Of a DNA stretch of 64,000 nucleotides, positions 1 to 64,000 are shown one piece after another. Under the pieces are notes generated by a model. That model searched no databases. It was given only the letters and a program-made list of their open reading frames with translations, and had not been told where the DNA came from. The first letter of the stretch is position 1, and every line of letters begins with the position of its first letter. The position numbers and the translations under genes were made by a program. The DNA lies in contig NZ_CP047095.1 in the NCBI RefSeq assembly GCF_009806575.1, positions 2,732,001-2,796,000 on the forward strand, read 5' to 3'. The DNA is from Rossellomorea marisflavi. GTDB lineage: Bacteria > Bacillota > Bacilli > Bacillales > Bacillaceae_B.

Positions 1-357
1 AAGTTTCATTCCGCCGTTAGCCTGGCCGATTAGATCAAGCGACCGCTGCGGAATAAAAGCGACTAGCTCGCGAGACTGCGTGTCTTTGAAATTAAAAGAC
101 GCCACTCCCGTTATCGAAAATGACGCCACTCCCTGGTTGTTAAGACGGTTCGTATCGTTATATGCTGACGCCAGCACAGCTGCAAATTCATAGACCGCAT
201 CTTCCGGAATCACATACTTTGGGTACTTCGACGAAAACGTCTGACTCACCACGTTTAAGATACGTTGCTTTTTCGCAGGATCAGCGTCTTGCCAATCCTC
301 GATGTCTATTACATTCTGTTCTATATAGCTGTCAGCGTTAGAAATTGAAAACACCAT
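1..357 (-). CDS. Phage head-tail connector-like protein, C-terminally cut by the window edge
   Basis: Open frame running off the left edge; 119 residues are visible. It begins MVFSISNADSYIEQ, with a strong GGAGGTG ribosome site 8 bases before the ATG. Its place directly after the capsid gene, where tailed phages usually keep the small head completion (gp15/gp6-like) proteins, suggests a head-tail connector. That function rests on position only; I recognise no motif. Composition matches the neighbouring structural genes. Confidence 0.6.
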   Translation of the reverse strand, partial: MVFSISNADSYIEQNVIDIEDWQDADPAKKQRILNVVSQTFSSKYPKYVIPEDAVYEFAAVLASAYNDTNRLNNQGVASFSITGVASFNFKDTQSRELVAFIPQRSLDLIGQANGGMKL

Positions 358-374
358 GACGTTCACCTCCGGAT

Positions 375-509
375 TTATTTCGCGGAGGATTTACGCGCCT
401 TAGGTTTCGGCTTCTTCTCCGCTTTCTTGGCGGATTCTTCCGCCTTTGCTGCTTTTTCAACTTCTTGCTGTTTCAACTTTTGGAGCGTCATGTGAATGAG
501 CATCCCCAT
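375..509 (-). CDS. Small lysine-rich phage protein (44 aa)
   Basis: Short frame starting ATG at 509, one base past the stop of the major capsid gene. The second half is alternating Lys/Ala/Pro (KKAEKKPKPKARKSS), strongly basic and probably disordered. The next gene starts 18 bases after its stop, so it is part of the structural operon. Similar short lysine-rich frames often follow phage capsid genes; no function is known to me. The start could also be the internal ATG two or six codons later. Confidence 0.55.
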   Translation of the reverse strand: MGMLIHMTLQKLKQQEVEKAAKAEESAKKAEKKPKPKARKSSAK

Positions 510-510
510 A

Positions 511-1326
511 TTAAGCCCCTGCCGATACGCTAATCTTGATGACCTTAGATTCATCGTAAAGGTGAGCTGCGAAGTGTTGGTCGCCAGTAACTACTGTTTC
601 TTTAGTTACAATGTTCCGGTCCTTTTCAACGGAAGCGTCTCGTTTCATGTAAAGTTTGAGCGCGCCTCTCTTCACAAGGTAAGCCGTACCTTCTTCGAGC
701 TTGTTAGAACGTACTACTTGTGCGCCTAAGAGCTCACCGAAAGTGCCTTTTATTAGGATTTGATCACCAAGCTCGGAAGCCCTAGTCCAATCCTGACCCG
801 CTGCTTTACGTAGTTTGAGAGCGTCCTTTGAATTCACAAAGAGAACCATTGCCCCTACTTCATCGTTCTCATCGTTAAACAAAGCGATGGCGTTATCGAT
901 TGTGTCGATGTCGAATGCGCTACCTTGGTAACTTAAAGGTGCCGATGTAACCGCAGCAAGAACCTCATTATCAATACCTGCAGCAATAGATTGAAGAATT
1001 TGCTCAACAGTTGCCCCGATTGGATTTCCTAAGCCTGAGAGCGCGGATTCGTCGGAGATTGTACCTCCTTTTGCTACTTTCTTAACTGTAGCTTGGTCAG
1101 TGGAAGTGGTTAATTGAGTTAGGTCAATAGGTTCCCCTTCCGCAACAACAGTTGCATCGCCAATGTAATTAAACTTAGGAACCGTAACTGTGTTACCAGG
1201 TTGACCTTGTAGCGTGTAGTCTACATCAGCAAGAGGAAGGAACTTAATTGCATTGGGTAGTTCAGCCGAAATCATGTCCTGCATTACCTGTGGATTGATC
1301 AAGTTTTCTAGTTTTGTTAGTGCCAT
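511..1326 (-). CDS. Major capsid protein
   Basis: 271 residues, typical length for an HK97-fold coat protein of the N4-gp56 / P22 coat-like group. The N-terminus (MALTKLENLINPQVMQDMI) is the usual opening of these proteins in Firmicute phages, and the protein keeps its length without an obvious cleavable pro-domain. It follows the scaffold gene by 45 bases and precedes the connector genes, which is the standard order. It forms the icosahedral shell. Family from recognition of the sequence, not from a search. Confidence 0.88.
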   Translation of the reverse strand: MALTKLENLINPQVMQDMISAELPNAIKFLPLADVDYTLQGQPGNTVTVPKFNYIGDATVVAEGEPIDLTQLTTSTDQATVKKVAKGGTISDESALSGLGNPIGATVEQILQSIAAGIDNEVLAAVTSAPLSYQGSAFDIDTIDNAIALFNDENDEVGAMVLFVNSKDALKLRKAAGQDWTRASELGDQILIKGTFGELLGAQVVRSNKLEEGTAYLVKRGALKLYMKRDASVEKDRNIVTKETVVTGDQHFAAHLYDESKVIKISVSAGA

Positions 1327-1371
1327 TTAAAACACTCCTTATTTTTTATTAAAAACAGATAGTTTAAATAA

Positions 1372-1971
1372 CTACCTGCTTAATTTCATGTATAAATCGG
1401 GGTTCTCACTATGGAGCCTTACTTTTTCTGCGTAATCCATCTTGTTAAATGATTCTTTAGAGATTCCTTGATACTCGTTTCCGTTAGTCTGTTCGCCAAC
1501 CGGTTTCGGTGCTGCCTTTCTAAACAGTCCCTTACTTTCGGCTTTGTCCACCCATTCAAGCTTTCCTTCGGGCGACAAGTTATTCGGAATCAAATCGTGA
1601 AACTCTTCGGGAATTGTTGCGATACGTGATTCGAGTAACTTTCCGACCACCTCTTCTAACTCTACGTTACGTGCCTGTGCCGACTCAAACATCGATTTAA
1701 ACTCTCCGAACTCTTTCGAAGTAGCTTCATACAACGACTTGAATTCGCCAGCCTCTTCTTGCGCCTTACGCTCATCGTCTTGACGTTGCTTTGTCAGCGA
1801 CTCAAGTTGGGCTTGCGTTTCCTTATAGCGTTGATTCACTTCGTCAAAGCGCGACTTCGGAATCATGTGCTCGGCTCGTTCTTGTTCTGCGGATTTGGTT
1901 TCCGTGTTTTCCACCGCGTCCGGTGCTTCTTCCGCAAAGAATTGAAGATTTAAAGGTAGTAAGTTTTTCAT
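1372..1971 (-). CDS. Phage capsid scaffolding protein
   Basis: 199 residues, very acidic and helical. Residues about 45-115 form a long charged coiled coil (RYKETQAQLESLTKQRQDDE and onward), typical of DUF4355-type scaffolds which guide capsid assembly and are then lost. It starts MKNLLPLNLQFFAEE, a hallmark N-terminus of this family in Bacillus phages. It sits between the head morphogenesis gene and the capsid gene. Confidence 0.85.
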   Translation of the reverse strand: MKNLLPLNLQFFAEEAPDAVENTETKSAEQERAEHMIPKSRFDEVNQRYKETQAQLESLTKQRQDDERKAQEEAGEFKSLYEATSKEFGEFKSMFESAQARNVELEEVVGKLLESRIATIPEEFHDLIPNNLSPEGKLEWVDKAESKGLFRKAAPKPVGEQTNGNEYQGISKESFNKMDYAEKVRLHSENPDLYMKLSR

Positions 1972-2031
1972 TTCGTTTCCCCCTCGTTTTTATCGTGATC
2001 GACACGGATTGGAGTTGCGTCTTTTAATGAC

Positions 2032-2862
2032 TTACGCCAGGTCGGGACGTCGGATCGGCGATACGTGATGCCGACAACGTGGATGGAATATTTCTCGGCG
2101 AGGTAGGTCACCAATATACGGATAAGGTCCAGGAGCGTCCGCTACTAATTTCACGACTTTACCTTCCCAATTACGGCAGGCGTCCGTTGCGCCATGCGAA
2201 CTAATAACTCCGTAAAGCGCCCCACGATCTATCGCGTCGTTTCTGGCTGCCTCTCGGTAGGTAGTGTGTAGCTTCGTTCGCGTAACCATGTCCGCATAAT
2301 CAGTTGGCTTCCATCGCCGGTTGCTTGCGTCTATGATGCCGGTGTTTAATGAGTCGCCCAACTGCCGACGGGCCTCCGCAAGAAAGTCACGCCTAATAGA
2401 CCGGACGCCGTTTACGCCTTGTGCCATGTTTTCACGCATGACATCCGCCATTGCTTGACGGATAGCGTTGCGGGTTCTCCGGTCGATGTTCTGCGTCACC
2501 TGCAAGAGGTCGGCCTGTGTATCGGCAATAGCGAGCTCGATAAGTGACTTGTTCAATTCGTTGAACTTCACTAACTTCATTGCTTCCGAGAAAGTTTCAG
2601 CGACTCCCAGCGAAACGATTGAACGGGCCACGCTTTCTTGTGCCGCCTTTGGAAATGTTGTGCTGGCCCACGCTGTGATGTTTGCGTCCAAGTCTTTCAG
2701 TATCTCCCGAATCTGCGCTTGAACGGCCAATGCGTTAGCTCTCCGGAAGTCTGAAAGGTCCATGCGCATTAGTTCCGTATCAATATCGTCCATCGCTCGT
2801 CTGAAGTACCGTACTAGAGTCGCAACGTCTTTTTCATATACCGGCTCTGGAATTCGGTTCAT
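2032..2862 (-). CDS. Phage minor head protein (SPP1 gp7-like)
   Basis: 276 residues. The C-terminal part has the diagnostic signature of the phage head morphogenesis family: ACRNWEGKVV about residue 228, then HPRCRHHVSPI near the end, a Cys/His cluster likely to bind metal. The family acts in procapsid assembly and may enter the head with DNA. Its ATG shares one base with the portal stop codon (TAATGA), so the two are translationally coupled. Confidence 0.87.
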   Translation of the reverse strand: MNRIPEPVYEKDVATLVRYFRRAMDDIDTELMRMDLSDFRRANALAVQAQIREILKDLDANITAWASTTFPKAAQESVARSIVSLGVAETFSEAMKLVKFNELNKSLIELAIADTQADLLQVTQNIDRRTRNAIRQAMADVMRENMAQGVNGVRSIRRDFLAEARRQLGDSLNTGIIDASNRRWKPTDYADMVTRTKLHTTYREAARNDAIDRGALYGVISSHGATDACRNWEGKVVKLVADAPGPYPYIGDLPRREIFHPRCRHHVSPIRRPDLA

Positions 2863-4337
2863 TACTCATCGCCCTCAATATCGTTAAATACCGAAGGACT
2901 AACGAACTGATCCGCCTGTTCCTCGGCCTTGATTCGCTCAAGTTCCAGCTTCGCCTGTTCCTCACTAAGTCCAAGCGTTTCCATAACGGCGCTGAGTTGA
3001 GACTGAATTGGCTTGCTGCCGGTTCTTAGTTGAGCAATTTGCGCCTTCTCCATGTCGTCCTCTGGAAGGCCGTCTTTGAACTTGATGATCGGCACGGTAA
3101 CTTCATACGGTAACTTTGTACCGGCTTTTTCGTGCTCAAGTAATTGTGCGATGAACAAAACGCGTTTCAGACCTTTGTCGTAGTACTGACGCTTTCTATT
3201 AATCTTCGCAAGTAACGTGTTCATACGATATTTAATAGCCAACGCAGACGAACCTGACGTCCCACTGTCCGTTTTACCGAGCGCAACCGGAGGTAGTTCC
3301 GATACGATGAACAATTGCTCCATCAGCAACTCCAACTCTTTAAAAGCTGCGTCAAGTTGGCCGTTCCATGTGATATATTGCGGCAATACATCGGATTTAT
3401 CTGCTGCCTCAAATATCTTGTCTCTGCCGGCATGGAATATTGGATCGCCGTTCTCATCTTCTCCGAGTGAACCTTGCGGCACGACCATCGCAGGATCGGA
3501 ATGTTTGTCGAGAATTTCAGCGATGCGACTAAGACGGTTATCAATCTCGGCGAAAATGGACTCGTTCTCGCTCAAGTCGTCAATCCCCTGCCAACAGTCA
3601 TCCGTTGAGTAGTTCGGAATATGGACAACTAACGGAAATGGCACGCCTGTCTCAACTACCGTTTCTTTGTCCGTGATGGGCAGCTCTTTCTCGACTTTCC
3701 ATTCAACTACCGCATTTTCATAATGCGAATGGCCGAACGGTGATAAGCGATACTTTGAATATCGGATTTCTCCGGGATAGTGCGATTCAACATTCAGCAC
3801 CCAATCCTGATCGCCTGTTCCTTCAATAACCGATGGCACCGCAATATGGTAAGCAAAGACTGAGGTATCATCGCCGGGCAACGTTTCCGGAAAAACATAC
3901 TCGGCTTTCTGTGCTTCAACAAAAACGCGATACGGGTCCACTGATTCCGAAAGCTTTCCTCCGAAACGTTGGCCATATCGCACCTTGTAAAATGAGTCGC
4001 CTCGATAAGCATTTGAAAGTGCCGACTCGTAATTCGTGATATTCAATTCGTTTTCCTCAACGATGCGTTCAAGCGCTTTTTGCTCCTCGGACTGGTCGTC
4101 TTTGCCTGCGCTGAAGATCGGCGTTTCACCGAACAAAAAGTCGGCCGATTTCTTAGCGATTGTTCCCGCCAAGTTAGATGCGATAAAGACAGCCAGGCGC
4201 CGGTCGCTCGGAAGCTTGTAGCTGTTAAATACTGCGTAATGATTGCCTAAGAATAACTGCTTATTCTTGCGATAACGTTGAATGCGGTCCTTGTGACCTT
4301 CGGGCGGAAAATAGCCGCCGGTTTCTATAAATGCCAA
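2862..4337 (-). CDS. Phage portal protein (SPP1 type)
   Basis: 491 residues, normal for SPP1-type portals. The N-terminus contains the usual RIQRYRKNKQLFLGNHYAVF segment and LAVFIASNLAGTIAKKSADF; the middle carries the ELPPVALG motif near residue 365. The portal forms the dodecameric ring at one capsid vertex through which the terminase pumps DNA. It lies between the large terminase and minor head genes, as in SPP1. Confidence 0.9.
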   Translation of the reverse strand: MAFIETGGYFPPEGHKDRIQRYRKNKQLFLGNHYAVFNSYKLPSDRRLAVFIASNLAGTIAKKSADFLFGETPIFSAGKDDQSEEQKALERIVEENELNITNYESALSNAYRGDSFYKVRYGQRFGGKLSESVDPYRVFVEAQKAEYVFPETLPGDDTSVFAYHIAVPSVIEGTGDQDWVLNVESHYPGEIRYSKYRLSPFGHSHYENAVVEWKVEKELPITDKETVVETGVPFPLVVHIPNYSTDDCWQGIDDLSENESIFAEIDNRLSRIAEILDKHSDPAMVVPQGSLGEDENGDPIFHAGRDKIFEAADKSDVLPQYITWNGQLDAAFKELELLMEQLFIVSELPPVALGKTDSGTSGSSALAIKYRMNTLLAKINRKRQYYDKGLKRVLFIAQLLEHEKAGTKLPYEVTVPIIKFKDGLPEDDMEKAQIAQLRTGSKPIQSQLSAVMETLGLSEEQAKLELERIKAEEQADQFVSPSVFNDIEGDE

Positions 4338-4352
4338 TTAAAATACCTCCTG

Positions 4353-6128
4353 TTATAGCCCTGGCGGCTTATTTACGTAGGACTTTCTGCGATTGGTACC
4401 GAGCATCGATACAACGCCGGAGCATGCGTCTGGAAGATCGTCATGCTGGCCGGATGGGAATTGCTCGAGCTGTTCAAGCAAAAGGCTTTGTCCCTTCTTA
4501 AAACGCAAATAACCCGTCTCACACAACGGTTCAAGCGCCTCAATACGTTTCTCTTTGTTGGCGCCTTGGTGTGCGATGGGTTTTAGTTTCGTTCCATATA
4601 TGCGTTCTTTCATCAGCCTGTCGCGCAACTGACGGTGCATGTCGTGGCCGACTCCGATTGTCTCTACTGCGAAAATCTTATGGCCGTATTCTCGAATCTT
4701 TTCGACCGCCATTTCCAGCGCCTTATGTGCCGGGCACTTTTTCGCCCATGCGTCGACCACGTACATAACGCCTGTTCTGCGATCACGGCCGAGGGTCACT
4801 ATAGCGTTGTAATCCGACCGAGATGACTTACCGGCCGCGACGTCCCAAAATGCGTAATACTCTAAGGGTAGCCTGCGCCCGTCACTGTCGATGAAGTCTG
4901 ACTCGTCAAAGTAACGGAAGGTGTCCGGGTTAAAGATCATCGACTCTTCATCGCGTGGCTCGTTCTGATACTCCGTGTTGAAGGCTTTCGAGCCGTTCGA
5001 CCATTTCCAGGTCATCAGCTTCCAAATCGGCTGCACTTCCGGCCACAAGACGACAGCGCCTTGATCCATTTCCGCCTTGTTAGCTTCGTAGAATTCCCGC
5101 GCCATAGTTTCACGTTGATTCACCGGTACCTGGGCACTCTGATAAATCTCCTGGCACTTGCCCCAAAGGTCCATGCGTTCTGGCAAGTCAATCAACGCTT
5201 TATACTTATGCGATTTGAAATCAGCACGGTTGAGTAAGAGGTCGTTCAGCAAGCTCGCCTCATGTACGACAGTTCCCATCACAATAAACGCCGTCTTTTC
5301 TCCTTTGGCGTCCCCAAGAGGCATAACTGTTTGCGCAAACCAGTCCCTCAGTTTCTCCCGCTGTTCTTTTGTGGCTGCGTTTGTCTTAATATCTTCGAGG
5401 TCATCCCCGATTACCAAATCCGGACGTACGCCATTCCAGTTCCTGCCCCTCAGCGCTTGGCCGGTGGATGCAGCCTGAACCATCGTAAGTGTGCGAGGCA
5501 ACCCGTCTGCCTGTTGCTCAAACGCCACAAACGTTTCCGAATTGTCCTTGGGGTTCATCTGCTGCTTAGGCGATAGTAACGGCCCATAGTCTGCACGCAG
5601 CTTTGCGTTTGTTTTAAGCTGTCCTGATAGCCATTCGAGGTTTGGTCCAGACACCGACGGCGTTTCCGAAATGATAATGATATATTTACGTTTGCGAAAA
5701 ACTGTCTCGCGAAGTGGGGCCGCCTTGCTCAAGTACGAGCTTTTTCCGTGCGACCTGGGCGCTGCCCGCGCGATCTTGGCGTTCTTATTGACGTTAGATA
5801 CCTCGTCGATTGAAGCACATATTTCCTTGTGGAAGGTGGCGGCATCGTCAACGCTGTCGAGCTCAAACGCGTCCCAGTTGCCGGGATTGCCGGGATTGTG
5901 CGTCTCGCTGAAATACTCTAGCGCAAAGTAAAGCAGATCGGTTTCGCTTCGGTGTATGCGTTCGAGGCGTTCAAGCTCCGTGAGTATGTCGTCCAGTTCC
6001 TCGTACTCATCCGACGATAGCATGCCGGCTTCGGCCAGCTTGGCCATTTGCTGCGCTAGTTCACGTGTTGATTCGATTAATACTTCGCGTTCCGGCCGGC
6101 TAAGCCAGCGTGAGTTTACCCATGCGAT
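4353..6128 (-). CDS. Terminase large subunit; start codon uncertain (ATC proposed)
   Basis: ATPase-nuclease that packages phage DNA. Counting from the proposed start, a Walker A-like motif APRSHGKS is at about residues 123-130, Walker B is in LVIGDDLED, and the C-terminal RNase H-like nuclease shows FWDVAAGKSS and HDDLPDA. No in-frame ATG, GTG or TTG lies at a sensible distance from the only good ribosome site, GGGAGG at about 6137-6142. The codon 8 bases after it is ATC at 6128, giving 591 aa. The frame is open up to 6272, but that part overlaps the preceding small gene. The first internal ATG is 27 codons later (about 6047) without a clear ribosome site. An out-of-frame ATG at 6123 would fit if one G there were an error. 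Confidence 0.88.
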   Translation of the reverse strand: MAWVNSRWLSRPEREVLIESTRELAQQMAKLAEAGMLSSDEYEELDDILTELERLERIHRSETDLLYFALEYFSETHNPGNPGNWDAFELDSVDDAATFHKEICASIDEVSNVNKNAKIARAAPRSHGKSSYLSKAAPLRETVFRKRKYIIIISETPSVSGPNLEWLSGQLKTNAKLRADYGPLLSPKQQMNPKDNSETFVAFEQQADGLPRTLTMVQAASTGQALRGRNWNGVRPDLVIGDDLEDIKTNAATKEQREKLRDWFAQTVMPLGDAKGEKTAFIVMGTVVHEASLLNDLLLNRADFKSHKYKALIDLPERMDLWGKCQEIYQSAQVPVNQRETMAREFYEANKAEMDQGAVVLWPEVQPIWKLMTWKWSNGSKAFNTEYQNEPRDEESMIFNPDTFRYFDESDFIDSDGRRLPLEYYAFWDVAAGKSSRSDYNAIVTLGRDRRTGVMYVVDAWAKKCPAHKALEMAVEKIREYGHKIFAVETIGVGHDMHRQLRDRLMKERIYGTKLKPIAHQGANKEKRIEALEPLCETGYLRFKKGQSLLLEQLEQFPSGQHDDLPDACSGVVSMLGTNRRKSYVNKPPGL

Positions 6129-6192
6129 AACGATCGCCTCCCTTCCGTGTGGTTTGTATGTAGCGCCCGAGTGGCCCGTTAGACATTCGGCT

Positions 6193-6354
6193 TCAGGCTT
6201 TACGTAAATGCTCCGTGATAAACTTGCGGTTAATAGCACGGTATAGAACCCAGCGCCGGTATGAGCGTTCACGTTCGGCTGGCAAGGCGTTACGTGCTTC
6301 GTCGTTCAGGCGCTTAACTGTGAGTGAGTATTTCCGTAGGCAATCGCATGTCAA
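6193..6354 (-). CDS. Small basic phage protein (53 aa), TTG start
   Basis: Frame beginning TTG at 6354 with AAGGAG 10 bases upstream and ending TGA at 6193. The product starts MTCDCLRKY, contains a Cys-x-Cys pair and is rich in Arg and Lys (LPAERERSYRRWVLY). It lies directly before the terminase large subunit on the same strand. I do not recognise the family. The ribosome site and sustained coding-like composition argue that it is real. Confidence 0.5.
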   Translation of the reverse strand: MTCDCLRKYSLTVKRLNDEARNALPAERERSYRRWVLYRAINRKFITEHLRKA

Positions 6355-6447
6355 TGGCGGTCAGCTCCTTCGATAAAATTAACGCCCCGAGTGGCCGGCA
6401 TCCTGGCGCTTAGGCATTGCGTCAGGGATTCGTCCTTACAAGCGCAC

Positions 6448-6475
6448 AAAAAAGACACCCCACGAGGGAGGTGCC
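6448..6475 (-). terminator. Rho-independent terminator
   Basis: On the minus strand GGCACC pairs with GGTGTC around a short loop, followed by six T. It lies 17 bases after the stop of the 104-residue gene, so part of the leftward transcript may end here before the terminase gene. Confidence 0.7.
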
Positions 6476-6491
6476 TTATGTATTGCTTTTA

Positions 6492-6806
6492 CTAATTGAC
6501 TTCAACTGTTTCCCATCCACCGATAATTTGACCGTTTTGAACGTTATTTGCCTGTATTGAGAGTTCTTTTGCCCTTTTATCGGGGTGACCTTGGATATAG
6601 GCCATTCCGATTTGCCAAAGCCAACGGTGGGCATTCTCAAATGTTACTCCACTAGAAGGAACTTGCATTGCTGCAATCGTAACCTTCACTACCAAAACCT
6701 TTTCTTGATCTTGAAGGATTAATAATCTAGCACCTTGCCCAGTGGGGCCCTCATCCCATCCTTCATACCCATCCGATTTGAATAACAATCTTTTTTCGAT
6801 TTGCAT
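6492..6806 (-). CDS. Hypothetical phage protein (104 aa)
   Basis: Starts MQIEKRLLFK at 6806, chosen because AAGGAGG stands 8 bases upstream; the frame also allows an earlier ATG at 6848 without a good ribosome site. The soluble product has a hydrophobic beta-like stretch (ARLLILQDQEKVLVVKVTIAA) and a Trp-rich segment AHRWLWQIGM. I do not recognise it. It lies between the resolvase and the terminator at 6448, so it may belong to the resolvase insertion that separates the two terminase genes. Confidence 0.6.
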   Translation of the reverse strand: MQIEKRLLFKSDGYEGWDEGPTGQGARLLILQDQEKVLVVKVTIAAMQVPSSGVTFENAHRWLWQIGMAYIQGHPDKRAKELSIQANNVQNGQIIGGWETVEVN

Positions 6807-6971
6807 GGTTGTAACCTCCTTACAAAGAGGTTTTCGACAAAACAACACAAAATCCTTTAAATGGAAACCCAGAAATTATTTTTATTTCGCGGATTTTTTC
6901 TGCGTCAGATGCCCGGGATATGGAGGCCCGCCCCCTTGGACACCCCTTTTTCGCATGTGGTTTTCGTCGAT

Positions 6972-7547
6972 TTATGTCGACTTATTTTCGGTCATGTTTT
7001 TTCGCTTATTGATTGCACGATAAAGAGTTGCTTTGCTGACTTCCGTCATTTCAACGATCTCAGGAACAGAGTATTGATTGCTATCGTAAAGTTTCAGCGC
7101 TCTTTCCACGTCCTTCTTCGCCTTGGCTGGACGACCACCTACTCTACCTCGGGCGCGTGCTGCCTGCAGGCCTGCCTGTGTGCGCTCGACTATGATATCC
7201 CGTTCAAGCTCTGCTATAGAGGCCATTGTGCGGAAGAAGAAGCGCCCTACTGGCGTTGTAGTGTCGATACCATCAACGATGGATACGAAGTCTACACCGT
7301 CACGTTCAAAGCCTGCGGTCAGTTCCAGTAGCTTAAAGGTGGAGCGCCCCAGCCGGTCGAGCTTATATACCACCAGGACATCGCCGGACCTTAGCGCGTC
7401 CAGGCACTTCTGTAACTCCGGCCGGTCGTCTTTCCTACCGCTCATCTTCTCGGTGTATATACGCTCACACCCTGCCTTCTGTAATGCGTCCACCTGTAAG
7501 TCCAGCGACTGATCCTGCGTACTAACACGAGCATACCCGATTTTCAT
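6972..7547 (-). CDS. Serine recombinase (resolvase/invertase family)
   Basis: 191 residues from ATG at 7547, preceded by GGAGG. The catalytic domain shows IGYARVSTQDQSLDLQ with the nucleophilic serine at residue 9, the arginine-rich LDRLGRS motif near residue 70 and GRFFFRTMASIAELER. A C-terminal HTH (VPEIVEMTEVSKATLYRAI) follows. Small enzymes of this kind resolve dimers or invert DNA between short palindromic sites. It lies between the small and large terminase genes, an unusual place. A palindrome immediately upstream is a likely target. Confidence 0.93.
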   Translation of the reverse strand: MKIGYARVSTQDQSLDLQVDALQKAGCERIYTEKMSGRKDDRPELQKCLDALRSGDVLVVYKLDRLGRSTFKLLELTAGFERDGVDFVSIVDGIDTTTPVGRFFFRTMASIAELERDIIVERTQAGLQAARARGRVGGRPAKAKKDVERALKLYDSNQYSVPEIVEMTEVSKATLYRAINKRKNMTENKST

Positions 7548-7558
7548 CGTAACCGCCT

Positions 7559-7620
7559 CCGTTTCATTCGTTGTGGATATCGTACCATTAACGGTACGTT
7601 TTAGCAACTATGAAATGAAA
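7559..7620. promoter_or_regulatory. Nested inverted repeats before the resolvase: candidate res/crossover site
   Basis: At 7581-7598 stands CGTACCATTAACGGTACG, an 18-bp palindrome with one mismatched pair. It is flanked by GTTG and CAAC, and further out by GTTTCATT (from 7560) and AATGAAAC (to 7620). A third GTTTCATT lies at 7678-7685. Serine resolvases recognise such spaced dyads next to their own gene. The assignment is inferred. Confidence 0.45.
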
Positions 7621-7824
7621 CTATCTTTTGAGACGGGTATACGACGGCAACCTCAACAAACCGCGTCAAATCAACGTTGTTTCATTAATAATCGTTTTTG
7701 GAACGGCTCTTCTTGAAAAAATCGAGGAGGCCACGCGTCAGAAGGGCGCAGTAAGCGTATAGCACCCAATCTACACGTAATCACACACGCTCGGCCACGT
7801 TCCTTCTATAATATTACCGCCACA

Positions 7825-8220
7825 TCAATCGCTTGTGGATTCGCTCCTCTTACGGAACTCTGCTAGCCTCGCCTTGATTGCGTCAATGTCCTTGCTTTCT
7901 TCCGAGTTGTGCGATACCTCCACGCGATCCGTCAGCATGTCATTCGCCTGCAACAACGTCTTGAATAGCGCTGCGTTACCGTCCTTGATGATATGGGCCG
8001 GAATGGCTGCGAATATCTCCGGTAGTCTGTCGGCCGATGCACGCACGATCTCGCGCTTGTACTCACGTTGGAAGAGCTCGTCACGTCGCCAATTGTAGAG
8101 CGTGTTGACATGAACGCCTAGCTCTTCGGCGATTTCTTCATACGTCTTACCTCCGCGCTTAGGCAGAGCAAGCATGGCGATGGCGGCATAGTGGTCGGGT
8201 CCAAGTTGCTTTAATGTCAT
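7825..8220 (-). CDS. Terminase small subunit (phBC6A51-type HTH)
   Basis: 131 residues. The N-terminal half is a helix-turn-helix (KTYEEIAEELGVHVNTLYNWRRDELFQREY), followed by a helical oligomerisation region; this matches the phBC6A51 group of small terminases that recognise the packaging site. The large subunit begins about 1.7 kb downstream, with a resolvase and two small genes between, whereas these two genes are normally adjacent. Confidence 0.8.
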   Translation of the reverse strand: MTLKQLGPDHYAAIAMLALPKRGGKTYEEIAEELGVHVNTLYNWRRDELFQREYKREIVRASADRLPEIFAAIPAHIIKDGNAALFKTLLQANDMLTDRVEVSHNSEESKDIDAIKARLAEFRKRSESTSD

Positions 8221-8244
8221 CGTTTATCCTCCTTAACAATAAAA

Positions 8245-8270
8245 GTAGCGCCCAATTGAGCGCTACGTGT
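8245..8270 (-). terminator. Terminator overlapping the stop codon of the membrane-protein gene
   Basis: GTAGCGC and GCGCTAC form a 7-bp stem with an 8-base loop; TTTTATT follows on the minus strand. The stop codon at 8263-8265 lies inside the stem. It would isolate the accessory membrane gene from the packaging genes. Confidence 0.75.
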
Positions 8271-8871
8271 AAAATGTATATAGTTCAGGTAGTTTAATTT
8301 GTTTACGTAAATTCATAACTTCGTTGGTGACCATGTTATTAATTTCAGCGTACCTTTCATCCGCTTCATCATAATCATCACCTTTCATAGCCCATTTCAA
8401 CTCAATGAAGGCCACATAAAAAACAGAATCCCCATATACTGAGTTCCTGTTTATTAGATTGACATAGTCATCTTGTTGAGACTTTTTGAGCGTATTGAAA
8501 CTATGTGCCCCATATTGGAAAATATATTCAGCGTGCAGCACATCCAAAGGATGGTAAAGATTTAATAAGCGCTCTTTGGAAGTTGAAACTAGTAGCTCTT
8601 CTTCCCTAATTCTTCTTTGTTCATTAATGGATTTATTAATTTCATTTTCTGAAGAATCTATTGTCATTTTAACACCAAAATATGTTATTGCTCCGGATAT
8701 CAGCCCTCCACTAATTGATCCCCAAAAAGTTCCTAATGTACTTATCCATGTTTTTTCGTCACCTGAAACTGGTAAAACCCTAAAGAACATTAGTAGATTG
8801 ATTAACACAGGCAATGCTATTGCTATTAACAAAGAGTTCTTAACTATTCTTGCTAAAGATTTATTTTGCAT
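8263..8871 (-). CDS. AT-rich accessory membrane protein (moron), unknown function
   Basis: 202 residues. Two N-terminal membrane segments (about 12-32 and 47-68) are followed by a charged coiled coil (SSENEINKSINEQRRIREEE) and a soluble C-terminal region rich in Tyr, Asp and Glu. Base composition is clearly more AT-rich than the flanking terminase and replication genes, and the gene has its own terminator, the hallmarks of a moron. Such two-membrane-segment proteins can act in superinfection exclusion or abortive infection, but nothing here proves that. Confidence 0.65.
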   Translation of the reverse strand: MQNKSLARIVKNSLLIAIALPVLINLLMFFRVLPVSGDEKTWISTLGTFWGSISGGLISGAITYFGVKMTIDSSENEINKSINEQRRIREEELLVSTSKERLLNLYHPLDVLHAEYIFQYGAHSFNTLKKSQQDDYVNLINRNSVYGDSVFYVAFIELKWAMKGDDYDEADERYAEINNMVTNEVMNLRKQIKLPELYTFYT

Positions 8872-8968
8872 AATGCAGCTCCTTTCCGAAATATAATTCG
8901 ACAGAAAGGAACATTATCCTGCTTTAGACACCTCTAATAACATATAAATTTTCGCATATAATTTATTT

Positions 8969-9122
8969 AATATCCCCTGCGAATAAGTGAGCAGGAATGT
9001 TTTGTTTATTTTTATTGCGTTTGTTCTTGTTACGTTTGTTCTTATTACCGTCACTCTCCGGTGATTTACCTAAGTCACTGTAAAGTGATTAACCTAATTC
9101 ACTCTCCGGTGATTGACGTCCT
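8969..9122. other. Predicted phage replication origin: iterons, T-rich repeats and hairpin
   Basis: Three 24-bp tandem units start at 9051, 9075 and 9099; the core of each is TCAC-N6-GTGATT. Beside them are three 15-bp T-rich units at 9003, 9018 and 9033, two of which match in 13 of 15 bases. Next to these is a 30-bp hairpin element at 8969-8998 (CCTGC-N10-GCAGG with conserved flanks). The iterons overlap the 3' end of the initiator-like gene, as in lambda O. A second copy of this plan lies at 20995-21132. Confidence 0.65.
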
Positions 9123-9562
9123 TTATCACCGTACAACCTGTCGAGATTGCTTCGGATCTGCTCATCGGTAAGACTCGAGAAATACATCGGAAAGTATAAC
9201 TTGTCTCGCTTGTTTGACGTGTAGTCATACACTGTTTTTATCAGCCCGATCGCTTCAAGTACGCTGGACAGTTTCGCTATTCTGTTGCGGCCAATTCCGG
9301 TATCAGCAGCGATACGTTCAACCGATGTGAATGCGCTCATATAACGGTCATTATCTCGCCTTCCGTTGACGTTCGACAGTAGATACGTATACAACGGAAC
9401 AATATCCACGTTACTTTTTTGATATTCCCTAGCGATGGGGACAAGACGTCGGTATAGATCGTGAGGAACCGGCGCATATCCAGAGAGCCCACTATCCTCC
9501 TTAAGACTGAATGCCTTCCTATTAACGACTTCTTGCGAAAACTCCTTGAACTTTCCGCTCAT
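9089..9562 (-). CDS. Phage replication initiator-like winged-helix protein, tail possibly truncated
   Basis: 157 residues. A central winged helix (FTSVERIAADTGIGRNRIAKL) follows the segment VPLYTYLLSNVNGRR seen in replisome organiser N-domains. After the stop TAA at 9089 the same frame stays open to 8963 and would encode SLYSDLGKSPESDG, a Lys/Asn repeat and IPAHLFAGDIK. The stop sits in the middle of three repeated SPESxLGK-like units, at the place where the adjoining units have AAA or CAA, so a single base change (AAA to TAA) would explain it. The DNA encoding these units is the iteron array. It likely recruits the host helicase at that origin. Confidence 0.7.
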   Translation of the reverse strand: MSGKFKEFSQEVVNRKAFSLKEDSGLSGYAPVPHDLYRRLVPIAREYQKSNVDIVPLYTYLLSNVNGRRDNDRYMSAFTSVERIAADTGIGRNRIAKLSSVLEAIGLIKTVYDYTSNKRDKLYFPMYFSSLTDEQIRSNLDRLYGDKGRQSPESELG

Positions 9563-9611
9563 TCTACATCATCCTCTTCGATTATTTTGTAGTGCTTCGA
9601 TTAATTTCGTT

Positions 9612-9800
9612 TTATCTGACGCTGCTTTGTTGCGGCGAATATTTATCAAGTCCGGTTTGTAGAGCCGGAGTCTTTTCGTATAGGTTGAACGTTTTGCCTG
9701 TGTTGGGATTTATCGCCTCAGTAATCGGAACAAGTCCGCATTTATCGATTAAAAACCGATTGACTCGACGACTATAAATGAACGCCAATTTATCTTTCAT
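9612..9800 (-). CDS. Small phage protein (62 aa), DUF5659-like
   Basis: MKDKLAFIYSRRVNRFLIDK opening, then a short Asn/Pro turn and NLYEKTPALQTGLDKY. The layout, a hydrophobic helix with 'R-x-x-x-x-L' followed by 'N-x-x-T-x-K-x-F', resembles the small DUF5659 family often found beside phage replication genes. AAAGGA lies upstream. It is in the replication block on the same strand as its neighbours. Family from memory of the pattern only. Confidence 0.5.
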   Translation of the reverse strand: MKDKLAFIYSRRVNRFLIDKCGLVPITEAINPNTGKTFNLYEKTPALQTGLDKYSPQQSSVR

Positions 9801-9907
9801 TTCGCATCAATTCCTTTTCGATTAATTTTCGAGGGGACGGCGCTCGGGCTAACGTTTATGCCTGCGTCTCGTATTCCTCCCCTCATTACGTATTAGGAGG
9901 GATGTTA

Positions 9908-10819
9908 TTAATTTTTGAGTGCGTGCCACAAGTTCAGCGAATCAACCCCGCCATCAGCTTCGATCTCCTCAACCGTCAGCCTTGGGTTACGGAAGCACCA
10001 GTCGTAGAAATCGCGATACTCGTCCACAGTCAGGCCGCATTGATCCGCAAGGAACGTAATTAGGCGATTGAACCTAGTCTTGTCGATGTCTGAACGACCC
10101 TTCGCCCACTCGAACAGGTTCGTCGCACTCTTCGAATTATTAAGCGTTCCTTCTAACGGATAGCAGTTCCACTCGACTGTTCCTCCGTGGCCGATTGCGA
10201 TAGGGATTGCGTGTTCCAGGTGAATGTTCTCCGTCGCCCCTGTCAGCGCACAAGCATGGTCGAAGTGGTCGAGCGCCAGTTCCCACGCTTCCGGACTTAG
10301 GTCGCCGGGCAAGGCCGCCTCTTTCGCACGCCTATTATGGCCGTAGGTTTTGTAGCGTTCGGGGTCCTTCGCCATAGCTACCTTCATGAGCTGGCCGTGG
10401 CATTTCTTGCATGAAGTCGATAATTTGTCCTGCGATCCACTCATAATGTAGTAGTCATCGGCGTCTTTCCATTCGTCACACGTCGGGCATTTCTTTCGCA
10501 CACACACTCCGTCTGCATAAAGACGCTCGGCCTTCGCCTTGATCGGACGCTTCTTGTTGCCGTACACGTCCTCTCCCCTGCGATTTGCTTCAAGGCGTAA
10601 CTTTTCGCAAGTCTTGCAGTAGGAGCGCTTCTTGGCGAAACCCTTGCTACACTTCGCGAACTTTTCCACTGGCAGCATTTCGCCACAAAGACCGCCACAC
10701 CTTTTACCGACAACCTCTCCGTCTCTGCTTACCACGTGTTCAACCTTGCGTGTCTGAGGAACAAGTGTTAAAGCCTCGCCTTGCACCGTAAACCATTCAC
10801 CTTGCTTTTCGATTAACAT
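9908..10819 (-). CDS. Zinc-ribbon HNH endonuclease-like protein
   Basis: 303 residues from ATG at 10819, chosen because AGGAGG stands just upstream; the frame continues upstream through a terminator hairpin, so a longer form is unlikely. Two Cys-x-x-Cys zinc-binding regions (CGGLCGEML with CKTCE; CPTCDEW with CKKCH) occupy about residues 45-150. The C-terminal half has an HNH-like core: CALTGATENIHLEHAIPIA, then GGTVEWNCYPLEGTLNNSK. Such phage nucleases may assist packaging, replication or DNA mobility. It is placed among replication genes, far from the terminase. Confidence 0.75.
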   Translation of the reverse strand: MLIEKQGEWFTVQGEALTLVPQTRKVEHVVSRDGEVVGKRCGGLCGEMLPVEKFAKCSKGFAKKRSYCKTCEKLRLEANRRGEDVYGNKKRPIKAKAERLYADGVCVRKKCPTCDEWKDADDYYIMSGSQDKLSTSCKKCHGQLMKVAMAKDPERYKTYGHNRRAKEAALPGDLSPEAWELALDHFDHACALTGATENIHLEHAIPIAIGHGGTVEWNCYPLEGTLNNSKSATNLFEWAKGRSDIDKTRFNRLITFLADQCGLTVDEYRDFYDWCFRNPRLTVEEIEADGGVDSLNLWHALKN

Positions 10820-10870
10820 ATTAGTCGCCTCCTGAAATTTGGAAAGTCCGGTTGAAGTTTTCGGCCAACA

Positions 10871-10904
10871 AAAAAAGGCCCACCGGTATGCCCGGCAGGC
10901 CTTG
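10871..10904 (-). terminator. Terminator upstream of the HNH gene
   Basis: Minus strand stem AGGCCTGCCGG / CCGGTGGGCCT with two GU pairs and a short loop, then seven T. It ends the transcript of the sigma-like gene and the tiny frame behind it. Confidence 0.8.
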
Positions 10905-10960
10905 AGAAATCGCTGTTCATAAAAATATTGGGAAGATTGCGTCATGTACAGATAAAAAAA

Positions 10961-11026
10961 CTACGGACTATGTGTCTGAGGTAAGAGTCTTTTTGTTGTG
11001 CGTCGATGCTTCGTAACTTGTCTCAT
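10961..11026 (-). CDS. Possible 21-residue basic peptide
   Basis: ATG at 11026 overlaps the stop of the 409-residue gene (TAATG), and AAGGAGGAG stands 5-8 bases upstream, an excellent coupled start. The product MRQVTKHRRTTKRLLPQTHSP is highly basic. It ends before the terminator at 10871. It is too short to classify and could be chance, but the initiation signal is stronger than for many true genes here. Confidence 0.35.
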   Translation of the reverse strand: MRQVTKHRRTTKRLLPQTHSP

Positions 11027-12255
11027 TAGCTCTCCTCCTTATTTATTGCGTTTCTCATCCCGTATGTGTCCAGTTTGACGATCTTATAGGAACTCGCCTT
11101 TACCGGCTGAATTGTGCGTAGATACTCTCCGTCAAGGCTGAATACGTGGCACGGCTGAGGACCTGCGAAATCTTTGTATCTTTCTTTTCTCTTCGCATTC
11201 GTTTCCTTCGCCTCTTCGTCCGGCATGATTGGCGCGCTTGGCTCGTACGCTTCTAGCTCCGCCTTCATTCGTTCAACGTGCATTTCAATAGCTTCGCAGA
11301 TGTCGTACAAGACTCGTGCATCGAGTTCATTCGCCTCCCCTTTAAGGTAGGACACGTACGCCTGAGTCGCCTTCCCATCGCCGGCCAATGCTTCGTAGCC
11401 TATTTCCACCGCATCCTCATCGCCAGCTATCCACACCGAAAGGGTAGCGTTCTGGCCGGGAAGATCATCGTCTGCCTCTGCCAGCGCTAGAAATTCCCGA
11501 TACTTTGCGATTTCGCCCAACAGATAATTTTCACGGCGAGAAATGCCGTCTTTCTTCCATGCAGCCATTGTTTTCTGATAGATACGGTTTTTCATATTTG
11601 ATAGGTTAGTACGTGACATCCCGACTAGTTCCTCGAAGTCGCATTCTTCTATATAGTCGCTATCTTTGGCGGAATCAACGGACATACTGTCGATGAAACG
11701 GTTTTGCCTCTTCGTTAAGAAGTCGTGGCGGTTGTCGCGAAACCAAGCCAGAAAGGGGTTGGCAACATAGTCGGCCTGGCAGGCGAACAAGGATTCCGTC
11801 ACGCTGTCGCCTACCGTTGCAACTTTGCCGCCTTCTTCGTCATAAACCGGAGCGTCGAGTGATTGGAAGTCAATGTTTACGAAAACACTGCCGCCCGTTT
11901 CGGGATCGTACATCCTCTTCGTATTCGGGTTAATGATTGGCGGTAGCTCGTGTTCGAGTTTGGTCACGACCGTTTTGATCAGGCGGTTGAGGTTCAGCTT
12001 ATCGCTGCCGTCAGCCATCGCGTCCCAACTTGCGCCCTCAACCAAGTTGAAACCGTTGATCGTCTCCCAGGCGAATGTCGCTGCTGTGTTGACGAGTTCG
12101 TATTCCGAGAAAGTGTTCGCCTTGCCCATCGCGTTAATGATGCCGTACACGGCCTTCTTGATCTTCGGATGCTTCGGCTTCAGCGAGAACTCCGTGCTGC
12201 CGTAGTTGGTTTCGAACAATACTTCCTGCAATAGTTTCGTTTGTGCCTCGTTCAT
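11026..12255 (-). CDS. Sigma-factor-like phage regulatory protein (409 aa)
   Basis: Residues about 50-75 (ELVNTAATFAWETINGF) resemble sigma region 2 helices. Residues about 180-235 contain LTKRQNRFIDSMSVDS, then FEELVGMSRTNLSNMKNRIYQK, a region-4-like helix-turn-helix in which 'LTKRQ' stands where sigma-70 proteins have 'L-T-x-R-E/Q'. The C-terminal third is helical and acidic with a short Lys-rich stretch. It lies before the replication, packaging and head genes, where a middle or late transcription switch would sit. This is a remote resemblance; a DNA-binding or replication role is also possible. Confidence 0.5.
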   Translation of the reverse strand: MNEAQTKLLQEVLFETNYGSTEFSLKPKHPKIKKAVYGIINAMGKANTFSEYELVNTAATFAWETINGFNLVEGASWDAMADGSDKLNLNRLIKTVVTKLEHELPPIINPNTKRMYDPETGGSVFVNIDFQSLDAPVYDEEGGKVATVGDSVTESLFACQADYVANPFLAWFRDNRHDFLTKRQNRFIDSMSVDSAKDSDYIEECDFEELVGMSRTNLSNMKNRIYQKTMAAWKKDGISRRENYLLGEIAKYREFLALAEADDDLPGQNATLSVWIAGDEDAVEIGYEALAGDGKATQAYVSYLKGEANELDARVLYDICEAIEMHVERMKAELEAYEPSAPIMPDEEAKETNAKRKERYKDFAGPQPCHVFSLDGEYLRTIQPVKASSYKIVKLDTYGMRNAINKEES

Positions 12256-12372
12256 GTGATTCGCCCCTTTTAATGATTTTTGGATTTAACGGTTGCATTC
12301 CGTTGAATTTTTTCGTAAAATACTAATAAAGGGATATCTCTGTACTTTTTTAGGTACAAACGCAGAAAAAAA

Positions 12373-12579
12373 TTAAGCGATCAGAAGTTTGATAACCGCC
12401 AACTTTTCCGGTGTAACGTTGAGTTCGCGCAAAAGTTTACGCTCCATGTGCTCCGTGATGGTCCGTTCACCTTGCTCCATCTTTGCAATCAGCGACTGGC
12501 TGACGCCCAGCTTTAACGCCAGATTATGCTGATTGAAACCCTCGAGTTTACGGATTGTCGCAAACAACTTTCCGCTCAT
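12373..12579 (-). CDS. XRE-family HTH protein (68 aa)
   Basis: A complete five-helix Cro/CI domain: FNQHNLALKLGVSQSLIAKMEQGERTI with the recognition helix at SQSLIAKME, ending in KLAVIKLLI. It shares its layout and the C-terminal IKLLI with the HTH protein at 12727-12945, so the two are diverged paralogues. GGGAGGG lies before the ATG. It probably regulates the phage's early operon. Confidence 0.8.
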   Translation of the reverse strand: MSGKLFATIRKLEGFNQHNLALKLGVSQSLIAKMEQGERTITEHMERKLLRELNVTPEKLAVIKLLIA

Positions 12580-12639
12580 CAGATCGCCCTCCCTTTCCGT
12601 GTGGGATTCCTCCCCTTCTACTATATATTAGGGTCGTAA

Positions 12640-12717
12640 TTAGTCATAAACCTCCCACAATCCACGAATCCATCTGTCATGTATGTCCGCGTTTTCGAAT
12701 GATACTAGCCTCCACAT
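12640..12717 (-). CDS. Possible 25-residue peptide between the two HTH genes
   Basis: Starts ATG at 12717, nine bases after the stop of the upstream HTH gene with GGGAAAGG between, and ends TAA at 12640. The product MWRLVSFENADIHDRW... is aromatic-rich. The stretch of 147 bases between the HTH genes otherwise holds only an eight-codon frame. Weak evidence; listed because spacing and ribosome site fit a coupled small gene. Confidence 0.3.
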   Translation of the reverse strand: MWRLVSFENADIHDRWIRGLWEVYD

Positions 12718-12726
12718 TACCTTTCC

Positions 12727-12945
12727 CTAGTTATTAATTTCGCTGATTAACAGTTTGATTGATAACAACTTCTCATCCGTTAAATTAAATGCCTCCATTA
12801 CCCTTAATTTCACTCGATCTGTTAGCCGGCGATCACCTCCTTCAATGAGAGATATTAACGAGTGACTTACTTGAATCTTTTTCGCAAACTCCCTTGCATT
12901 TAGCCCGTTGGAGGTGCGTATAAAACGCATCACTTGTTTGTCCAT
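12727..12945 (-). CDS. XRE-family HTH protein (72 aa)
   Basis: Cro/CI-type domain with LNAREFAKKIQVSHSLISLIEGGDRRL as helices 2-3 and a C-terminal LLSIKLLISEINN. It is a paralogue of the protein at 12373-12579. GAGGAG precedes the ATG. A phage regulator of unknown operator; the main repressor is more likely the protein at 16553. Confidence 0.8.
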   Translation of the reverse strand: MDKQVMRFIRTSNGLNAREFAKKIQVSHSLISLIEGGDRRLTDRVKLRVMEAFNLTDEKLLSIKLLISEINN

Positions 12946-12960
12946 GCCCTTCTCCTCCTC

Positions 12961-13509
12961 TTACTGCGATGTAAGCAATTCTGTAACATACTTTCCAACG
13001 GAGTTGCCCATTCGGTATTCACTAACCCCTAGGGATTGCATCGTTTGCTCCATTAGCTTTATATCTTCCTCGAAGCTTCCGATGTCTATTGTCATTAACT
13101 TATGGTTACCATCCGTTACATAAATACCTTTATATGTCTCAGGCTTGAACTCTTGGTATACCACTTCTATAGTGGGTCTCCAACCTTCTTTAACCACAGC
13201 TTTTTCAAGTGGAACCAAATACTGACCGCGTAGATCGCAAGCAACCACTAAAACTTGTTGACGTGTGGTTTTGGTGACAACTTTGGAGTCTTTAAGGTAA
13301 TGAATTCTTTCCATCACTACATTTCTAATGCCTACTACAACGCCCGATCGAGGCTTGACTAAATTCGCTACGAAAAACTTCCGGCTAGTTTCAGGGGTCC
13401 CAGTTTCAAGTATACGCTTTTCTGCTTGATCTACGGATTCTGGTGTAACCTCAACTTGCATTAGTTTCGCTATTACTAAAACTTCTTGTCCCAATTTAAT
13501 ATTTTTCAT
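12961..13509 (-). CDS. Hypothetical phage protein (182 aa)
   Basis: Soluble, beta-rich protein with MKNIKLGQEVLVIAKLMQVE at the start and alternating hydrophobic strands (RSGVVVGIRNVVME; QQVLVVACDLRGQYLVP). A good GGGAGAGG ribosome site is present. It ends 15 bases before the HTH gene and so is cotranscribed with it. I do not recognise a family. Confidence 0.65.
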   Translation of the reverse strand: MKNIKLGQEVLVIAKLMQVEVTPESVDQAEKRILETGTPETSRKFFVANLVKPRSGVVVGIRNVVMERIHYLKDSKVVTKTTRQQVLVVACDLRGQYLVPLEKAVVKEGWRPTIEVVYQEFKPETYKGIYVTDGNHKLMTIDIGSFEEDIKLMEQTMQSLGVSEYRMGNSVGKYVTELLTSQ

Positions 13510-13819
13510 TTCAACCTCTCCCTTTGTGTAAAATAATTTACAATCCTTCTAGCATTTCGTTTTCCCTACTAATAAGAGATACAAGCAAAACACCAGTTTG
13601 TCACGATCCTGCCTAAGAAAATTTAAACCTCCTATTCTAAAATACGAATGGAAATACCCTACTGTCGCAATCAAACCAAAATTTCATCCCCTTACTTTAA
13701 AATAGTCTCCCACCACCCTCTTCGCACAAGTTTTCTGTTCTTAAAGGATAATATGTCGTCAAAATCGGTTTCGCACAAAAAAAGCCCGCCACATTCAACG
13801 ATGCGACAGGCCGTCTTTA
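13510..13819. other. Intergenic region after the XerC-like gene
   Basis: About 310 bases without a supported gene. It contains a terminator (13777-13812), two related T-rich tracts (TATTTTAGAATAGG and TATTTTAAAGTAAGG on the minus strand near 13640 and 13700) and two TTCGCACA motifs (13729, 13771) of the kind also repeated at 20831-20879. A promoter for the 182-residue gene should lie here, but I see no clear -35/-10 pair. Confidence 0.4.
13777..13812 (-). terminator. Terminator of the XerC-like recombinase gene
   Basis: Minus strand GCCTGTCGC pairs with GTGGCGGGC (two GU pairs), followed by TTTTTTT. Confidence 0.8.
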
Positions 13820-14740
13820 TTAAAAATCCAAATGATTGAGCGGATTATACTTCTCGTTCGATTCCCGCAGATCATGCCCCCACATGTTGATATACCTTTG
13901 CGTCATCTGCAACGATTCATGTCGCAGTATGCGTTGAACTGTAATAGAGTCCATTCCGCCTTTTACAACGTAAGAAGCAAAGGTGTGGCGAAGAGTATGG
14001 GGAGAAAGACGTACGTCCTCCCAGCCAAACCGCTTCTTCAGGCGTTTGAAGATAGTGCCGATGGCTTCCGGTCGCAGCTTCCGGCCCTTCGACGAGCAAA
14101 AAACGTGATCACCCACTTCCCCATCAAAATACTCCTCGCAAAACTGGCGGAATTGCACCATTTCGGCGCACATCTTCGATGCGAGTGGAACGTCATTTTC
14201 TCTTCGCTTCTTTCCAAACACCGTAATCATGCCACTGTCCAGGTCGATATCCCTCCAACGCAAATTAACGAGTTCACCACGGCGAATTCCGGTTGAGAGT
14301 AGCATAAGAACAATCGTCCTATTCCGGTAGGCATGATACGGCTTGTTCCGCGATTCTTTCTCGAAATACCGGAGAATTTGACGCAGATGATCCTCGGTAA
14401 ATATCTCAACCCGCGTGTCGACCTTTCCGTACGAGACGTTTCTGAACGGCTTCTTCGATTCGTCATATAAATCCTCGTTGATTAGATAGTTCACGAACGC
14501 CTTCACAATCCGCAGCTTTAGGTTTATCGTGTTCGGCGAGTTACCGAACTCGTTGCGGCAATACAGCAGGAACCCCTTGATGGCCGGCCGGTCGATGTCG
14601 GTGACTTCAAGTATCTCCGCAGCCTGGCAATAGTGCGTGAAATTGCGAAGCACCCTGCGGTAGGTCGTGCGTGTGTAAGGCGACAGGTTCTTAAGCTCGC
14701 ATTCTTCCAGGAAATCTTTTACGGCAAGTTTAACGTTCAT
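13820..14740 (-). CDS. Tyrosine recombinase, XerC/D-like, in the early lytic operon
   Basis: 306 residues with all catalytic residues: Arg in STGIRRGELVNLRW, Lys in VFGKKRREND, His-x-x-Arg in LSPHTLRHTFAS, then LRHESLQMTQRYINM with the tyrosine nucleophile. The second-site His is in RHESL rather than the usual LGH. The N-terminal SAM-like core-binding domain is complete. It ends NPLNHLDF, close to the PLNNLGL ending of the integrase at 22276, so the two are related. Its place inside the leftward lytic operon suggests dimer resolution or excision rather than lysogenic integration. Confidence 0.92.
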   Translation of the reverse strand: MNVKLAVKDFLEECELKNLSPYTRTTYRRVLRNFTHYCQAAEILEVTDIDRPAIKGFLLYCRNEFGNSPNTINLKLRIVKAFVNYLINEDLYDESKKPFRNVSYGKVDTRVEIFTEDHLRQILRYFEKESRNKPYHAYRNRTIVLMLLSTGIRRGELVNLRWRDIDLDSGMITVFGKKRRENDVPLASKMCAEMVQFRQFCEEYFDGEVGDHVFCSSKGRKLRPEAIGTIFKRLKKRFGWEDVRLSPHTLRHTFASYVVKGGMDSITVQRILRHESLQMTQRYINMWGHDLRESNEKYNPLNHLDF

Positions 14741-14761
14741 TTCGTCATTCTCCTCTCAAAA

Positions 14762-14797
14762 TAAAAAGCCCACCGCACGATTATTCGTGTGACAGGC
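14762..14797 (-). terminator. Terminator overlapping the end of the 88-residue gene
   Basis: Minus strand GCCTGTCACACGA and TCGTGCGGTGGGC form a long stem, then TTTTTAT. The stop codon at 14781-14783 lies in the loop region. It would limit read-through from the early genes into the recombinase. Confidence 0.75.
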
Positions 14798-15047
14798 CGC
14801 TTGCAAATTCGCTCAAAGCTTCGTATTTAGTTTCGTCTTGACGGTACGCGTCAGCCAATTCCAGGAGGCGGTCAAATTTGGCGCCACCTTCTGGCGTTTC
14901 CGTGTCGAGCCTATATTCGACGAACAATTCCGACTCTCGTTGGCGCAGGAGCTCGTCAGCGCGTTCTTGGTCCGGTTGAGTGGCGCCTCTGCTGGCGAGA
15001 TCATCTGCGTAAAACTGGGCGTCCAGGAAACGATCAAGGACGGTCAT
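14781..15047 (-). CDS. Hypothetical early phage protein (88 aa)
   Basis: Starts MTVLDRFLDAQFYADDLASR at 15047, using GGGAG within the last codon and stop of the upstream gene as ribosome site; an ATG 15 bases earlier lacks one. Acidic, helical product (ADELLRQRESELFVEYRLD; RLLELADAYRQDETKY). No known family. It is one of a run of small early genes driven from the 16.4-kb promoter. Confidence 0.6.
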   Translation of the reverse strand: MTVLDRFLDAQFYADDLASRGATQPDQERADELLRQRESELFVEYRLDTETPEGGAKFDRLLELADAYRQDETKYEALSEFASGLSHE

Positions 15048-15052
15048 AGTTC

Positions 15053-15331
15053 TTACTCCCATTCTTTAGTACGCGGGTTGTACGTTTTTTTTCCACGTTT
15101 CGCAAGTAGGTCGATAAGGGTAGCGCGCTCTTCCTCGCTTAGCATGTGGTTACTATCTAGCCAATCCTTGGTCATACGGTACATTCCATTTACAGTAAGC
15201 TCGATTTTACTTTGAGATGTTCCGGTGTCCGGGTTAATGTCTACTTTACCGTTGTCGTGAATGCTGTAGAACGGGTCTTGAGCATAACTGTGTGTCCCTA
15301 GTTCACCTTGTTCCCAATGTTTAGATGGCAT
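15053..15331 (-). CDS. Hypothetical early phage protein (92 aa)
   Basis: Begins MPSKHWEQGELGTHSYAQDP with AGGAGGGG upstream and ends TYNPRTKEWE, six bases from the next start. A polar N-terminus is followed by an amphipathic helix (LSEEERATLIDLLAKRG). Unknown function; spacing shows it belongs to the early operon. Confidence 0.6.
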   Translation of the reverse strand: MPSKHWEQGELGTHSYAQDPFYSIHDNGKVDINPDTGTSQSKIELTVNGMYRMTKDWLDSNHMLSEEERATLIDLLAKRGKKTYNPRTKEWE

Positions 15332-15361
15332 CTGTATCCCCTCCTATGTAATATATTCCAA

Positions 15362-15568
15362 TCATAACACGAACAAGGAGCCACGTAGGACCCCTCTCGC
15401 TAAATTTTCAGCACCTGCATTCAATTCACATTGTGTCGCCACCGGTATCTTCTTACGATAAGCAAGTCCAGCCAGAAGGTTGCCGTCCTCGTGACTCCAC
15501 GAGCAATCGCGCCAGTGTTAAACGGTGAGCTTGGGCGCCCTTGCCATCGACGTCCAAACTATCCGCAT
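15362..15568 (-). pseudogene. Possible broken small gene (internal TAA)
   Basis: From an ATG at 15568, 11 bases after AAGGA, a frame reads 16 codons (MRIVWTSMARAPKLTV), a TAA, then a further 51 coding-like codons (HWRDCSWSHEDGNLLAGLAY and onward, ending GVLRGSLFVL) to a TGA at 15362. The downstream part has even codon usage and a Trp/Cys/His/Asp pattern, but no family I can name. Reading it as one gene broken by a nonsense codon is an inference. Otherwise this stretch of about 250 bases holds only a CTCGTG/CACGAG hairpin. Confidence 0.3.
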
Positions 15569-15582
15569 GCTATTTACTGTCC

Positions 15583-15861
15583 TTACTGACCTGCGATAAG
15601 CCTTACGTAGTCAAGCAAAGATAAGTCCGCAATCTTCTCTACCGGCAAGCTCCCCGGCAGTTCAATCGCATGATAGTCCCGCAGGTGATAGCCGTCGAGT
15701 TGCCGCTCGCCGTCTTTCACAATACGGAAGTACGTCATTCCTTCATAATCGGAGAGCAAGACGTCTTCTTGACTGGCGCCAAACAGCCATGCCTGCTCCG
15801 TTATCGCTCCGACTTCATCCTTTTCTTCGCAAAAGATAACCGTGATCCGTTCCGCTTTCAT
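15583..15861 (-). CDS. Hypothetical early phage protein (92 aa)
   Basis: ATG at 15861 overlaps the stop of the upstream gene (GAATGA), with AGGTGGGAGG just before it; a GTG nine bases earlier is an alternative. Product MKAERITVIFCEEKDEVGAI is mixed alpha/beta with LLSDYEGMTYFRIVKDG. Translationally coupled to the gene at 15858. Function unknown. Confidence 0.6.
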   Translation of the reverse strand: MKAERITVIFCEEKDEVGAITEQAWLFGASQEDVLLSDYEGMTYFRIVKDGERQLDGYHLRDYHAIELPGSLPVEKIADLSLLDYVRLIAGQ

Positions 15862-16157
15862 TCCTCCCACCTGTACCTGTCCATAATCGAGATGAATTCG
15901 AGCAGGCCTTCGTTCGACTTGCTGAGAAACTTACGTGTTTCCTCGTTCGCTTCTAAGGCGAAAATATCGGAAAGAATAAGATAACTACCTTTGAATTTAT
16001 TGCTTGGGATCAGATTTCCGACGAACAAAACACCCTCTATTTCCGTCACATAGTAACCGTCACCTTTATCGCTGATGCGAACTGCTTTAAAATATTCGGG
16101 CTGATCCTCTTCAACCTCCAGCACAACGGATACGACTTTCTTATTTACAACTGCCAT
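15858..16157 (-). CDS. Hypothetical early phage protein (99 aa)
   Basis: MAVVNKKVVSVVLEVEEDQP start with AGGAGG upstream. Several beta strands (GYYVTEIEGVLFVGNLIP) and a C-terminal acidic helix. It begins directly after the stop of the 51-residue gene (TAAATG), so it is in the same operon. I do not recognise a family. Confidence 0.62.
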   Translation of the reverse strand: MAVVNKKVVSVVLEVEEDQPEYFKAVRISDKGDGYYVTEIEGVLFVGNLIPSNKFKGSYLILSDIFALEANEETRKFLSKSNEGLLEFISIMDRYRWEE

Positions 16158-16313
16158 TTACGTTTCCTCCTGTAAGCGCTCATTCAGTGCCAGTTTATAG
16201 TTGTGCAACCTCTTACCGCGACGTTTGTGTGCCTCGCCCGCTTTTGCTGGGCTTACTGCCGTCCATGCAGCTACCTTGCCGGTGTACCATACGATGCGAC
16301 GTAAATTACTCAC
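16158..16313 (-). CDS. Small basic early phage protein (51 aa), GTG start
   Basis: GTG at 16313 overlaps the end of the preceding gene (GTGAGTAA). The product MSNLRRIVWYTGKVAAWTAV, then HKRRGKRLHNYK, is strongly basic in the middle. The overlap and the absence of any gap to the next gene mark it as a coupled member of the early operon. Function unknown. Confidence 0.6.
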   Translation of the reverse strand: MSNLRRIVWYTGKVAAWTAVSPAKAGEAHKRRGKRLHNYKLALNERLQEET

Positions 16314-16398
16314 TATCGAGCGCTCCGCTGCGTGACATTCCGACGTATAGGCCGACGGTGAAAGTTCCGATCAAGCTGAAGCCAACTGCGATTAACAT
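16306..16398 (-). CDS. First gene of the lytic operon: 30-residue membrane peptide
   Basis: MLIAVGFSLIGTFTVGLYVG is one hydrophobic membrane segment followed by a short polar tail. AAGGGGGAA stands seven bases before the ATG. It is the first frame after the leftward promoter at 16447-16475. Small membrane peptides at this place are common in phages, but no function can be assigned. Confidence 0.6.
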   Translation of the reverse strand: MLIAVGFSLIGTFTVGLYVGMSRSGALDSE

Positions 16399-16417
16399 TG
16401 CGGTTCCCCCTTAAAAA

Positions 16418-16519
16418 TTACGTTAAACGTAACTTGGTATATACTTACTATAATTCCGTTTAACGTAACTGTCAATGACTAAATTACATTTTGCGTAATT
16501 TTTTATTATCGGATATAAT
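16418..16519. promoter_or_regulatory. Lysis-lysogeny control region: three operators and two divergent promoters
   Basis: Operator 1 at 16418-16432 is the perfect palindrome TTACGTTAAACGTAA; operator 2 at 16454-16468 (TTCCGTTTAACGTAA) has one difference from that palindrome; operator 3 at 16484-16498 (TTACATTTTGCGTAA) is weaker. The leftward promoter is TTGACA (16475-16470), 17 bases, TATAGT (16452-16447), with operator 2 inside the spacer. The rightward promoter is TTGCGT (16491-16496), 17 bases, TATAAT (16514-16519), with operator 3 over its -35. Layout is that of a repressor that blocks lytic transcription and limits its own. Confidence 0.85.
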
Positions 16520-16552
16520 AACCCATAAAAGGGCAGGACTTGGAGGGCGTTA

Positions 16553-16780
16553 ATGGAAAAGGTTATCGAGGTAAAGTTACGTCAGATATTGAAGGAAAAG
16601 GGCATCGGCCAAAAAGAGCTCGCAGAAAAGACCGGTTTGACCGAAAGAACGATCAGCGAGTTGTGTAATAATAAAATTCGACGCTATCCTAAAGACGCGC
16701 TTGAGAAAATAGTGAGCACTTTGAACCTGACGAGCATGGATACACTTATGGAAATTAAAGAAGCTGCATCGAACAAATAA
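16553..16780 (+). CDS. Phage repressor, XRE-family HTH (75 aa)
   Basis: A compact Cro/CI DNA-binding domain: GIGQKELAEKTGLTERTISELCNNKIRR with the recognition helix at ERTISELCN. It has no C-terminal protease or oligomerisation domain, so it is not a LexA-like self-cleaving repressor. TGGAGGG precedes the ATG. It is divergent from the lytic operon across three operator palindromes, which makes it the likely lysogeny repressor. How it is inactivated is not visible. Confidence 0.85.
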   Translation: MEKVIEVKLRQILKEKGIGQKELAEKTGLTERTISELCNNKIRRYPKDALEKIVSTLNLTSMDTLMEIKEAASNK

Positions 16781-16830
16781 TCTGCTAAGAAATGCATATA
16801 AAAATTTAATCTTTCTTATGTCAGAAAAAA

Positions 16831-16859
16831 AGATGCGCCTTCAAAGGCGCATCTTTTTG
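16831..16859. terminator. Bidirectional terminator between repressor and moron cassette
   Basis: AGATGCGCCTT and AAGGCGCATCT form an 11-bp stem, with a T run after it on the plus strand and an A run before it (16825-16831). It serves the repressor from the left and the leftward cassette at 16862-17586 from the right. Confidence 0.88.
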
Positions 16860-16861
16860 TA

Positions 16862-16975
16862 TTAGTTATTTTTCTTGTCTTCCTTAATTTCACGGCTATC
16901 TTTAGTGAAGTTTTCGTGAACCCATCGAGGCGGTGGTGGTGTAGGTTTTTCATTTTTTTCTTTATCGTTACTCAT
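16862..16975 (-). CDS. Small proline-rich protein (37 aa) paired with a membrane protein
   Basis: MSNDKEKNEKPTPPPPRWVH then a charged tail rich in Lys, Glu and Asp. GGAGTGG stands before the ATG, which follows 12 bases after the stop of the membrane-protein gene. The polyproline-Arg-Trp core suggests a peptide that binds another protein. No family I can name. The pair has its own promoter and terminator. Confidence 0.55.
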   Translation of the reverse strand: MSNDKEKNEKPTPPPPRWVHENFTKDSREIKEDKKNN

Positions 16976-16987
16976 ATTTTCCACTCC

Positions 16988-17586
16988 TTAAATCCTAAAA
17001 TTAAGATAATGAGAATCATTTTCTATAATTCTAATATTTTGAACATCATCCTCTTGTTGATAGAAACTAGGGATAAAGCAACATAGTAAAAGTACTACAA
17101 TGCAAAGTGATGTCGTTAATCCTTTTGTGGCAAGTCGAATTTTATCTATTTTACGTTCATTTTCTTCTACAAGCTTATCGGTAACTTCAATATAAATACT
17201 ACAAAGATGCTTGTCTACCTCTTCCTGAGCTTTAATCATCGAGTCTTGATCTCCAAATCCCTGTTTTTTAAAATATTTATAATTATTATTGAAATATTTT
17301 AGTATATCCGATGGAATAGGCAGGTATCCATATTCATATTTAGTTAGTGCCCCTAATATGTGATAAACAGTCCTAGCAATTGCAATAAGCGCAAGCAAAA
17401 GTAAGATGTTTCCCCCCAAAAAAAGACAGACCCCGTAAGTTTGTTAATATTTTGAAGTGCAAAAACACATCCACCAATAAGTACAATTAAAATACCTATA
17501 GGCGTACTAAGTTTATTATTGTAGTTCTCTCTTCTCTCTTGTTCCTTATAGTAGAACTCTTTAAAGTATTCAACATTGGTTTCCAT
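16988..17586 (-). pseudogene. Multi-pass membrane protein, frame broken at a T7G6 run
   Basis: Two overlapping frames join into one protein. The first reads METNVEYFKEFYYKEQERRE and a membrane segment up to KLTGSVFFWG. The second continues GNILLLLALIAIARTVYHIL, a soluble region (about 85-155) and a last membrane segment (LTTSLCIVVLLLCCFIP). Adding one G to the run at 17412-17417 gives 199 aa without other changes. The gene is AT-rich, with a TATAAT at 17617-17622 and GAGGTTG ribosome site. The shape, helical N-terminus, membrane pairs and cytosolic core, is reminiscent of membrane effectors of defence systems; this is inference. Confidence 0.65.
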
Positions 17587-17708
17587 ATGTCACAACCTCA
17601 CACTATATATTACAATTATACCATATTGTGAAACATCGAATACGATTTATCTTGAATCACCATAAAATCATATAAACTATTCAGAAGATATACCTAAATG
17701 AACCTTAT

Positions 17709-18050
17709 TTAATCAATCACATTTACGGCCACCACATCGTCAAATCTAACTCGCTCAAAACTGCCGTCCTCACACTCGATCCGAAGCTTCTTATCGCTGG
17801 GGTTTATGTAATGTACTCGCCCCGTAAATTCCTCGCATCGCCCAGTCAAATCACGCCACACTTTAAAGATTATCGCCAGGTTGTACTCCATGGCGTAATT
17901 AATGCGTTCCTCATTTTCGCTAATCGTGAACAGATCATTAATCGGCTTTTCTTCGCGTTCAAACTGCTCCCACATATCGCGCAACTCCTTAACGTGCTCG
18001 GGCAGCATCATCGCAGTCCATTTTATCCTTCCGCGATCCCGTATACTCAT
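17709..18050 (-). CDS. YolD-like protein
   Basis: 113 residues, start ATG at 18050 with GAGGTG upstream. Begins MSIRDRGRIKWTAMMLPEH, the hallmark of the YolD-like family (R-D-R-G-x-I-K-W), followed by the conserved FTISENEERINYAMEYN and a beta-rich C-terminus (FTGRVHYINPSDKKLRIE). YolD proteins usually accompany Y-family polymerases (UvrX/YqjW) and are SOS-induced. Here no polymerase is adjacent, but a perfect LexA box lies in the promoter. Confidence 0.85.
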   Translation of the reverse strand: MSIRDRGRIKWTAMMLPEHVKELRDMWEQFEREEKPINDLFTISENEERINYAMEYNLAIIFKVWRDLTGRCEEFTGRVHYINPSDKKLRIECEDGSFERVRFDDVVAVNVID

Positions 18051-18077
18051 CAAAAATCACCTCTCACTAATTATAAC

Positions 18078-18091
18078 CGAACGTACGTTCC
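18078..18091 (-). promoter_or_regulatory. LexA (DinR) box in the yolD-like promoter
   Basis: CGAACGTACGTTCC matches the Bacillus consensus CGAACRNRYGTTYC at every position. It lies between a TTGTTT and a TATAAT (18070-18075) on the minus strand, so LexA would block the promoter and DNA damage would induce it. Confidence 0.85.
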
Positions 18092-18199
18092 TTTAAACAA
18101 GCATTATTTTCCGCCTTATTTCGCATGTTACTGCGCATGAAAAATCACTGCTTGCCGCTTTTTTCCGCTTTTCAGTAAAATGAGGTAGAGGTGAGATAA

Positions 18200-19216
18200 T
18201 TGCGAAAAGGCCACATTAAAGAACTGAACGGGCGATTTCAAATAACGCTTGATCTTGGAACTGATCCGGCCACAAAGAAACGAAAGAGGCACTACTCAAC
18301 GCATTCAAGCCGTCAGGAGGCCAAAGATGCGCTTGCTTATTTACTTGACCCTTCCGGCCAGCAAACGGTCAATGACTTCTTAGACGAATGGCTTAGCCTT
18401 ACTACGAACAACCTTAGCTCAAACACTGTTTACGTATATGGCCGATACCTTAAAATGCTCAAGGATTACTTTCCGCTAATTGACTACCGGAAGATACGGC
18501 GGAAGCAAGCCGAGAAAATTATCAGCGAACTTCTGCGAAAGTATAAACCTGGCACTGTAGCGGTGATGAGGCGTTTACTTTCAACGGCTTATAATCGAGC
18601 CATTGCGTGGGAAGAAACGGACTTTAACCCGTTCAAAGGCATTCGGATTAAGGCGGAGCATGTTGAGCGTGAAGTTTGGACGCCGGGGCAGGTAGCTGCG
18701 TTTCTATCTGCAGCCAAAGAACGACAAGGCAATCCGAGTTATTATGTTGCGTACATGATTGCTTTGTATACCGGAAGTATCGCGGTCAAGGAAGAAATCC
18801 ATAATGACTACGATAAAGGCGGAAAGTTTGTAAGTGGAACTAAAACGAGGGCTAGTCGCAGGAACATCGCCATGCCTGGAGAACTTATTGCCGTGCTGAA
18901 TACGCACAGGGAACGTTTGGGCGAGGAGGCTGAGTATGTAATAGTGACGAATAAACTGACGCCAATCAATCAGCGGAATTTAACGAAGGCGATGTATGAA
19001 ATCATTCGCAATGTTGGCCATCCTCCAATCCGGTTCCACGATTTCCGCCATACTCACGCATCCATACTGCTTGCTAATGGTGTTAACGTGAAGGTAATTC
19101 AAGAGCGCCTTGGACATTCGAGGATCAGTACGACGTTGGACACTTATTCGCATGTGTTTCCTTCGCAGCAACGAGAGGCGGCCGATTTGTTAAATAGCAT
19201 AATTCCTTCCAAATAG
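18200..19216 (+). CDS. Phage integrase (tyrosine recombinase) with the first catalytic Arg box deleted
   Basis: 338 residues from TTG at 18200 (GAGGTGAG upstream). An AP2-like arm-binding N-terminus, SAM-like core domain and catalytic domain are recognisable. Lys215 in GTKTRASRR, His280/Arg283 in HDFRHTHAS, His306 in RLGHS and Tyr316 in TLDTYSHV are present. After IALYTG (residue 192) the expected segment with 'M-R-R-G-E' and 'W-x-D-I-D' is missing and the frame resumes at SIAVKEEIHNDYDKGGKF, about 20 residues shorter than the family. Without that Arg it should be inactive as a recombinase. It may still bind DNA. Confidence 0.88.
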   Translation: MRKGHIKELNGRFQITLDLGTDPATKKRKRHYSTHSSRQEAKDALAYLLDPSGQQTVNDFLDEWLSLTTNNLSSNTVYVYGRYLKMLKDYFPLIDYRKIRRKQAEKIISELLRKYKPGTVAVMRRLLSTAYNRAIAWEETDFNPFKGIRIKAEHVEREVWTPGQVAAFLSAAKERQGNPSYYVAYMIALYTGSIAVKEEIHNDYDKGGKFVSGTKTRASRRNIAMPGELIAVLNTHRERLGEEAEYVIVTNKLTPINQRNLTKAMYEIIRNVGHPPIRFHDFRHTHASILLANGVNVKVIQERLGHSRISTTLDTYSHVFPSQQREAADLLNSIIPSK

Positions 19217-19285
19217 TTTTCAACAAAATTCCAAATTTATAGTATAATGATAAATAGTAAAATATTTTCAAGGGGAGAAAAATTT

Positions 19286-19732
19286 GTGGTTTTAATTCAA
19301 GACATTTTACTTATTAAGTTTTTCAGTTCTTCTACTGCGTCTGCAATATCGGTTGTCTGTAGTATTTTAGGACTTATTTTGTCTGTTTTATTAGTATTCC
19401 TTACTATGAACATTAAAAGCAAGGTATATTTCTTGGATGAAACCAAAAGATTTAATGACAACAGAGAAAAATATCAGAATAAACTTAAAGGCTATAGAGA
19501 TTCTATTATTAAAGACCACATACTCACTTTGGGTATAATTAGTGATATAACGGAAGAAGTGTATAGATTTGATGGCTTTGGTCGAGTAAACAGTATATTA
19601 GATAAATTTCATGTACGAAAAATCCTTACACACTTGAAAAAGGACACTAGTAAGATTAATAAAACAAAATTAGCCAAACAACTTTCGTATATAATTATAA
19701 GATATGATTCAAACAAAGGTGGGTTATTATAA
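19286..19732 (+). CDS. Membrane-anchored protein (148 aa) of an accessory two-gene cassette
   Basis: GTG at 19286 follows AAGGGGAG; an upstream ATG at 19247 has no ribosome site. A membrane segment at about residues 19-42 (SAISVVCSILGLILSVLLVFL) is followed by a long charged helical domain (LDETKRFNDNREKYQNKLKG). Very AT-rich. Its stop overlaps the start of the next gene (TAATG), so the two products are made together. Located just after the integrase, where phages keep lysogenic-conversion genes. Function unknown. Confidence 0.6.
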   Translation: MVLIQDILLIKFFSSSTASAISVVCSILGLILSVLLVFLTMNIKSKVYFLDETKRFNDNREKYQNKLKGYRDSIIKDHILTLGIISDITEEVYRFDGFGRVNSILDKFHVRKILTHLKKDTSKINKTKLAKQLSYIIIRYDSNKGGLL

Positions 19733-20133
19733 TGCAGAAAATCCCTAAACTAATTGAAAAGTTATTAGAAGAAACAAATAACGCCGATATCCGATGGTCT
19801 ACTATTTCTAATAAGTTAGATCCTGATTTAGATAGTTTCATTGAATATTCTCAGGAGTACATGGAGATACTCAAACCTCTTTCTTACAACGCAATTTATA
19901 AAGGTGGAGAGATTTTTATTTTGTCATTCGCTGACTTTCACCCAGGTAGAGACCCTAGATTATTCGATGTTGAATACTTAATTTTATTGCTCAAGTCTCC
20001 AACCGGGAGAAGGTTGGTCCCCTTAAATACTAAGAAAGAACATCAAAGTGAACTTTTCAGGCTAATGAATTCAATTGATATGAAAATAAATGATATAGAC
20101 GGATTTATAGACTCAATACTTGATGATATTTAA
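19732..20133 (+). CDS. Soluble partner protein (133 aa) of the same cassette
   Basis: MQKIPKLIEKLLEETNNADI opening, then a central strand-rich part (YKGGEIFILSFADF; EYLILLLKSPTGRRLVPL) and an acidic helical end. It starts in the stop codon of the membrane protein and is closed by a strong terminator. The membrane/soluble pairing recalls toxin-immunity or exclusion pairs, but no family is recognisable. Confidence 0.6.
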   Translation: MQKIPKLIEKLLEETNNADIRWSTISNKLDPDLDSFIEYSQEYMEILKPLSYNAIYKGGEIFILSFADFHPGRDPRLFDVEYLILLLKSPTGRRLVPLNTKKEHQSELFRLMNSIDMKINDIDGFIDSILDDI

Positions 20134-20141
20134 TAGGATAT

Positions 20142-20190
20142 AGAGAACACTCACAGAAGTAATTATTGGCTTGAGTGTTCTCTATTCTTT
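20142..20190 (+). terminator. Terminator of the 19.3-20.1 kb cassette
   Basis: AGAGAACACTCA (20142-20153) and TGAGTGTTCTCT (20172-20183) form a 12-bp perfect stem followed by ATTCTTTT. Confidence 0.88.
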
Positions 20191-20309
20191 TCACTTACAA
20201 ATTTTTACGCGCACATATTAACATATGCAATTACATTACTTATAACCATTGCTTGGTTCTTTCTCTTCACATAAATTTAGCCTCTTTATAAAAAGAGTAC
20301 AATACCGAC

Positions 20310-20756
20310 TCAGTTTGTATTCAGTAATCCGTTTGCTCTATCCATGTTGCGATTAAAAGATTTCAGCACCTGCTCCTTCGACGCTTCATCCCCGAGAATT
20401 TCCGCCTGCACATACTCCAGGTAAGTCATCGTCGAATCTGCCACCGCCTTAAGCAAACGGTACTCATCATCCGTGTATTCTTCCTTTTTCATTTTGTACC
20501 CGAAGTAATGATCTTCGTCGAGAAAAAACTGCACGTTCTCCTCGTACTCCTCCGTAGTCAACACGCCAAAGTCTCGTTTCGCCCCGTATTGCACCGTCCG
20601 ATTCATGGCGTCTTGCAGCGTGTCATATACCTTTTCAGAGTCCGCAACGATTTCTTCTCGTATTTCCGCCCCTTTCGCTTCAAGCGCAGAACTCTCGTTG
20701 GAACATCCGACCAACATGGCGAACAATATGGCGATAAGTACGATTAACTTTTTCAT
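20310..20756 (-). CDS. Lipoprotein of unknown function (148 aa)
   Basis: Signal peptide MKKLIVLIAILFAMLVGCSN with a clear lipobox (LVGC, cleavage before Cys18). The mature part is acidic and helical. GAGGAG precedes the ATG by a suitable distance. It is expected on the outer face of the membrane. Phage lipoproteins often block superinfection, but this could also be cargo of a second element. No family recognised. Confidence 0.75.
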   Translation of the reverse strand: MKKLIVLIAILFAMLVGCSNESSALEAKGAEIREEIVADSEKVYDTLQDAMNRTVQYGAKRDFGVLTTEEYEENVQFFLDEDHYFGYKMKKEEYTDDEYRLLKAVADSTMTYLEYVQAEILGDEASKEQVLKSFNRNMDRANGLLNTN

Positions 20757-20830
20757 AACGCAACAACTCCTCGAATTTTATTGGTTTTCGTGCCGGCAAA
20801 ACGCTAATTGAGAACGCATTGATAACCGAC

Positions 20831-20879
20831 ACGACTTTATTCGCACAAAACAGGGCAAAAGTACGACTTTATTCGCACA
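20831..20879. repeat. Two 17-bp direct repeats, period 32
   Basis: ACGACTTTATTCGCACA occurs at 20831-20847 and again at 20863-20879 without change. The 32-bp period is three helical turns, suggesting two protein-binding sites. They lie between the lipoprotein gene and the second origin-like module. Confidence 0.7.
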
Positions 20880-20994
20880 CTTTCTGAAGTGGCAAAATAC
20901 CGTCAAAATCGTAGGTATACTCGCAAATGCTCCGGTTTACTACCGTGGTTTTGTCGTGAAAATGACGAATTATATCTTAGTCTTGTTGGCCCGT

Positions 20995-21132
20995 TTCCTA
21001 CCAGCGGGAATTAATCAATTCCTACAGACGGTAATTGATCGTTTCCTATGAGCGGGAATATAAAAAGAACGAATTAACAATAACGAATTAATAACAATAA
21101 AGATTCCTGCTCATAAATTCGCAGGGGATATT
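20995..21132. other. Second origin-like module (iterons, A-rich repeats, hairpin)
   Basis: Three 24-bp units start at 20995, 21019 and 21043; each begins TTCCTA and carries CGGKAAT near its middle. A-rich direct repeats follow (AACGAATTAACAAT at 21068 and a longer variant at 21082). Then comes a hairpin element at 21103-21132 identical in 27 of 30 bases to that at 8969-8998; the three differing bases lie together in the loop. No initiator gene overlaps it; the nearest candidate is the winged-helix protein at 21389. Orientation is opposite to the first module. Confidence 0.6.
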
Positions 21133-21253
21133 CTTCACAAACCTTGTTTCTTCGCAAAAAGTCCTAGCGATAAAGGTCTTAGTGAACGCTTGAGCTCGAA
21201 CTTGGCGAAAGCAATGTCTGGAACTTATACTTACGGTATAAGGAGGCGTTAAT

Positions 21254-21418
21254 ATGATCGACCCAAATGAAATCATGACCGGCCCATTCACGCTAAGGAA
21301 TGCGAAAAAACATCTACTCCCCGACGAAGCAATCGTCACAAACGACGACGAAACTTATTACATCGTCCGCCTCGGCGATATCGCCAAGTTAGAACGCATG
21401 GGTTTCCGCAAAGTATAG
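21254..21418 (+). CDS. Small protein (54 aa), convergent with the HTH gene
   Basis: MIDPNEIMTGPFTLRNAKKH start with AAGGAGG seven bases before it and a TATACT -10-like box upstream. The product continues with an acidic middle and TYYIVRLGDIAKLERMGFRK. Even amino-acid use and a strong ribosome site support a real gene. Its last 30 bases overlap the end of the convergent gene at 21389. Unknown function; a regulator of the adjacent origin-like module is possible. Confidence 0.6.
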   Translation: MIDPNEIMTGPFTLRNAKKHLLPDEAIVTNDDETYYIVRLGDIAKLERMGFRKV

Positions 21419-22141
21419 GCGGTCGTATAGCTTGTCTATGACGCCTGTATAGAAGCCGCATACATTCCGAATACGTTTACGCTTAGTTGCCTGGAACGTC
21501 ACCTTTAGCGCCTCTATAGCTGCGTTAAGAAGGTCTGAAGGGTCGAAAGCGGTCTTTAGGTAACTACTTTGCGCCAAATAGATGCCGTAGAGCCTGTTCG
21601 TGAGCTTACGATCAGCTACGAAGTTTTCAGCCATACGCTTAAATTGACGATATGGACTGGCGGCCACATCTGCGTCAGCATACGTCTTATCGTTAGATAA
21701 CTCTTTAGCGCTTGAAGAAGTACAGGCTTCCGCTTCCTTTTTCGCAGGCTCAGACGGTGTTGTAACGGGCTCCTCGGCCTCTTGGCGACTGGACACTTGC
21801 GATTGGTCAGTGATGGGCATAGGCGGCTGTATGACGTACAGATTGGCGCCATAGCCTCCGGAAACTTTTCGGAGTGTTTTCACCTTAGCAATGACGCCTA
21901 AGCCTTGTAGCTTACTCAGGGCGCGTCTAACGGTCTTTTCACTCTTTCCGATTGCCTCGGCGATGGTGGCCGCCTTTAGATGTGCGACTCCTACATACTT
22001 AACGGCATAGCGACCGAGCATCTTTAAGACGTTGTGATCCGTCTCATTCATGGCGAAATAGTGGTCGCAGGTATGACGATATAGAGCCTCGTTCAAGGCC
22101 GCGACTGATTGGAACGATTGATGTTGCGATAGGTAACGCAT
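21389..22141 (-). CDS. Winged-helix replication/regulatory protein
   Basis: 250 residues from ATG at 22141, chosen for GGAGGAG nine bases upstream over an earlier start. N-terminus MRYLSQHQSFQSVAALNEAL and the winged helix HLKAATIAEAIGKSEKTVRRALSKLQGLGVI are typical of HTH proteins carried by Bacillus phages and plasmids. A low-complexity linker (about 120-165) leads to a helical C-terminal domain, as in primosomal DnaD/initiator proteins. It lies beside the second origin-like module, so it may be that module's initiator. Confidence 0.7.
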   Translation of the reverse strand: MRYLSQHQSFQSVAALNEALYRHTCDHYFAMNETDHNVLKMLGRYAVKYVGVAHLKAATIAEAIGKSEKTVRRALSKLQGLGVIAKVKTLRKVSGGYGANLYVIQPPMPITDQSQVSSRQEAEEPVTTPSEPAKKEAEACTSSSAKELSNDKTYADADVAASPYRQFKRMAENFVADRKLTNRLYGIYLAQSSYLKTAFDPSDLLNAAIEALKVTFQATKRKRIRNVCGFYTGVIDKLYDRLYFAETHAF

Positions 22142-22275
22142 GGTCCGGCTCCTCCCTGCCCGACCGAAATGATTGCACACTCAAATAAGCGTTTGACTTA
22201 CGCAGTTTTTTCGCATATATTTGAGGTAGGTAAGGTGCGTGTTTCACTTCGGTGGACACGTGCTTTTTTATGTCT

Positions 22276-23250
22276 TTAGAGTCCTAAGTTATTTAACGGT
22301 GAGTGCTGCTGATATTTCTTCGCTACTTCCCCATCGGTAAAATCCAAATATGCCTTTTGCGTCACTTCAACGCTTGAATGGCCCAATATCCTCGACAATG
22401 TCACGAAGTCCCCTCCGTTAAGCAAATAGTACTTTGCGAAGTTATTCCTCAACTGGTGAGCGTGAATATCAACTTTGACTTGTTTACCGATCTTTTTCAA
22501 CATCCGCTCAAAATTACTGATGTCGAGCATCGTGCCTCTGATCGTCGGAAACAAATAAGGACTATCGCTAAATCTGTCGCGATATGAAAACCACCGCTTT
22601 AAGTCGTGCGTAAGCTTGTACGAAAAGAATACGTACCGCTGTCGGTTGTTCTTTGGATTTTCGATTAAGATGGCGCGCGCTTTAAAATCAACGTTCTCCG
22701 GTCGTAAAGAAACGCATTCTCCCGACCTCATCCCCGTATCCAACATTAGGCGGATCATGATCCAAGACCTAAAGCCGTGAAAGGTGCTTGTTTCGCATGC
22801 GTCTAAAATTCGCTTTATCTCCTCCCTTGTCATTAACGCCTTCTGCTTCCGCATGGGCTTTATGTTTTTAACCTTTTCCGCAGGATTCTCCTTAATTTCA
22901 CGCTCGCTGTGTAAAAAGTTAAAAAACACCTTTATGTTCCGGACATAGTTCGCAATGGTACTGTCGCTAATCGGCTTGTTTAAATCCGGCCTATTATCCG
23001 GAAAGTTCTTCATTTTGGACGAGTCCCTAGCGACGACCGTGTACTTCCCGCGCTCACGAAGATATTTTATGTATGCCCGTATGTGTGCCGTCTTTACTTC
23101 GCTCACTTCTGTTACGTTGAACTGCTCATCCATATACCTTGCGAATAAATTTAACGTTTGCTCGTAGCTTGCTTTCGTTTTCCTAGCGAGTGCCTTACTA
23201 TCGCAATACACCATAAAATTTTCGACCTGCAATAGAAAATCCGAGTACAC
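22276..23250 (-). CDS. Tyrosine integrase next to the attachment border
   Basis: 324 residues with a complete active site: Arg in LDTGMRSGECVSLR, Lys in ENPKNNRQRYV, His-x-x-Arg in HAHQLRNNFAKY, His in LGHSSVEVT and Tyr in QKAYLDF. An N-terminal SAM-like core-binding domain is present, longer than in XerC. Its C-terminal PLNNLGL recalls the recombinase at 13820. Only 148 bases of repeat-rich DNA separate it from spo0A, so it is the best candidate for the enzyme that placed this element here. Confidence 0.93.
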   Translation of the reverse strand: MYSDFLLQVENFMVYCDSKALARKTKASYEQTLNLFARYMDEQFNVTEVSEVKTAHIRAYIKYLRERGKYTVVARDSSKMKNFPDNRPDLNKPISDSTIANYVRNIKVFFNFLHSEREIKENPAEKVKNIKPMRKQKALMTREEIKRILDACETSTFHGFRSWIMIRLMLDTGMRSGECVSLRPENVDFKARAILIENPKNNRQRYVFFSYKLTHDLKRWFSYRDRFSDSPYLFPTIRGTMLDISNFERMLKKIGKQVKVDIHAHQLRNNFAKYYLLNGGDFVTLSRILGHSSVEVTQKAYLDFTDGEVAKKYQQHSPLNNLGL

Positions 23251-23270
23251 AAAAAACGCCTCCTACTCAC

Positions 23271-23397
23271 CGGTGATATTGCCGGTAAATATGAGACGTT
23301 TATCGGTAACTGCTCGAATAATTCATCGGTATGACAACCGTATAAGTCGGTAAACTGCGTAAGCCTTAACGTGGCTAAAACCGCTAGTCCTTGCGGT
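23271..23397. other. Candidate attachment site: phased CGGTA arm repeats and a core dyad
   Basis: CGGTA occurs at 23283, 23304, 23327 and 23348 (spacing 21, 23 and 21), with CGGTG at 23271. Close to the spo0A stop stands ACCGC-N8-GCGGT (23380-23397), the shape of an integrase core site: inverted arms around an 8-base overlap. The other att half would be left of this window. The dyad could also be a weak spo0A terminator. Confidence 0.55.
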
Positions 23398-23398
23398 G

Positions 23399-24175
23399 TC
23401 AGCTAGCCTTATGCTCCAAACGCAGCTTGTCAGCCACCATCGCAATGAACTCAGAATTGGTCGGTTTTGCTTTTGTCATGCTTACAGTATAGCCGAAGAG
23501 GGAGGAGATGGAATCGATATTCCCACGGCTCCAGGCTACTTCGATGGCATGACGGATCTCACGCTCGACCCTCGAAGCGGTGGTGTTGTATTTCTTTGCG
23601 ATATCAGGATAAAGGACTTTGGTGATGGAACCAAGGAGTTCGATATCATTGTAGACCATGGAGATCGCTTCCCTTAAGTACATATATCCTTTAATATGTG
23701 CCGGCACGCCGATTTCATGAATGATGCTCGTGATGCTTGCATCGAGATTTCTCGGTTTATGATCAGAATTCATTCGGGAGGAAGGCTTCTTGATGATCGG
23801 GTTCGTTTTTCCGCTTACCTGTCGGATATGGCTCACCAGGTTTTCCATATCGAACGGCTTCAGGATGAAATAGGATGCACCGAGATCCACCGCTTTTTTC
23901 GTCACGTCTTCCTGACCGAAAGCTGTCAGCATGATGACATTCGGAATGTTCTTCCTCTCCCTCAGGCGCTCGAGAACGGCAAGGCCATCCAGGTGGGGCA
24001 TGATGATATCCAAGACGAGTACGTCCGTTTCGACTTCCTCCAAGAGATCCAGGCAGTCCTGTCCATTATGGGCAATCCCTACAACTTCCAAGTCATTTTG
24101 TGAGGCAATATAATCTTCCAACAATGAGGTGAGTTCCCGGTTATCATCCACTATACAAACTTTAATCGATTTCAC
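23399..24175 (-). CDS. spo0A: Master sporulation response regulator Spo0A
   Basis: 258 residues from GTG at 24175, with AGGAGG upstream; the frame extends to an ATG at 24208 that lacks a ribosome site. Receiver domain: acidic pair in CIVDDNREL, phospho-acceptor Asp in [12 protein letters not shown], Lys in FILKPFD. The C-terminal DNA-binding domain ends [20 protein letters not shown] and EHKAS, like B. subtilis. The protein is intact although the prophage begins directly after its stop. Activated by phosphorelay, it switches cells to sporulation. Confidence 0.97.
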
Positions 24176-24234
24176 TAAACGTTTCCTCCTCAGTCCAAAT
24201 AAATTCACTGTTATTTTTTATTGTAAATTACTTT

Positions 24235-24362
24235 TTCGACAATGCAACCTAATTTCCTTTTATTTTTGAAAAAAACTTGAAATATATTCTTTTTCCTTCG
24301 TTTTACTTTCATTTTCTCTTAATTTCGACCTGATTCGATTTCCACACTGAACTTTTGTCGAA
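24235..24362. promoter_or_regulatory. spo0A promoter region with two 0A boxes
   Basis: TTGTCGAA occurs on the minus strand at 24235-24242 and on the plus strand at 24355-24362; this is the Spo0A-P binding consensus. Between them, AAAGGAAAT on the minus strand (24252-24260) fits a sigma-H -35 element. It agrees with autoregulation of spo0A as known in B. subtilis. Confidence 0.65.
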
Positions 24363-24409
24363 TTATCTTTATTTTAACGGAATTCCTCAGCTTTCACAAA
24401 CGCACAAAA

Positions 24410-24436
24410 AATCCGGCGCTTGCTCAGCGCCGGATC
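24410..24436 (-). terminator. Terminator of spoIVB
   Basis: Minus strand TCCGGCGC / GCGCCGGA around a 7-base loop, then TTTTTT. Confidence 0.9.
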
Positions 24437-24439
24437 CAT

Positions 24440-25717
24440 TCAACTTGCTCTGCTGTGATCTTTCTTATAAATATCAATGCCTGCTTCGCTCAGCATCCAC
24501 TCGATATGGACACCGTACCCACTCGTGGGGTCATTCACGAATACATGGGTGACAGCCCCTACGACCTTCCCATCCTGAATGATCGGGCTACCGCTCATCC
24601 CTTGGACGATCCCGCCGGTTTTCTTCAGTAACTTCGGATCCGTCACCTTCAACACCATCCCTTTTGTTGCGGGATATTTCTGCGGGATCGTGCTCATGAT
24701 TTCAATATCATACATTTCGACTTCCTTGCCATCGACCACCGTCAGGATCTGCGCTGGCCCTTCCTTTACCTGGTGAGAAAGAGCGATCGGCATGGGTTTA
24801 TCCATACGCTCATTCTCGATGGTCTGGTTCAGGCGTCCGAATATCCCAAACGGACTGTTCCTCGTGATATCCCCGATCACCTTATGATCGGATGAGAACC
24901 TTGCCAGTTTCTCCCCAGGCTTTCCATCGCTCCCTTTCTGGATGGATGTGACTTCGGAATGGACGATTTCCCCATCTGCCACGACGATCGGTTTCTTCGT
25001 ATCCATATCGGAAATCACATGTCCAAGAGCGCCATATTTCTTCGATTGGGGATCATAGAAAGTCATGGTGCCGATTCCTGCAGCCGAGTCCCTGATATAA
25101 AGGCCGAGCTTATAAGCAGCGTCCCCTTTTTCCCTAACCGGCAGGAGAGTGGTTTTGATGGTTTTCTTCTCTCTTTTCACCACGAGTTTCAAGGATTCCT
25201 GATCTTTTCCCGCGGATTGGACGAAAGGAGCCACGTCGGAAAGTTCTTCGATCTTGGTTCCATTGATCTCGGTTATCATGTCTCCGACCTGTATCCCAGC
25301 CTTTTCACCCGGGGAAACTTTTCCCTCTTCTGTATTCACAAGATGATGACCGACGACCAGTACGCCTACGGTATTCAATTTGACCCCGATCGATTGGCCG
25401 CCGGGGATCACTTTAAAATCTTTCAGTACTTCAACATTGACTTCTTTGACGGGGAGTCCGGCAATTTCAAAGACCACTTCGTCTTTTCCGACACGGCTGC
25501 CTCCCACGGATAATTGTTCGTTATTCGACGAAAGTTGTACCGTCCCTTCAGATGCGGCAGCAGGTGCTGATATGGGGAGAGCAACTTGATCCCCTTCCAT
25601 CATCCTAATGAACGTGGGTGTTTTCACCCACTGTTGGACAGGTTCCAAAAAACCGATAAGAATGAGCGAAACAAGGAGAATTCCACCTATGCATTTCCTT
25701 AACGAATCTGACTTCAC
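24440..25717 (-). CDS. spoIVB: SpoIVB serine peptidase
   Basis: 425 residues from GTG at 25717 (AGGAG upstream), equal to the family length. A membrane anchor at about 7-27, a PDZ domain at about 110-200 ([19 protein letters not shown]), and the S55 peptidase domain with His in GALGHVISD (about 233) and Ser in QGMSGSP (about 375). It is secreted from the forespore and signals activation of sigma-K. It stands upstream of spo0A, the conserved order. Confidence 0.96.
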
Positions 25718-25820
25718 TACTTTCACTCTCCTCGCTTCTAATCCAAACACACTGGTGATTTGGCTACAGTTTTACTTTTGCCTTTTGGAAGGACATTTAT
25801 AACTGGTAATAATGAAAAAA

Positions 25821-25842
25821 AGCTACCCGTATTGGATAGCTT
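25821..25842 (-). terminator. Terminator of recN
   Basis: AGCTATCC and GGGTAGCT form the stem; TTTTTTT follows on the minus strand. Confidence 0.82.
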
Positions 25843-25843
25843 T

Positions 25844-27543
25844 TCATGTCTCTTTGATGCTTCCTGCCAAATGAAGGAGCTCTTTGGCATGTTCAAGGGT
25901 AAGATCGGTGATTTCCACGCCGGAGATCATGCGGGAGATTTCCTGGATCTTCTCATTTTCCTCTAGTCTTTTTACCTTCGTGCTCGTGCGCCCGTTCGCT
26001 TGTTTCTTCGAAATGAACAGATGACAGTCTGCCATGGCCGCAACCTGCGGAAGATGGGATATGCACATCACTTGTGAATGGACGGCCACCTGATAGATCT
26101 TCTCTGCAATCGATTGAGCCACCCTTCCGCTGACACCCGTATCCACTTCGTCGAAGATGATGGAAGTGATCCCCTGATGCTTGGAGAAGATCGTCTTAAG
26201 GGCGAGCATGATGCGGGAAAGTTCTCCCCCGAAGCGACCTTCGAGAGCGGCTTCAGGGGTTCACCAGGATTCGTGGAGATATAAAACTCGACTTCATCCC
26301 ACCCCTCCTTCTTGAATTTCCGGTTTACGGCATCCCCGTCGGTAAGGAACTTGACCTCGAATTTCGTTTTATCCATGTAGAGCTGCTTCAACTGCTCGTG
26401 GATACTGACCGTAAGTTTCTTGGCCCACTTTTTACGGGCGATCGTCAGATTTTCCGCCTCCACCGAGAGATCATTTTCAAGGGACTGCAACTGATCTTGC
26501 AGCTGCTGTACATGCGAATCCTTGTTGATGATGGTTTCGATCTCCTCTTCGATCCGTGAACCATATGCAAGGATTTCTTCGATTGATGAACCGTACTTCC
26601 GTTTCAGTCCATTGATTTCATTCAGCCTGGATTCGATCATATCAAGCCTTCCCGGTTCAAACTCGAGCTGATCCAGTTCCGCCCTGATGGCATGGGCAGC
26701 ATCCTCAAGGATGTAGTAGGCTGAGGATACTGACTCAAGCGTCCCGCCAAACTGCGCGTCCACTTCCGCCGCGGTTTCAAGATGACCCATGGCGAGTCCC
26801 GCCCAGTCCATTCCTTTTCTTTCCCCGCGCAGGCTGTCATATGACGTCTGGAGGGCTTCGTATAGCTTCTCGAAATTGACGAGCTTCAGCTTTTCCTCCT
26901 GCAGTTCATCATCCTCATGCAGGCGGAGCTCCGCATCCTGTATCTCTTTTTGCTGGAATTGGATAAGATCAAGGCGATGAGCCATCTCCTGTTCATTTTC
27001 ATTCAACCGCTTAAGCTGTCTGGACACGGTCTGATACTCATCGAATACATCCAGATATGCCGTGAGCGACGAAGCAATATCCTTTCCACCAAACTGATCC
27101 AGAAGTGTCAGATGAAGATGCTCATTCATGAGCTCCTGATGCTCGTGCTGCCCATGGATGTCAATGAGCGTTGACCCGATTTCACGCATGGTAGCAATCG
27201 TCACAAGCTTTCCGTTCACCCGGCACACACTTTTACCCGTACTGGAAATATCTCTCCTGAGAACAATCATGCCCTCTTCGATGTCGATCCCGAATTCAGA
27301 AGCCTTTGCATAGCAAGGATGATGGCGATCGTCCAATAGGAATAACCCTTCAATCTCGGCTTTTTTCTCTCCATGCCGGACGAACTCGGATGACCCCCTG
27401 CCTCCTACCAATAGATGGATGGCATCGATGATGATGGACTTCCCCGCACCTGTTTCCCCTGAAAGGACCGTCAATCCTTCTTCAAATGAAAGGGCGATCG
27501 AGTCGATGATGGCAAAATTTTTGATTGAAAGTTCCTGTAACAA
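25844..27543 (-). pseudogene. recN: DNA repair ATPase RecN, one base short at a G run
   Basis: SMC-like ATPase that acts early at DNA double-strand breaks. Walker A GETGAGKSIIID is at about residue 30, a long coiled coil fills the middle, and the Walker B FDEVDTGVSG lies in the second frame. The first frame ends with an unrelated tail after SKVASGE; the second resumes with LALKTIFSKHQG. Adding one G to the five-G run at 26226-26230 restores SGGELSR, the ABC signature, and gives 566 aa, the family length. Either the strain has lost RecN or the base call is wrong; four other genes here show the same fault. Confidence 0.92.
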
Positions 27544-27662
27544 GAAATACTCACCTCATATAATAAGACACTTCCGATCATGTATCCCGGATAGAACCGA
27601 ATCACGTTGGAAAGTGCCTCTGTTTTCATTTAATTTACCCCGTCGATAGGGTGGTCAACCTT

Positions 27663-28115
27663 TTATAGCATATCAAGGAAACGTTTGGAAATGACTTCGG
27701 TTTCCGCTTCAGACCGACAAATGATCAAGCAGGTGTCATCCCCGCAGATCGTCCCGAGGATTTCCTCCCAGTCCAAGTTGTCGATGAGGGCACCGATGGC
27801 ATTCGCATTCCCCGGTAGCGTCTTCATGACCAGCATATGACCGGCAGCATCAATCTTGACGAAGGCATCCGTCAGCGTCCTCTTCAACTTTTGAAGGGGG
27901 TTGAAGCGCTGGTCCGCCGGCAGGCTATATTTATAGCGGCCGTCCATAAGCGGAACCTTAACCAGATGAAGCTCCTTTATATCCCTTGAAACGGTTGCCT
28001 GTGTGACATTGAAGCCTGCATTTTTCAGGCTGTCCACAAGCTCATCCTGGGTTTCCACATCCCGATTCGTGATGATTTCCCTGATCTTTATATGTCTCTG
28101 ACCCTTATTTAACAT
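27663..28115 (-). CDS. argR: Arginine repressor ArgR/AhrC
   Basis: 150 residues from ATG at 28115. The N-terminal winged helix ([34 protein letters not shown]) and the C-terminal hexamer/arginine-binding domain ([14 protein letters not shown]) are complete and close to B. subtilis AhrC. It represses arginine synthesis and activates catabolism when arginine is present. Upstream of recN, as in Bacillus. Confidence 0.96.
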
Positions 28116-28612
28116 CACCATACACCTCTTACTCCATATTGAACCTGTATATTTATACCTCTACGATTATGTTAGCCTATTTCCTTGTACAAATCCACCA
28201 GAAACCGTGCAGATCTGCATGTTCTTTATCAGTATTGACGGAAAAGCGAAATGATTTTACATAATTATGTATAATTAATATTTTTTATCAATAATGTAAC
28301 AATATTCAAATATAGTTTTATTGCTGGAAAATAGAAAGAAATTTAAGACTTTTAAATGAAATCGTTTACCCGTTTGAAACCTACCACTATACAGTTTAGT
28401 GTATATAAACACGGGGTATAAGACTATAGGAATTGCACATATTACTTATTATTCAAGAATACCCATTTTTAAAAATTTTTATTTTTTTATTGTGCACCAT
28501 TTGAAAGCCTGACATGAATCGTTTGCTTTGAACGCAAAATACAAAAAGACGGGGGATGGAGTAGAAAAAAGAAGTTAGGTTCGGGTTAAACAGAAGGAGG
28601 AACATAACACTT
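28116..28612. promoter_or_regulatory. Long intergenic region before the permease, with a cre-like site
   Basis: About 500 AT-rich bases without a gene. ATGAAATCGTTTACC at 28356-28370 fits the CcpA cre consensus WTGNAANCGNWNNCW in 14 of 15 positions. Also visible are the palindrome ACATAATTATGT near 28260 and an inverted repeat CACTA-N7-TAGTG near 28385. AGGAGG precedes the permease ATG. The long leader may hold further control elements that I cannot identify. Confidence 0.45.
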
Positions 28613-30208
28613 ATGAGTCAAGGAAAATTTAAAAAGACGATATCACTATTGGACCTCACCCTAATCGGTCTTGGGGCGATCTTTGGATCTGCATGGCTGT
28701 TCGCCGTCAGTAACGTCGCATCCCAAGCGGGTCCAGCCGGGAGTTTCTCCTGGATCATCGGAGGCGTCATCATCCTGTTGATCGGTCTCGTATACGCAGA
28801 GTTAGGGGCGGCACTTCCCCGCACGGGAGGAATCATCCGCTATCCTGTCTACTCTCACGGGCCTCTCGTTGGATACATGATCTCATTCATTACCATCGTG
28901 GCGTACACCAGCTTGATTTCCATCGAGGTAACGGCAGTGCGTCAGTATCTGGCTTATTGGATTCCCGGTCTGACCAAGGCGGGATCGGAGTCACCGACGA
29001 TTGGAGGTTGGTTGCTCCAGCTGGGACTACTCATCGCTTTTTTCCTGCTCAATTTTTGGAGCGTAAAGGCTTTTGCCAAATCCAATATCATCATTTCCAT
29101 TTTCAAATACGTCGTTCCCATCACAATCATCGTCGTATTGTCGTTCCACTTTAAATCAGCAAACTTCTCTGTAGAAGCTTTTGCACCATTCGGCTTTGAT
29201 GGTATCCAAGGAGCCATCGCAACGGGCGGGGTCATGTTTGCCTATCTTGGGCTTCATCCCATCGTATCGGTTGCCAGCGAGGTCAAGAACCCTCAACGGA
29301 ATATTCCGATTGCCCTTGTGCTCTGCATCATCCTTGCAGCCTTGATCTATACGGCATTGCAAGTATTGTTCATCGGGGCCATCCCTACTGACACCATCAG
29401 CAATGTGGGCTGGGCTGGAATTCAAGAAGAATTCTCCCTTCCATTCGGAGATATCGCGATTGTTCTGGGTCTCGGCTGGTTATCGGCACTTGTGGTATTC
29501 GATGCCATCCTGTCCCCGGGAGGTAACGGAAACATCTTCATGAATACAACGGCGCGCCTTGTGTATGCATGGTCACGAAACGGTACGTTGTTCAAGACAT
29601 TCTCTAAAGTGGACAAAGTAACGGGAATTCCCCGGTCTTCCCTGTGGTTATCACTTGGGCTTTCAATCTTCTGGACACTGCCATTCCCTTCATGGAATGC
29701 ACTGGTTAATGTCTGCTCAGTAGCACTGATCCTCTCCTATGCCATTGCACCTATTTCATCGGCCACCTTCTCGGTCAATGCAAAGGGTCTAGAGAAGCCG
29801 TTTAAACTTAAAGGAATGAGTATCATCGCACCTATTTCCTTTATCTTTGCTTCTTACATTGTCTATTGGTCTGGTTGGAAGACCATCTCATGGTTGTTGG
29901 GCTCTCAACTGGTCATGTTCGTCGTTTACTTCATATTCAAGAAATATGTACCGACAGACAAAGTGAACCTTCCACAGCAGCTTAAATCAGCCTGGTGGCT
30001 CGTTGGGTATTACATCACTATGCTCATCATCTCGTACTTCGGTTCATTCGGCGGCGGAAAAGGATATCTGGATAATCCAGTCGACCTGATCCTTATTGCC
30101 ATTGTATCACTCGCCATATTCTTCTGGGCGAAGTACACGGGTCTGCCGAAAGCCATGATCGATTCGGATGATGAAACACCAGAAGAAAAAGTAGAAACTT
30201 CACATTAA
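28613..30208 (+). CDS. APC-family amino acid permease, aspartate:proton symporter-like
   Basis: 531 residues with about 14 membrane segments. The N-terminal APC signature is SLLDLTLIGLGAIFGSAWLF, followed by a conserved GGIIRYPVY in helix 2 and YLGLHPIVSVASEVKNPQRN in the helix 6-7 region. Length and sequence resemble B. subtilis YveA (AspP), which imports aspartate with protons. It reads opposite to its neighbours and is absent from this place in B. subtilis, so it was inserted here. Substrate is inferred from similarity. Confidence 0.8.
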   Translation: MSQGKFKKTISLLDLTLIGLGAIFGSAWLFAVSNVASQAGPAGSFSWIIGGVIILLIGLVYAELGAALPRTGGIIRYPVYSHGPLVGYMISFITIVAYTSLISIEVTAVRQYLAYWIPGLTKAGSESPTIGGWLLQLGLLIAFFLLNFWSVKAFAKSNIIISIFKYVVPITIIVVLSFHFKSANFSVEAFAPFGFDGIQGAIATGGVMFAYLGLHPIVSVASEVKNPQRNIPIALVLCIILAALIYTALQVLFIGAIPTDTISNVGWAGIQEEFSLPFGDIAIVLGLGWLSALVVFDAILSPGGNGNIFMNTTARLVYAWSRNGTLFKTFSKVDKVTGIPRSSLWLSLGLSIFWTLPFPSWNALVNVCSVALILSYAIAPISSATFSVNAKGLEKPFKLKGMSIIAPISFIFASYIVYWSGWKTISWLLGSQLVMFVVYFIFKKYVPTDKVNLPQQLKSAWWLVGYYITMLIISYFGSFGGGKGYLDNPVDLILIAIVSLAIFFWAKYTGLPKAMIDSDDETPEEKVETSH

Positions 30209-30241
30209 GACGTGCATTCTTATAGTCTTTTACCACAAAGA

Positions 30242-30279
30242 AAGCGTGGGACCATCAACCGGTCCCACGCTTTCTTATG
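30242..30279. terminator. Bidirectional terminator between permease and yqxC
   Basis: AAAGCGTGGGACC and GGTCCCACGCTTT pair around ATCAACC, with T-rich ends on both strands; serves the two convergent genes. Confidence 0.9.
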
Positions 30280-30280
30280 T

Positions 30281-31120
30281 TTACTCCTCATTCTTCTGAG
30301 CAGATTTGAATTGAGTATGTGCTTCCTTGATTACCTCTTCGGGTGTGACCTCCAAATGAGACACCCCTTCTTCCCGTCCCTGCCATTTGAGATGGATCAG
30401 GAACTCGATGTTCCCGTCCCCGCCTGTGATCGGTGAGAAGGAGAGACCTTCGATATCAAAGCCCTCATTCAGTGATAGGGAAATGATCTTCTCGATCACC
30501 GTCTTATGGACAGAAGGATCTCGTACGATGCCTTTTTTCCCGACCTGATCCCTGCCCGCTTCAAATTGCGGTTTGATGAGGGCGATACAGTCGCCGCCTT
30601 GCACAAGGAGCGTCTTCAGTACAGGGAGGATCAAGGCGAGTGAGATGAAGGAGACATCGATGGACGCAAGATTCGGCATTTCGCCTTCAAGATCCTCAGG
30701 TTTCACGTATCGGAAATTTGTCCGCTCCATGACGACCACGCGCTCATCCTTCCTGAGCTTCCAGGCAAGCTGGTTGTAGCCTACATCCAGGGCATAGCTC
30801 ATTTTGGCTCCGTTTTGGAGGGCACAGTCCGTGAATCCCCCGGTGGAGGCTCCGATATCCAGAAGGACTTTATCTTCTGCTGTGATATCGAATACCTTGA
30901 GGGCTTTTTCAAGCTTCAAGCCTCCCCTGCTGACGTAAGGCATCACTTTCCCTTTAACCGTCAGGGGTGAATCCTCGCTTATCTTCTCACCCGGTTTATC
31001 CAGTCTCACTTCGTTTGAATACACAAGACCGGCCATGACGGCCCTTTTTGCCTTTTCACGTGTTTCAAAAAGACCTTGTTCTACAAGAAGTATATCTAAT
31101 CGTTGTTTTTTCACTTTCAT
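30281..31120 (-). CDS. yqxC: TlyA-family rRNA methyltransferase YqxC
   Basis: 279 residues from ATG at 31120; the stop of dxs overlaps an upstream in-frame TTG. An S4 RNA-binding domain (RLDILLVEQGLFETREKAKR) is followed by an FtsJ-type Rossmann methyltransferase with LLDIGASTGGFTDCAL as the SAM motif and the catalytic-type Lys in ALIKPQFEAG. TlyA enzymes 2'-O-methylate rRNA. In Bacillus the gene lies between dxs and argR, as here apart from the permease. Confidence 0.9.
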   Translation of the reverse strand: MKVKKQRLDILLVEQGLFETREKAKRAVMAGLVYSNEVRLDKPGEKISEDSPLTVKGKVMPYVSRGGLKLEKALKVFDITAEDKVLLDIGASTGGFTDCALQNGAKMSYALDVGYNQLAWKLRKDERVVVMERTNFRYVKPEDLEGEMPNLASIDVSFISLALILPVLKTLLVQGGDCIALIKPQFEAGRDQVGKKGIVRDPSVHKTVIEKIISLSLNEGFDIEGLSFSPITGGDGNIEFLIHLKWQGREEGVSHLEVTPEEVIKEAHTQFKSAQKNEE

Positions 31121-31122
31121 GT

Positions 31123-33015
31123 TCAAGCCCTTTTTTGTTTTTTTGGTGTGATCGTCAAGATCCGGTCTACGACGTTTTCCTTCGTCATGCCGATTTCATT
31201 GAGCAATTCTTTGACGCTTCCATGCTCCACGAAATAATCCGGGATTCCGATGCGGTCTATAACGGCATCATGATAGCCTTTTTCCTGGGCAAACTCGAGG
31301 ACCCCGCTTCCGAAGCCGCCCTGAAGGACTGCTTCTTCAATGGTCAACACTGGTATTTCCTCGGAAAGAATGGAAGAGAGCATTGCCTCATCCATCGGCT
31401 TGATGAACCGTGCATTCACGACCCGTACCGATACCCCTTGCTTCTCAAGGTCTTCCGCTGCTTCCATGGCCATCGGGATCGTGGTACCGAATGTCAGGAT
31501 GACTGCATCCGTCCCGTCCTTCAGGATTTCCCACGAACCGATCGGAATGGTCTTCAATTCTTCGTCCATCTTCACACCGTAGCCATTTCCACGCGGGAAA
31601 CGCAGGGCGATCGGACCATCGTTGTAGGCAAGAGCCGTATTAACCATGTGCTGGCCTTCATTTTCGTCTTTTGGCATCATAAGCACCATATTCGGCAGAT
31701 GACGGAGGAAGGCAATATCGAATACCCCTTGATGTGTTTCGCCGTCTGCACCGACAAGACCCGCACGGTCGATTCCGATGAACACGTTGAGGTTCTGTCT
31801 GCAAATATCGTGAACCACTTGATCATAGGCCCGCTGGAGGAATGTCGAATAAATCGCCAGGAACGGTTTCATATCCTGGGTGGCAAGACCTGCCGCTACG
31901 GTTGCCGCATGCTGTTCGGCAATCCCGACGTCGAACATCCTGTCGGGGAATTCCTCTGCAAACCCAAGAAGGCTTGAGCCGACCGGCATGGCAGGAGTGA
32001 TGGCCACGACCCGCTCATCTTCACGTGCGACCCTCCTGACCGTTTCACTGACAAGGCTGCTCCAGGACGGCGGAGCTCCTACCGGTTTGATCAGATCGCC
32101 CGTATCGATCTTGTACGGGCCGGTTCCGTGCCATGTACCGAGGGTGTCTTTTTCAGCAGGCTGGAACCCTTTCCCCTTCTTCGTGAGGACGTGAAGGAGA
32201 ACCGGGCCTTTTGTCTTTTTCGCATATTGGATGTTTTCCTGTAAGTTTTCATAATCATGTCCATCGATCGGACCAAGATAGGTAAAGCCAAGCTCTTCAA
32301 AGAACATCCCGGAGACGAATAGATATTTCAAGCTGTCCTTCACCCGTTCAGCCGTACTGGCAAGCTTGCCTCCGACTGCAGGTATGCGCTTCAGGATATA
32401 CTCCAGTTCATCCTTCACCCAGTTATACTTATTCGCTGTGCGAAGGCGGCCCAGGATATTGTGCAGGGCACCGACATTCGGTGCGATGGACATCTCATTA
32501 TCGTTCAATACGACGATCATGTCCTTCTTTTCATGGCCGATATGGTTGAGGGCTTCGAGGGCCATCCCTCCGGTCAGGGCACCGTCCCCGATGACGGGGA
32601 TGATATAGGAATCTTCCTTTTTCACATCCCGTGCAATCGCCATCCCCATGGCAGCCGAAAGGGAGGTGGAGCTGTGCCCTGTCTCCCATACGTCGTGCTC
32701 GCTTTCATTCCGTTTAGGGAAGCCGCATAGTCCCTTATATTGTCTAAGGGTATCGAACTGACCTGCACGCCCCGTCAGGATCTTGTGTACATAGGACTGA
32801 TGTCCCACATCCCATAAAATTTTGTCCTTGGGACTATCAAAATGCTTATGAAGGGCTACAGTCAATTCGACCACGCCGAGATTCGGCCCGATATGACCGC
32901 CGGTTTTGGAAAGATTCCCGATCAGGAAATCACGGATATCCTGACTGAGCCCCTCCAGTTGTTCATTGGACATATCCTTTAAGAAAGAGGGATCTTTAAT
33001 CGATAATAAATCCAT
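31123..33015 (-). CDS. dxs: 1-deoxy-D-xylulose-5-phosphate synthase
   Basis: 630 residues beginning [15 protein letters not shown]; a GTG three codons earlier is the alternative. Thiamine diphosphate-binding motif [18 protein letters not shown], the invariant [14 protein letters not shown] with its His, and [16 protein letters not shown] in the pyrimidine domain. It condenses pyruvate with glyceraldehyde 3-phosphate, the first step of the MEP isoprenoid pathway. It sits next to ispA in the same direction, separated by about 355 bases. Confidence 0.97.
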
Positions 33016-33370
33016 ATGGTCCACTCACTTTCATCACTAGTTAGTTTATTTCCTGTGTTTGACGTTTTGCGTTTTGTATGATTTCCACTTGGGGTATGCA
33101 TTTCGCCGATTTCGACATTTTCACTGTATATTCCCTAGAATACGCAATTCCGGGCAATTTTCCAAGTGCTTTGACTTTTACTGAGTGAAAGCACTTGTCC
33201 CCGCGTGTAAAAATAGCCGCTAACACGAATGTGATAACGGCCATGCTGATCATTCAATGTATTGAATTGTTCACTATGGACCGGACTTCATCCTGTTTCT
33301 CAACGTCCGATGTAATGGCTTTCCTGAGTGGATTATACCATAAAAGGGTATTGTCCTCAAACAGCAGCTG
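33016..33370. other. Intergenic region between ispA and dxs
   Basis: About 355 bases with no convincing gene. The only structure seen is the inverted repeat CAAGTGCTTT (33163-33172) / AAAGCACTTG (33188-33197) with a 15-base spacer and no T run, perhaps an operator or RNA hairpin. In B. subtilis these genes are closer together. Confidence 0.4.
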
Positions 33371-34249
33371 TCAGTGGTTACGCACGGCTATGAGGTTGGC
33401 GATCTCTTCAAGAAGGACCGTATCTCTGTCCACCCTTTTCAAGGACGCGAGTGCCCCATTGAGATGATATGCCAGCTTTTCCTTTGCTCCCGCCATGGTC
33501 AAAAGTTTCGGATAGGTGCTCTTATGTTTGGATTCATCGCTTCCGACCGGCTTTCCGATCAATTCTTCCGAACCCTCGATATCCAGGATATCGTCTTGGA
33601 TCTGGAAGGCAAGACCGATATGATAAGCAAACTCCTCTAAGGAAGCACGCTCTTCTTCAGAGGCATCTGACATGATGGCCCCTGCCATGACGGAGAACAT
33701 AAGAAGCTTGCCCGTTTTGCGGATATGGATCGACTGTAGTTCTTCTACGGTCAACTCTCCATTTTCCCCTTCGATATCGGCGACTTGACCTCCAACCATC
33801 CCCTCTGGCCCAGCACAGCGGGCAAGGAGGGCGATCAGTTCGACCTTCTTCTTGTCTGAGAGATGCTCATCTTCAGCAAGCAGTTGAAAGCTGAATGTGA
33901 GCAGCCCATCCCCTGCAAGGATGGCCATTGCCTCACCGAACACTTTATGATTCGTCGGGTTGCCCCTCCTCAAATCATCATCATCCATGGCAGGCAGATC
34001 ATCATGGATGAGGGAATATGTATGGATCATTTCAAGTGCAGAAGCCGCTGCCATCCCTGTTTTCGGATCCCGTCCGAAAGATTGCATGGTGGCCAGCACC
34101 ATGAGGGGGCGAAGTCTTTTGCCACCTGCCTGCAAGGAGTAGATCATCGACTCCTTCAGGTGATCGGGAAGGGTCAGAGCTTTCACCTTCCCGATCATAT
34201 GGTTGGTTACTTCAGAAAGATAGGTGGTTTGAAAATCATTGAACGACAT
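33371..34249 (-). CDS. ispA: Farnesyl diphosphate synthase IspA
   Basis: 292 residues starting MSFNDFQTTYL; ATG at 34249 has GGAGGA six bases upstream. First aspartate-rich motif in LIHDDLPAMDDDDLRRG, second in FQIQDDILDIEGS; the RPL motif in GGKRLRPLMVLA is present. It makes farnesyl diphosphate from isopentenyl and dimethylallyl diphosphate. It overlaps the end of xseB by the frame, so the genes are coupled. Confidence 0.96.
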   Translation of the reverse strand: MSFNDFQTTYLSEVTNHMIGKVKALTLPDHLKESMIYSLQAGGKRLRPLMVLATMQSFGRDPKTGMAAASALEMIHTYSLIHDDLPAMDDDDLRRGNPTNHKVFGEAMAILAGDGLLTFSFQLLAEDEHLSDKKKVELIALLARCAGPEGMVGGQVADIEGENGELTVEELQSIHIRKTGKLLMFSVMAGAIMSDASEEERASLEEFAYHIGLAFQIQDDILDIEGSEELIGKPVGSDESKHKSTYPKLLTMAGAKEKLAYHLNGALASLKRVDRDTVLLEEIANLIAVRNH

Positions 34250-34251
34250 GA

Positions 34252-34488
34252 TCATTCCTCCTCAGGGAGATCGATCGTTTGCTCCCCCTCATCCGTCATC
34301 ATCTTCGTAAGCTTATTCTCCGCTTGCTGAAGCGTATCGTGGCAATACTTAGAAAGGTTCATCCCCTTCTGATAGTAATCGATGGCCTGTTCCAAAGGGA
34401 CCTCGCCTTCTTCGAGCTTTTCTACGATTTCTTCAAGCTGGGCAATCGCCTCTTCAAACGTCGGTTCATTTTTCTTTGCTTTCGGCAT
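34252..34488 (-). CDS. xseB: Exodeoxyribonuclease VII small subunit
   Basis: 78 residues from MPKAKKNEPTF at 34488; typical for XseB. The core TFEEAIAQLEEIVEKLEEGE and LEQAIDYYQKGMNLSKYC is the family signature, a small helical protein that binds several copies along XseA. It overlaps the end of xseA by 23 bases. Confidence 0.95.
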   Translation of the reverse strand: MPKAKKNEPTFEEAIAQLEEIVEKLEEGEVPLEQAIDYYQKGMNLSKYCHDTLQQAENKLTKMMTDEGEQTIDLPEEE

Positions 34489-35842
34489 GTGGTTCACTCT
34501 CCTCAATAGAATCTGCCTTACAATGTATTCGACCATCCTTGACCCGGACGGTCAGGGATTGTCCTTTTTGCACCTGTGCAACCGAGGTGATCAAACTGTC
34601 ATCTTCACTGTAGGACAAGCTATATCCACGTTCCATGACTTTCAATGGGCTCAGCGCCTCCATCGTCGAGAGAATCGACAAGAACTGTTGGCGCTTCTCC
34701 TTCAGTCCAGAGGCATATTGCTTTTCAAGTCGTGACTGCATGGATCGCAATCGTTCCCCTTGAAGCTTGATCATACGATCCGGATGAAGACGAAGCATCC
34801 TTTCAGTTAATTGACCGGTATGGTCCTGCAGCTCTTTGAGACGGGAGGCTGCTGCCCTGTCCATCTTCTCATTGAGACGGTCGAGTTGCTCCATCTTCTG
34901 CTGGTAGACCAGATGAGGATTTCGTAACGAATAGGACCTTCTCAGTGTTTCCAGCCGTTGACGGTCATGGTTGAGCCTGTTTTTGAAGGCTTTGATGAGC
35001 CGGAGTTTACGGTTCATCACCCGTTCAAGGAGGTCATCAATGTGGGGAACGGCAAGCTCTCCGGCAGCAGTAGGGGTCGGCGCCCTGAGATCGGCTACAA
35101 AGTCTGCAATGGTGAAATCTGTTTCATGTCCGACTGCTGAAATGATGGGAACCATCGAGTCTGCTATGGCATCTGCAACAATCTCTTCGTTGAATGCCCA
35201 TAACTCTTCAATGGATCCGCCACCCCTGCCGATGATCAATACATCGATTGTCGGGTCTTCATTGACTTTATGGATGGCCTCCGCAACGGAAGCCGGTGCT
35301 TTTTCCCCCTGGACCAGTGCAGGATAGACGAGGACTTCCCCGATGGGGTATCTCCTTTTGATGGTAGTGATGATATCTCTGATGGCCGCTCCTGTCGGGG
35401 ACGTGACGACAGCGATCCTGGACGGGAAGGAAGGGATCTTCTTTTTTCTGGACTCATCGAAATATCCGGCACCCTTCAGCTTTTCCTTGAGTTGTTCATA
35501 CGCAAGATACAGAGCACCGATACCGTCGGGCTGCATATCCTTCACATAAATTTGATACTGTCCGCCTGCTTCGTAGACGGATAGATCTCCGCGAATGAGA
35601 ACATTCATCCCGTTTTCCGGTCTGAACTTCAGCGACTGATTCTGGCTTGAAAACATCACGGCCAGGATGCGTGCCTTTTCATCTTTCAACGTGAAATACA
35701 TATGACCGCTGGAATGCCGTTTGAAGTTCGAGATCTCCCCTTTGACGTAGACACCGTTCAAATGGGGATCCCGGTCGAATTTCCGTTTTATGTATTTTGT
35801 CAGAGCTTGTACGGTTAAGTAGGTTGCTTGTTCCATCTCCAT
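34466..35842 (-). CDS. xseA: Exodeoxyribonuclease VII large subunit
   Basis: 458 residues from ATG at 35842 (MEMEQATYLTVQAL); the frame is open upstream without ribosome site. An OB fold (YVKGEISNFKRHSSGHMYF), then the catalytic domain with VVTSPTGAAIRDI and LIIGRGGGSIEELWAFN, and a C-terminal coiled coil. With XseB it degrades single-stranded DNA from both ends. Confidence 0.96.
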   Translation of the reverse strand: MEMEQATYLTVQALTKYIKRKFDRDPHLNGVYVKGEISNFKRHSSGHMYFTLKDEKARILAVMFSSQNQSLKFRPENGMNVLIRGDLSVYEAGGQYQIYVKDMQPDGIGALYLAYEQLKEKLKGAGYFDESRKKKIPSFPSRIAVVTSPTGAAIRDIITTIKRRYPIGEVLVYPALVQGEKAPASVAEAIHKVNEDPTIDVLIIGRGGGSIEELWAFNEEIVADAIADSMVPIISAVGHETDFTIADFVADLRAPTPTAAGELAVPHIDDLLERVMNRKLRLIKAFKNRLNHDRQRLETLRRSYSLRNPHLVYQQKMEQLDRLNEKMDRAAASRLKELQDHTGQLTERMLRLHPDRMIKLQGERLRSMQSRLEKQYASGLKEKRQQFLSILSTMEALSPLKVMERGYSLSYSEDDSLITSVAQVQKGQSLTVRVKDGRIHCKADSIEESEPHAESKEK

Positions 35843-35971
35843 GTGAGTCCTGACTCCTTTTTTGCATGTACTGGGCGTCTGAATGAGCAGGTGCTCAATC
35901 AAAAGAAAGGGACGCATCCGCTGTCCCTTCCATTGGTATCCATTGTACTATGTTTCACTCATTTTTACGAT

Positions 35972-36817
35972 TCAAAACATGCCCGTGGCAGACTTCACTG
36001 TATTATGAAGAAGCATGGTGATGGTCAAAGGGCCGATTCCACCTGGAACCGGTGTAAGCAAGCCGGCCCGTCCCATCACGTCATCGGCATCGACATCACC
36101 GCAAACGCCGCCATCTTCTCCCCTGTTCATACCAGCATCGATGACCAGGGCTCCGGGTTTAATGGCTTCTCTTCCGATAAACCCGGCCTTTCCTGCGGCG
36201 GAGATGAGGATGTCGGCCTGTCTGGTGAGGGAAAAGAGATCCTCCGTGATCGATTGACATTGTGTTACAGTCGCATCACGGTTCACTAGCATCGTCCCTA
36301 ACGGTTTACCGATCAGATTGCTCTTACCGATGATCACCACGTGACGGCCTGCGATGGGGATTTTCTCATGCTGAAGCATTTTGGTGATGGCGAGGGGGGC
36401 GCAAGGGTGGAAGGTTTCCTGAGCGGTTGCCAACCTGCCGATGGAAAGGGGATGAAGGCCATCGATATCCTTCGTCGGGGATACCGCCCCCACGACGCTG
36501 GCGGGGTCGATATGGCCGGGAAGGGGCAACTGGACGAGGATACCGTGTATATGGCCGGCTGTGTTCAACTGATCAATGAGTCCAACTAACTGGTCTTGAT
36601 CGGCAGACTCAAAGTGATGGAGTTCGGAATGGATACCGACATCGGAACAAGCCTTTTCTTTTAACCTGACAAAGGACCTCGATGCAGGATTATCCCCGAC
36701 GAGGATGATGGCAAGTCCCGGAGTGATGCCACGTTGTTTCAGCTTTCTGACCCGGGCCTTCAATTCCAGACGCCACTCATTAGAAATCTTCGTACCATCT
36801 ATGATCCTGGTCGACAT
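35972..36817 (-). CDS. folD: FolD, methylenetetrahydrofolate dehydrogenase/cyclohydrolase, with Tyr to Phe change
   Basis: 281 residues starting MSTRIIDGTKISNEW (AAGGGAG upstream). The catalytic Lys is kept in FVRLKEKAC, Gln in HGILVQLPLPGH, Asp in KDIDGLHP, and the second signature is PGGIGPLTITM. The usual Tyr in 'S-x-x-Y-V-x-x-K' is Phe here (SRSFVRLK) and the 'PCTPxG' motif reads PCAPLA. In E. coli and human enzymes that Tyr assists the cyclohydrolase step, so activity may be shifted. The gene sits where folD is found in Bacillus. Confidence 0.93.
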   Translation of the reverse strand: MSTRIIDGTKISNEWRLELKARVRKLKQRGITPGLAIILVGDNPASRSFVRLKEKACSDVGIHSELHHFESADQDQLVGLIDQLNTAGHIHGILVQLPLPGHIDPASVVGAVSPTKDIDGLHPLSIGRLATAQETFHPCAPLAITKMLQHEKIPIAGRHVVIIGKSNLIGKPLGTMLVNRDATVTQCQSITEDLFSLTRQADILISAAGKAGFIGREAIKPGALVIDAGMNRGEDGGVCGDVDADDVMGRAGLLTPVPGGIGPLTITMLLHNTVKSATGMF

Positions 36818-36838
36818 CCGCACAAGCTCCCTTCTCGA

Positions 36839-37222
36839 TCAGTCTTGCTTCACTTTGGACAGCACTCCATTGACGAACTTACTTGACTGCTCGTCTCCGA
36901 AAATCTTGGCAATCTCAACGGCTTCATTAATCGCGACTTTTCCAGGTACGTCCTCTACATGAAGAAGTTCATAGGTACCGATACGCAAAATATTGCGATC
37001 GACCTTGGCCAATCGATCGAACGACCATTTTTCAAGATTCCCTTTGATGACCTCGTCGATGGAATCCTGGTGTTCAATGAACCCAAGCACAAGCTGCTGT
37101 AGGTATGCATCCATCTTCTCTTCTTCCAACACATTCGAAAGGGCCGCCTCCGGCTCAATCCCGCTCATATCTATTTGAAATAACGCCTGCAATGCCTTTT
37201 CACGGGCTACTCTTCTTTTCAT
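36839..37222 (-). CDS. nusB: Transcription antitermination factor NusB
   Basis: 127 residues, all helical: MKRRVAREKALQALFQID, NVLEEEKMDAYLQQLVLG, and the C-terminal ELLHVEDVPGKVAINEAVEI are hallmarks of NusB. It binds the boxA RNA with NusE in rRNA antitermination. Directly upstream of folD as in B. subtilis. Confidence 0.96.
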   Translation of the reverse strand: MKRRVAREKALQALFQIDMSGIEPEAALSNVLEEEKMDAYLQQLVLGFIEHQDSIDEVIKGNLEKWSFDRLAKVDRNILRIGTYELLHVEDVPGKVAINEAVEIAKIFGDEQSSKFVNGVLSKVKQD

Positions 37223-37423
37223 GATAATGACTCCTTTTAATCCAAACTCAATTTACATACCTTTGATAATAGCACAAACCGGCACCAATACGCACGCGTA
37301 ACTAAAAAAATCAATATTCTAAAAACAATAATGATAAATGGGATTGGAAGGTTAATCAACTACGAAAGAAACTTACATATCCAGACGGCCCCGTTTGTTT
37401 AAGCCGTTTCAGCCCCCGTCCGT

Positions 37424-37956
37424 TTATTCGCACAGCACATGATTGATAAATTCTGTTTTTGCTTCGGTATATCTCTCACGGTCATGAATATATTCTTGTG
37501 CTAACCGTCTTTTAAGTGCAGCATATTGATCCGCAAGACGTATCTCGAAATATAAGTTGCTCACCCCAGCGTTTTTCTCCTTCTTGCATGAGATGTAAAT
37601 GAGCTACCCGTTTATCGTTCTTTACTTTTACAAACAATCTCCTCCACTGCTGTTTGTCTAATTCGGGGTACATAATGCCAATCGTATATAGATAGATGCT
37701 CCGCTATTCTGTTGATCTGTCCAAATCATGAAAAAGAAGCCATCAAGTCGATAATGGGCTTAGCGGGCAGATCGGGAATGGCTGTACTTCCAATGTGTTC
37801 TACTTCCTTGACTCCGAATGCAGAAAGGATGCGGTGCAGCTCTTTGCTTTCCAGGATACCTCTATCCTTCCAAGTGAGGTCTGAATTCTTGATCTCAATT
37901 GTTTCATATGCCCATACCGGGATATTCCGCTGATCATCATTGGTCATATCGCCCAT
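37424..37956 (-). pseudogene. GrpB/UPF0157-family pseudogene
   Basis: Pieces of one GrpB-type protein are spread over three frames. The first 76 codons read normally (VKEVEHIGSTAIPDLPAKPIID), then the frame stops at a TGA. HLSIYDWHYVP, DKQQWRRLFVKVKNDK with HLHLMQEGEKRWGEQLIF, and DQYAALKRRLAQEYIHD follow in shifted frames to a TAA at 37424. At least three indels are needed, so unlike the G-run cases this is real decay (or a badly assembled patch). The family is related to nucleotidyltransferases of unknown role. Confidence 0.85.
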
Positions 37957-38211
37957 CCTCCTTGAACAAAGCGCTATCAGTTATCACAGGTTCGATATCC
38001 GCCGAAACTTACTGCGTTGGTATCAAGCGGCGTACCCTTCCTTATAAAAGCTTCGCTTTCGATTGGGCATTCTCACTCCCTCGCCCTCATCGTTTTTTAT
38101 GGACTGTGTTGCGTCCAATATTATTGAAGCAGGGGCGGGTCGTCCTGGACCGTCATACATAAGCTGAGCCATTGAAAAGATGGAACACCCTTATCCTCCA
38201 TTCCGAAAGAA
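37957..38211. other. Intergenic region with a possible gene remnant
   Basis: About 250 bases between the GrpB pseudogene and asp23. A minus-strand stretch encodes about 44 coding-like residues including ASIILDATQSIKNDEGEGVR before a stop, with no start; it may be a remnant of another decayed gene. No promoter or RNA is evident. Confidence 0.3.
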
Positions 38212-38215
38212 AAAG

Positions 38216-38242
38216 GGCAGCCCATGACAGGCTGCCCTTTTC
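38216..38242 (-). terminator. Terminator of the accBC-asp23 operon
   Basis: Minus strand AAGGGCAGCC / GGCTGCCCTT with a loop TGTCAT, then T-rich sequence. Confidence 0.88.
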
Positions 38243-38244
38243 TA

Positions 38245-38655
38245 CTACATTTCTTCTTCAATCTCAGGTTCGATCCTTTGATTTTCAAACTGTACGCCGA
38301 CGATATGAACGTTGACTTCTTCTGCCTCTAGGGCCGTCATGTTCAAGAGTGCCTGACGGATATTGTCCTGGATCTTTTGGGCGACATTCGGAATGGAGAC
38401 GCCGAACTGCATGATGCAGTATACATCGATCAGGATACCGTCTTCAGCAAGTTCCACTTTGACACCTTTACCATGATTTTTCTTGCCTAGGCGTTCAACG
38501 ACACCTGACGCAAAGTTTCCGCGCATCTGTGAGACGCCTTCCACTTCAGAGGCCGCGATCCCCGCAATGACCTCGATCACTTCCGGAGCGATTTCGATCT
38601 TCCCAAGTCCGTCTTTACCGTGAGACATCTGTAAAAGATTTTGATTTTCCGCCAT
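38245..38655 (-). CDS. yqhY: Asp23/Gls24 family protein YqhY
   Basis: 136 residues: GKIEIAPEVIEVIAGIAASEVEGVSQMRG, then ILIDVYCIMQFGVSIPNVAQKIQ are Asp23-family hallmarks. In Bacillus it is encoded after accBC and affects acetyl-CoA carboxylase activity; loss is harmful. It follows accC by 23 bases. Confidence 0.94.
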   Translation of the reverse strand: MAENQNLLQMSHGKDGLGKIEIAPEVIEVIAGIAASEVEGVSQMRGNFASGVVERLGKKNHGKGVKVELAEDGILIDVYCIMQFGVSIPNVAQKIQDNIRQALLNMTALEAEEVNVHIVGVQFENQRIEPEIEEEM

Positions 38656-38678
38656 TCGTGGTCCCTCCCTGGATTTCT

Positions 38679-40031
38679 CTAGGATTTCATAATTTCATAT
38701 TTCTCTAGGAATTTCGTATTGAAATCTCCACCTACAAAGGTTTCGTGTTCCAACAGTTTCAAGTGGAATCCGATGGTTGTGTGAACTCCTTCGACAACGA
38801 ATTCATTCAGTGCACGCTTCATCCTTGAAATGGCTTCTTCCCTCGTTGCCCCGAATGAAATGACCTTCGCGATCATGCTATCGTAGTAAGGCGGGATCAT
38901 ATAACCAGGATATGCAGCAGAATCGACCCTTACACCTACACCGCCTGGAGGCAGATACATCTCGATCCTTCCCGCGGATGGCATGAAGTTCTTTTCAGGA
39001 TTCTCTGCGTTGATGCGGCACTCGATCGCCCACCCGTTGAAGGTCACATCTTCTTGTGTCAGGGAAAGTTTCTCCCCTGAAGCCACCCGGATCTGTTCCT
39101 TGATGAGGTCGACGCCAGTGACTTGTTCCGTCACGGGATGTTCGACCTGGATACGGGTATTCATCTCCATGAAATAGAAGGATTGCTGATTGTAATCATA
39201 GATAAATTCTACCGTGCCGGCACCTGTATAATCAACCGCTTCTGCCGCTTTTACAGCAGCATCTCCCATTCTTTCCCGAACTTCTTCGTTCAAGGCAGGT
39301 GACGGGCTTTCTTCAAGGAGCTTTTGCAGACGACGTTGGATCGTGCAGTCACGCTCCCCGAGGTGGATGACGTTCCCGAAATTATCAGCCATGACCTGGA
39401 TCTCGACGTGACGGAAATCCTCGATGAATTTCTCGATATAGACACCCGGGTTCCCGAATGCCGTCATTGCTTCCTGCTGGGTGATGTTGACACCCTTCAC
39501 GAGCTCTTCTTCGGTCTTCGCAACACGGATCCCTTTACCTCCACCGCCGGCAGTCGCCTTGATGATGACAGGATATCCCATGGATTCAGCAAGTGCTACT
39601 GCTTCTTCTGCATCCTTGACGATCCCTTTGGAGCCGGGAACGACGGGTACACCTGCTTCGCGCATCGTTTCACGCGCCACATCCTTCGTACCCATTTTCG
39701 AAATGGCTTCAGGTGATGGGCCGATGAAAGTGATGTGGCATTCGCGGCATAATTCCGCGAAATCAGAGTTCTCCGCAAGGAAGCCATAGCCTGGATGGAT
39801 CGCATCACAGCCTGTGAGCTTTGCAACAGAGATGATATTCGTGAAATTCAGGTAGCTGTCTTTCGACGTCTTCGGACCGATACAATATGCTTCATCGGCC
39901 AGCTGTACGTGTAGTGCTTCTTTATCTGCTTCGGAGTAGACGGCTACGCTTTCGATGTCCATATCCCGGCAAGCCCGGATGATGCGGACGGCGATCTCTC
40001 CCCGATTGGCAACTAATACTTTCTTAATCAT
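38679..40031 (-). CDS. accC: Biotin carboxylase subunit of acetyl-CoA carboxylase
   Basis: 450 residues. N-terminal [23 protein letters not shown]-grasp glycine loop [13 protein letters not shown], the bicarbonate/biotin residues in [15 protein letters not shown] and [16 protein letters not shown]. It carboxylates biotin on AccB with ATP and bicarbonate, first half of malonyl-CoA synthesis for fatty acids. 15 bases after accB. Confidence 0.98.
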
Positions 40032-40046
40032 GAGTCCATTCGCTCC

Positions 40047-40529
40047 TTATTCAGGTTTCACCAAGAACAATGGCTGACCGTATTCGACCAGTTGACCATC
40101 CTTCACTAGGATCTCGGCGATTTCCCCTTTTACTTCGGCTTCGATTTCGTTGAACAGCTTCATGGCTTCAACGATGCAGACAACGGAATTCTCGTCCACT
40201 TTGGAGCCCAATTTCACATAGGCACCTGATTCTGGTGAAGAGGATTGATAGAATGTCCCTACCATCGGTGACGTGATGGTATGAAGATTGGATTGATCTG
40301 CAGGTGCTTCCGCTGCCGGTGCTTCCTGCTTTGGTGCAGGTGCTGCTGCAGCCGGAGCCTGTTGGATGGCCTGAACGGCCGGTTCGCGTACCTCTTGTAC
40401 GGCTTGTACTTGTTGTACAGCGTTCTTTTTCAGCTTGATCTTGGAACCTTCGTGCTCGTATGTAAATTCATCCACACTTGATTGGTCTACCAATTTGATT
40501 ATTTCCCGGATTTCTTGGATTTTTAACAC
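40047..40529 (-). CDS. accB: Biotin carboxyl carrier protein
   Basis: 160 residues. An N-terminal helix ([19 protein letters not shown]), an Ala/Pro/Gln linker at about 45-85, and the biotinyl domain with the modified Lys in [12 protein letters not shown] (about residue 122). Carries CO2 between carboxylase and transferase. First gene of accB-accC-yqhY. Confidence 0.97.
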
Positions 40530-40710
40530 AATTTTACACCCCTCTTAATGGTTAACTAATTATGACTAGCTACTAATATCATACGATAATATCTAGTCTA
40601 AATTCAACATATGATTCTTGTTGTGGTGGGACTTACCTATCCCTTACCCTTATTCTAGACCTTTTCAACAAAAAAATAAAATGGTTACCCGAAAAAATGG
40701 AGAACAAAAA

Positions 40711-40743
40711 AAGCCTGACCTCCCCTTCCGGGAAATCAGGCTT
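40711..40743 (-). terminator. Terminator of the spoIIIA operon
   Basis: Minus strand AAGCCTGA ... TCAGGCTT stem with an inner CCC/GGGG pairing, then seven T; eleven bases after the spoIIIAH stop. Confidence 0.88.
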
Positions 40744-40753
40744 TGGAGCGGGC

Positions 40754-41290
40754 TTAATTATTCGGCTGGAACTCTACTGCAACCGGCTTCAATTGACCGA
40801 CTTCACTTTTGACGAGGCGGATGATTTCATTGGCCTCAGTGGCACTATGCTCTTTATCAGACTTGACTGTGATACGGATATTCTCTGCTGATGCCCTGAC
40901 GAGTGCATCCTTGTAGCCCATCGTTTTGATCAGCGTTTCAAGGACTTCCTCTGTCATGGCCGAATCCTTCAGGTTTTCCATTTCTTCATAGGCAGCGCTT
41001 TTATCTTCTGCCGAAACTTCCGGATCTCCCACTTTCGCTTCAAGTTCCTCCCTCATCTGATCCCGCTTCTCATTTACTTCGATGCGGAGGGCTTCGAACA
41101 TTTCATTGCCGGCAGCATCCGTCACCACTTCCACATCACCCGATGTTTCTTTGTCCTTTGCCCCTTTTTTTGCATCTTCTGCTGCGAAATCCGTGGCCTG
41201 CTGCGTAGGTGAAGTGATGTAATATACCGATAGGACAATCACAAGGCTCAGCATCGTCAACAACCATACCGTTTGCTTTTTCAATAACAT
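40754..41290 (-). CDS. spoIIIAH: Stage III sporulation protein AH
   Basis: 178 residues from MLLKKQTVWLLTM at 41290 (AAGGGGG upstream). One membrane segment (about 8-26), then a periplasm-like helical linker and the C-terminal ring-building domain (LVRASAENIRITVKSDKEHS). It forms, with forespore SpoIIQ, the channel between mother cell and forespore. Last gene of the operon. Confidence 0.95.
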   Translation of the reverse strand: MLLKKQTVWLLTMLSLVIVLSVYYITSPTQQATDFAAEDAKKGAKDKETSGDVEVVTDAAGNEMFEALRIEVNEKRDQMREELEAKVGDPEVSAEDKSAAYEEMENLKDSAMTEEVLETLIKTMGYKDALVRASAENIRITVKSDKEHSATEANEIIRLVKSEVGQLKPVAVEFQPNN

Positions 41291-41304
41291 GTATCGTTTC
41301 CCCC

Positions 41305-41943
41305 TTATTTTTTCGGTAGGACCGAAACCCGGTGGCTTGGTACATCCAGCGTACGGGTCACTGCCTCGATGATCCATTTTTTCAGCTGTATATTATCGGC
41401 TCCCTTGGCTACTACCAGGACTCCGCTTACTTTTGGTTTTTTTGTTTCTTTGATGATGGGAACTTCTTTCTCTCCATCCCGGATGATCACGATCTGCTCT
41501 TCCTTGTTGCTTTCCTGGATGGACCGTTCCCCGCCTTGCTTGTCTACCTCATCGGTCTTCTGATTGGATTGGGTCGCATTTTTCTCGAACACCTTGCTCT
41601 CCGTTGCTTCGACGTTGACGACGACATGGGCTTCGCTCACACCGACAATCTGATCGAGCGCTTCCTTGAGCTGATTCTTATAATGTTCTTCATATTCTTT
41701 CATCAGCTGCTCCGTATCGGATTCTTTTGACCCAAAAGCCGGTACCTCCTCAGGACTACTAGAAACTTCGACGGCATCTTTTTTCGGTACCCATAGATCA
41801 CTCATCAGCATAAAGGCTACCCCGAGGAGCAATACGATCAGGACGTATTGATATTTCTTCCCTTTCTTACCTGGCGGAGGGTTTGGCCTTTCCTTTGAAA
41901 ACCATTCCTTCAATGCTTGTAACGGTCCTTTATCGAGATTCAC
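41305..41943 (-). CDS. spoIIIAG: Stage III sporulation protein AG
   Basis: 212 residues. Membrane segment YVLIVLLLGVAFMLMSDLWV at about 30-49, then the ring-building domain with EEHYKNQLKEALDQIVGVSE and the conserved VEATESKVFEKNATQSNQKT loop. It assembles a large ring in the SpoIIIA-SpoIIQ channel. Starts inside the end of spoIIIAF (14-base overlap). Confidence 0.95.
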   Translation of the reverse strand: MNLDKGPLQALKEWFSKERPNPPPGKKGKKYQYVLIVLLLGVAFMLMSDLWVPKKDAVEVSSSPEEVPAFGSKESDTEQLMKEYEEHYKNQLKEALDQIVGVSEAHVVVNVEATESKVFEKNATQSNQKTDEVDKQGGERSIQESNKEEQIVIIRDGEKEVPIIKETKKPKVSGVLVVAKGADNIQLKKWIIEAVTRTLDVPSHRVSVLPKK

Positions 41944-42547
41944 GGGATGAATTCCCCCCTTCGACTGAAATGATTAGCTGATCCTGGTCCAGACTCCATT
42001 TTTCTGCTAGAAATGAGGCGATCCCTGAGTTGTCATTTTTTGCTTCCCTGTTTACCTTCTTCTCTTGTGAATCGATCTCCACCATCTGTACCGCTTCTAC
42101 CGAATCATCTTTTTCCTCCGTCAGATGAACCGTGACGCTCGTGATGCTCTCGGGCAACCGGTCCAGATCTTCGGCCTGTATGTCGACACTGTCAATGACT
42201 TTGTTATGCCGGTCCATCATCTCCTTTTCAGCATCGTTTTTCATTTGGACAGCCATTTGTTCTAAAATATATGCACGCTGTGAAGCTTGTATTTCTTTTT
42301 TCTTCGATTCAATCGAATTTTCTACAGATTGACTGGTTGATTGCTTCCAATCCATGGACGCAAGGGCTGCGTCAAAATCGGTTGTGAACAATTTAAGGAG
42401 TGGCGTCAAGATGATCGTGATCAGGATGAGACCGGTGACGATTTTGGCATACTTCTTCATGTTCGAGCTTGGCAGGAGCATGTCGATGACCGTCGCCAAG
42501 AGGATGAACACGATGATGTTCGTGATCCATTCGGTTAAAAATGACAT
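41930..42547 (-). CDS. spoIIIAF: Stage III sporulation protein AF
   Basis: 205 residues: two N-terminal membrane segments (WITNIIVFILLATVIDMLLP; YAKIVTGLILITIILTPLL) and a C-terminal ring-building domain ending in a short acidic/basic tail. Channel component. Overlaps spoIIIAG. Confidence 0.94.
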   Translation of the reverse strand: MSFLTEWITNIIVFILLATVIDMLLPSSNMKKYAKIVTGLILITIILTPLLKLFTTDFDAALASMDWKQSTSQSVENSIESKKKEIQASQRAYILEQMAVQMKNDAEKEMMDRHNKVIDSVDIQAEDLDRLPESITSVTVHLTEEKDDSVEAVQMVEIDSQEKKVNREAKNDNSGIASFLAEKWSLDQDQLIISVEGGNSSRESR

Positions 42548-42571
42548 CGGGGATCCTCCTTTTGAAAGCTG

Positions 42572-43761
42572 TTACCGGACCATCATGGTAATATTCCCTG
42601 CAGCCACGATGATGGTGATGCTGAGGAAAAACATGAACGATACGATGGCCAGGGCAGCAAAGACGTAAATAATGCTTTTCGAGATGGTATCGAGGCACTC
42701 AATCACCGGTCCTCCCCAAGAGGCTGGAGGAGGGCGGCAGCCAGTTTATAGATGAACGCAATCATCAGGATCTTGATGGCGGGGAATGCCGCAATCAGCA
42801 GGATGATGGCCACCCCTGCGATCCCTACGGTGTTCTTAAGAAGGACCGAAGCGCTGATGACCGTGTCGGTTGCATCGGTGAACATCCGGCCGATCACGGG
42901 GACGAAATTCCCGGTGACGAATTTGGCCGTCCTGATCGAGACACCGTCCGAGACGGCGGCAGTGGTCCCCTGGACTGAGATCACGCCAAGAAAGATGGTC
43001 ATGAATGCACCCAGCAATCCAATGCTCCATGTCCTGAGGAGCTGTGCGAGCTGTGTGACCTTATAGTGGGTCGATAATGTGCTCACGATGCTCAGAAGCG
43101 TGGACAGGAATAGGAGGGGCAGGACGACATTCTTGATCAATAGACCGCTTGTATTCATGAGGAAGATGATGACCGGATGAAAGAAGGCAGCAGATATGAG
43201 GCCGCCTGATGCAGCGATCAATGCGAGCAGGAGCGGGATGAGGGCGATGATGAAATTGACCATGGTGGTGATGGCCTCATACGTATAATCGATGGCCACA
43301 TGGAAGCTGTTAAGGGCGATGATGATCAGGACCATGAAGACGATCCCATAAGCGACCTTGCTGACATTTCCTCCTTCAAATGCATTCTGAAGCGACTGAA
43401 GGAACATACTGAAGATCGTGAGGAGGATCAGTGTACCGAGAAGCTTGCCGTTCATCATCAGCTCCTGAAAAGCAAAGTGCAGCAGTCCGGTGAACCAAGC
43501 TTTGAACGAAAACTCTTTCTCTCCTTTGATGAAGTCGATGAGGCTTCCTTTTTGACTCTCAGGTAGGAACCCCCCGTAATCATCCACGATGCTTGTCCAA
43601 TATCCTTTCAGCTCATCGATACCGAGATGATCGATCTGCTCGTTGATCATTTCATCCTGGAGGGTTGAATCCTCCCCCGAATTTCCTTCGGCTTGTCCGG
43701 TTGCAGGGAATAAGAAGGTGATTAATAGGATGAGCACGAACGTGCGTTGGATGACTTTCAT
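42572..43761 (-). pseudogene. spoIIIAE: Stage III sporulation protein AE, one base short near the 3' end
   Basis: Signal-like N-terminus, a long soluble part, and seven or so membrane segments, the largest integral membrane protein of the channel. The frame is normal to LAAALLQPLG, then reads EDR and stops at 42703. Adding one G to the run at 42715-42718 gives LGGGPVIECLDTISKSI and a last pair of membrane segments ending NITMMVR at 42572, total 396 aa (family about 399). Either the strain has a broken gene or the run is miscounted; spoIIIAA in the same operon has the same fault. Confidence 0.93.
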
Positions 43762-43783
43762 GATTTCCCCCCTCGGGAACGGT

Positions 43784-44176
43784 TCAAGTGGACGGGATCA
43801 TATTGATGATCGTTTCGATGATGACCGTCAAAATCGGGATGGCCATGGCGAGGATCAGGATCTTCCCGGCAAGCTCGACCTTGGCAGCGATGGCTCCCTC
43901 CCCGGCATCCCTCGTGATATGAGCGGCAAATTCAGCTATATAGGCGATCCCGATGATCTTCAGGATCGTCTGAACATACACAAGGTTCACATTTGCATTC
44001 GCAGCCAGTTTCTCAAGCATATGAATGATGGCGTAGATCTGATCAATGAGGAACAGGAAGATCGAGCAGCCGACAAAAACGATGAGCAGAAAAGCAAAGT
44101 TCGGCTTCTGTTCCTTGATGAGCAAGGCCAGGAATGTCGAGACTAGTGCGATTCCGACTATCTGGATGATCTCAAT
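43784..44176 (-). CDS. spoIIIAD: Stage III sporulation protein AD, ATT start proposed
   Basis: Small membrane protein with four segments (ALVSTFLALLIKEQKP region; FAFLLIVFVGCSIFLFLIDQ; ILKIIGIAYIAEFAAHITRD; ILILAMAIPILTVIIETI). The first standard in-frame start, at 44125, would remove the N-terminal helix kept in all relatives. Coding similarity continues upstream as IEIIQIVGIALVSTF to ATT at 44176, six bases after AAAGGGGGGG. That gives 130 aa, near the 133 of B. subtilis. No ATG, GTG or TTG is in frame there. ATT initiation is inferred. Confidence 0.9.
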   Translation of the reverse strand: MEIIQIVGIALVSTFLALLIKEQKPNFAFLLIVFVGCSIFLFLIDQIYAIIHMLEKLAANANVNLVYVQTILKIIGIAYIAEFAAHITRDAGEGAIAAKVELAGKILILAMAIPILTVIIETIINMIPST

Positions 44177-44193
44177 CGTCGTCCCCCCCTTTC

Positions 44194-44400
44194 CTATCCC
44201 TGATACAAGAAGACCGATTTGATTTTTTGAAATAATTCATCCACGATGGATGCCACCATGAACAGAATATAGATAAAACCGAATAACGTGACCCACTGGG
44301 CATATTCCTTCTTTCCCATTTGATCAAGGATCGTGTGCAGGAAAGCCACGACGATCCCCACCCCTGCAATTTTAAAAATGATATCCACGTCTATTCCCAT
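44194..44400 (-). CDS. spoIIIAC: Stage III sporulation protein AC
   Basis: 68 residues, two membrane segments (DIIFKIAGVGIVVAFLHTIL; YAQWVTLFGFIYILFMVASI) and a basic tail. Length and sequence fit SpoIIIAC. Part of the mother-cell side of the channel, ordered between AB and AD. Confidence 0.95.
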   Translation of the reverse strand: MGIDVDIIFKIAGVGIVVAFLHTILDQMGKKEYAQWVTLFGFIYILFMVASIVDELFQKIKSVFLYQG

Positions 44401-44419
44401 CTTGTTTTCCTCCTTCGCG

Positions 44420-44935
44420 TCACAGCAGAAGGATGATGAGAAGCAGCCCCGTCAAAAAACCGAGGCTCTTAGTCATCCGTTCATACTTCTTCTGCTTCTC
44501 GGCCGCTTCTACTTCTTCTCGTTCCAAGTGCAGCAAGGCAAGCCTGATATGCTTTTGTTCCGTGACAATGTCATGACGGCCGAGCGTCTGTCCAAACTGT
44601 TTGAGGATTTCGTAATCCTCCTTCTTGAGGGCGGTCATTTTCCATATTGCATCCAGGCTTTCCTCCCATGCCCTCCGTACGGATATTTCCTCCTTGGTCA
44701 ACTTCCTGGAGAAGGAATCAAAGATCAGGGATACCGGGGATGTGAGCTGCGATGATATTTTCCTGGCCGCTTCATGAAGCGGGGTATGGCTATAGGTGAT
44801 CTCAGCTTCAAGATACTGAAGTGCCGACTTCAACGAGCGTAATTGTTTCGGTCGCTCCGTCAAGACTTTGGATAGCTCAAATCCTGCCCACGAAGTGGAC
44901 AGCAGAATGAAGATTGCACCGATGATTTTGATCAT
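44420..44935 (-). CDS. spoIIIAB: Stage III sporulation protein AB
   Basis: 171 residues with membrane segments at both ends (IIGAIFILLSTSWAGFELSK; LGFLTGLLLIILLL) and a helical soluble core related to type II secretion GspF. Its start overlaps the corrected stop of spoIIIAA (ATGA), normal for this operon and support for the frame correction of spoIIIAA. Confidence 0.95.
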   Translation of the reverse strand: MIKIIGAIFILLSTSWAGFELSKVLTERPKQLRSLKSALQYLEAEITYSHTPLHEAARKISSQLTSPVSLIFDSFSRKLTKEEISVRRAWEESLDAIWKMTALKKEDYEILKQFGQTLGRHDIVTEQKHIRLALLHLEREEVEAAEKQKKYERMTKSLGFLTGLLLIILLL

Positions 44936-45857
44936 GTAGCTCTGAGCCCTGATGGTGAAAGCAGCTTCCCATCTGCATCGAGCACACGATGGATCACACC
45001 AGGCTCTCCCCCTTTTTCAGCTCCACGAATCGATCGAATGTATGGAGGTCCATGACCTCCCTGATCACGGGGCGCTTTCTCACCTCTTCTAGGGAATCAC
45101 CATGGACCGTTGATATCAGGGTGATTCCTGCATTGACAGCTTCCTGAATGGCGGTACCGTCTTCTTGACGGCCGATTTCATCCACGATAAGCACATCTGG
45201 GCTCATGGAACGGATGAGCATCATCATGCCCTCTGCTTTCGGACAGGCATCGAGTACATCGATGCGCTGGCCGAATGACAACTGAGGTACACCTTCCACG
45301 CACCCTGCAATTTCGGATCGTTCATCCACAATCCCCACCTTCGCCGGTGGGATCCGTTCCCCGGGTACCCCGCTTGAGATCATGCGTGCAATATCCCTCA
45401 GCAACGTGGTCTTCCCTGTCTGTGGGGGCCCGATGATCATCGTATGCTTCCATCCTCCGCCTGACAGATAGGGGATGAGGGGCTCCGCGATCCCGATCTT
45501 TTGACGGGCGACGCGGATGTTGAAGGAGGACAGGTTCCGTATGCCCTTCACGACCCCTCCTTCGAGGATGACTTTCCCGGCGAGACCGACCCGGTGTCCT
45601 CCTTCGATGGTGATATATCCTCGTCTCAGCTCCTCTTCCAGTGCATAAAACGAGTGTTTCGACAGTTTGTTTATCAGGTTTTCGCTATCTTCTGCGGTGA
45701 CTGTGTACGGGAGGAAATGCGGCTTCCCCCTTGACGTCACTTCCAGTTCTCTATGGGTTCTCACCCTTATCTCTTCAATGGATTCTAGCAATGGTCGCGG
45801 CAGGAGCTGAATATGGCTGGATATGGTGGTGGGAAGCATGGCCAGGATCTCTTGCAT
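44932..45857 (-). pseudogene. spoIIIAA: Stage III sporulation protein AA (ATPase), one base short near the 3' end
   Basis: Secretion-type ATPase of the spoIIIA channel: Walker A GPPQTGKTTLLRDIARM at about residue 145, Walker B VLIVDEIGRQED. The frame stops at 44994 after LKKGESLV. Adding one G to the five-G run at 45008-45012 restores GGEPGVIHRVLDADGKLLSP and an end at 44932 that overlaps spoIIIAB by the usual ATGA; length 308 against 307 in B. subtilis. First gene of the operon; a sigma-E promoter is expected upstream but I cannot identify it. Confidence 0.93.
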
Positions 45858-46014
45858 GAACTCTACCTCCTAACGAAATTCCATTACGGGATATGTACAA
45901 GCTCCCGGATAATACAATGTATTTCGCCAACGGTCGGTTTATGACAGATTGTTCAGTGTGGAAGGACGAGGAATGAGGATCTTTGAGTGGGGGGAGGTGA
46001 CTTTTCGGGCTAAT

Positions 46015-46052
46015 AAAAAAAGCCAAGCGGAAAATTCCCGCTTGGCTTTACG
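46015..46052 (-). terminator. Terminator of efp
   Basis: Minus strand AAAGCCAAGCGGGAA / TTCCGCTTGGCTTTTT with TT loop bases; lies six bases after the efp stop. Confidence 0.9.
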
Positions 46053-46058
46053 TTCAGA

Positions 46059-46616
46059 TTATGCGCGTGATACGTACGAACCATCCGTTGTATTTACAAC
46101 CAATTTATCCCCTTCATTGACGAAGAAAGGAACGTTCACCACAAGTCCGGTTTCCGTTTTGGCAGGTTTTGATCCGCCGGAAGCCGTATCGCCTTTGATT
46201 CCTGGTTCTGTTTCTGTTACTTCGAGTTCAACCGTGTTCGGAAGCTCAACACCCAATGTTTCACCTTGATACATCATGATGGAAACTTCCATGTTTTCTT
46301 TAAGGTACTTCAACTCATATTCAATGGAAGGAGCCGGAAGCTCGATTTGCTCGTAGCTTTCGTTATCCATGAATACGTGCATATCTCCATTGGCATAGAG
46401 ATATTGCATGCGGCGGTTGTCAATTTGGGCTTTGCCCACTTTTTCACCCGCACGGAAAGTTTTCTCCTGGATCGCACCTGTACGCAGGTTACGAAGCTTG
46501 GAGCGTACGAAGGCTGCTCCCTTACCAGGTTTAACGTGTTGGAAATCCATCACGCGCCAGATCCCGTTATCTACTTCGATGGTTAGTCCTGTACGAAAAT
46601 CATTAACTGAAATCAT
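46059..46616 (-). CDS. efp: Elongation factor P
   Basis: 185 residues, three beta-barrel domains: [20 protein letters not shown], the loop [16 protein letters not shown] holding the modifiable Lys32-like residue, and [20 protein letters not shown]. Relieves ribosome stalling at proline runs. Preceded by papA as in Bacillus. Confidence 0.97.
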
Positions 46617-46653
46617 GTATGTTCCTCCTACTATATAATAATCCTGTCTGCCA

Positions 46654-47721
46654 TCAGAATGGCAAGATGATCAATTCTTTCGACGAATGCATGAGGTTGT
46701 CATTACCACCCTCGGTGATCACCAGATCATCCTCGATCCGCACGCCACCGACTCCCGGCACGTAAATGCCAGGTTCCACTGTGACGATCATACCCGGCTC
46801 AAGGGTCGTTTCCGATCTGAATGAAAGCCCTGGACCCTCGTGGACCTCAAGTCCGATCCCGTGTCCTAGTGAATGGCCGAAACAGTCCCCATACCCTTTT
46901 TCGGTTATGTAGTCTCGACTGATGGCGTCAGCTTCCTTACCGGTCATGCCGGGTTTGATCTGCTCGACAGCCATCAACTGGGATTGCAGGACGATATCGT
47001 AGATTTCCTTCAGCTTCTCGCTGGGCTCACCGACTGAAATGGTCCTTGTCATATCTGAAGCATATCCATTATAGTATGCACCAAAGTCAAGGGTTACAAA
47101 ATCCCCTTTTTCAATGACTTTCTCGCTTGCCACCCCGTGAGGCATGGCAGAGCGGAGTCCCGATGCGACGATGGTATCGAATGAAGAACTGGTCGCGCCT
47201 TGCTTCCGCATGAAGAACTCCATTTCATTGGAAACGTCCAGCTCGGTCAAACCAGGTCTGATGTAATCCAGGATATGCTTGAATGTAGCTTCGGCGATGT
47301 CCGCAGCATACTTAATTATCTTAATCTCTTCAGGAGTCTTAATCAAGCGTAATTTTTCCACTACACCCGACACCGGGACAAATTCGGCACTGAGGGCAGC
47401 CTGATAGGTCGTGAAGGCATCATAGGTCATGTAGTCCTTCTCGAAGCCGACCTTCTTGAGCCCGAGTTCCTTCACCTGCTTGGCCACTTCTTCGTGAATC
47501 GGTCCTTTATGCTGGATGATGTCATATCCGACAGCCTGCTCCGCAGCCTGCTCGGTATAACGGAAGTCAGTGATGAATAAGGCTTTTTCCGCTGAGATGA
47601 GAACCACTCCTGCCGATCCCGTGAAGTTGGTCATATAGCGGCGATTGAATTCGCTTGTAATCAAGAGTCCATCAATGTTTCGTTCATTCAAAGATTCGCG
47701 TAAACGGTCAATTTTTGTCAT
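46654..47721 (-). CDS. papA: Xaa-Pro aminopeptidase (M24 family, YqhT)
   Basis: 355 residues. A creatinase-type N-domain then the pita-bread fold with all metal ligands: Asp in VTLDFGAYY and ASDMTRT, His in [15 protein letters not shown], Glu in VTVEPGIY and RIEDDLVI. Removes N-terminal residues preceding proline. Lies between aroQ and efp. Confidence 0.93.
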
Positions 47722-47723
47722 GT

Positions 47724-48176
47724 TTATTTCCCTCTCCCCATTCGATAATTGTCCAACGCATCCATGGCCATTTCGTACCCAAGGAAACCAAAACCTGCAA
47801 TCTGCCCCACCGCTTCAGGAGCGATGACGGATGTGTGCCGGAAGGATTCCCGTGCATGAATGTTGGAGATATGCACTTCAATGAAAGGTATGTCCACCGC
47901 TGCCACGGCATCACGGATGGCATAGCTGTAATGGGTGAACGCACCCGGGTTCATGATGATTCCGGCTGCCCCTTCGTCTTCAGCGCGATGGATCCAGTCG
48001 ATCAGTTCCCCTTCATGATTGGACTGGTACGCTTGAATTGCATACCCCATGGCACTTGCTTTCCGGCTCAATCGTTCTTCCAGGTCGGCAAGGGTCTCAC
48101 TTCCATAGATACCAGGCTCCCTTTTTCCGAGCCTGTTTAAATTCGGTCCGTTCAATATCAGGATCGTTTTCTGCAT
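47724..48176 (-). CDS. aroQ: Type II 3-dehydroquinate dehydratase
   Basis: 150 residues: [19 protein letters not shown] with the catalytic Arg/Tyr, [16 protein letters not shown], and [13 protein letters not shown] with the catalytic His region; [17 protein letters not shown] near the end. Third step after DAHP in shikimate synthesis. Three bases separate it from papA. Confidence 0.96.
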
Positions 48177-48188
48177 ATGTATTCCCCT

Positions 48189-48222
48189 AAAAAAAATAGA
48201 ATGTTCATCATGAACATTCTAT
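48189..48222 (-). terminator. Terminator of yqhR
   Basis: ATAGAATGTTCA and TGAACATTCTAT pair perfectly over 12 bp with a TCA loop; eight T follow on the minus strand. Confidence 0.85.
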
Positions 48223-48267
48223 CATAAAGCTATGCTGATACCTACATAATTGTCTGATAACGGTCCC

Positions 48268-48830
48268 TCATTGGGAAACCTGGTCTGTACTCCCGTGTTT
48301 CGCCCTCAGCTCATTTTCCTCATACGAAATGGAATAGCCGACAAAGACGCCGTACAGGATGTAAAGACACAGACTGGTCACGAATGTATCAACTCCGATT
48401 TTCATGAGTGAACCAATGCTCGGGAACAGGGGGTAAAGGACGAGGAAGAATAACAAGAACAGTGCTACCCCGTATGCCGCTCCAACCCACATGGATTTGA
48501 ATCTTCTCAGGATGGCATAATAGACGAAAGCCACTCCGATGGAAATGATTCCGTATGCGAGGATGGCCAAGACCATCCCGATCCATTTATCAACCCAATC
48601 CCCCGCTGCCCAAGGCTCAAAAATGACGGTAGGTTCGATTTTCGTAAAAGAAAAATAATAGCACAGATACGCGATGGCACTCCAGAAAATGCCCCCATGA
48701 ACCCTGTTATGACGACCAAAGCTGCGAAAGACAGAGGTTTTTCACTCTGATTTTGCTCGAGTCCAGGGGCCTTTTTGCTTTCTGTGCTCCCTTCTTGAAC
48801 CTTTTCATGCTGTCCTTTTTCTTCTGCCAT
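48268..48830 (-). pseudogene. yqhR: Membrane protein YqhR, one base short at a G run
   Basis: Two frames form one four-segment membrane protein. The first starts MAEEKGQHEKVQEG (GGAGG upstream) and reaches SFAALVVITGFMG; the second ends with AYGIISIGVAFVYYAILRR through GVFVGYSISYEENELR. Adding one G to the run at 48692-48696 joins them through GIFWSAIAYLCYYF and EPWAAGDWVDKW, giving 187 aa and matching B. subtilis YqhR along its length. Function of YqhR is unknown; it precedes aroQ. Confidence 0.9.
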
Positions 48831-49055
48831 AAGTATCACCTCCGTCGTAGTATGTCCGAAATGAAATGGCTCATGCGAGAAAATCGTGGCTCTTTCTAGT
48901 GCTTTCTTTCATTTTTTAGTAAAATGGATATACACCCCGGCAATCGGGAACATTGTGCCTGGATTTTTTAAAAATTGTAGGTTAAAAAATGTGAAATCGG
49001 TCTAAACTATACGTATAGAATGAAAGTCTGCATATATGGTAAGGAGGTGGCTTTG

Positions 49056-49418
49056 TTGAACGCTCGTAACCTATTCGTCTTTTCCCTTATGATACTCGCC
49101 GCAGTGGGACTTGGTTCCCTTCTCATCGGCAATCCCCTGGGTCTTTTGCGACAGATCTTAGTGACCGCCGCCGTGATCGGTATCATCTACTTCATTTATC
49201 GCAAGTGGTTCAGCGGTCGCCGTACAGGCAGCAACAACGAGCAAAGAGCGTTTGTTAAAGCGGCCAAAATGTCCAAAAAGAGGCATAAGCGTAAGCCTGC
49301 CAGTAAACCTCAAGTCTCAAGCGTGTCAAAAAAACGTCCGGTGCGGAAAAAATCCAGCGCCAATCTGACGGTTATAGAAGGAAAGAAAAGCAAAAAGAAC
49401 AACCGCGCCTCTTTTTAA
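49056..49418 (+). CDS. yqhP: YqhP-like small membrane protein
   Basis: 120 residues from TTG at 49056, eight bases after AAGGAGG; an in-frame ATG at 49020 has no ribosome site. Two membrane segments (about 4-24 and 30-50) and a strongly basic C-terminal tail (KKRHKRKPASKP). Divergent from yqhR and convergent with yqhO, as in B. subtilis. Function unknown. Confidence 0.8.
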   Translation: MNARNLFVFSLMILAAVGLGSLLIGNPLGLLRQILVTAAVIGIIYFIYRKWFSGRRTGSNNEQRAFVKAAKMSKKRHKRKPASKPQVSSVSKKRPVRKKSSANLTVIEGKKSKKNNRASF

Positions 49419-49440
49419 TGGAGGAATGGTTGTTCTTTTT

Positions 49441-50316
49441 TTAATGCCAGTACTTCAGGAATTCTGCCGTCCTGCTCCTTCCAAACTCAATGAGCTCAGA
49501 CTTCCGTGTCCCATCCAACTCAAAATCGGTGGTCATGACCCCTTCTGTCGGGATGAACACGATATTCCGCTCGTGTTTCCGGGAGATATAGCGGGCGTCA
49601 TGGGCATCCCTCATGGTTGTGAATAAAGCCTGATACAGCTCGATGGCATTTTTGATCACTTTTTTCGGTTGATCCGTCAGGTCGTGACTCAGCTTCACAC
49701 CGAGAACGGGCCTCTCTGATTTGTCGTTATCCTTATCGAACAGCCACATGGGAAAGTTGCTCAGGACCCCGCCGTCGACAGTGATACTTGTTCCCTCTAG
49801 GGATTTAAGCCTTACCGGCTCAAAGAAAAAGGGAAGGTTTGCGCTCATCCTGATCGCCCTTGCTACCGGGAACGTTTCTTTCGGGATTCCGTAGCTTTCC
49901 AGATCATCGGGAAGAACGATCATCCTTCCGTTCGAAAGATCCGATGCAATGACCCTGAGGGCATGTGGCGGCAGATCTGCAAATGTCTCGACGCCCTTCG
50001 CCTTCAGCTTCTCCTCGATCCACGCTTCTAGGGCTTTCCCCTTATACAAGCCCAGGCGGAAATACACCCTGAGCCACTTGATGATCGGCAGGGAAAACGG
50101 CGAGGCATCCATAAAGGTCTTCACGTCGACTTCATCCATAAGTTGTGCAATTTCTTCACTCGTATATCCGGCTGCGATAAAAGCTGATATGATCGCACCT
50201 GCACTTGTACCCGCCAATCGCTTGAACGCATATCCCTTTTCCTCCACAGCCTGATACGCCCCTATGAGGGCGAAGCCTTTTATGCCCCCTCCAGAAAAAA
50301 CGCCGTCGATTTCCAT
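49441..50316 (-). CDS. yqhO: Patatin-like phospholipase family protein YqhO
   Basis: 291 residues: oxyanion hole GVFSGGGIKGFALIGA, nucleophile Ser in AGTSAGAIISAF, and Asp of the dyad in ITVDGGVLSNFPMW. A lipid acyl hydrolase by family; substrate unknown. Ends 22 bases from yqhP, convergent. Confidence 0.9.
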   Translation of the reverse strand: MEIDGVFSGGGIKGFALIGAYQAVEEKGYAFKRLAGTSAGAIISAFIAAGYTSEEIAQLMDEVDVKTFMDASPFSLPIIKWLRVYFRLGLYKGKALEAWIEEKLKAKGVETFADLPPHALRVIASDLSNGRMIVLPDDLESYGIPKETFPVARAIRMSANLPFFFEPVRLKSLEGTSITVDGGVLSNFPMWLFDKDNDKSERPVLGVKLSHDLTDQPKKVIKNAIELYQALFTTMRDAHDARYISRKHERNIVFIPTEGVMTTDFELDGTRKSELIEFGRSRTAEFLKYWH

Positions 50317-50405
50317 CCTACTCCCCCCTTCAAAAGGTATTACTACATACCTAATGAAGAAGACTGGATTTTAGACGTCTTTCAATGAAAGAAATCCACC
50401 AGATG

Positions 50406-50439
50406 CAAAAAGGGAAGCGGCGCTCGCATGCCGCTCCCC
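50406..50439 (-). terminator. Terminator of the reductase/decarboxylase cassette
   Basis: Minus strand GGGAGCGGC / GCCGCTTCCC with an 8-base loop, then TTTTT. Confidence 0.88.
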
Positions 50440-50486
50440 TTATTATTGGTACTACTGATCCTTCCACTTACGGGCGCCCATGCGGG

Positions 50487-51515
50487 TCAGTGTGCCAACA
50501 GCTTTGCGAATGCTTGTACATTCACATCAAAGTCCGGCACCATTTGGGCATCTTCCGCATCCTTCACCTGTTTTACAACCATTTCATTGAATGGAGTCGA
50601 AATGCCCTTCCCTTCTCCCAGTTTTGGTATAACGCCGTTGATGTAATCAATTTCGGTTTTCCGTTTTTTCTCGAGGTCCTGCAGCATGCTTGCCCGCAGC
50701 AATCTTGATGGTTCCATCACGACCCTCAGTGTTTGAATGCGATCAGCGATATCTTGGTCGCTTTCCAACTCAAGGGATTCCACGTCGAATCCGCCCATCT
50801 TGGCAAAGTGAACGCCGTTGGCATGACCAACCTTGATGGTTTCATCGGCGATATGAACAGCACTGATGATGCCTGTTTCATCGTCAAGGATGTCCCCGTA
50901 TTCACCGTTCAACGCAGCAGATAAGCCGCTGAAAGCATTGTTAATCAGTAGTTTGGACCATTTGGTTCCCACCAGATTATCGGAAATATGCGTGCCGCCC
51001 ACAAGGTCCAGGATGGATTTGATCCGCTTGATCCTTTCCGTCGTTTCACCAGACAACTCTCCGATCTGAAACGCATACTGTTTGAATTGGGTGAATTCGG
51101 TTGTAAGATTCGATACACCCGGTTCAATGAATGTGGCGCCGAATTCAACAGAACCGGCAATTACACGCTCTTTTCCGATAATGGAACCGACCTTGTCTTC
51201 AGGAATCCCATTCTGCAGGGAGCATACGACGCTATCCTCGTGCAAGAAAGGTAGAAGCTCCTGCAAAATCGCCTCATTATATAGTTGCTTGGTGAGAAGC
51301 AGAACCAAATCATATGTTCCTGCTTTCTCCTCAGGCGTGATGGCTTTGACCCTGGCCTGAAAATCTGTCGTACCGATGACTTTGGCACCTTCCTGATTCA
51401 ACCGGTCGACATGTTCTTTATATGAATCAATCAGTTCTACATCCATCCCCCCGTGGGCAAGATATGCTCCGACGATGGTTCCGAGTGAACCTGCTCCTAA
51501 TACTGCAATTCTCAT
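50487..51515 (-). CDS. Ketopantoate reductase family oxidoreductase
   Basis: 342 residues. NADP-binding AVLGAGSLGTIVGAYLAHGG, then LTKQLYNEAIL and the C-terminal helical domain with NNAFSGLSAALNGEYGDILD. Family ApbA/PanE, normally reducing 2-dehydropantoate; the longer length and its pairing with acetoacetate decarboxylase suggest another 2-oxo acid or beta-keto substrate. It follows the decarboxylase by 14 bases and forms an operon. Confidence 0.85.
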   Translation of the reverse strand: MRIAVLGAGSLGTIVGAYLAHGGMDVELIDSYKEHVDRLNQEGAKVIGTTDFQARVKAITPEEKAGTYDLVLLLTKQLYNEAILQELLPFLHEDSVVCSLQNGIPEDKVGSIIGKERVIAGSVEFGATFIEPGVSNLTTEFTQFKQYAFQIGELSGETTERIKRIKSILDLVGGTHISDNLVGTKWSKLLINNAFSGLSAALNGEYGDILDDETGIISAVHIADETIKVGHANGVHFAKMGGFDVESLELESDQDIADRIQTLRVVMEPSRLLRASMLQDLEKKRKTEIDYINGVIPKLGEGKGISTPFNEMVVKQVKDAEDAQMVPDFDVNVQAFAKLLAH

Positions 51516-51529
51516 GAAAGATATCCTCC

Positions 51530-52276
51530 TTATTTTCCCTCCAGATAGTTATAAACCGGTTGTGCTGCATTCAATGTCAGGTCTGTCAGGATATGGGATG
51601 CCGATATCACTTCCAATACGGGAAGGTCGGCAAGCGGCGCCAGTGCATGTTCGAATAATTGAAGTCTGGCAGGGCCGCTCCATGCCCCCTTCACGTTGAT
51701 ATCTGTTATCCGGGTGCGCACGAGATCGCAGATCCTCAAATTCCCTTCATAATCTGTTGCCATCTTGACCATGAAATTCGGCCGGCAAATCTCTTCTTGC
51801 GCTTCTTCCTTCGCCATCTCGGAATGCTTATATCCCATGGTGGCCGTTGCAACCCGGAGTGAACCATAGTCCAGGGTCCCAACAAGGGTGTCGGAATCGA
51901 CATAAAGCTTAGGATCGCCCAGTTTCTTCGGATAGGCCGTCAGCTCCCTACCGCTTGCAATCGCAGGGAAATTGTCTACGTACATCGAATGCACATAATC
52001 ACCCTCTTCGCCATTGAAGCGGACAGGAATGACCTGGCCGGATTCTGTATACGCACCCAGACCGGAAACGTCCGGCATCCACATGACTTCGAATTTCACC
52101 AGGGGTTCATTGACCTCCAGTGGTTCCGGGACGGCTTCACGCAATGCCTTTTCATCCGTCCGATAGAGGATCGTCAGGTATTCCCGGTTGATGAATTTGT
52201 ATGCCGGATAAGGATAAGCCGGTGCTGTTAATGGGGTTGTTAGATTTTTCGAAATGGTATTCACATCAATTTTCAT
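51530..52276 (-). CDS. Acetoacetate decarboxylase family protein
   Basis: 248 residues starting MKIDVNTISKNLTTPL with GGAAGG upstream. Catalytic Lys pair in LTAYPKKLGDPKLYVDSD, the arrangement of acetoacetate decarboxylase; later VRTRITDINVKGAWSGPARL. The family decarboxylates beta-keto acids through a Schiff base. Divergently transcribed from a LysR regulator, which probably controls it. Confidence 0.88.
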   Translation of the reverse strand: MKIDVNTISKNLTTPLTAPAYPYPAYKFINREYLTILYRTDEKALREAVPEPLEVNEPLVKFEVMWMPDVSGLGAYTESGQVIPVRFNGEEGDYVHSMYVDNFPAIASGRELTAYPKKLGDPKLYVDSDTLVGTLDYGSLRVATATMGYKHSEMAKEEAQEEICRPNFMVKMATDYEGNLRICDLVRTRITDINVKGAWSGPARLQLFEHALAPLADLPVLEVISASHILTDLTLNAAQPVYNYLEGK

Positions 52277-52420
52277 CGTGATCGCACCTTCCATCATAGT
52301 GAGTGAGATTTATTGAACTGAACCTCTACCATGAGCTTACTCCTCCATTTACATTTAATCTAATACATAATAATATATAATTATATTTATCGTAGTAAAT
52401 GATTTAAAGGAGCATGATGG

Positions 52421-53305
52421 ATGGAACTTTTACAGCTCAAATACTTTCAGACCGTTGCCTATACCGAGCATCTCTCGAATGCGGCGAAACAGCTTACCAT
52501 TGCCCAGCCTTCCCTGAGTCTGACCATTAAACGGCTAGAAGATGAGCTGGGAACCAAACTCTTCGACCGGAAAGGACGGAATATTCAATTGAGCGCTTCG
52601 GGGAAGATCCTCCTGAAGCACGTAAACCGGATCTTCATCGAACTGGAAAATGCACAGGCTGAAATTGAACGGGAGGAGCATCACCTGGCCAACACCATCA
52701 AAATCGCCATTTCCAACCCCCGGTTCCTCTCCGGCCTGATCAGTGAGTATATCAATCTCTCACCTGAAACAACGATCATTCAATCCATCAGGGGGAAAAG
52801 CGATATCCTCTCTAGTTTAAAACGGGGGGAGGTCGAACTCGGGATAGCTGGCGATACGGTTCAGGATGAAGAACTGGAGAGCCGTTTGCTTGTAAATGAG
52901 GATCTTGTGCTGGCCCTGCCCTCCAACCACAGATTGACAGGCAAAACCGAGTTATCGCTCAGTCATGTGGCCAATGAACCCTTCATCACACTGGCCAATA
53001 ATGAAGAATACCGCAGTTTTACATCCATGCTTTGTGAGAAAGCTGGTTTCACGCCGAATACGGCCTTTGAGGTGGATTCCAATCTATTGGTTGAAATCAT
53101 CAAATTGGATCAAGGAGTGGCATTGCTCCCGATTTCCATTTGCAGAAAGCTGGGATTGAATTATCGTCCATTGACGGATCATTCCGCTACCTACCCGGTG
53201 AGACTATATTGGAGAAAGAACAAGGTGCTCCCCTCTTCAACGGAGGGCCTTCGAATTTTTATTTTGTCGTATTATACAGACCACCATCACCTTTTCAAGG
53301 CGTGA
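52421..53305 (+). CDS. LysR-family transcriptional regulator
   Basis: 294 residues. N-terminal winged helix MELLQLKYFQTVAYTEHLSN and AAKQLTIAQPSLSLTIKRLE, then a periplasmic-binding-like effector domain. AAAGGAG precedes the ATG. It is divergent from the decarboxylase/reductase pair; the AT-rich gap has the dyad ATAAT-N8-ATTAT at 52367-52384, a possible binding site. Confidence 0.92.
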   Translation: MELLQLKYFQTVAYTEHLSNAAKQLTIAQPSLSLTIKRLEDELGTKLFDRKGRNIQLSASGKILLKHVNRIFIELENAQAEIEREEHHLANTIKIAISNPRFLSGLISEYINLSPETTIIQSIRGKSDILSSLKRGEVELGIAGDTVQDEELESRLLVNEDLVLALPSNHRLTGKTELSLSHVANEPFITLANNEEYRSFTSMLCEKAGFTPNTAFEVDSNLLVEIIKLDQGVALLPISICRKLGLNYRPLTDHSATYPVRLYWRKNKVLPSSTEGLRIFILSYYTDHHHLFKA

Positions 53306-53343
53306 TGCGCCCCTCAGGATGGAAGAAGACTTCCAAAACAAAA

Positions 53344-53380
53344 AACACCTCTTTGGATTAACTAATCCAAAGAGGTGTTT
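53344..53380. terminator. Bidirectional terminator between lysR and nrdJ
   Basis: AACACCTCTTTGGATTA pairs with TAATCCAAAGAGGTGTT around AC; A run on the left, T run on the right. Confidence 0.92.
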
Positions 53381-53392
53381 CTCTATATCAGC

Positions 53393-55954
53393 TTACAGTC
53401 CGCATTTGAGCTGTGCACCACAGTTCGTGCATGTGTTGCATCCGCCCATGTCTTTGACTGTCCCTTTACGGCAGACCGGGCATGTGTTGCCGACTTCCGA
53501 TCCGATAGTCACATCAGTCGAGCGCACATCCTGGATCGTGTCTACAAGAACAACGGGTTTTTTCGCTGTTTCTACAATGGTCTCTTCTTCATCGTCAAAG
53601 CTGTTTTCTTCTGCTTTGAGGGTGAGGACCTGTGAATCACGGCTTCCGTCTACATACACGGTACCGCCTTTAGCGCCACCTTTATAGAGGCGTTCGTACA
53701 CTTTTTGCACCTGCTCCACTGTGTAACCGCGCGGGGCGTTGACCGTTTTGGAGATGGAGCTGTCAATCCAGTTCTGGATCACACATTGAACGTCCGCATG
53801 TGCTTCCGGTGCCAGGCTCATGGATGAAACGAACCACTCAGGCAGCTCATCTGCACTGGCTCCTGGATTTCTTGATAGATAATCTTCTACAATATCCGCT
53901 TTGACTTCGATGAATTTACCGAGTCTTCCGCTTCTATAATAAGTGAAGGAGAAGTATGGCTCAAGACCTGTGGATACTCCTACCATCGTTCCGGTCGATC
54001 CGGTCGGTGCAACCGTCAACAGATGGGAGTTACGGATTCCGTGCTCAAGGATTCCTTCCTTCACATCTTCAGGCATTTTCTCCATGAAGCCCGTCTGCGT
54101 GAAGCGTTCACGGATGGCTTGTGTTTCAGCATCGGTGCTTCCGACCAAGAACGGGAAGCTCCCTTTTTCTTTGGAAAGCTCGATGGATGCACGGTAGGCA
54201 GTCGTCGCGATGACCTCGAATACCTCATCAACGAGCTTGTTGCCTTCTTCTGAGCCGTATTCTTTCTCACAGTAGATCAGAAGATCGGCAAGTCCCATGA
54301 CACCGAGACCGACACGGCGTTCTCCGAGTGCCTGTGTTTTATTCTCATCAAGGAAGTATGGAGTCGCATCGATGACATTGTCCTGCATGCGCACACCGAC
54401 TTCGACTGTTTGCTTAAGCTTCTCAAAATCAACGGTTTTCGCATCCTTATCTGCGAATTCAGCGAGATTGACGGCAGCAAGGTTGCATACGGAATACGGA
54501 GCCAGAGGCTGTTCACCACAAGGGTTGGTTGCCACGACTTTTTGACCGTATGCTTTTGCATTCGTCATATCATTGGCATTGTCGATGAAGAAGATTCCAG
54601 GTTCTGCAGAGTATGTCGCACATACGTTGATCAGATTCCAGAGTTCCTTCGCCTTGATCTTGCGATAGGTTCTCACTTTATAGCCCATCTGTTCCCATTC
54701 GCGAACATCCCCGACGTTATGCCACTCTTCATTATAGAATGCCATCGTGTCGGCATCATAGCTTTCGACATCCGGGAAGCGAAGCTCATACTCTTCGTCA
54801 TTCTCGACTGCATCCATGAAGTCGCTTGTGAGGCAGACTGAGATGTTGGCGCCGGTGAGGAACTCCGGATTGTGAACGCTGTAGGTTCCACCGGTATTAA
54901 GCTTCTCTTCTGCACCCCTCAGGATCTTCTCATCAAAGCCTCCGTAACCAGGGATATGTCTGTAATTCAGGATTCCCTGATACATCGCTTCTTCCTGCTC
55001 GGTGAGCGGTGTGAATTTCAATTTATCCTGAGCCGCTTTCTTGATGGTCTCATCTTCCGTATTCTCAAGCAAGTAGCGGAGGATACGGGGATTCTGCATT
55101 TTGGAGATGATGAATTCCACGATATCCGGATGCCAGTCTGATAGCATGATCATCTGGGCACCGCGGCGTGAGCCGCCCTGCTCGACAAGGTGAGTAAGCT
55201 TGGCAATATCATCAAGCCACGATACAGATCCTGAAGATTTTCCGTTCACGCCTTTCGCCAGCGTATTGCGTGGACGCAGTGTAGAACCATTGGTCCCCAC
55301 CCCGCCTCCGCGGCTCATGATTTCCATTACCTGTTTCCGGTGTTCGGATATACCTTCACGTGAATCCTGCACAAACGGCATGACGTAGCAGTTGAAGTAT
55401 GTAACATCCGTTCCTGCCCCTGCCCCGTAAAGGACGCGTCCTGCCGGTACAAAGTGCAGGTTCACCAATTCATGATAGAATTTCTCGAACCAGACTTGCT
55501 TCAGTTCAGGAGTTTCTTCCACTTCTGCCAGACCTGTTGCGTTACGCTTGGCAATCTGCTCGTAGAATACTTCAAGGGGCTTTTCGATCACATCCAGATT
55601 ACGCAGGACGATGCCCGTCTCCATTTCCTCCGGCTTTTCGATTGCACTCCGGTATTCTTCTTCGATCCAGACGTGTGCCTTTTTGTTCTCAAAATCGATT
55701 TCTTTGATATATCCAAGGCCGCGTGCCGGGAACTTCGGATCTTCCTTGATGGTCAGAACAACGAAGTCACCTGCTGAGAGGGTGATTTTTTCGGTATCCT
55801 TGAATGAGTATCGGTCGATCATCACCAGGCGGGATACACCTTTATGGGTGGTCTTCATATCCGGGGTGATCTCGTGCACCTGTGGGAACAAACGGATATC
55901 TTCATTCAATCTCTCAATGTTTAAACTCATATTTTCTTTCGACGCAACAGTCAT
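53393..55954 (-). CDS. nrdJ: Class II (B12-dependent) ribonucleotide reductase NrdJ
   Basis: 853 residues. Catalytic segments include TYFNCYVMPFVQDSREG, GGGVGTNGSTLRPRN, ATNPCGEQPLAPYSVCNLAA and the C-terminal redox/zinc part with two Cys-x-x-Cys pairs and a final KCGL. The VNAPRGYTVEQVQ region and length fit monomeric adenosylcobalamin enzymes. It makes deoxynucleotides without oxygen. ATG with AAGGAG upstream; an in-frame ATG eight codons later is an alternative. A pair of NrdR boxes lies upstream. Confidence 0.95.
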   Translation of the reverse strand: MTVASKENMSLNIERLNEDIRLFPQVHEITPDMKTTHKGVSRLVMIDRYSFKDTEKITLSAGDFVVLTIKEDPKFPARGLGYIKEIDFENKKAHVWIEEEYRSAIEKPEEMETGIVLRNLDVIEKPLEVFYEQIAKRNATGLAEVEETPELKQVWFEKFYHELVNLHFVPAGRVLYGAGAGTDVTYFNCYVMPFVQDSREGISEHRKQVMEIMSRGGGVGTNGSTLRPRNTLAKGVNGKSSGSVSWLDDIAKLTHLVEQGGSRRGAQMIMLSDWHPDIVEFIISKMQNPRILRYLLENTEDETIKKAAQDKLKFTPLTEQEEAMYQGILNYRHIPGYGGFDEKILRGAEEKLNTGGTYSVHNPEFLTGANISVCLTSDFMDAVENDEEYELRFPDVESYDADTMAFYNEEWHNVGDVREWEQMGYKVRTYRKIKAKELWNLINVCATYSAEPGIFFIDNANDMTNAKAYGQKVVATNPCGEQPLAPYSVCNLAAVNLAEFADKDAKTVDFEKLKQTVEVGVRMQDNVIDATPYFLDENKTQALGERRVGLGVMGLADLLIYCEKEYGSEEGNKLVDEVFEVIATTAYRASIELSKEKGSFPFLVGSTDAETQAIRERFTQTGFMEKMPEDVKEGILEHGIRNSHLLTVAPTGSTGTMVGVSTGLEPYFSFTYYRSGRLGKFIEVKADIVEDYLSRNPGASADELPEWFVSSMSLAPEAHADVQCVIQNWIDSSISKTVNAPRGYTVEQVQKVYERLYKGGAKGGTVYVDGSRDSQVLTLKAEENSFDDEEETIVETAKKPVVLVDTIQDVRSTDVTIGSEVGNTCPVCRKGTVKDMGGCNTCTNCGAQLKCGL

Positions 55955-56053
55955 ATCGACAACTCCTTCTAACTCTATGTTTCTCTGCGATACATGATGG
56001 TTTGATTTCCTTAACTAACGTTATCACAGCGACTTTAGAAAAGCAACAATAAA

Positions 56054-56102
56054 ACACAACATATAGTGGTCAGAATTTTAAGTCCCACACCATATGTTGT
56101 GC
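56054..56102. promoter_or_regulatory. Two NrdR boxes upstream of nrdJ
   Basis: ACACAACATATAGTGG (56054-56069) and ACACCATATGTTGTGC (56087-56102) fit the NrdR consensus acaCwAtATaTwGtgt. Their 33-bp start-to-start distance, about three helical turns, is the usual pairing. NrdR would repress nrdJ when dATP is plentiful. The rest of this 330-base gap is AT-rich; I see no cobalamin riboswitch. Confidence 0.8.
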
Positions 56103-56288
56103 CGATGTTCATTTCGCCCTTCATTTGTCAAGTGGACAATCCTTCAAGAACATTAGAAAAAAGGAGATTAACCGGAATAAACCATTGGAAATCGACCCAT
56201 TTCTATGATTTTCAATGTTGATATTATCCAATCCCCGACAAACTTTGTAACAGCGGGCATTTATTCTATTTCCTGCAAAAAATAAAAT

Positions 56289-57125
56289 TTATCTTTTATA
56301 GTTCCACTCGTCGGATTCGTAGCGTTCCTTCGCGAGCTTTTCTACATATTGTGTTTCTTCCGGTGAAAGCTCATAAGGCTCCAATCCGATTCCGAGACCG
56401 TCTTCGAACCCTTTCTTGAAGGCGTCCTTGGCCATCTCCATGGTGACCGGTTCCGCACTGATCTCATTCATGGCGACTGCCTTGCTCTTGAATGCGCGCT
56501 GCATGCGTTCTTTCACACGATCATTCGGATAGTTGAAGAGGCTGAAGAGCTTGTCTTCGTCCAGGTCAAGGAGGATGGATCCGTGCTGGAGGATCACGCC
56601 CTTCTGTCGTGTCTGGGCACTGCCGGCCACTTTACGGCCTTCCACCACGAGCTCATACCAGCTTGGCGCATCAAAGCAGACGGCTGAGCGCGGATTCTTC
56701 AATCCTTCCCGCTCCTCCGCTGTTTTCGGCACGGCAAAATATGCTTCCAGACCGAGCGCCCGGAACCCTTGTAAGATCCCCTCGGAAATGACGCGGTACG
56801 CTTCCGTTACCGTCTTCGGCATATCGGGGTGATCTTCCGAGACGATGACGCTGTATGTGAGTTCGTGTTCATGAAGGACACCCCTGCCTCCTGTCGGTCT
56901 TCTCACAAAGCCCAGATTATGCTTTTTCACATTTTCCATGTTGATTTCTTTCTCTACCTTTTGGAAGTATCCGATTGAGAGGGTCGCCGGGTCCCAGCCA
57001 TAGAATCGGATCGTGGGAGGGATCTTCCCTTCGCTGTGCCAGTCAAGGAGCGCTTCATCCAATGCCATATTGAAAGAAGGGGAGCAGTGACCGGAATCGA
57101 TGAATCTCCATATTTCCTTTTCCAT
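56289..57125 (-). CDS. lipM: Octanoyl-[GcvH]:protein N-octanoyltransferase LipM
   Basis: 278 residues. Lipoate-ligase fold with [20 protein letters not shown] and the nucleophilic Cys in [13 protein letters not shown], then [20 protein letters not shown]. It moves octanoate from ACP to the glycine cleavage H protein. Lies beside the gcv operon, as in B. subtilis. Confidence 0.94.
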
Positions 57126-57337
57126 TATGCATACCTCATTCTTATGTTCGCAGTATTATGTATCGGTCACAAATGTCAGACCGTTCTAATCCGTTATTTA
57201 GTCTATCAAATACCCGATAAAAAACAAAGGGAAACCGATTGGAAAGTGTTTGAACTTTATTTCAAAAATCTTTTGATTATGTTTGTCATCATGAATATAA
57301 TAGTAGATAGCGCATTTGTAGAAAGGAGCATGAATGG

Positions 57338-57721
57338 ATGGAAGCTTTATATATCCTATTGATTGTAATCGGTGCAATCGCAGCATATTCACTCATTACA
57401 TATTTCAATCAAAAAAGAATCGTCAACACACTCACAGAGGAAGAGTTTCGCGCAGGCTACCGTAAAGCGCAGCTGATCGATGTCCGCGAAACCAATGAAT
57501 ATAACAACGGTCATATTCTTGGCGCCAGAAACATTCCACTTTCTCAACTGAAAATGAGACAAAAAGAAATCCGTAAAGATCAGCCCGTCTATCTCTACTG
57601 CCAGAGCGGCATGAGAAGCGGCAGGGCGGCTCAAATGCTCCGTCGTCTCGGCTACCGTGATCTCCACCAATTAAAAGGTGGATTCAAAAAGTGGACCGGG
57701 AAAATCAAGCACAAAAAATAA
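57338..57721 (+). CDS. yqhL: Membrane-anchored rhodanese-like protein YqhL
   Basis: 127 residues: one N-terminal membrane segment (about 2-20) and a rhodanese domain with LIDVRETNEYNNGHILGARN and the active loop YCQSGMRSGRAAQ. Sulfur transferase of unknown partner. AGGAG lies nine bases upstream. Reads opposite to lipM. Confidence 0.92.
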   Translation: MEALYILLIVIGAIAAYSLITYFNQKRIVNTLTEEEFRAGYRKAQLIDVRETNEYNNGHILGARNIPLSQLKMRQKEIRKDQPVYLYCQSGMRSGRAAQMLRRLGYRDLHQLKGGFKKWTGKIKHKK

Positions 57722-57722
57722 A

Positions 57723-57762
57723 GCCTTCCGGGGACCCCATCAGGGTCCCGGAGGCTTTTTTC
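57723..57762 (+). terminator. Terminator of yqhL
   Basis: GCCTTCCGGGGACCC and GGGTCCCGGAGGC form a long stem with a CATCA loop, followed by TTTTTT. Confidence 0.92.
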
Positions 57763-57789
57763 GTTTGTAAGAAGAGGTTGTGGCCAAAA

Positions 57790-57955
57790 CTAAAAAGGGA
57801 CCATTTCATGACGAACACGATCAGTATAGGCTCTTTATGTCGCAAGACTTGGCTTTCCGCGGATAGCCCATGAGCCTCTCCGGCAAGTCTGCGGGGCCAC
57901 ACATCAGATACTCTTCCGTCAAGAGTCTTCGTCTTGCACTTCACTCAACCGGTAG
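57790..57955. repeat. Bacillus-type intergenic repeat remnant
   Basis: The block GACTTGGCTTTCCGCGGATA, then GAGCCTC, TCTGCGGGG, and GAGTCTTCGTCTTGCACTTC resembles a long imperfect-hairpin repeat common in Bacillaceae intergenic regions (pattern CTTTCCGCGG ... GAGCCTC ... TGCGGGG ... AGGAGTCT). No frame is present. Assignment is from memory of that repeat; copies elsewhere in the genome would confirm it. Confidence 0.5.
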
Positions 57956-57990
57956 ACACAATGAAATAGTCATGTTCATGAAACAAATTA

Positions 57991-58033
57991 AAAACCCGAA
58001 TTAATTAGTACTAGGCAAATTAATTCGGGTTTT
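57991..58033. terminator. Bidirectional hairpin after gcvPB
   Basis: AAAACCCGAATTAATT pairs with AATTAATTCGGGTTTT over 16 bp; A/T runs allow use from either side. Confidence 0.88.
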
Positions 58034-58089
58034 ACTATGACTGAAACACTTTTGTCCCAGCATTTTCTCTCTTCTTACATTAAATTTCT

Positions 58090-59553
58090 TTAAACTTCTT
58101 TCTGGTAACGTAGGACCGGCTTTCGTGCCGCCAGGGTTTCATCCATGCGTTTCACAACCGTCGTGTGAGGAGCTTCCTGGACGATTTCCGGATTCTCTTC
58201 CGCTTCCTTCGCGATCTGGATCATGGCCTCGATGAAGGAATCGAGGGTTTCCTTCGACTCGGTTTCCGTCGGTTCGATCATCATGCACTCTTCTACATTC
58301 AATGGGAAGTAGATGGTTGGCGGATGATAGCCGAAGTCGAGAAGGCGCTTCGCGATATCAAGGGTACGCACCCCGAGTTTCTTCTGACGTTTTCCGGAAA
58401 TCACAAACTCATGCTTGCAATGACGGTCATACGGAAGGTCGAAGTGAGGAGCAAGCCTTCTCATCATGTAGTTGGCATTCAGTACGGCATTCTCCGTCAC
58501 GGCGCGCAGACCATCAGGACCCATCGTCCTGATATACGTATAGGCACGGACGTTGATCCCGAAGTTCCCGTAGTATGGTTTCACTCTTCCGATACTTTCA
58601 GGACGGTCATAATCGAACACAAAGTCTTCTCCCTTTTTGACGAGGATCGGCTTTGGAAGGTAAGGGATCAAATCTTCCTTCACCCCGACAGGGCCGCTTC
58701 CCGGTCCGCCTCCTCCATGAGGGCCTGTGAACGTTTTATGAAGATTAAGATGGACAACGTCAAAGCCCATGTCCCCCGGTCTTGCTTTAGAGAGGACCGC
58801 ATTGAGGTTCGCACCGTCGTAATAGAGCTTGCCGCCGGCACCATGGATGATGGAAGCCATCTCCAGGATATTCTCTTCAAAGAGCCCGAGGGTGTTCGGG
58901 TTCGTGAGCATCAACGCAGCCGTATCGTCCCCCACCACCCGCTTCAGATCTTCGAGGTCAACGAGGCCGTCTTCATTGGACTTGACCGTAACGGTCTCGA
59001 AACCTGCAACCGTCGCGCTCGCCGGGTTGGTGCCGTGGGCAGAGTCGGGAACGATGACCTTTGTACGCTGGGTATCGCCATTCGCTTCGTGGAAGGCGCG
59101 GATCATCATAAGCCCGGTCCATTCCCCATGAGCTCCCGCAGCCGGCTGGAGGGTCACTTCATCCATCCCGGTGATTTCTTTCAGATGTTCCTGGAGGTCA
59201 TACATGAGACCGAGTGCCCCTTGTACACTTTCAGGTTCCTGAAGCGGATTGATATGGGCGAATCCATTGAGGCGCGCCACATATTCGTTCACCTTCGGAT
59301 TGTATTTCATCGTGCATGACCCAAGCGGGTAGAAGCCGGAGTCGACTCCGTGGTTACGCTTTGAAAGAGCCGTGTAGTGACGCATGATATCAAGCTCGGA
59401 CACTTCAGGAAGATCGGCTTCCTCTGTGCGGATGAATTCTGCCGGAATCAGATCGGATAGATCTGCTGCCGGTACATCCAGTTCAGGCAGGCTGTATCCA
59501 ACGCGTCCTTCTTTTGTTAGTTCGAAGATAAGAGGCTGATCCTTCTTATGCAT
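58090..59553 (-). CDS. gcvPB: Glycine dehydrogenase (P protein) subunit 2
   Basis: 487 residues from [14 protein letters not shown] at 59553; a longer frame lacks a ribosome site. PLP Lys in [20 protein letters not shown], plus [12 protein letters not shown] and [16 protein letters not shown]. With GcvPA it decarboxylates glycine and loads aminomethyl onto GcvH. Overlaps gcvPA by eight bases. Confidence 0.96.
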
Positions 59554-60892
59554 GATAATCCCCCAATTCTTTAGCAAATGCATCGATTTCTTCTTTGCTG
59601 CGAAGTTCCGTGACGGCAACGAGCATATGGTTGGCGAGCGTTTCGTCCGTAAGACCGAGATCATATCCCCCGATCATCCCTTTTTGGATAAGATGGAGAT
59701 TGAGGTCCCTGACCGGCGCCTTCAATTTGACGACGAATTCATTGAAGGAAGGTCCTTCGAATGCCAGTTCCAATCCGGCAGACTTAAGGGCATTTTTCGC
59801 ATAATGGGCTTTTTGGATATTCTGGATCGCCATCTCTTTAACCCCCTGCTTCCCGAGTGCCGTCATGGCAACGGAAGCCGCCAGGGCATTCAGCGCCTGA
59901 TTCGAACAAATATTGGAGGTCGCTTTATCACGGCGGATATGCTGTTCCCTTGCCTGAAGGGTCAGGACGAATCCGCGGACACCGTCTTCATCCACCGTTT
60001 GGCCGACAAGGCGGCCCGGTACCTTCCGCATAAGCTTCTTGCTGACGGCGAAATAGCCGCAGTGCGGTCCGCCGAATGCACTCGGAATTCCGAATGGCTG
60101 CGCATCCCCGATGACGATATCGGCACCGAATTTGCCCGGTGGTGTGAGTGCGCCGAGTGCAAGGGGGTTGGAAGAGACGACAAACATCGCTTTTGACCCA
60201 TGGGTGATGGCTTCAATCGCCTGAAGATCCTCGATACGTCCGAAGAAGTTCGGATATTGAACAATCACAGCTGCCACGTCGTCACCGATGAGGTTCTCGA
60301 GCGCTTCAAGATCTGTCACCCCATCCTTATGGGGAACTTCTACAACGTCGATATACTGACCTTTCGCATAAGAGCGCAGGACATCTTTGGATTCAGGATG
60401 AACCGCCGCTGATACGAGTACCTTCTTGCGACGTGTCTGACCGGCTGAAAGCATGGCGGCTTCAGCAAGGGATGTACCACCGTCATACATGGAAGAGTTC
60501 GCTACATCCATTCCAGTCAGCTCGCAGATGATCGTCTGGAACTCGAAAATCGCCTGGAGTTCGCCCTGTGAAATCTCCGGTTGGTACGGCGTATAGGCCG
60601 TATAGAATTCAGAACGTGATAAAACATGATCCACGATGATCGGCATGTAATGGTCATATACTCCCGCTCCCAGGAAGCTTGCATGACTTCTGAGGTCGGC
60701 ATTTTTAGCTGCCAGAGCACTCAGTTCCTTGACGAGTTCCGTCTCGGATTTCGCTTTTTTAATGTTATAGTCGCCTTTAAAGCGAACTTCTTCCGGAATA
60801 TCTTCAAAAAGGGCATCGACGCTGTCGACTCCAATGCTGTCCAACATTTCTCTTTGATCCTGATCTGTCATCGGTAAATAACGATGCTTCAT
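59546..60892 (-). CDS. gcvPA: Glycine dehydrogenase (P protein) subunit 1
   Basis: 448 residues: [55 protein letters not shown] and [15 protein letters not shown] are P-protein N-half signatures. Forms the heteromer with GcvPB, as in other Firmicutes that split the P protein. Follows gcvT by 15 bases. Confidence 0.97.
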
Positions 60893-60907
60893 GAACGTCA
60901 GTCCTCC

Positions 60908-62011
60908 CTATTTGCCAGTTCTCTTATAGAATGGTGTTTTCACTACAACGGCTTTCAATTGTTTATTACGGATCTCCACGATCACTTCAGTACCGGGCTC
61001 GGCAAATTCCTTCTTGATAAGTGCAAGACCGATATTCTTCTTCAGTGTCGGCGACTGGGTACCGGTTGTGACCTCCCCGATCAGCTCTTCCCCTGAAAAT
61101 ACACTATATCCATGACGAGGGATGCCGCGGTCGATCATTTCGATCCCGACCAGTTTACGAGGTGCCCCTTCTTCCTTTTGTTTGCGAAGGACTTCCTGGC
61201 CGATGAACGGGATGTCTTTATTCACCTTCACCGCAAAACCGATTCCCGCTTCGATGGGAGTGATCGTCTTCGACAACTCCTGTCCATAGAGTGCGAGATT
61301 CGCTTCGAATCGCAAAGTGTCACGGGCACCAAGGCCGCAAGGTACGATCCCTTCCTCTTCACCCGCCTGAAGGATTTCTGTCCACAGCGCCGGTGCGGAA
61401 TCCGATGCACAGTAGATTTCAAACCCGTCTTCCCCTGTGTAACCCGTTCTTGATACGAGCGCTTCGTGACCGCTGATCATGACCTCATCCTGGAACTTGA
61501 AGAACCCGATGCTGCCAAGATCTGTATCGGTGAGCTTCTGGAGGATCGTCTCCGCCAGCGGCCCCTGAATGGCAAGCTGGGCGATTTCGCCTGAACGATT
61601 CGTCAGCTCGACCCCTTCGGTTGCATGATGGATGAGCCATTCGTAATCTTTCTCGATATTGGATGCGTTGACCACAAGGAGATAATCGTGATCTCTCCGT
61701 TTATAGACGAGAAGGTCATCGACCGTTCCTCCGTCTTCGTAGCACATGGCGGTGTACTGAGCGCCTCCGTCCTTCAATTTCGACAGATCATTGGTCATCA
61801 TCCGTTGAAGATACTCAAGGGCACCCTCCCCTTTTACCGTGATCTCGCCCATATGGGAGACATCGAAAAGACCTGCACGGCTCCTTACGGCTTCATGCTC
61901 GTCTTTGATCCCGGAGAATTGTACAGGCAGGGCCCATCCTCCAAAATCGATCGTCTTTCCTCCATACTCGCGGTAAAGATCGTGTAAAGGCGTTTGCTTC
62001 AGTTCTGACAT
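60908..62011 (-). CDS. gcvT: Aminomethyltransferase (T protein)
   Basis: 367 residues: [53 protein letters not shown] and [20 protein letters not shown] with the catalytic Asp/Arg region. Releases ammonia and passes the methylene group to tetrahydrofolate. First gene of the operon, behind the glycine riboswitch. Confidence 0.97.
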
Positions 62012-62054
62012 GGCGATTCCCCCTTTAGTGGTTACACTGCATTCTTTTGCATGA

Positions 62055-62272
62055 AAAAAGGACAGAGAAGCCCCTTTTCAATAAGTGGGCTTCTCTGTCC
62101 TGGCACCTGAAAGTTTACCGATTCATACGGCTTTCCCCTTTGGTGGTCCCCATCCGGGACGCTCTCCAGAGTTGCGTCCGACAAGAGTCTTTTTGCCTGA
62201 GAGATTCACATCGTGATGCTTGCTCCTTCGGCGCTGCAGACTGCAGTCTCTCCCCTTGTCATCATTCGCCAA
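62055..62272 (-). ncRNA. Tandem glycine riboswitch with terminator
   Basis: Minus strand shows two glycine aptamers. The first has GGGGAGAGACTGC, GCCGAAGGAGCAAGC and AATCTCTCAGGC; the second has CTCTGGAGAGCG, ACCACCAAAGGGGAAAGCC and AACTTTCAGGTGCC. Directly after the second, GGACAGAGAAGCCC and GGGCTTCTCTGTCC (62061-62100) form a terminator with six T. Glycine binding should stop termination and switch on gcvT-gcvPA-gcvPB to degrade excess glycine. Confidence 0.96.
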
Positions 62273-62437
62273 TATTCCTTGCAATAATTGGTCATACTAA
62301 AGATATAAAAGAAATGCAGCAGATGCTAATGTTCGGATTTAGATCATTTTTGTAAGATTGTAAATCTATTTTCATCCTACCATTAATCAATTGTTCCGGG
62401 CAATCAATTTTTGCAGAAAAAAAGGAGTTGTTTTCAT

Positions 62438-64000
62438 ATGAATGTAGATATCATATTCGATGAGGGATGGGGAGAAAATCTTGAAAGCCTTATCAACAAT
62501 GACGGGCCCTGGGGAAGTTTCGACCTGTACAAACTCGCTGTCGAATTCGAGCACCATCTTGCAATTCCGAACTTTGAGGGGCTGCAGGCACCGAAACATT
62601 TGGCAAATGTCACTCCCCTCCCCCATCAGCTCGAAGCTGCGAGGCAGGTGGTGGAGACCATGAACGGAAAAGCGATCCTCGCAGATGAGGTCGGGCTCGG
62701 GAAAACAATCGAAGCAGGACTTGTCCTCAAGGAATACATGATCCGTGGACTGGTGAAGAAGGTGCTCATCCTCGTGCCGGCGTCCCTGGTATCCCAGTGG
62801 TGCTATGAGTTGAACACAAAATTCTTCATCCCTGCCGTCCCCCAGCGGAAAAGTTACGTCTGGGACCAGTGTGATATCGTCGTATCTTCCATGGATACGG
62901 CCAAGAGAAGCCCTCACCGTGAAAAGGTCTACGAACAGGATTATGATCTCGTCATCATCGATGAAGCTCACAAACTGAAGAATCACAAAACGAAAAACTA
63001 TGAATTTGTGCAGAACCTGAAGAAAAAATTCTGCCTTCTTCTGACGGCCACTCCCATCCAGAACCGGATCGAGGAAATCTTTCATCTTGTTTCCCTCCTG
63101 AAGCCGGGGCACCTCGGAAGCGAATCGGGCTTTACCGACCGGTATAAAAATGGAGATCGGTCCCTTGAGGATGACGACCATCTGAAAAACTTGATCAACA
63201 AGGTGATGATCAGGAATCGCCGCCATGACACGGGTATCGAATGGACGAAGCGCCATGTGAAAACGGTCCTTATCGACTTTTCACATGGCGAGAGGGACCT
63301 GTACGACAGCTTTGACCTTCTGCGCGGCCGCTACGATGACTGGGCGGCGTCGAGCTCATTCTCCCTCCTCACCCTGCAGCGGGAAGCATGCTCCAGCCGG
63401 GAAGCCGTGTACTTTACGTTGAAGAATATGCTCGCCAAAAAGGAAGATCCTTCAGAAGGATTCAAGCAAGTCATCGGAACGCTCATGCAGAAGGTGGAGA
63501 ATGTCTCCGTCAACTCCAAGGCAAAGAAAGCCCTGGAGCTGATCCAATCCATCGACGACAAAGTGATCATCTTCACTGAATACCGGGCCACCCAGATGTA
63601 TCTTCAATGGTTCCTGAAGCAGCATGGCATCACATCGGTTCCTTTTAGGGGCGGGTTCAAGCGTGGGAAAAAGGACTGGATGAGACAATTGTTCCAAAAT
63701 CACGCCCAGGTCCTCATCGCGACGGAAGCCGGCGGGGAAGGGATCAACCTTCAATTCTGTCATCACGTCATCAACTTTGACCTGCCGTGGAATCCCATGA
63801 GACTGGAGCAGCGGATCGGACGGGTCCACCGTCTCGGACAGACCGAGGATGTTCATATCTATAATTTCGCCACAAAAGGAACCGTCGAAGAACATATCCT
63901 CACCCTGCTCTATGAAAAAATCAACCTGTTCGAGCGGGTGATCGGCGAACTTGATGACATCCTGACCCGACTCGATTTCAAAGAGTTTGAAGATCATATG
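62438..64000 (+). CDS. yqhH: SNF2-family helicase YqhH, cut by the right edge
   Basis: 521 codons are visible from ATG at 62438 (AAAGGAG upstream); B. subtilis YqhH has about 557. Helicase motifs: ILADEVGLGKTIEAGLVLKE (Walker A), VIIDEAHKLKN (DEAH), LLTATPIQNR (III), IATEAGGEGINLQ (V) and EQRIGRVHRLGQ (VI). An ATP-driven DNA translocase of unknown target. Divergent from gcvT. Confidence 0.95.
   Translation, partial: MNVDIIFDEGWGENLESLINNDGPWGSFDLYKLAVEFEHHLAIPNFEGLQAPKHLANVTPLPHQLEAARQVVETMNGKAILADEVGLGKTIEAGLVLKEYMIRGLVKKVLILVPASLVSQWCYELNTKFFIPAVPQRKSYVWDQCDIVVSSMDTAKRSPHREKVYEQDYDLVIIDEAHKLKNHKTKNYEFVQNLKKKFCLLLTATPIQNRIEEIFHLVSLLKPGHLGSESGFTDRYKNGDRSLEDDDHLKNLINKVMIRNRRHDTGIEWTKRHVKTVLIDFSHGERDLYDSFDLLRGRYDDWAASSSFSLLTLQREACSSREAVYFTLKNMLAKKEDPSEGFKQVIGTLMQKVENVSVNSKAKKALELIQSIDDKVIIFTEYRATQMYLQWFLKQHGITSVPFRGGFKRGKKDWMRQLFQNHAQVLIATEAGGEGINLQFCHHVINFDLPWNPMRLEQRIGRVHRLGQTEDVHIYNFATKGTVEEHILTLLYEKINLFERVIGELDDILTRLDFKEFEDHM

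Follow-up and report, generated by a model that had tools for sequence, protein, structure and literature searches.

Iteron origins are in general marked by phased direct repeats linked to the gene of a DNA-binding initiator, with an AT-rich region adjacent. In lambda ori, palindromic iterons beside an AT-rich region are tied to the initiator gene, and all four iterons are inside gene O. Direct repeats and an AT-rich unwinding element also make up oriL and oriR of SPP1, a Bacillus phage with two origins per genome, one of them within the gene of the initiator gp38 (PMC6316719). In the plasmids RK2 and F, Rep binds the iterons plus one single strand of AT-rich repeats, which are 13-mers in RK2 (PMC4081077). 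The RepA_N replicons pSK41 and pTZ2162 and the satellite PLE combine a winged-helix initiator domain with semi-palindromic iterons that lie within the rep gene or close to it (PMC5703833, PMC7145576), and the functional initiator of plasmid pPR9 has an HTH_36 domain as its DNA-binding part (PMC5703833).

Here, we describe a prophage locus in a 64-kb stretch of Rossellomorea marisflavi DNA (the window), in which phased direct repeats are linked to a DNA-binding initiator gene and adjoin an AT-rich region (Table 1). The original prediction had read this layout of phased repeats and A/T-rich units by an initiator gene as that of an origin, and the linkage of array and gene in relatives supports that reading. 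We consider it very probable that the window array serves as the prophage's replication origin, with the initiator on the iterons, the adjoining A-rich 15-mers and a hairpin as its parts, and we infer binding, melting and initiation there.

Table 1. Features of the two modules in the window (positions within the window).
Feature	Position	Strand	Remark
Initiator gene, 157 aa, winged-helix protein	9089..9562	-	weak HTH_36, DnaD-like and replication-initiation matches
Iteron 1 (first in gene orientation), TCACCGGAGAGTGA	9099..9112	-	within ORF 3' end
Iteron 2, TCACTTTACAGTGA	9075..9088	-	directly 3' of stop codon
Iteron 3, TCACCGGAGAGTGA	9051..9064	-	abuts A-rich tract
Three A-rich 15-mers, presumed DNA unwinding element	9004..9048	-	73% A+T
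15-mer GTAATAAGAACAAAC	9034-9048	-	T-rich as read on forward strand
15-mer GTAACAAGAACAAAC	9019-9033	-	
15-mer GCAATAAAAATAAAC	9004-9018	-	
Hairpin CCTGC-TCACTTATTC-GCAGG	8976..8995	-	10-nt interior
Second module, three 24-bp iterons of another type (TTCCTACCAGCGGGAAT...)	20994..21060	+	
Second-module A-rich units ATAAAAAGAACGAA / TTAACAATAACGAA / TTAATAACAATAAA	21061..21103	+	
Second-module hairpin CCTGC-TCATAAATTC-GCAGG	21106..21127	+	nearly the same as module 1 hairpin

The whole window holds three TCAC-N6-GTGA palindromes, all in the iteron array, and they start exactly 24 bp apart at the predicted positions (9051, 9075 and 9099). The 15-bp period of the A-rich units is likewise exact; their predicted register (9003, 9018 and 9033) had to be shifted by 1 bp to 9004, 9019 and 9034. 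On the gene (minus) strand, the iteron triple has a repeat score of 43/54 and the 15-mers one of 34/42, and none of 100 dinucleotide shuffles reaches either score. The conserved hairpin that had been said to end the array is present; as single-stranded DNA, it folds with -3.8 kcal/mol (z -2.6), and its outer stem covaries among relatives. An array in the 3' end of the gene, as in lambda O, had also been proposed: this holds for one iteron (9099-9112), which is inside the ORF at 9089-9562, and fails for the other two, which follow the TAA (9089-9091) together with the 15-mers. No DnaA boxes were found at up to one mismatch in 8500-9700, and they are present in 13 of 76 relatives, which is about background.

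The AlphaFold model of the initiator, from an alignment that left out one row from a plasmid record, is a confident winged helix (pLDDT 88). Its closest folds by VIA are the RepA_N domains 4pql (Z 7.8) and 4pt7 (Z 7.6), and the Geobacillus helicase loader DnaB 5wtn (Z 7.4) is also among the top rows; these scores, all below 8, are middling, and Foldseek gave no match to the model at E 0.001. Pfam HTH_36 is matched by 29 of 52 initiator family members and RepA_N by none of the 52 at E 0.01. The PHROG matches name replication initiation and DnaD-like loaders, all weakly, and the DnaD-like C-terminal domain is absent. Across the family, the class of the recognition helix and the class of the iteron correspond.

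The locus resembles SPP1 in its direct repeats and AT-rich element, in the position of the origin at the initiator gene, in the presence of two predicted origin modules in one genome, and in belonging to a phage of a Bacillus host; the part of the SPP1 source used here does not mention a covarying hairpin for oriL or oriR (PMC6316719). As in RK2 and F, iterons lie beside repeated AT-rich short units (PMC4081077), but the RK2/F initiator family has two winged-helix domains, and oriV has DnaA boxes whereas the window array has none nearby. The RepA_N replicons have the initiator domain closest to the predicted fold, at middling Z, and likewise carry semi-palindromic iterons at their rep gene (PMC5703833, PMC7145576); unlike them, the window initiator has no Pfam RepA_N match and no C-terminal domain, its iterons are different, and its array lies at the 3' end of the gene rather than mid-gene and comes with 15-mers and a hairpin. 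The parallel with lambda O is loose, with one of three iterons inside the gene and no match of the initiator to Phage_rep_O. By analogy, the locus is best read as a cognate initiator-iteron-DUE origin that would work like SPP1 oriL or the iteron plasmids. With its fixed three-three-one layout and covarying hairpin, it apparently belongs to a separate, undescribed origin family, SPP1 being compared by description only; no description of such a family was found in the open-access literature.

Scanning 2.9 million viral contigs (IMG/VR) for three palindromes at 24 bp, blind to the protein, yielded 16 exact triple arrays, and the initiator gene adjoins every one of them; 13 of these contigs were also known from the protein search and three were new. 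A slightly relaxed pattern found 11 loci in 84,980 genomes. Five are from Bacillales (Cytobacillus oceanisediminis and four Paenibacillus), all with the initiator, while the remaining six (five Bacteroides and one Actinomadura) have no initiator homologue. In the Bacteroides genomes L037, L038, L043 and L044, TCAC-N6-GTGA palindromes are repeated in tandem every 24 bp, for the most part in the gaps between ORFs and with no initiator homologue next to them. The 50,697 phage records searched contained neither an initiator homologue nor a convincing DNA match to the array.

Profile searches of Bacilli genomes and viral contigs brought in distant initiator homologues (27-54% identity) with different iteron types by family group: ATTCC...GGGAAT at 24 bp, AGTATG...CATACT at 25 bp, AGTAC...GTACT-like at 24 bp, and others. 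If the period may take any value between 18 and 32 bp, a significant three-copy array is present in 55 of the 68 distinct loci: 33 have it at 24 bp, 19 at 25 bp, two at 23 bp and one at 28 bp. Significant short-unit repeats occur in 52 of the 68, with the A-rich units spaced 15 bp in 28 loci and 14 bp in 23. The expectation that an intact initiator goes with a 24-bp array is thus borne out for phasing in those 55 loci, and for the strict 24-bp phase only in the closest groups. In most seeming exceptions, an inserted gene, for example that of an HNH endonuclease, separates the initiator from the array, which then sits farther downstream (L033, L083, L085, L087, L097, L090, L091 and L071); iterons are weak or not detectable in L002, L058, L101 and L062-L064.

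Both repeat periods are multiples of three, and the reading frame stays open for 41 codons beyond the initiator stop, where the repeats translate as SPESELG-like and NKNKR-like peptides. We therefore had to examine whether the 24-bp and 15-bp units encode a low-complexity C-terminal tail of these two types that recently acquired a stop. All 15 close viral relatives, whose initiators are 59-79% identical, retain both the iteron triple with its 24-bp period and the A-rich units (the L009 and L015 iterons are one base off the strict palindrome). Among them, however, the stop codon varies in position between 32 nt past the beginning of the first iteron and 1 nt ahead of it, and in most relatives the frame across the array is broken by stops at differing repeats. 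In L003 the array is out of frame, in L004-L008 the initiator ORF ends before it with no iteron inside the gene, in group 3 it comes after the stop, and elsewhere it is kept behind inserted genes. Since stop and frame shift among relatives while DNA sequence and phase stay, the array is conserved as DNA and not as coding sequence, and we reject the coding-repeat explanation as extremely improbable.

Natural swaps show which parts of the origin travel together. In four pairs (L009/L084, L039/L057, L017/L074 and L015/L079), the initiators are only 27-31% identical and the iterons about 50%, near the level of unrelated aligned DNA, whereas the hairpin and downstream flank are 81-93% identical. 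Conversely, in L009/L017 and L084/L074, initiators (67-71%), iterons (81-85%) and 15-mers (80-85%) are alike and the hairpin flank is only 60% identical. Initiator, iterons and 15-mers therefore behave as one specificity unit, and the alignments place the hairpin on the opposite side of a recombination joint from them. These pairs also bear on whether the array could be a packaging site, that is, a cos/pac region to which the small terminase binds. The gene of this terminase, which is often an HTH protein, is found a little downstream in the window and many relatives; terminase sites can likewise be phased repeats. However, L009 and L084 have small terminases that are 90% identical and different iterons, and L009 and L017 have the same iterons and unrelated small terminases. 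As judged from these comparisons, iteron type tracks the initiator across the swap pairs and not the terminase, and we reject the packaging site, which we regard as very unlikely.

Outside the array, ten of 56 loci (L009-L012, L045, L065 and L067-L070) have one additional iteron of matching type 131-157 bp past it, ahead of the next gene; this distal copy is thus not a general feature and is absent from the window. It is possibly a looping or regulatory site, and together with the frequency of winged-helix folds among repressors, it would suit an operator array, with the protein acting as a repressor of the downstream late genes through the iterons. We found no promoter-like site beside the window array, the phased 15-mers and hairpin are kept with the iterons although an operator does not need them, and the sequence matches of the protein name replication-initiation and DnaD-like families, so we think a pure operator unlikely to a high degree. 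Autoregulation in addition to origin function is possible.

One relative, L033, is on a 65-kb circular plasmid record from Bacillus paralicheniformis that carries phage structural genes, a DnaB-type helicase, a toprim-domain protein and a DNA polymerase. This location would fit a partition centromere, in which a small adaptor protein binds the phased palindromes for plasmid segregation, but no partition ATPase is annotated in the record (its gene table is incomplete), and the A-rich 15-mers would be left unexplained; a centromere accordingly has a very low probability in our view. GC skew along the record is monotonic and uninformative for origin location. At L033:5012, downstream of its group-3 array, there is also a group-1 iteron, TCACCGTAGAGTGA, as a recombinant trace.

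For the origin, we propose a mechanism by analogy with SPP1 oriL, RK2 and F. Because the iterons are palindromic and phased, dimers of the 157-aa winged-helix protein would bind the three of them side by side at the 24-bp phase, and the bound array would stress or open the adjoining A-rich 15-mers. The sequence of the 15-mers changes together with the initiator, so the initiator or a helicase-loading partner probably recognizes them sequence-specifically. The hairpin beyond them may act as a generic structured element where the opened region ends and could serve, for instance, to load helicase or primase. Such an origin would bear on the question of how origin opening and the handover to the replisome are achieved by an initiator that lacks a helicase-loader domain, and the ready-made natural pairs, in which initiator, iterons and 15-mers are swapped and the hairpin is constant, let specificity and helicase loading be dissected. 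The layout (three palindromes at 24-25 bp, three A-rich 14-15-mers and a hairpin) also provides a simple sequence signature for the probable origins in this prophage family of Bacillus, Cytobacillus, Paenibacillus and relatives, a family to which the cultured-phage collection searched contains no match.

The outer stem of the hairpin forms 158 Watson-Crick pairs in 31 distinct hairpins, a set anchored on the loop motif, vs. 99.5 +/- 6.4 (maximum 123 of 2000) with the right arms re-dealt; this is a strong signal, although the sequences are related and it is therefore not a probability. The inner hairpin pairs are GC/GC or AC/GT, complementarity being required by the search, and an unpaired TC flanks both sides; the window copy is without part of the loop. 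The hairpins of six loci matched no Rfam family. We suggest, tentatively and with more doubt than confidence, that the hairpin might be an undescribed, initiator-independent DNA structure (covarying outer stem, inner GC/GC or AC/GT, conserved unpaired TC...TC) that marks where the unwound region ends and brings in helicase or primase, with initiator, iterons and 15-mers as an exchangeable specificity cassette in front. About 50 bp past the hairpin, a stretch resembling ACCTTATCGCGATAAAGAACTTATATAAAAG is common to L009, L028, L033, L078 and L084.

The longer hairpin motif occurs twice in the 4.55-Mb genome, once per origin module. There is no intact initiator beside module 2 (20994-21130), and the whole genome has only one. 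In the stretch 20889-21130, the short ORF ahead of module 2 ends in LLPWFCRENDELYLSLVGPFPTSGN, by eye like a group-2 initiator tail. From the sequence, the initiator gene beside module 2 has likely been deleted. In the two families searched, neither a polymerase nor a helicase was found in the window prophage itself, so its origin may by now be idle or rely on the host; each of the seven searched group-1 viral records with a length of at least 48 kb has its own family-A DNA polymerase. In the early region, a 409-aa ORF (11026-12255) has no PHROG match and sub-threshold Pfam matches only. The 63-kb viral contig IMGVR_UViG_2926387974_000001 has initiators from two different groups (L015 and L093), both accompanied by arrays of their own.

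Follow-up and report, generated by a model that had tools for sequence, protein, structure and literature searches.

Two iteron modules with a common hairpin in a Rossellomorea marisflavi prophage are candidate members of a family of phage replication origins

The 64-kb stretch of the Rossellomorea marisflavi genome analyzed here (the window) contains two compact modules, each composed of three repeats, an A-rich region and a hairpin, and the question that they raise is what such a pair is for, given that the two hairpins are alike and the repeats are not. Module 1 has three iterons of the form TCAC-N6-GTGA spaced 24 bp apart (9051..9117, minus strand), an A-rich region with 15-bp direct repeats (8996..9050, minus strand), and a hairpin (8976..8995) whose proposed structured strand, the plus strand, reads CCTGC-GA-A[TAAG]T-GA-GCAGG. 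Module 2 has three iterons (20995..21059, plus strand) starting at 20995, 21019 and 21043, exactly 24 bp apart, an A-rich region that is presumed to be an unwinding element (21060..21105, plus strand; 14-bp direct repeats at 21063 and 21077), and a hairpin (21106..21125) that reads CCTGC-GA-A[TTTA]T-GA-GCAGG on the minus strand. Each 24-bp unit holds a palindrome, which in module 2 is TTCC...GGAA with a degenerate middle unit. The two hairpins lie 12.1 kb apart in inverted orientation and agree at 27 of 30 bases, the three mismatches being adjacent and all within the loop. In these respects the modules are as the first-pass annotation described them; its 30-bp hairpin holds as a match over 30 bases, but the structure itself is a stem-loop of 20 nt with a 5-bp stem, flanked by conserved sequence. 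The gap between array and stem is 46 bp in module 2, 55 bp in module 1, and 60–68 bp in five relatives.

It is unlikely that both modules arose by chance. The hairpin pattern CCTGCTCANNNATTCGCAGG, allowing for up to three mismatches, has two matches in the window, a number reached in none of 100 shuffles (mean 0.10), and a scan for 24-bp triples (at least 40 of 54 matches) reveals exactly two arrays, those of the two modules, while 30 shuffles of the window give zero. In the whole genome, exact copies of CCTGCTCANNNATTCGCAGG are present at modules 1 and 2 only, with two further places at one and two mismatches. BlastN comparison of module 2 against phages and plasmids gave no match, no known RNA family reached its gathering score between positions 6000 and 24000, and there is no tRNA within the window. 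The hexamer TTCGCA was considered and dropped (61 seen, 52 expected under a Markov model). Upstream of module 2 there is also an exact 17-bp direct repeat, ACGACTTTATTCGCACA, at 20831-20847 and 20863-20879, 32 bp apart.

Both modules are part of a single prophage of about 38.9 kb located at the 3′ end of spo0A. A tyrosine integrase gene (22276..23250, minus strand) adjoins spo0A, and attR (23406..23491) corresponds to 86 bp of the spo0A 3′ end, with an exact copy at the left end of the prophage, outside the window. The att repeat has no third copy, indicating one prophage rather than a tandem pair, and a separate satellite around module 2 was rejected on this ground. The prophage has a typical set of structural genes, covering the major and minor head proteins, scaffold, portal, terminases, tail and endolysin. 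No helicase, primase or polymerase was identified among the prophage ORFs tested, part of the small ORFs included, and the candidates for replication functions are two HTH proteins of 157 aa (9089-9562) and 250 aa (21389-22141). Three tyrosine recombinase genes are present in the one prophage (13820-14740, 18200-19216 and the integrase gene at 22276-23250), and a DNA-invertase-like recombinase gene (6972-7607) lies between the terminase small and large subunit genes. An element of about 12.9 kb occupies the same spo0A site in another genome of the genus (G305; L077, about 805-13806), flanked by a duplicated spo0A end; its integrase is related, and it encodes an HTH protein of distant similarity (22% identity). 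This element has neither the hairpin loop of the window nor a 24-bp triple; it carries one hairpin of other sequence (L077 7187) with the tandem-GA steps described below.

The first-pass annotation held that no listed gene explains the modules. This is not so for module 1, the array of which overlaps the 3′ end of the gene encoding the 157-aa protein (9089..9562, minus strand), an arrangement also seen in relatives; the module 2 array is not placed in this way. We regard the 157-aa protein, a predicted winged-helix protein, as the candidate initiator for module 1, from weak PHROG matches to replication-initiation and DnaD-like proteins (best E 1.5e-4), an AlphaFold model (mean pLDDT 85.9), and 15 relatives in viral contigs. 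Pfam yields HTH_36 alone (up to 0.01), and nine PDB sequence matches include no initiator. In structure comparisons the Z scores of 7.8 to 4pql and 7.7 to 4pt7 are tied with those of unrelated winged helices, and no single initiator family stands out; these two entries we take to be RepA_N proteins. Eighteen of 377 genomes of the order, this one included, match a four-sequence alignment of the 157-aa protein (E ≤0.001), and tblastn of five members of the initiator family against 50,697 phage records returned nothing at E limits from 1e-5 to 1e-2.

There are two types among the closer relatives. Type A has TCAC-N6-GTGA iterons and initiators 57–76% identical to the 157-aa protein, and type B has TTCC...GGAA iterons and initiators 33–39% identical to it. 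The recognition region is GRNRI or GRNRV in type A and HKDRIKGL in type B (HGDRIKGL in L126), and initiator type and iteron type go together across the relatives, which makes the specificity directly testable. In both types the gene ends in or beside the palindromic 24-bp repeats, and an A-rich tract follows. The result is a sequence-defined candidate origin family with an uncharacterized short winged-helix initiator. The terminase small subunit gene (terS) comes next in the window (7825..8220, minus strand, with one gene between it and module 1), in plasmid p1 by annotation, and in two type-B loci by reading only.

The 24-bp spacing, which the first-pass annotation expected to be kept in relatives, is retained in part. 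When larger stretches were scanned, all 16 type-A and type-B relatives had one 24-bp array and none had a second, where several records are partial, G085 and G267 were taken as 20- and 40-kb stretches, and G404 is counted by its exact sites only. The same scan found no triple at threshold in the distant relatives G073, G080 and G283, and the repeats of p1 are spaced at 25 bp. Two of the relatives have replication-type genes of their own: G395 encodes a DNA polymerase as well as a DnaB-like helicase, and in G394 there is a phrog_2190 'replication initiation' protein together with an FtsK-like protein. Either phage may therefore have origins besides its module. Lone extra type-A palindromes are found in G400, G401, G402 and G406 (L173, L180, L188 and L193), 175–200 bp from the nearest exact array unit, and p1 has one before terS (L229, about 15080) although its own repeats differ.

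Judged by these comparisons, module 1 is of type A and sits beside its type-A gene, its array block being identical to four type-A origins at 52–59 of 66 positions and to type B at 31–32. Module 2 looks like an orphan type-B origin. Its array block is identical to three type-B origins at 53, 53 and 54 of 67 bases and to type A at 30–33, its A-rich region aligns with those of type B, and a type-B initiator query against this genome (E up to 1) matches gene 9089-9562 alone and finds no type-B initiator. Type-B origins are known from Niallia, Bacillus and viral contigs, where each adjoins a short winged-helix gene of its own, and the type-B pattern is present in only one of 36 genomes of the genus, which is this one. 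The hairpin of module 2 is that of module 1, and it is absent from all four other type-B origins examined. The evidence fits the proposal of a pair of origin modules that differ in their iterons and share a hairpin, and module 2 may be a second replicon or an origin that depends on a factor supplied from elsewhere. That the hairpin of module 1 is kept with an array of the other type could reflect either selection for a factor supplied by phage or host, or local recombination.

A palindromic repeat array beside an A+T-rich tract has the sequence anatomy of an iteron-type origin of lambda-like plan, and we infer that the modules are origins. We propose, as the probable reading, that both represent one family of iteron replication origins in Bacillales prophages. 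By analogy with lambda and SPP1, the palindromic iterons would be bound by initiator dimers, which would open up the A-rich repeats; the short hairpin, with its stem, tandem G-A steps and compact loop, would then fold on one of the strands exposed and mark a loading or priming site for host or phage machinery. Module 1 would start theta replication, and module 2, with an array that would have come from a type-B phage, is probably a second, late or helper-dependent origin, or a fork barrier, or a relic.

Elements of this scheme have counterparts in known systems. In the lambdoid origin (PMC7466680, PMC5043065), which lies inside the initiator gene, initiator dimers act on palindromic iterons that adjoin some 40 bp of A+T-rich sequence. 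The likeness lies in palindromic iterons beside an A+T-rich tract at the gene of the initiator candidate, dimer binding being the lambdoid feature. However, the lambdoid origin has four iterons (six in Stx phages) and P is also used in replication, whereas here the iterons number three and are spaced at 24 bp, the protein is a short winged-helix one, the array is at the 3′ end of the gene, and a hairpin is present. The theta origin of pAMbeta1 has a primosome assembly site, ssiA, downstream of the origin (PMC5703833), and resembles the modules in layout as a case of a single-strand initiation element downstream of an origin in Gram-positive hosts; with this precedent, the hairpin may help in loading or priming.

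Alternatively, the modules could be control regions and not origins, the winged-helix protein binding the iterons in order to regulate transcription of the genes downstream, namely terS and the late operon at module 1 and a 54-aa ORF read from the sequence downstream of module 2 (21254..21418, plus strand). In the loci read, each module is indeed upstream of a gene that reads away from the hairpin, the fold of the 157-aa protein resembles many regulators, and a position near terS would suit late-operon control. We nonetheless think this rather unlikely. First, the region around module 2 has 2 promoter-like sites, about as many as shuffles give (mean 1.7), and lacks a terminator-like site. Second, the strand with the tandem-GA/GNNA structure does not correspond to the transcript of those genes. 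Third, an A-rich direct-repeat tract of 45–55 bp next to iterons is origin anatomy.

The closest known layout is that of the Bacillus subtilis phage SPP1 (initiator G38P), with origins oriL and oriR 12–13 kb apart (PMC6316719, PMC3485210), a system overlooked in the earlier statement that no described element has such a pair. SPP1 likewise has two separated origins with direct repeats and an AT-rich unwinding region, one inside the initiator gene and the other intergenic, and by sequence anatomy the present genome too has a second candidate origin without an identified initiator gene. The two systems differ in that one initiator binds both SPP1 origins, whereas here module 1 has type-A and module 2 type-B repeats, that is, not repeats for the same initiator as far as their sequence goes, and no initiator was found for the second; furthermore, the passages on SPP1 that were consulted mention no conserved hairpin. 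A literature search for a tandem-GA or hairpin origin element, or for an orphan phage origin, gave nothing on point among the matches listed. Module 2 could accordingly be an oriR-like second site for the prophage's own initiator, either a late origin or a fork barrier that triggers a theta-to-sigma switch. The 12.1-kb spacing is close to that between the SPP1 origin in the initiator gene and its orphan intergenic origin, and array, A-rich tract and hairpin are all present, but the difference in iteron type (53–54 versus 30–33 of 67), set against a single SPP1 protein for both sites, and the presence of a second array in 0 of 16 type-A and type-B relatives make this unlikely.

Three further explanations apply to module 2. 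The 250-aa HTH protein (21389..22141, minus strand) is a possible partner that the comparisons do not support. It is encoded only 0.26 kb from module 2, matches phrog_1835 with weaker replication-initiation O-like matches, and has homologues in the type-B prophages G085 and G408 as well. However, none of 18 other homologous loci has the hairpin (within 500 bp downstream or to the record end; L150 was read in the wrong frame), the best repeat triple in these loci scores 29 as against 31 of 42 in the window, and the gene adjoining type-B origins is a different short initiator; we consider it quite improbable that this protein is the module 2 initiator. A co-infecting type-B phage might instead supply an initiator that fires module 2 in trans, or is titrated by it, such that the prophage replicates with its competitor or interferes with it. 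The combination of type-B iterons and A-rich tract with no type-B initiator found in the genome points this way, as does the existence of type-B origins in Niallia, Bacillus and viral contigs, and an origin addressed to another phage's initiator would, if true, give a concrete example of how an origin can be borrowed or used for interference. No other type-B array was found in the 36 genomes of the genus, though, and the literature search listed no such arrangement, so this too is unlikely, to much the same degree as the SPP1-like site. Finally, module 2 could be a non-functional relic of recombination with a type-B phage, which we take as a possibility of some substance, if still on the unlikely side. 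Phage mosaicism, the lack of an initiator found for it, the degenerate middle iteron, and its presence in one genome of 36 all favor a relic, but the array spacing, the A-rich tract and the perfect stem with both GA steps are intact.

The hairpin stems of the relatives differ, yet on the same strand, which is the complement of the initiator's sense strand, many share the order stem-GA-inner pair(s)-loop-inner pair(s)-GA-stem. Occurrences were counted in a hand-picked, non-redundant set of 27 regions (10 type A, 5 type B and 12 distant ones taken in without an iteron check; both modules are included, and the near-duplicates L115, L116, L118, L120-L123 and L125 and the weak distant rows L132 and L142-L144 are left out). 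There are several pertinent features. First, 14 of 27 regions, several of them rows in which the motif was first noticed, have a tandem-GA hairpin with at least four Watson-Crick pairs on the strand predicted, compared to a mean of 1.0 and a maximum of 5 in 60 shuffles; at five pairs the number is 10 of 27 (shuffles 0.38). Second, replacing GA by AG gives 1 and 0 regions at four and five pairs, TC (the same structure on the other strand) gives 1 and 1, and seven other mismatch pairs give 0 or 1 of 27. Third, three of the four regions first met after the motif had been defined carry it (L199, L209 and p1); in L209 the opposite strand bears such a hairpin as well, L212 lacks the GA steps and has a GATA loop, and L199, L209 and L212 belong to the 27. 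Fourth, the motif is found in 8 of 10 type-A regions, 1 of 5 type-B regions (module 2 itself) and 5 of 12 distant ones, the 13 regions without it including the four remaining type-B origins. In DNA, tandem G-A pairs of the sheared kind are stable. Standard DNA folding does not score G-A steps as pairs and therefore yields the 5-bp stem only, at −4.1 and −3.8 kcal/mol, with similar values for the strands.

The loops show a similar strand preference. GNA or GNNA loops occur in 15 of 27 regions and in 5 on the other strand (shuffles mean 2.9, maximum 8); 13 of the 15 lie 111–156 bases into the region, compared to 2 of 5 on the other strand, and two (m1 and L124) are away from the hairpin's place. 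Some relatives read GC[GTA]GC or GC[GTTA]GC on the structured strand and in this resemble GNA/GNNA DNA mini-hairpins such as d(GCGAAGC) (PMC4686876). The two hairpins of the window differ from these, having TAAG and TTTA loops instead of a GNA/GNNA loop with at least two closing G-C pairs, and only their tandem-GA steps fit the wider pattern.

The plasmid p1 provides a related example. It is recorded as a circular Bacillus paralicheniformis plasmid and is full of phage genes, and its repeats and hairpin lie between an initiator-like gene and terS. The hairpin, tat-GA-gc[GTA]gc-GA-ata, is downstream of the 25-bp repeats and is the sole tandem-GA hairpin of at least five pairs that this strand has within 4 kb; the other strand has one at a different place. 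Across 48 stretches (879,514 bases with overlaps), tandem-GA hairpins whose outer stem has 5 bp or more are found at 9 origins and at 10 other places, and the motif alone is thus not diagnostic. The one-strand architecture suggests a single-stranded-DNA element, and as such it offers a testable cis-element for the loading of replication machinery in Bacillales phages. A bolder extension, and a distinctly doubtful one, is that this is an undescribed strand-specific single-stranded-DNA hairpin that loads helicase or primase whatever the stem sequence, and that module 2 is a second origin addressed to the initiator of a rival phage, whose infection would amplify or protect the resident.

The sequence of the hairpin is far more restricted than its architecture, and is common to modules 1 and 2 and G073. 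In a scan of the order, 19 of 299 genomes, this one included, match it at up to three mismatches, and of the rest only G073 looks real; in the class, 12 of 333 genomes match, again including this one, and the others read as chance from their flanks. The sequence was also tried as a general marker and abandoned, with none found in one pattern scan of genome contigs and four matches in two scans of viral contigs, none of these beside iterons by reading. For the suggestion that the hairpin always accompanies 24-bp iterons the outcome is mixed: its one convincing occurrence outside this genome, in G073, has an initiator-like gene and an A-rich region next to it and lacks a 24-bp triple. The stem of the G073 hairpin differs on both sides (CCGGC/GCCGG) and its loop is that of module 2. 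The locus is within an integrated element (L078, 7902-15869) that has an integrase, the initiator-like gene and a hairpin of the same class and, further on, ORFs that by reading appear FtsK-like and TrbC/VirB2-like.
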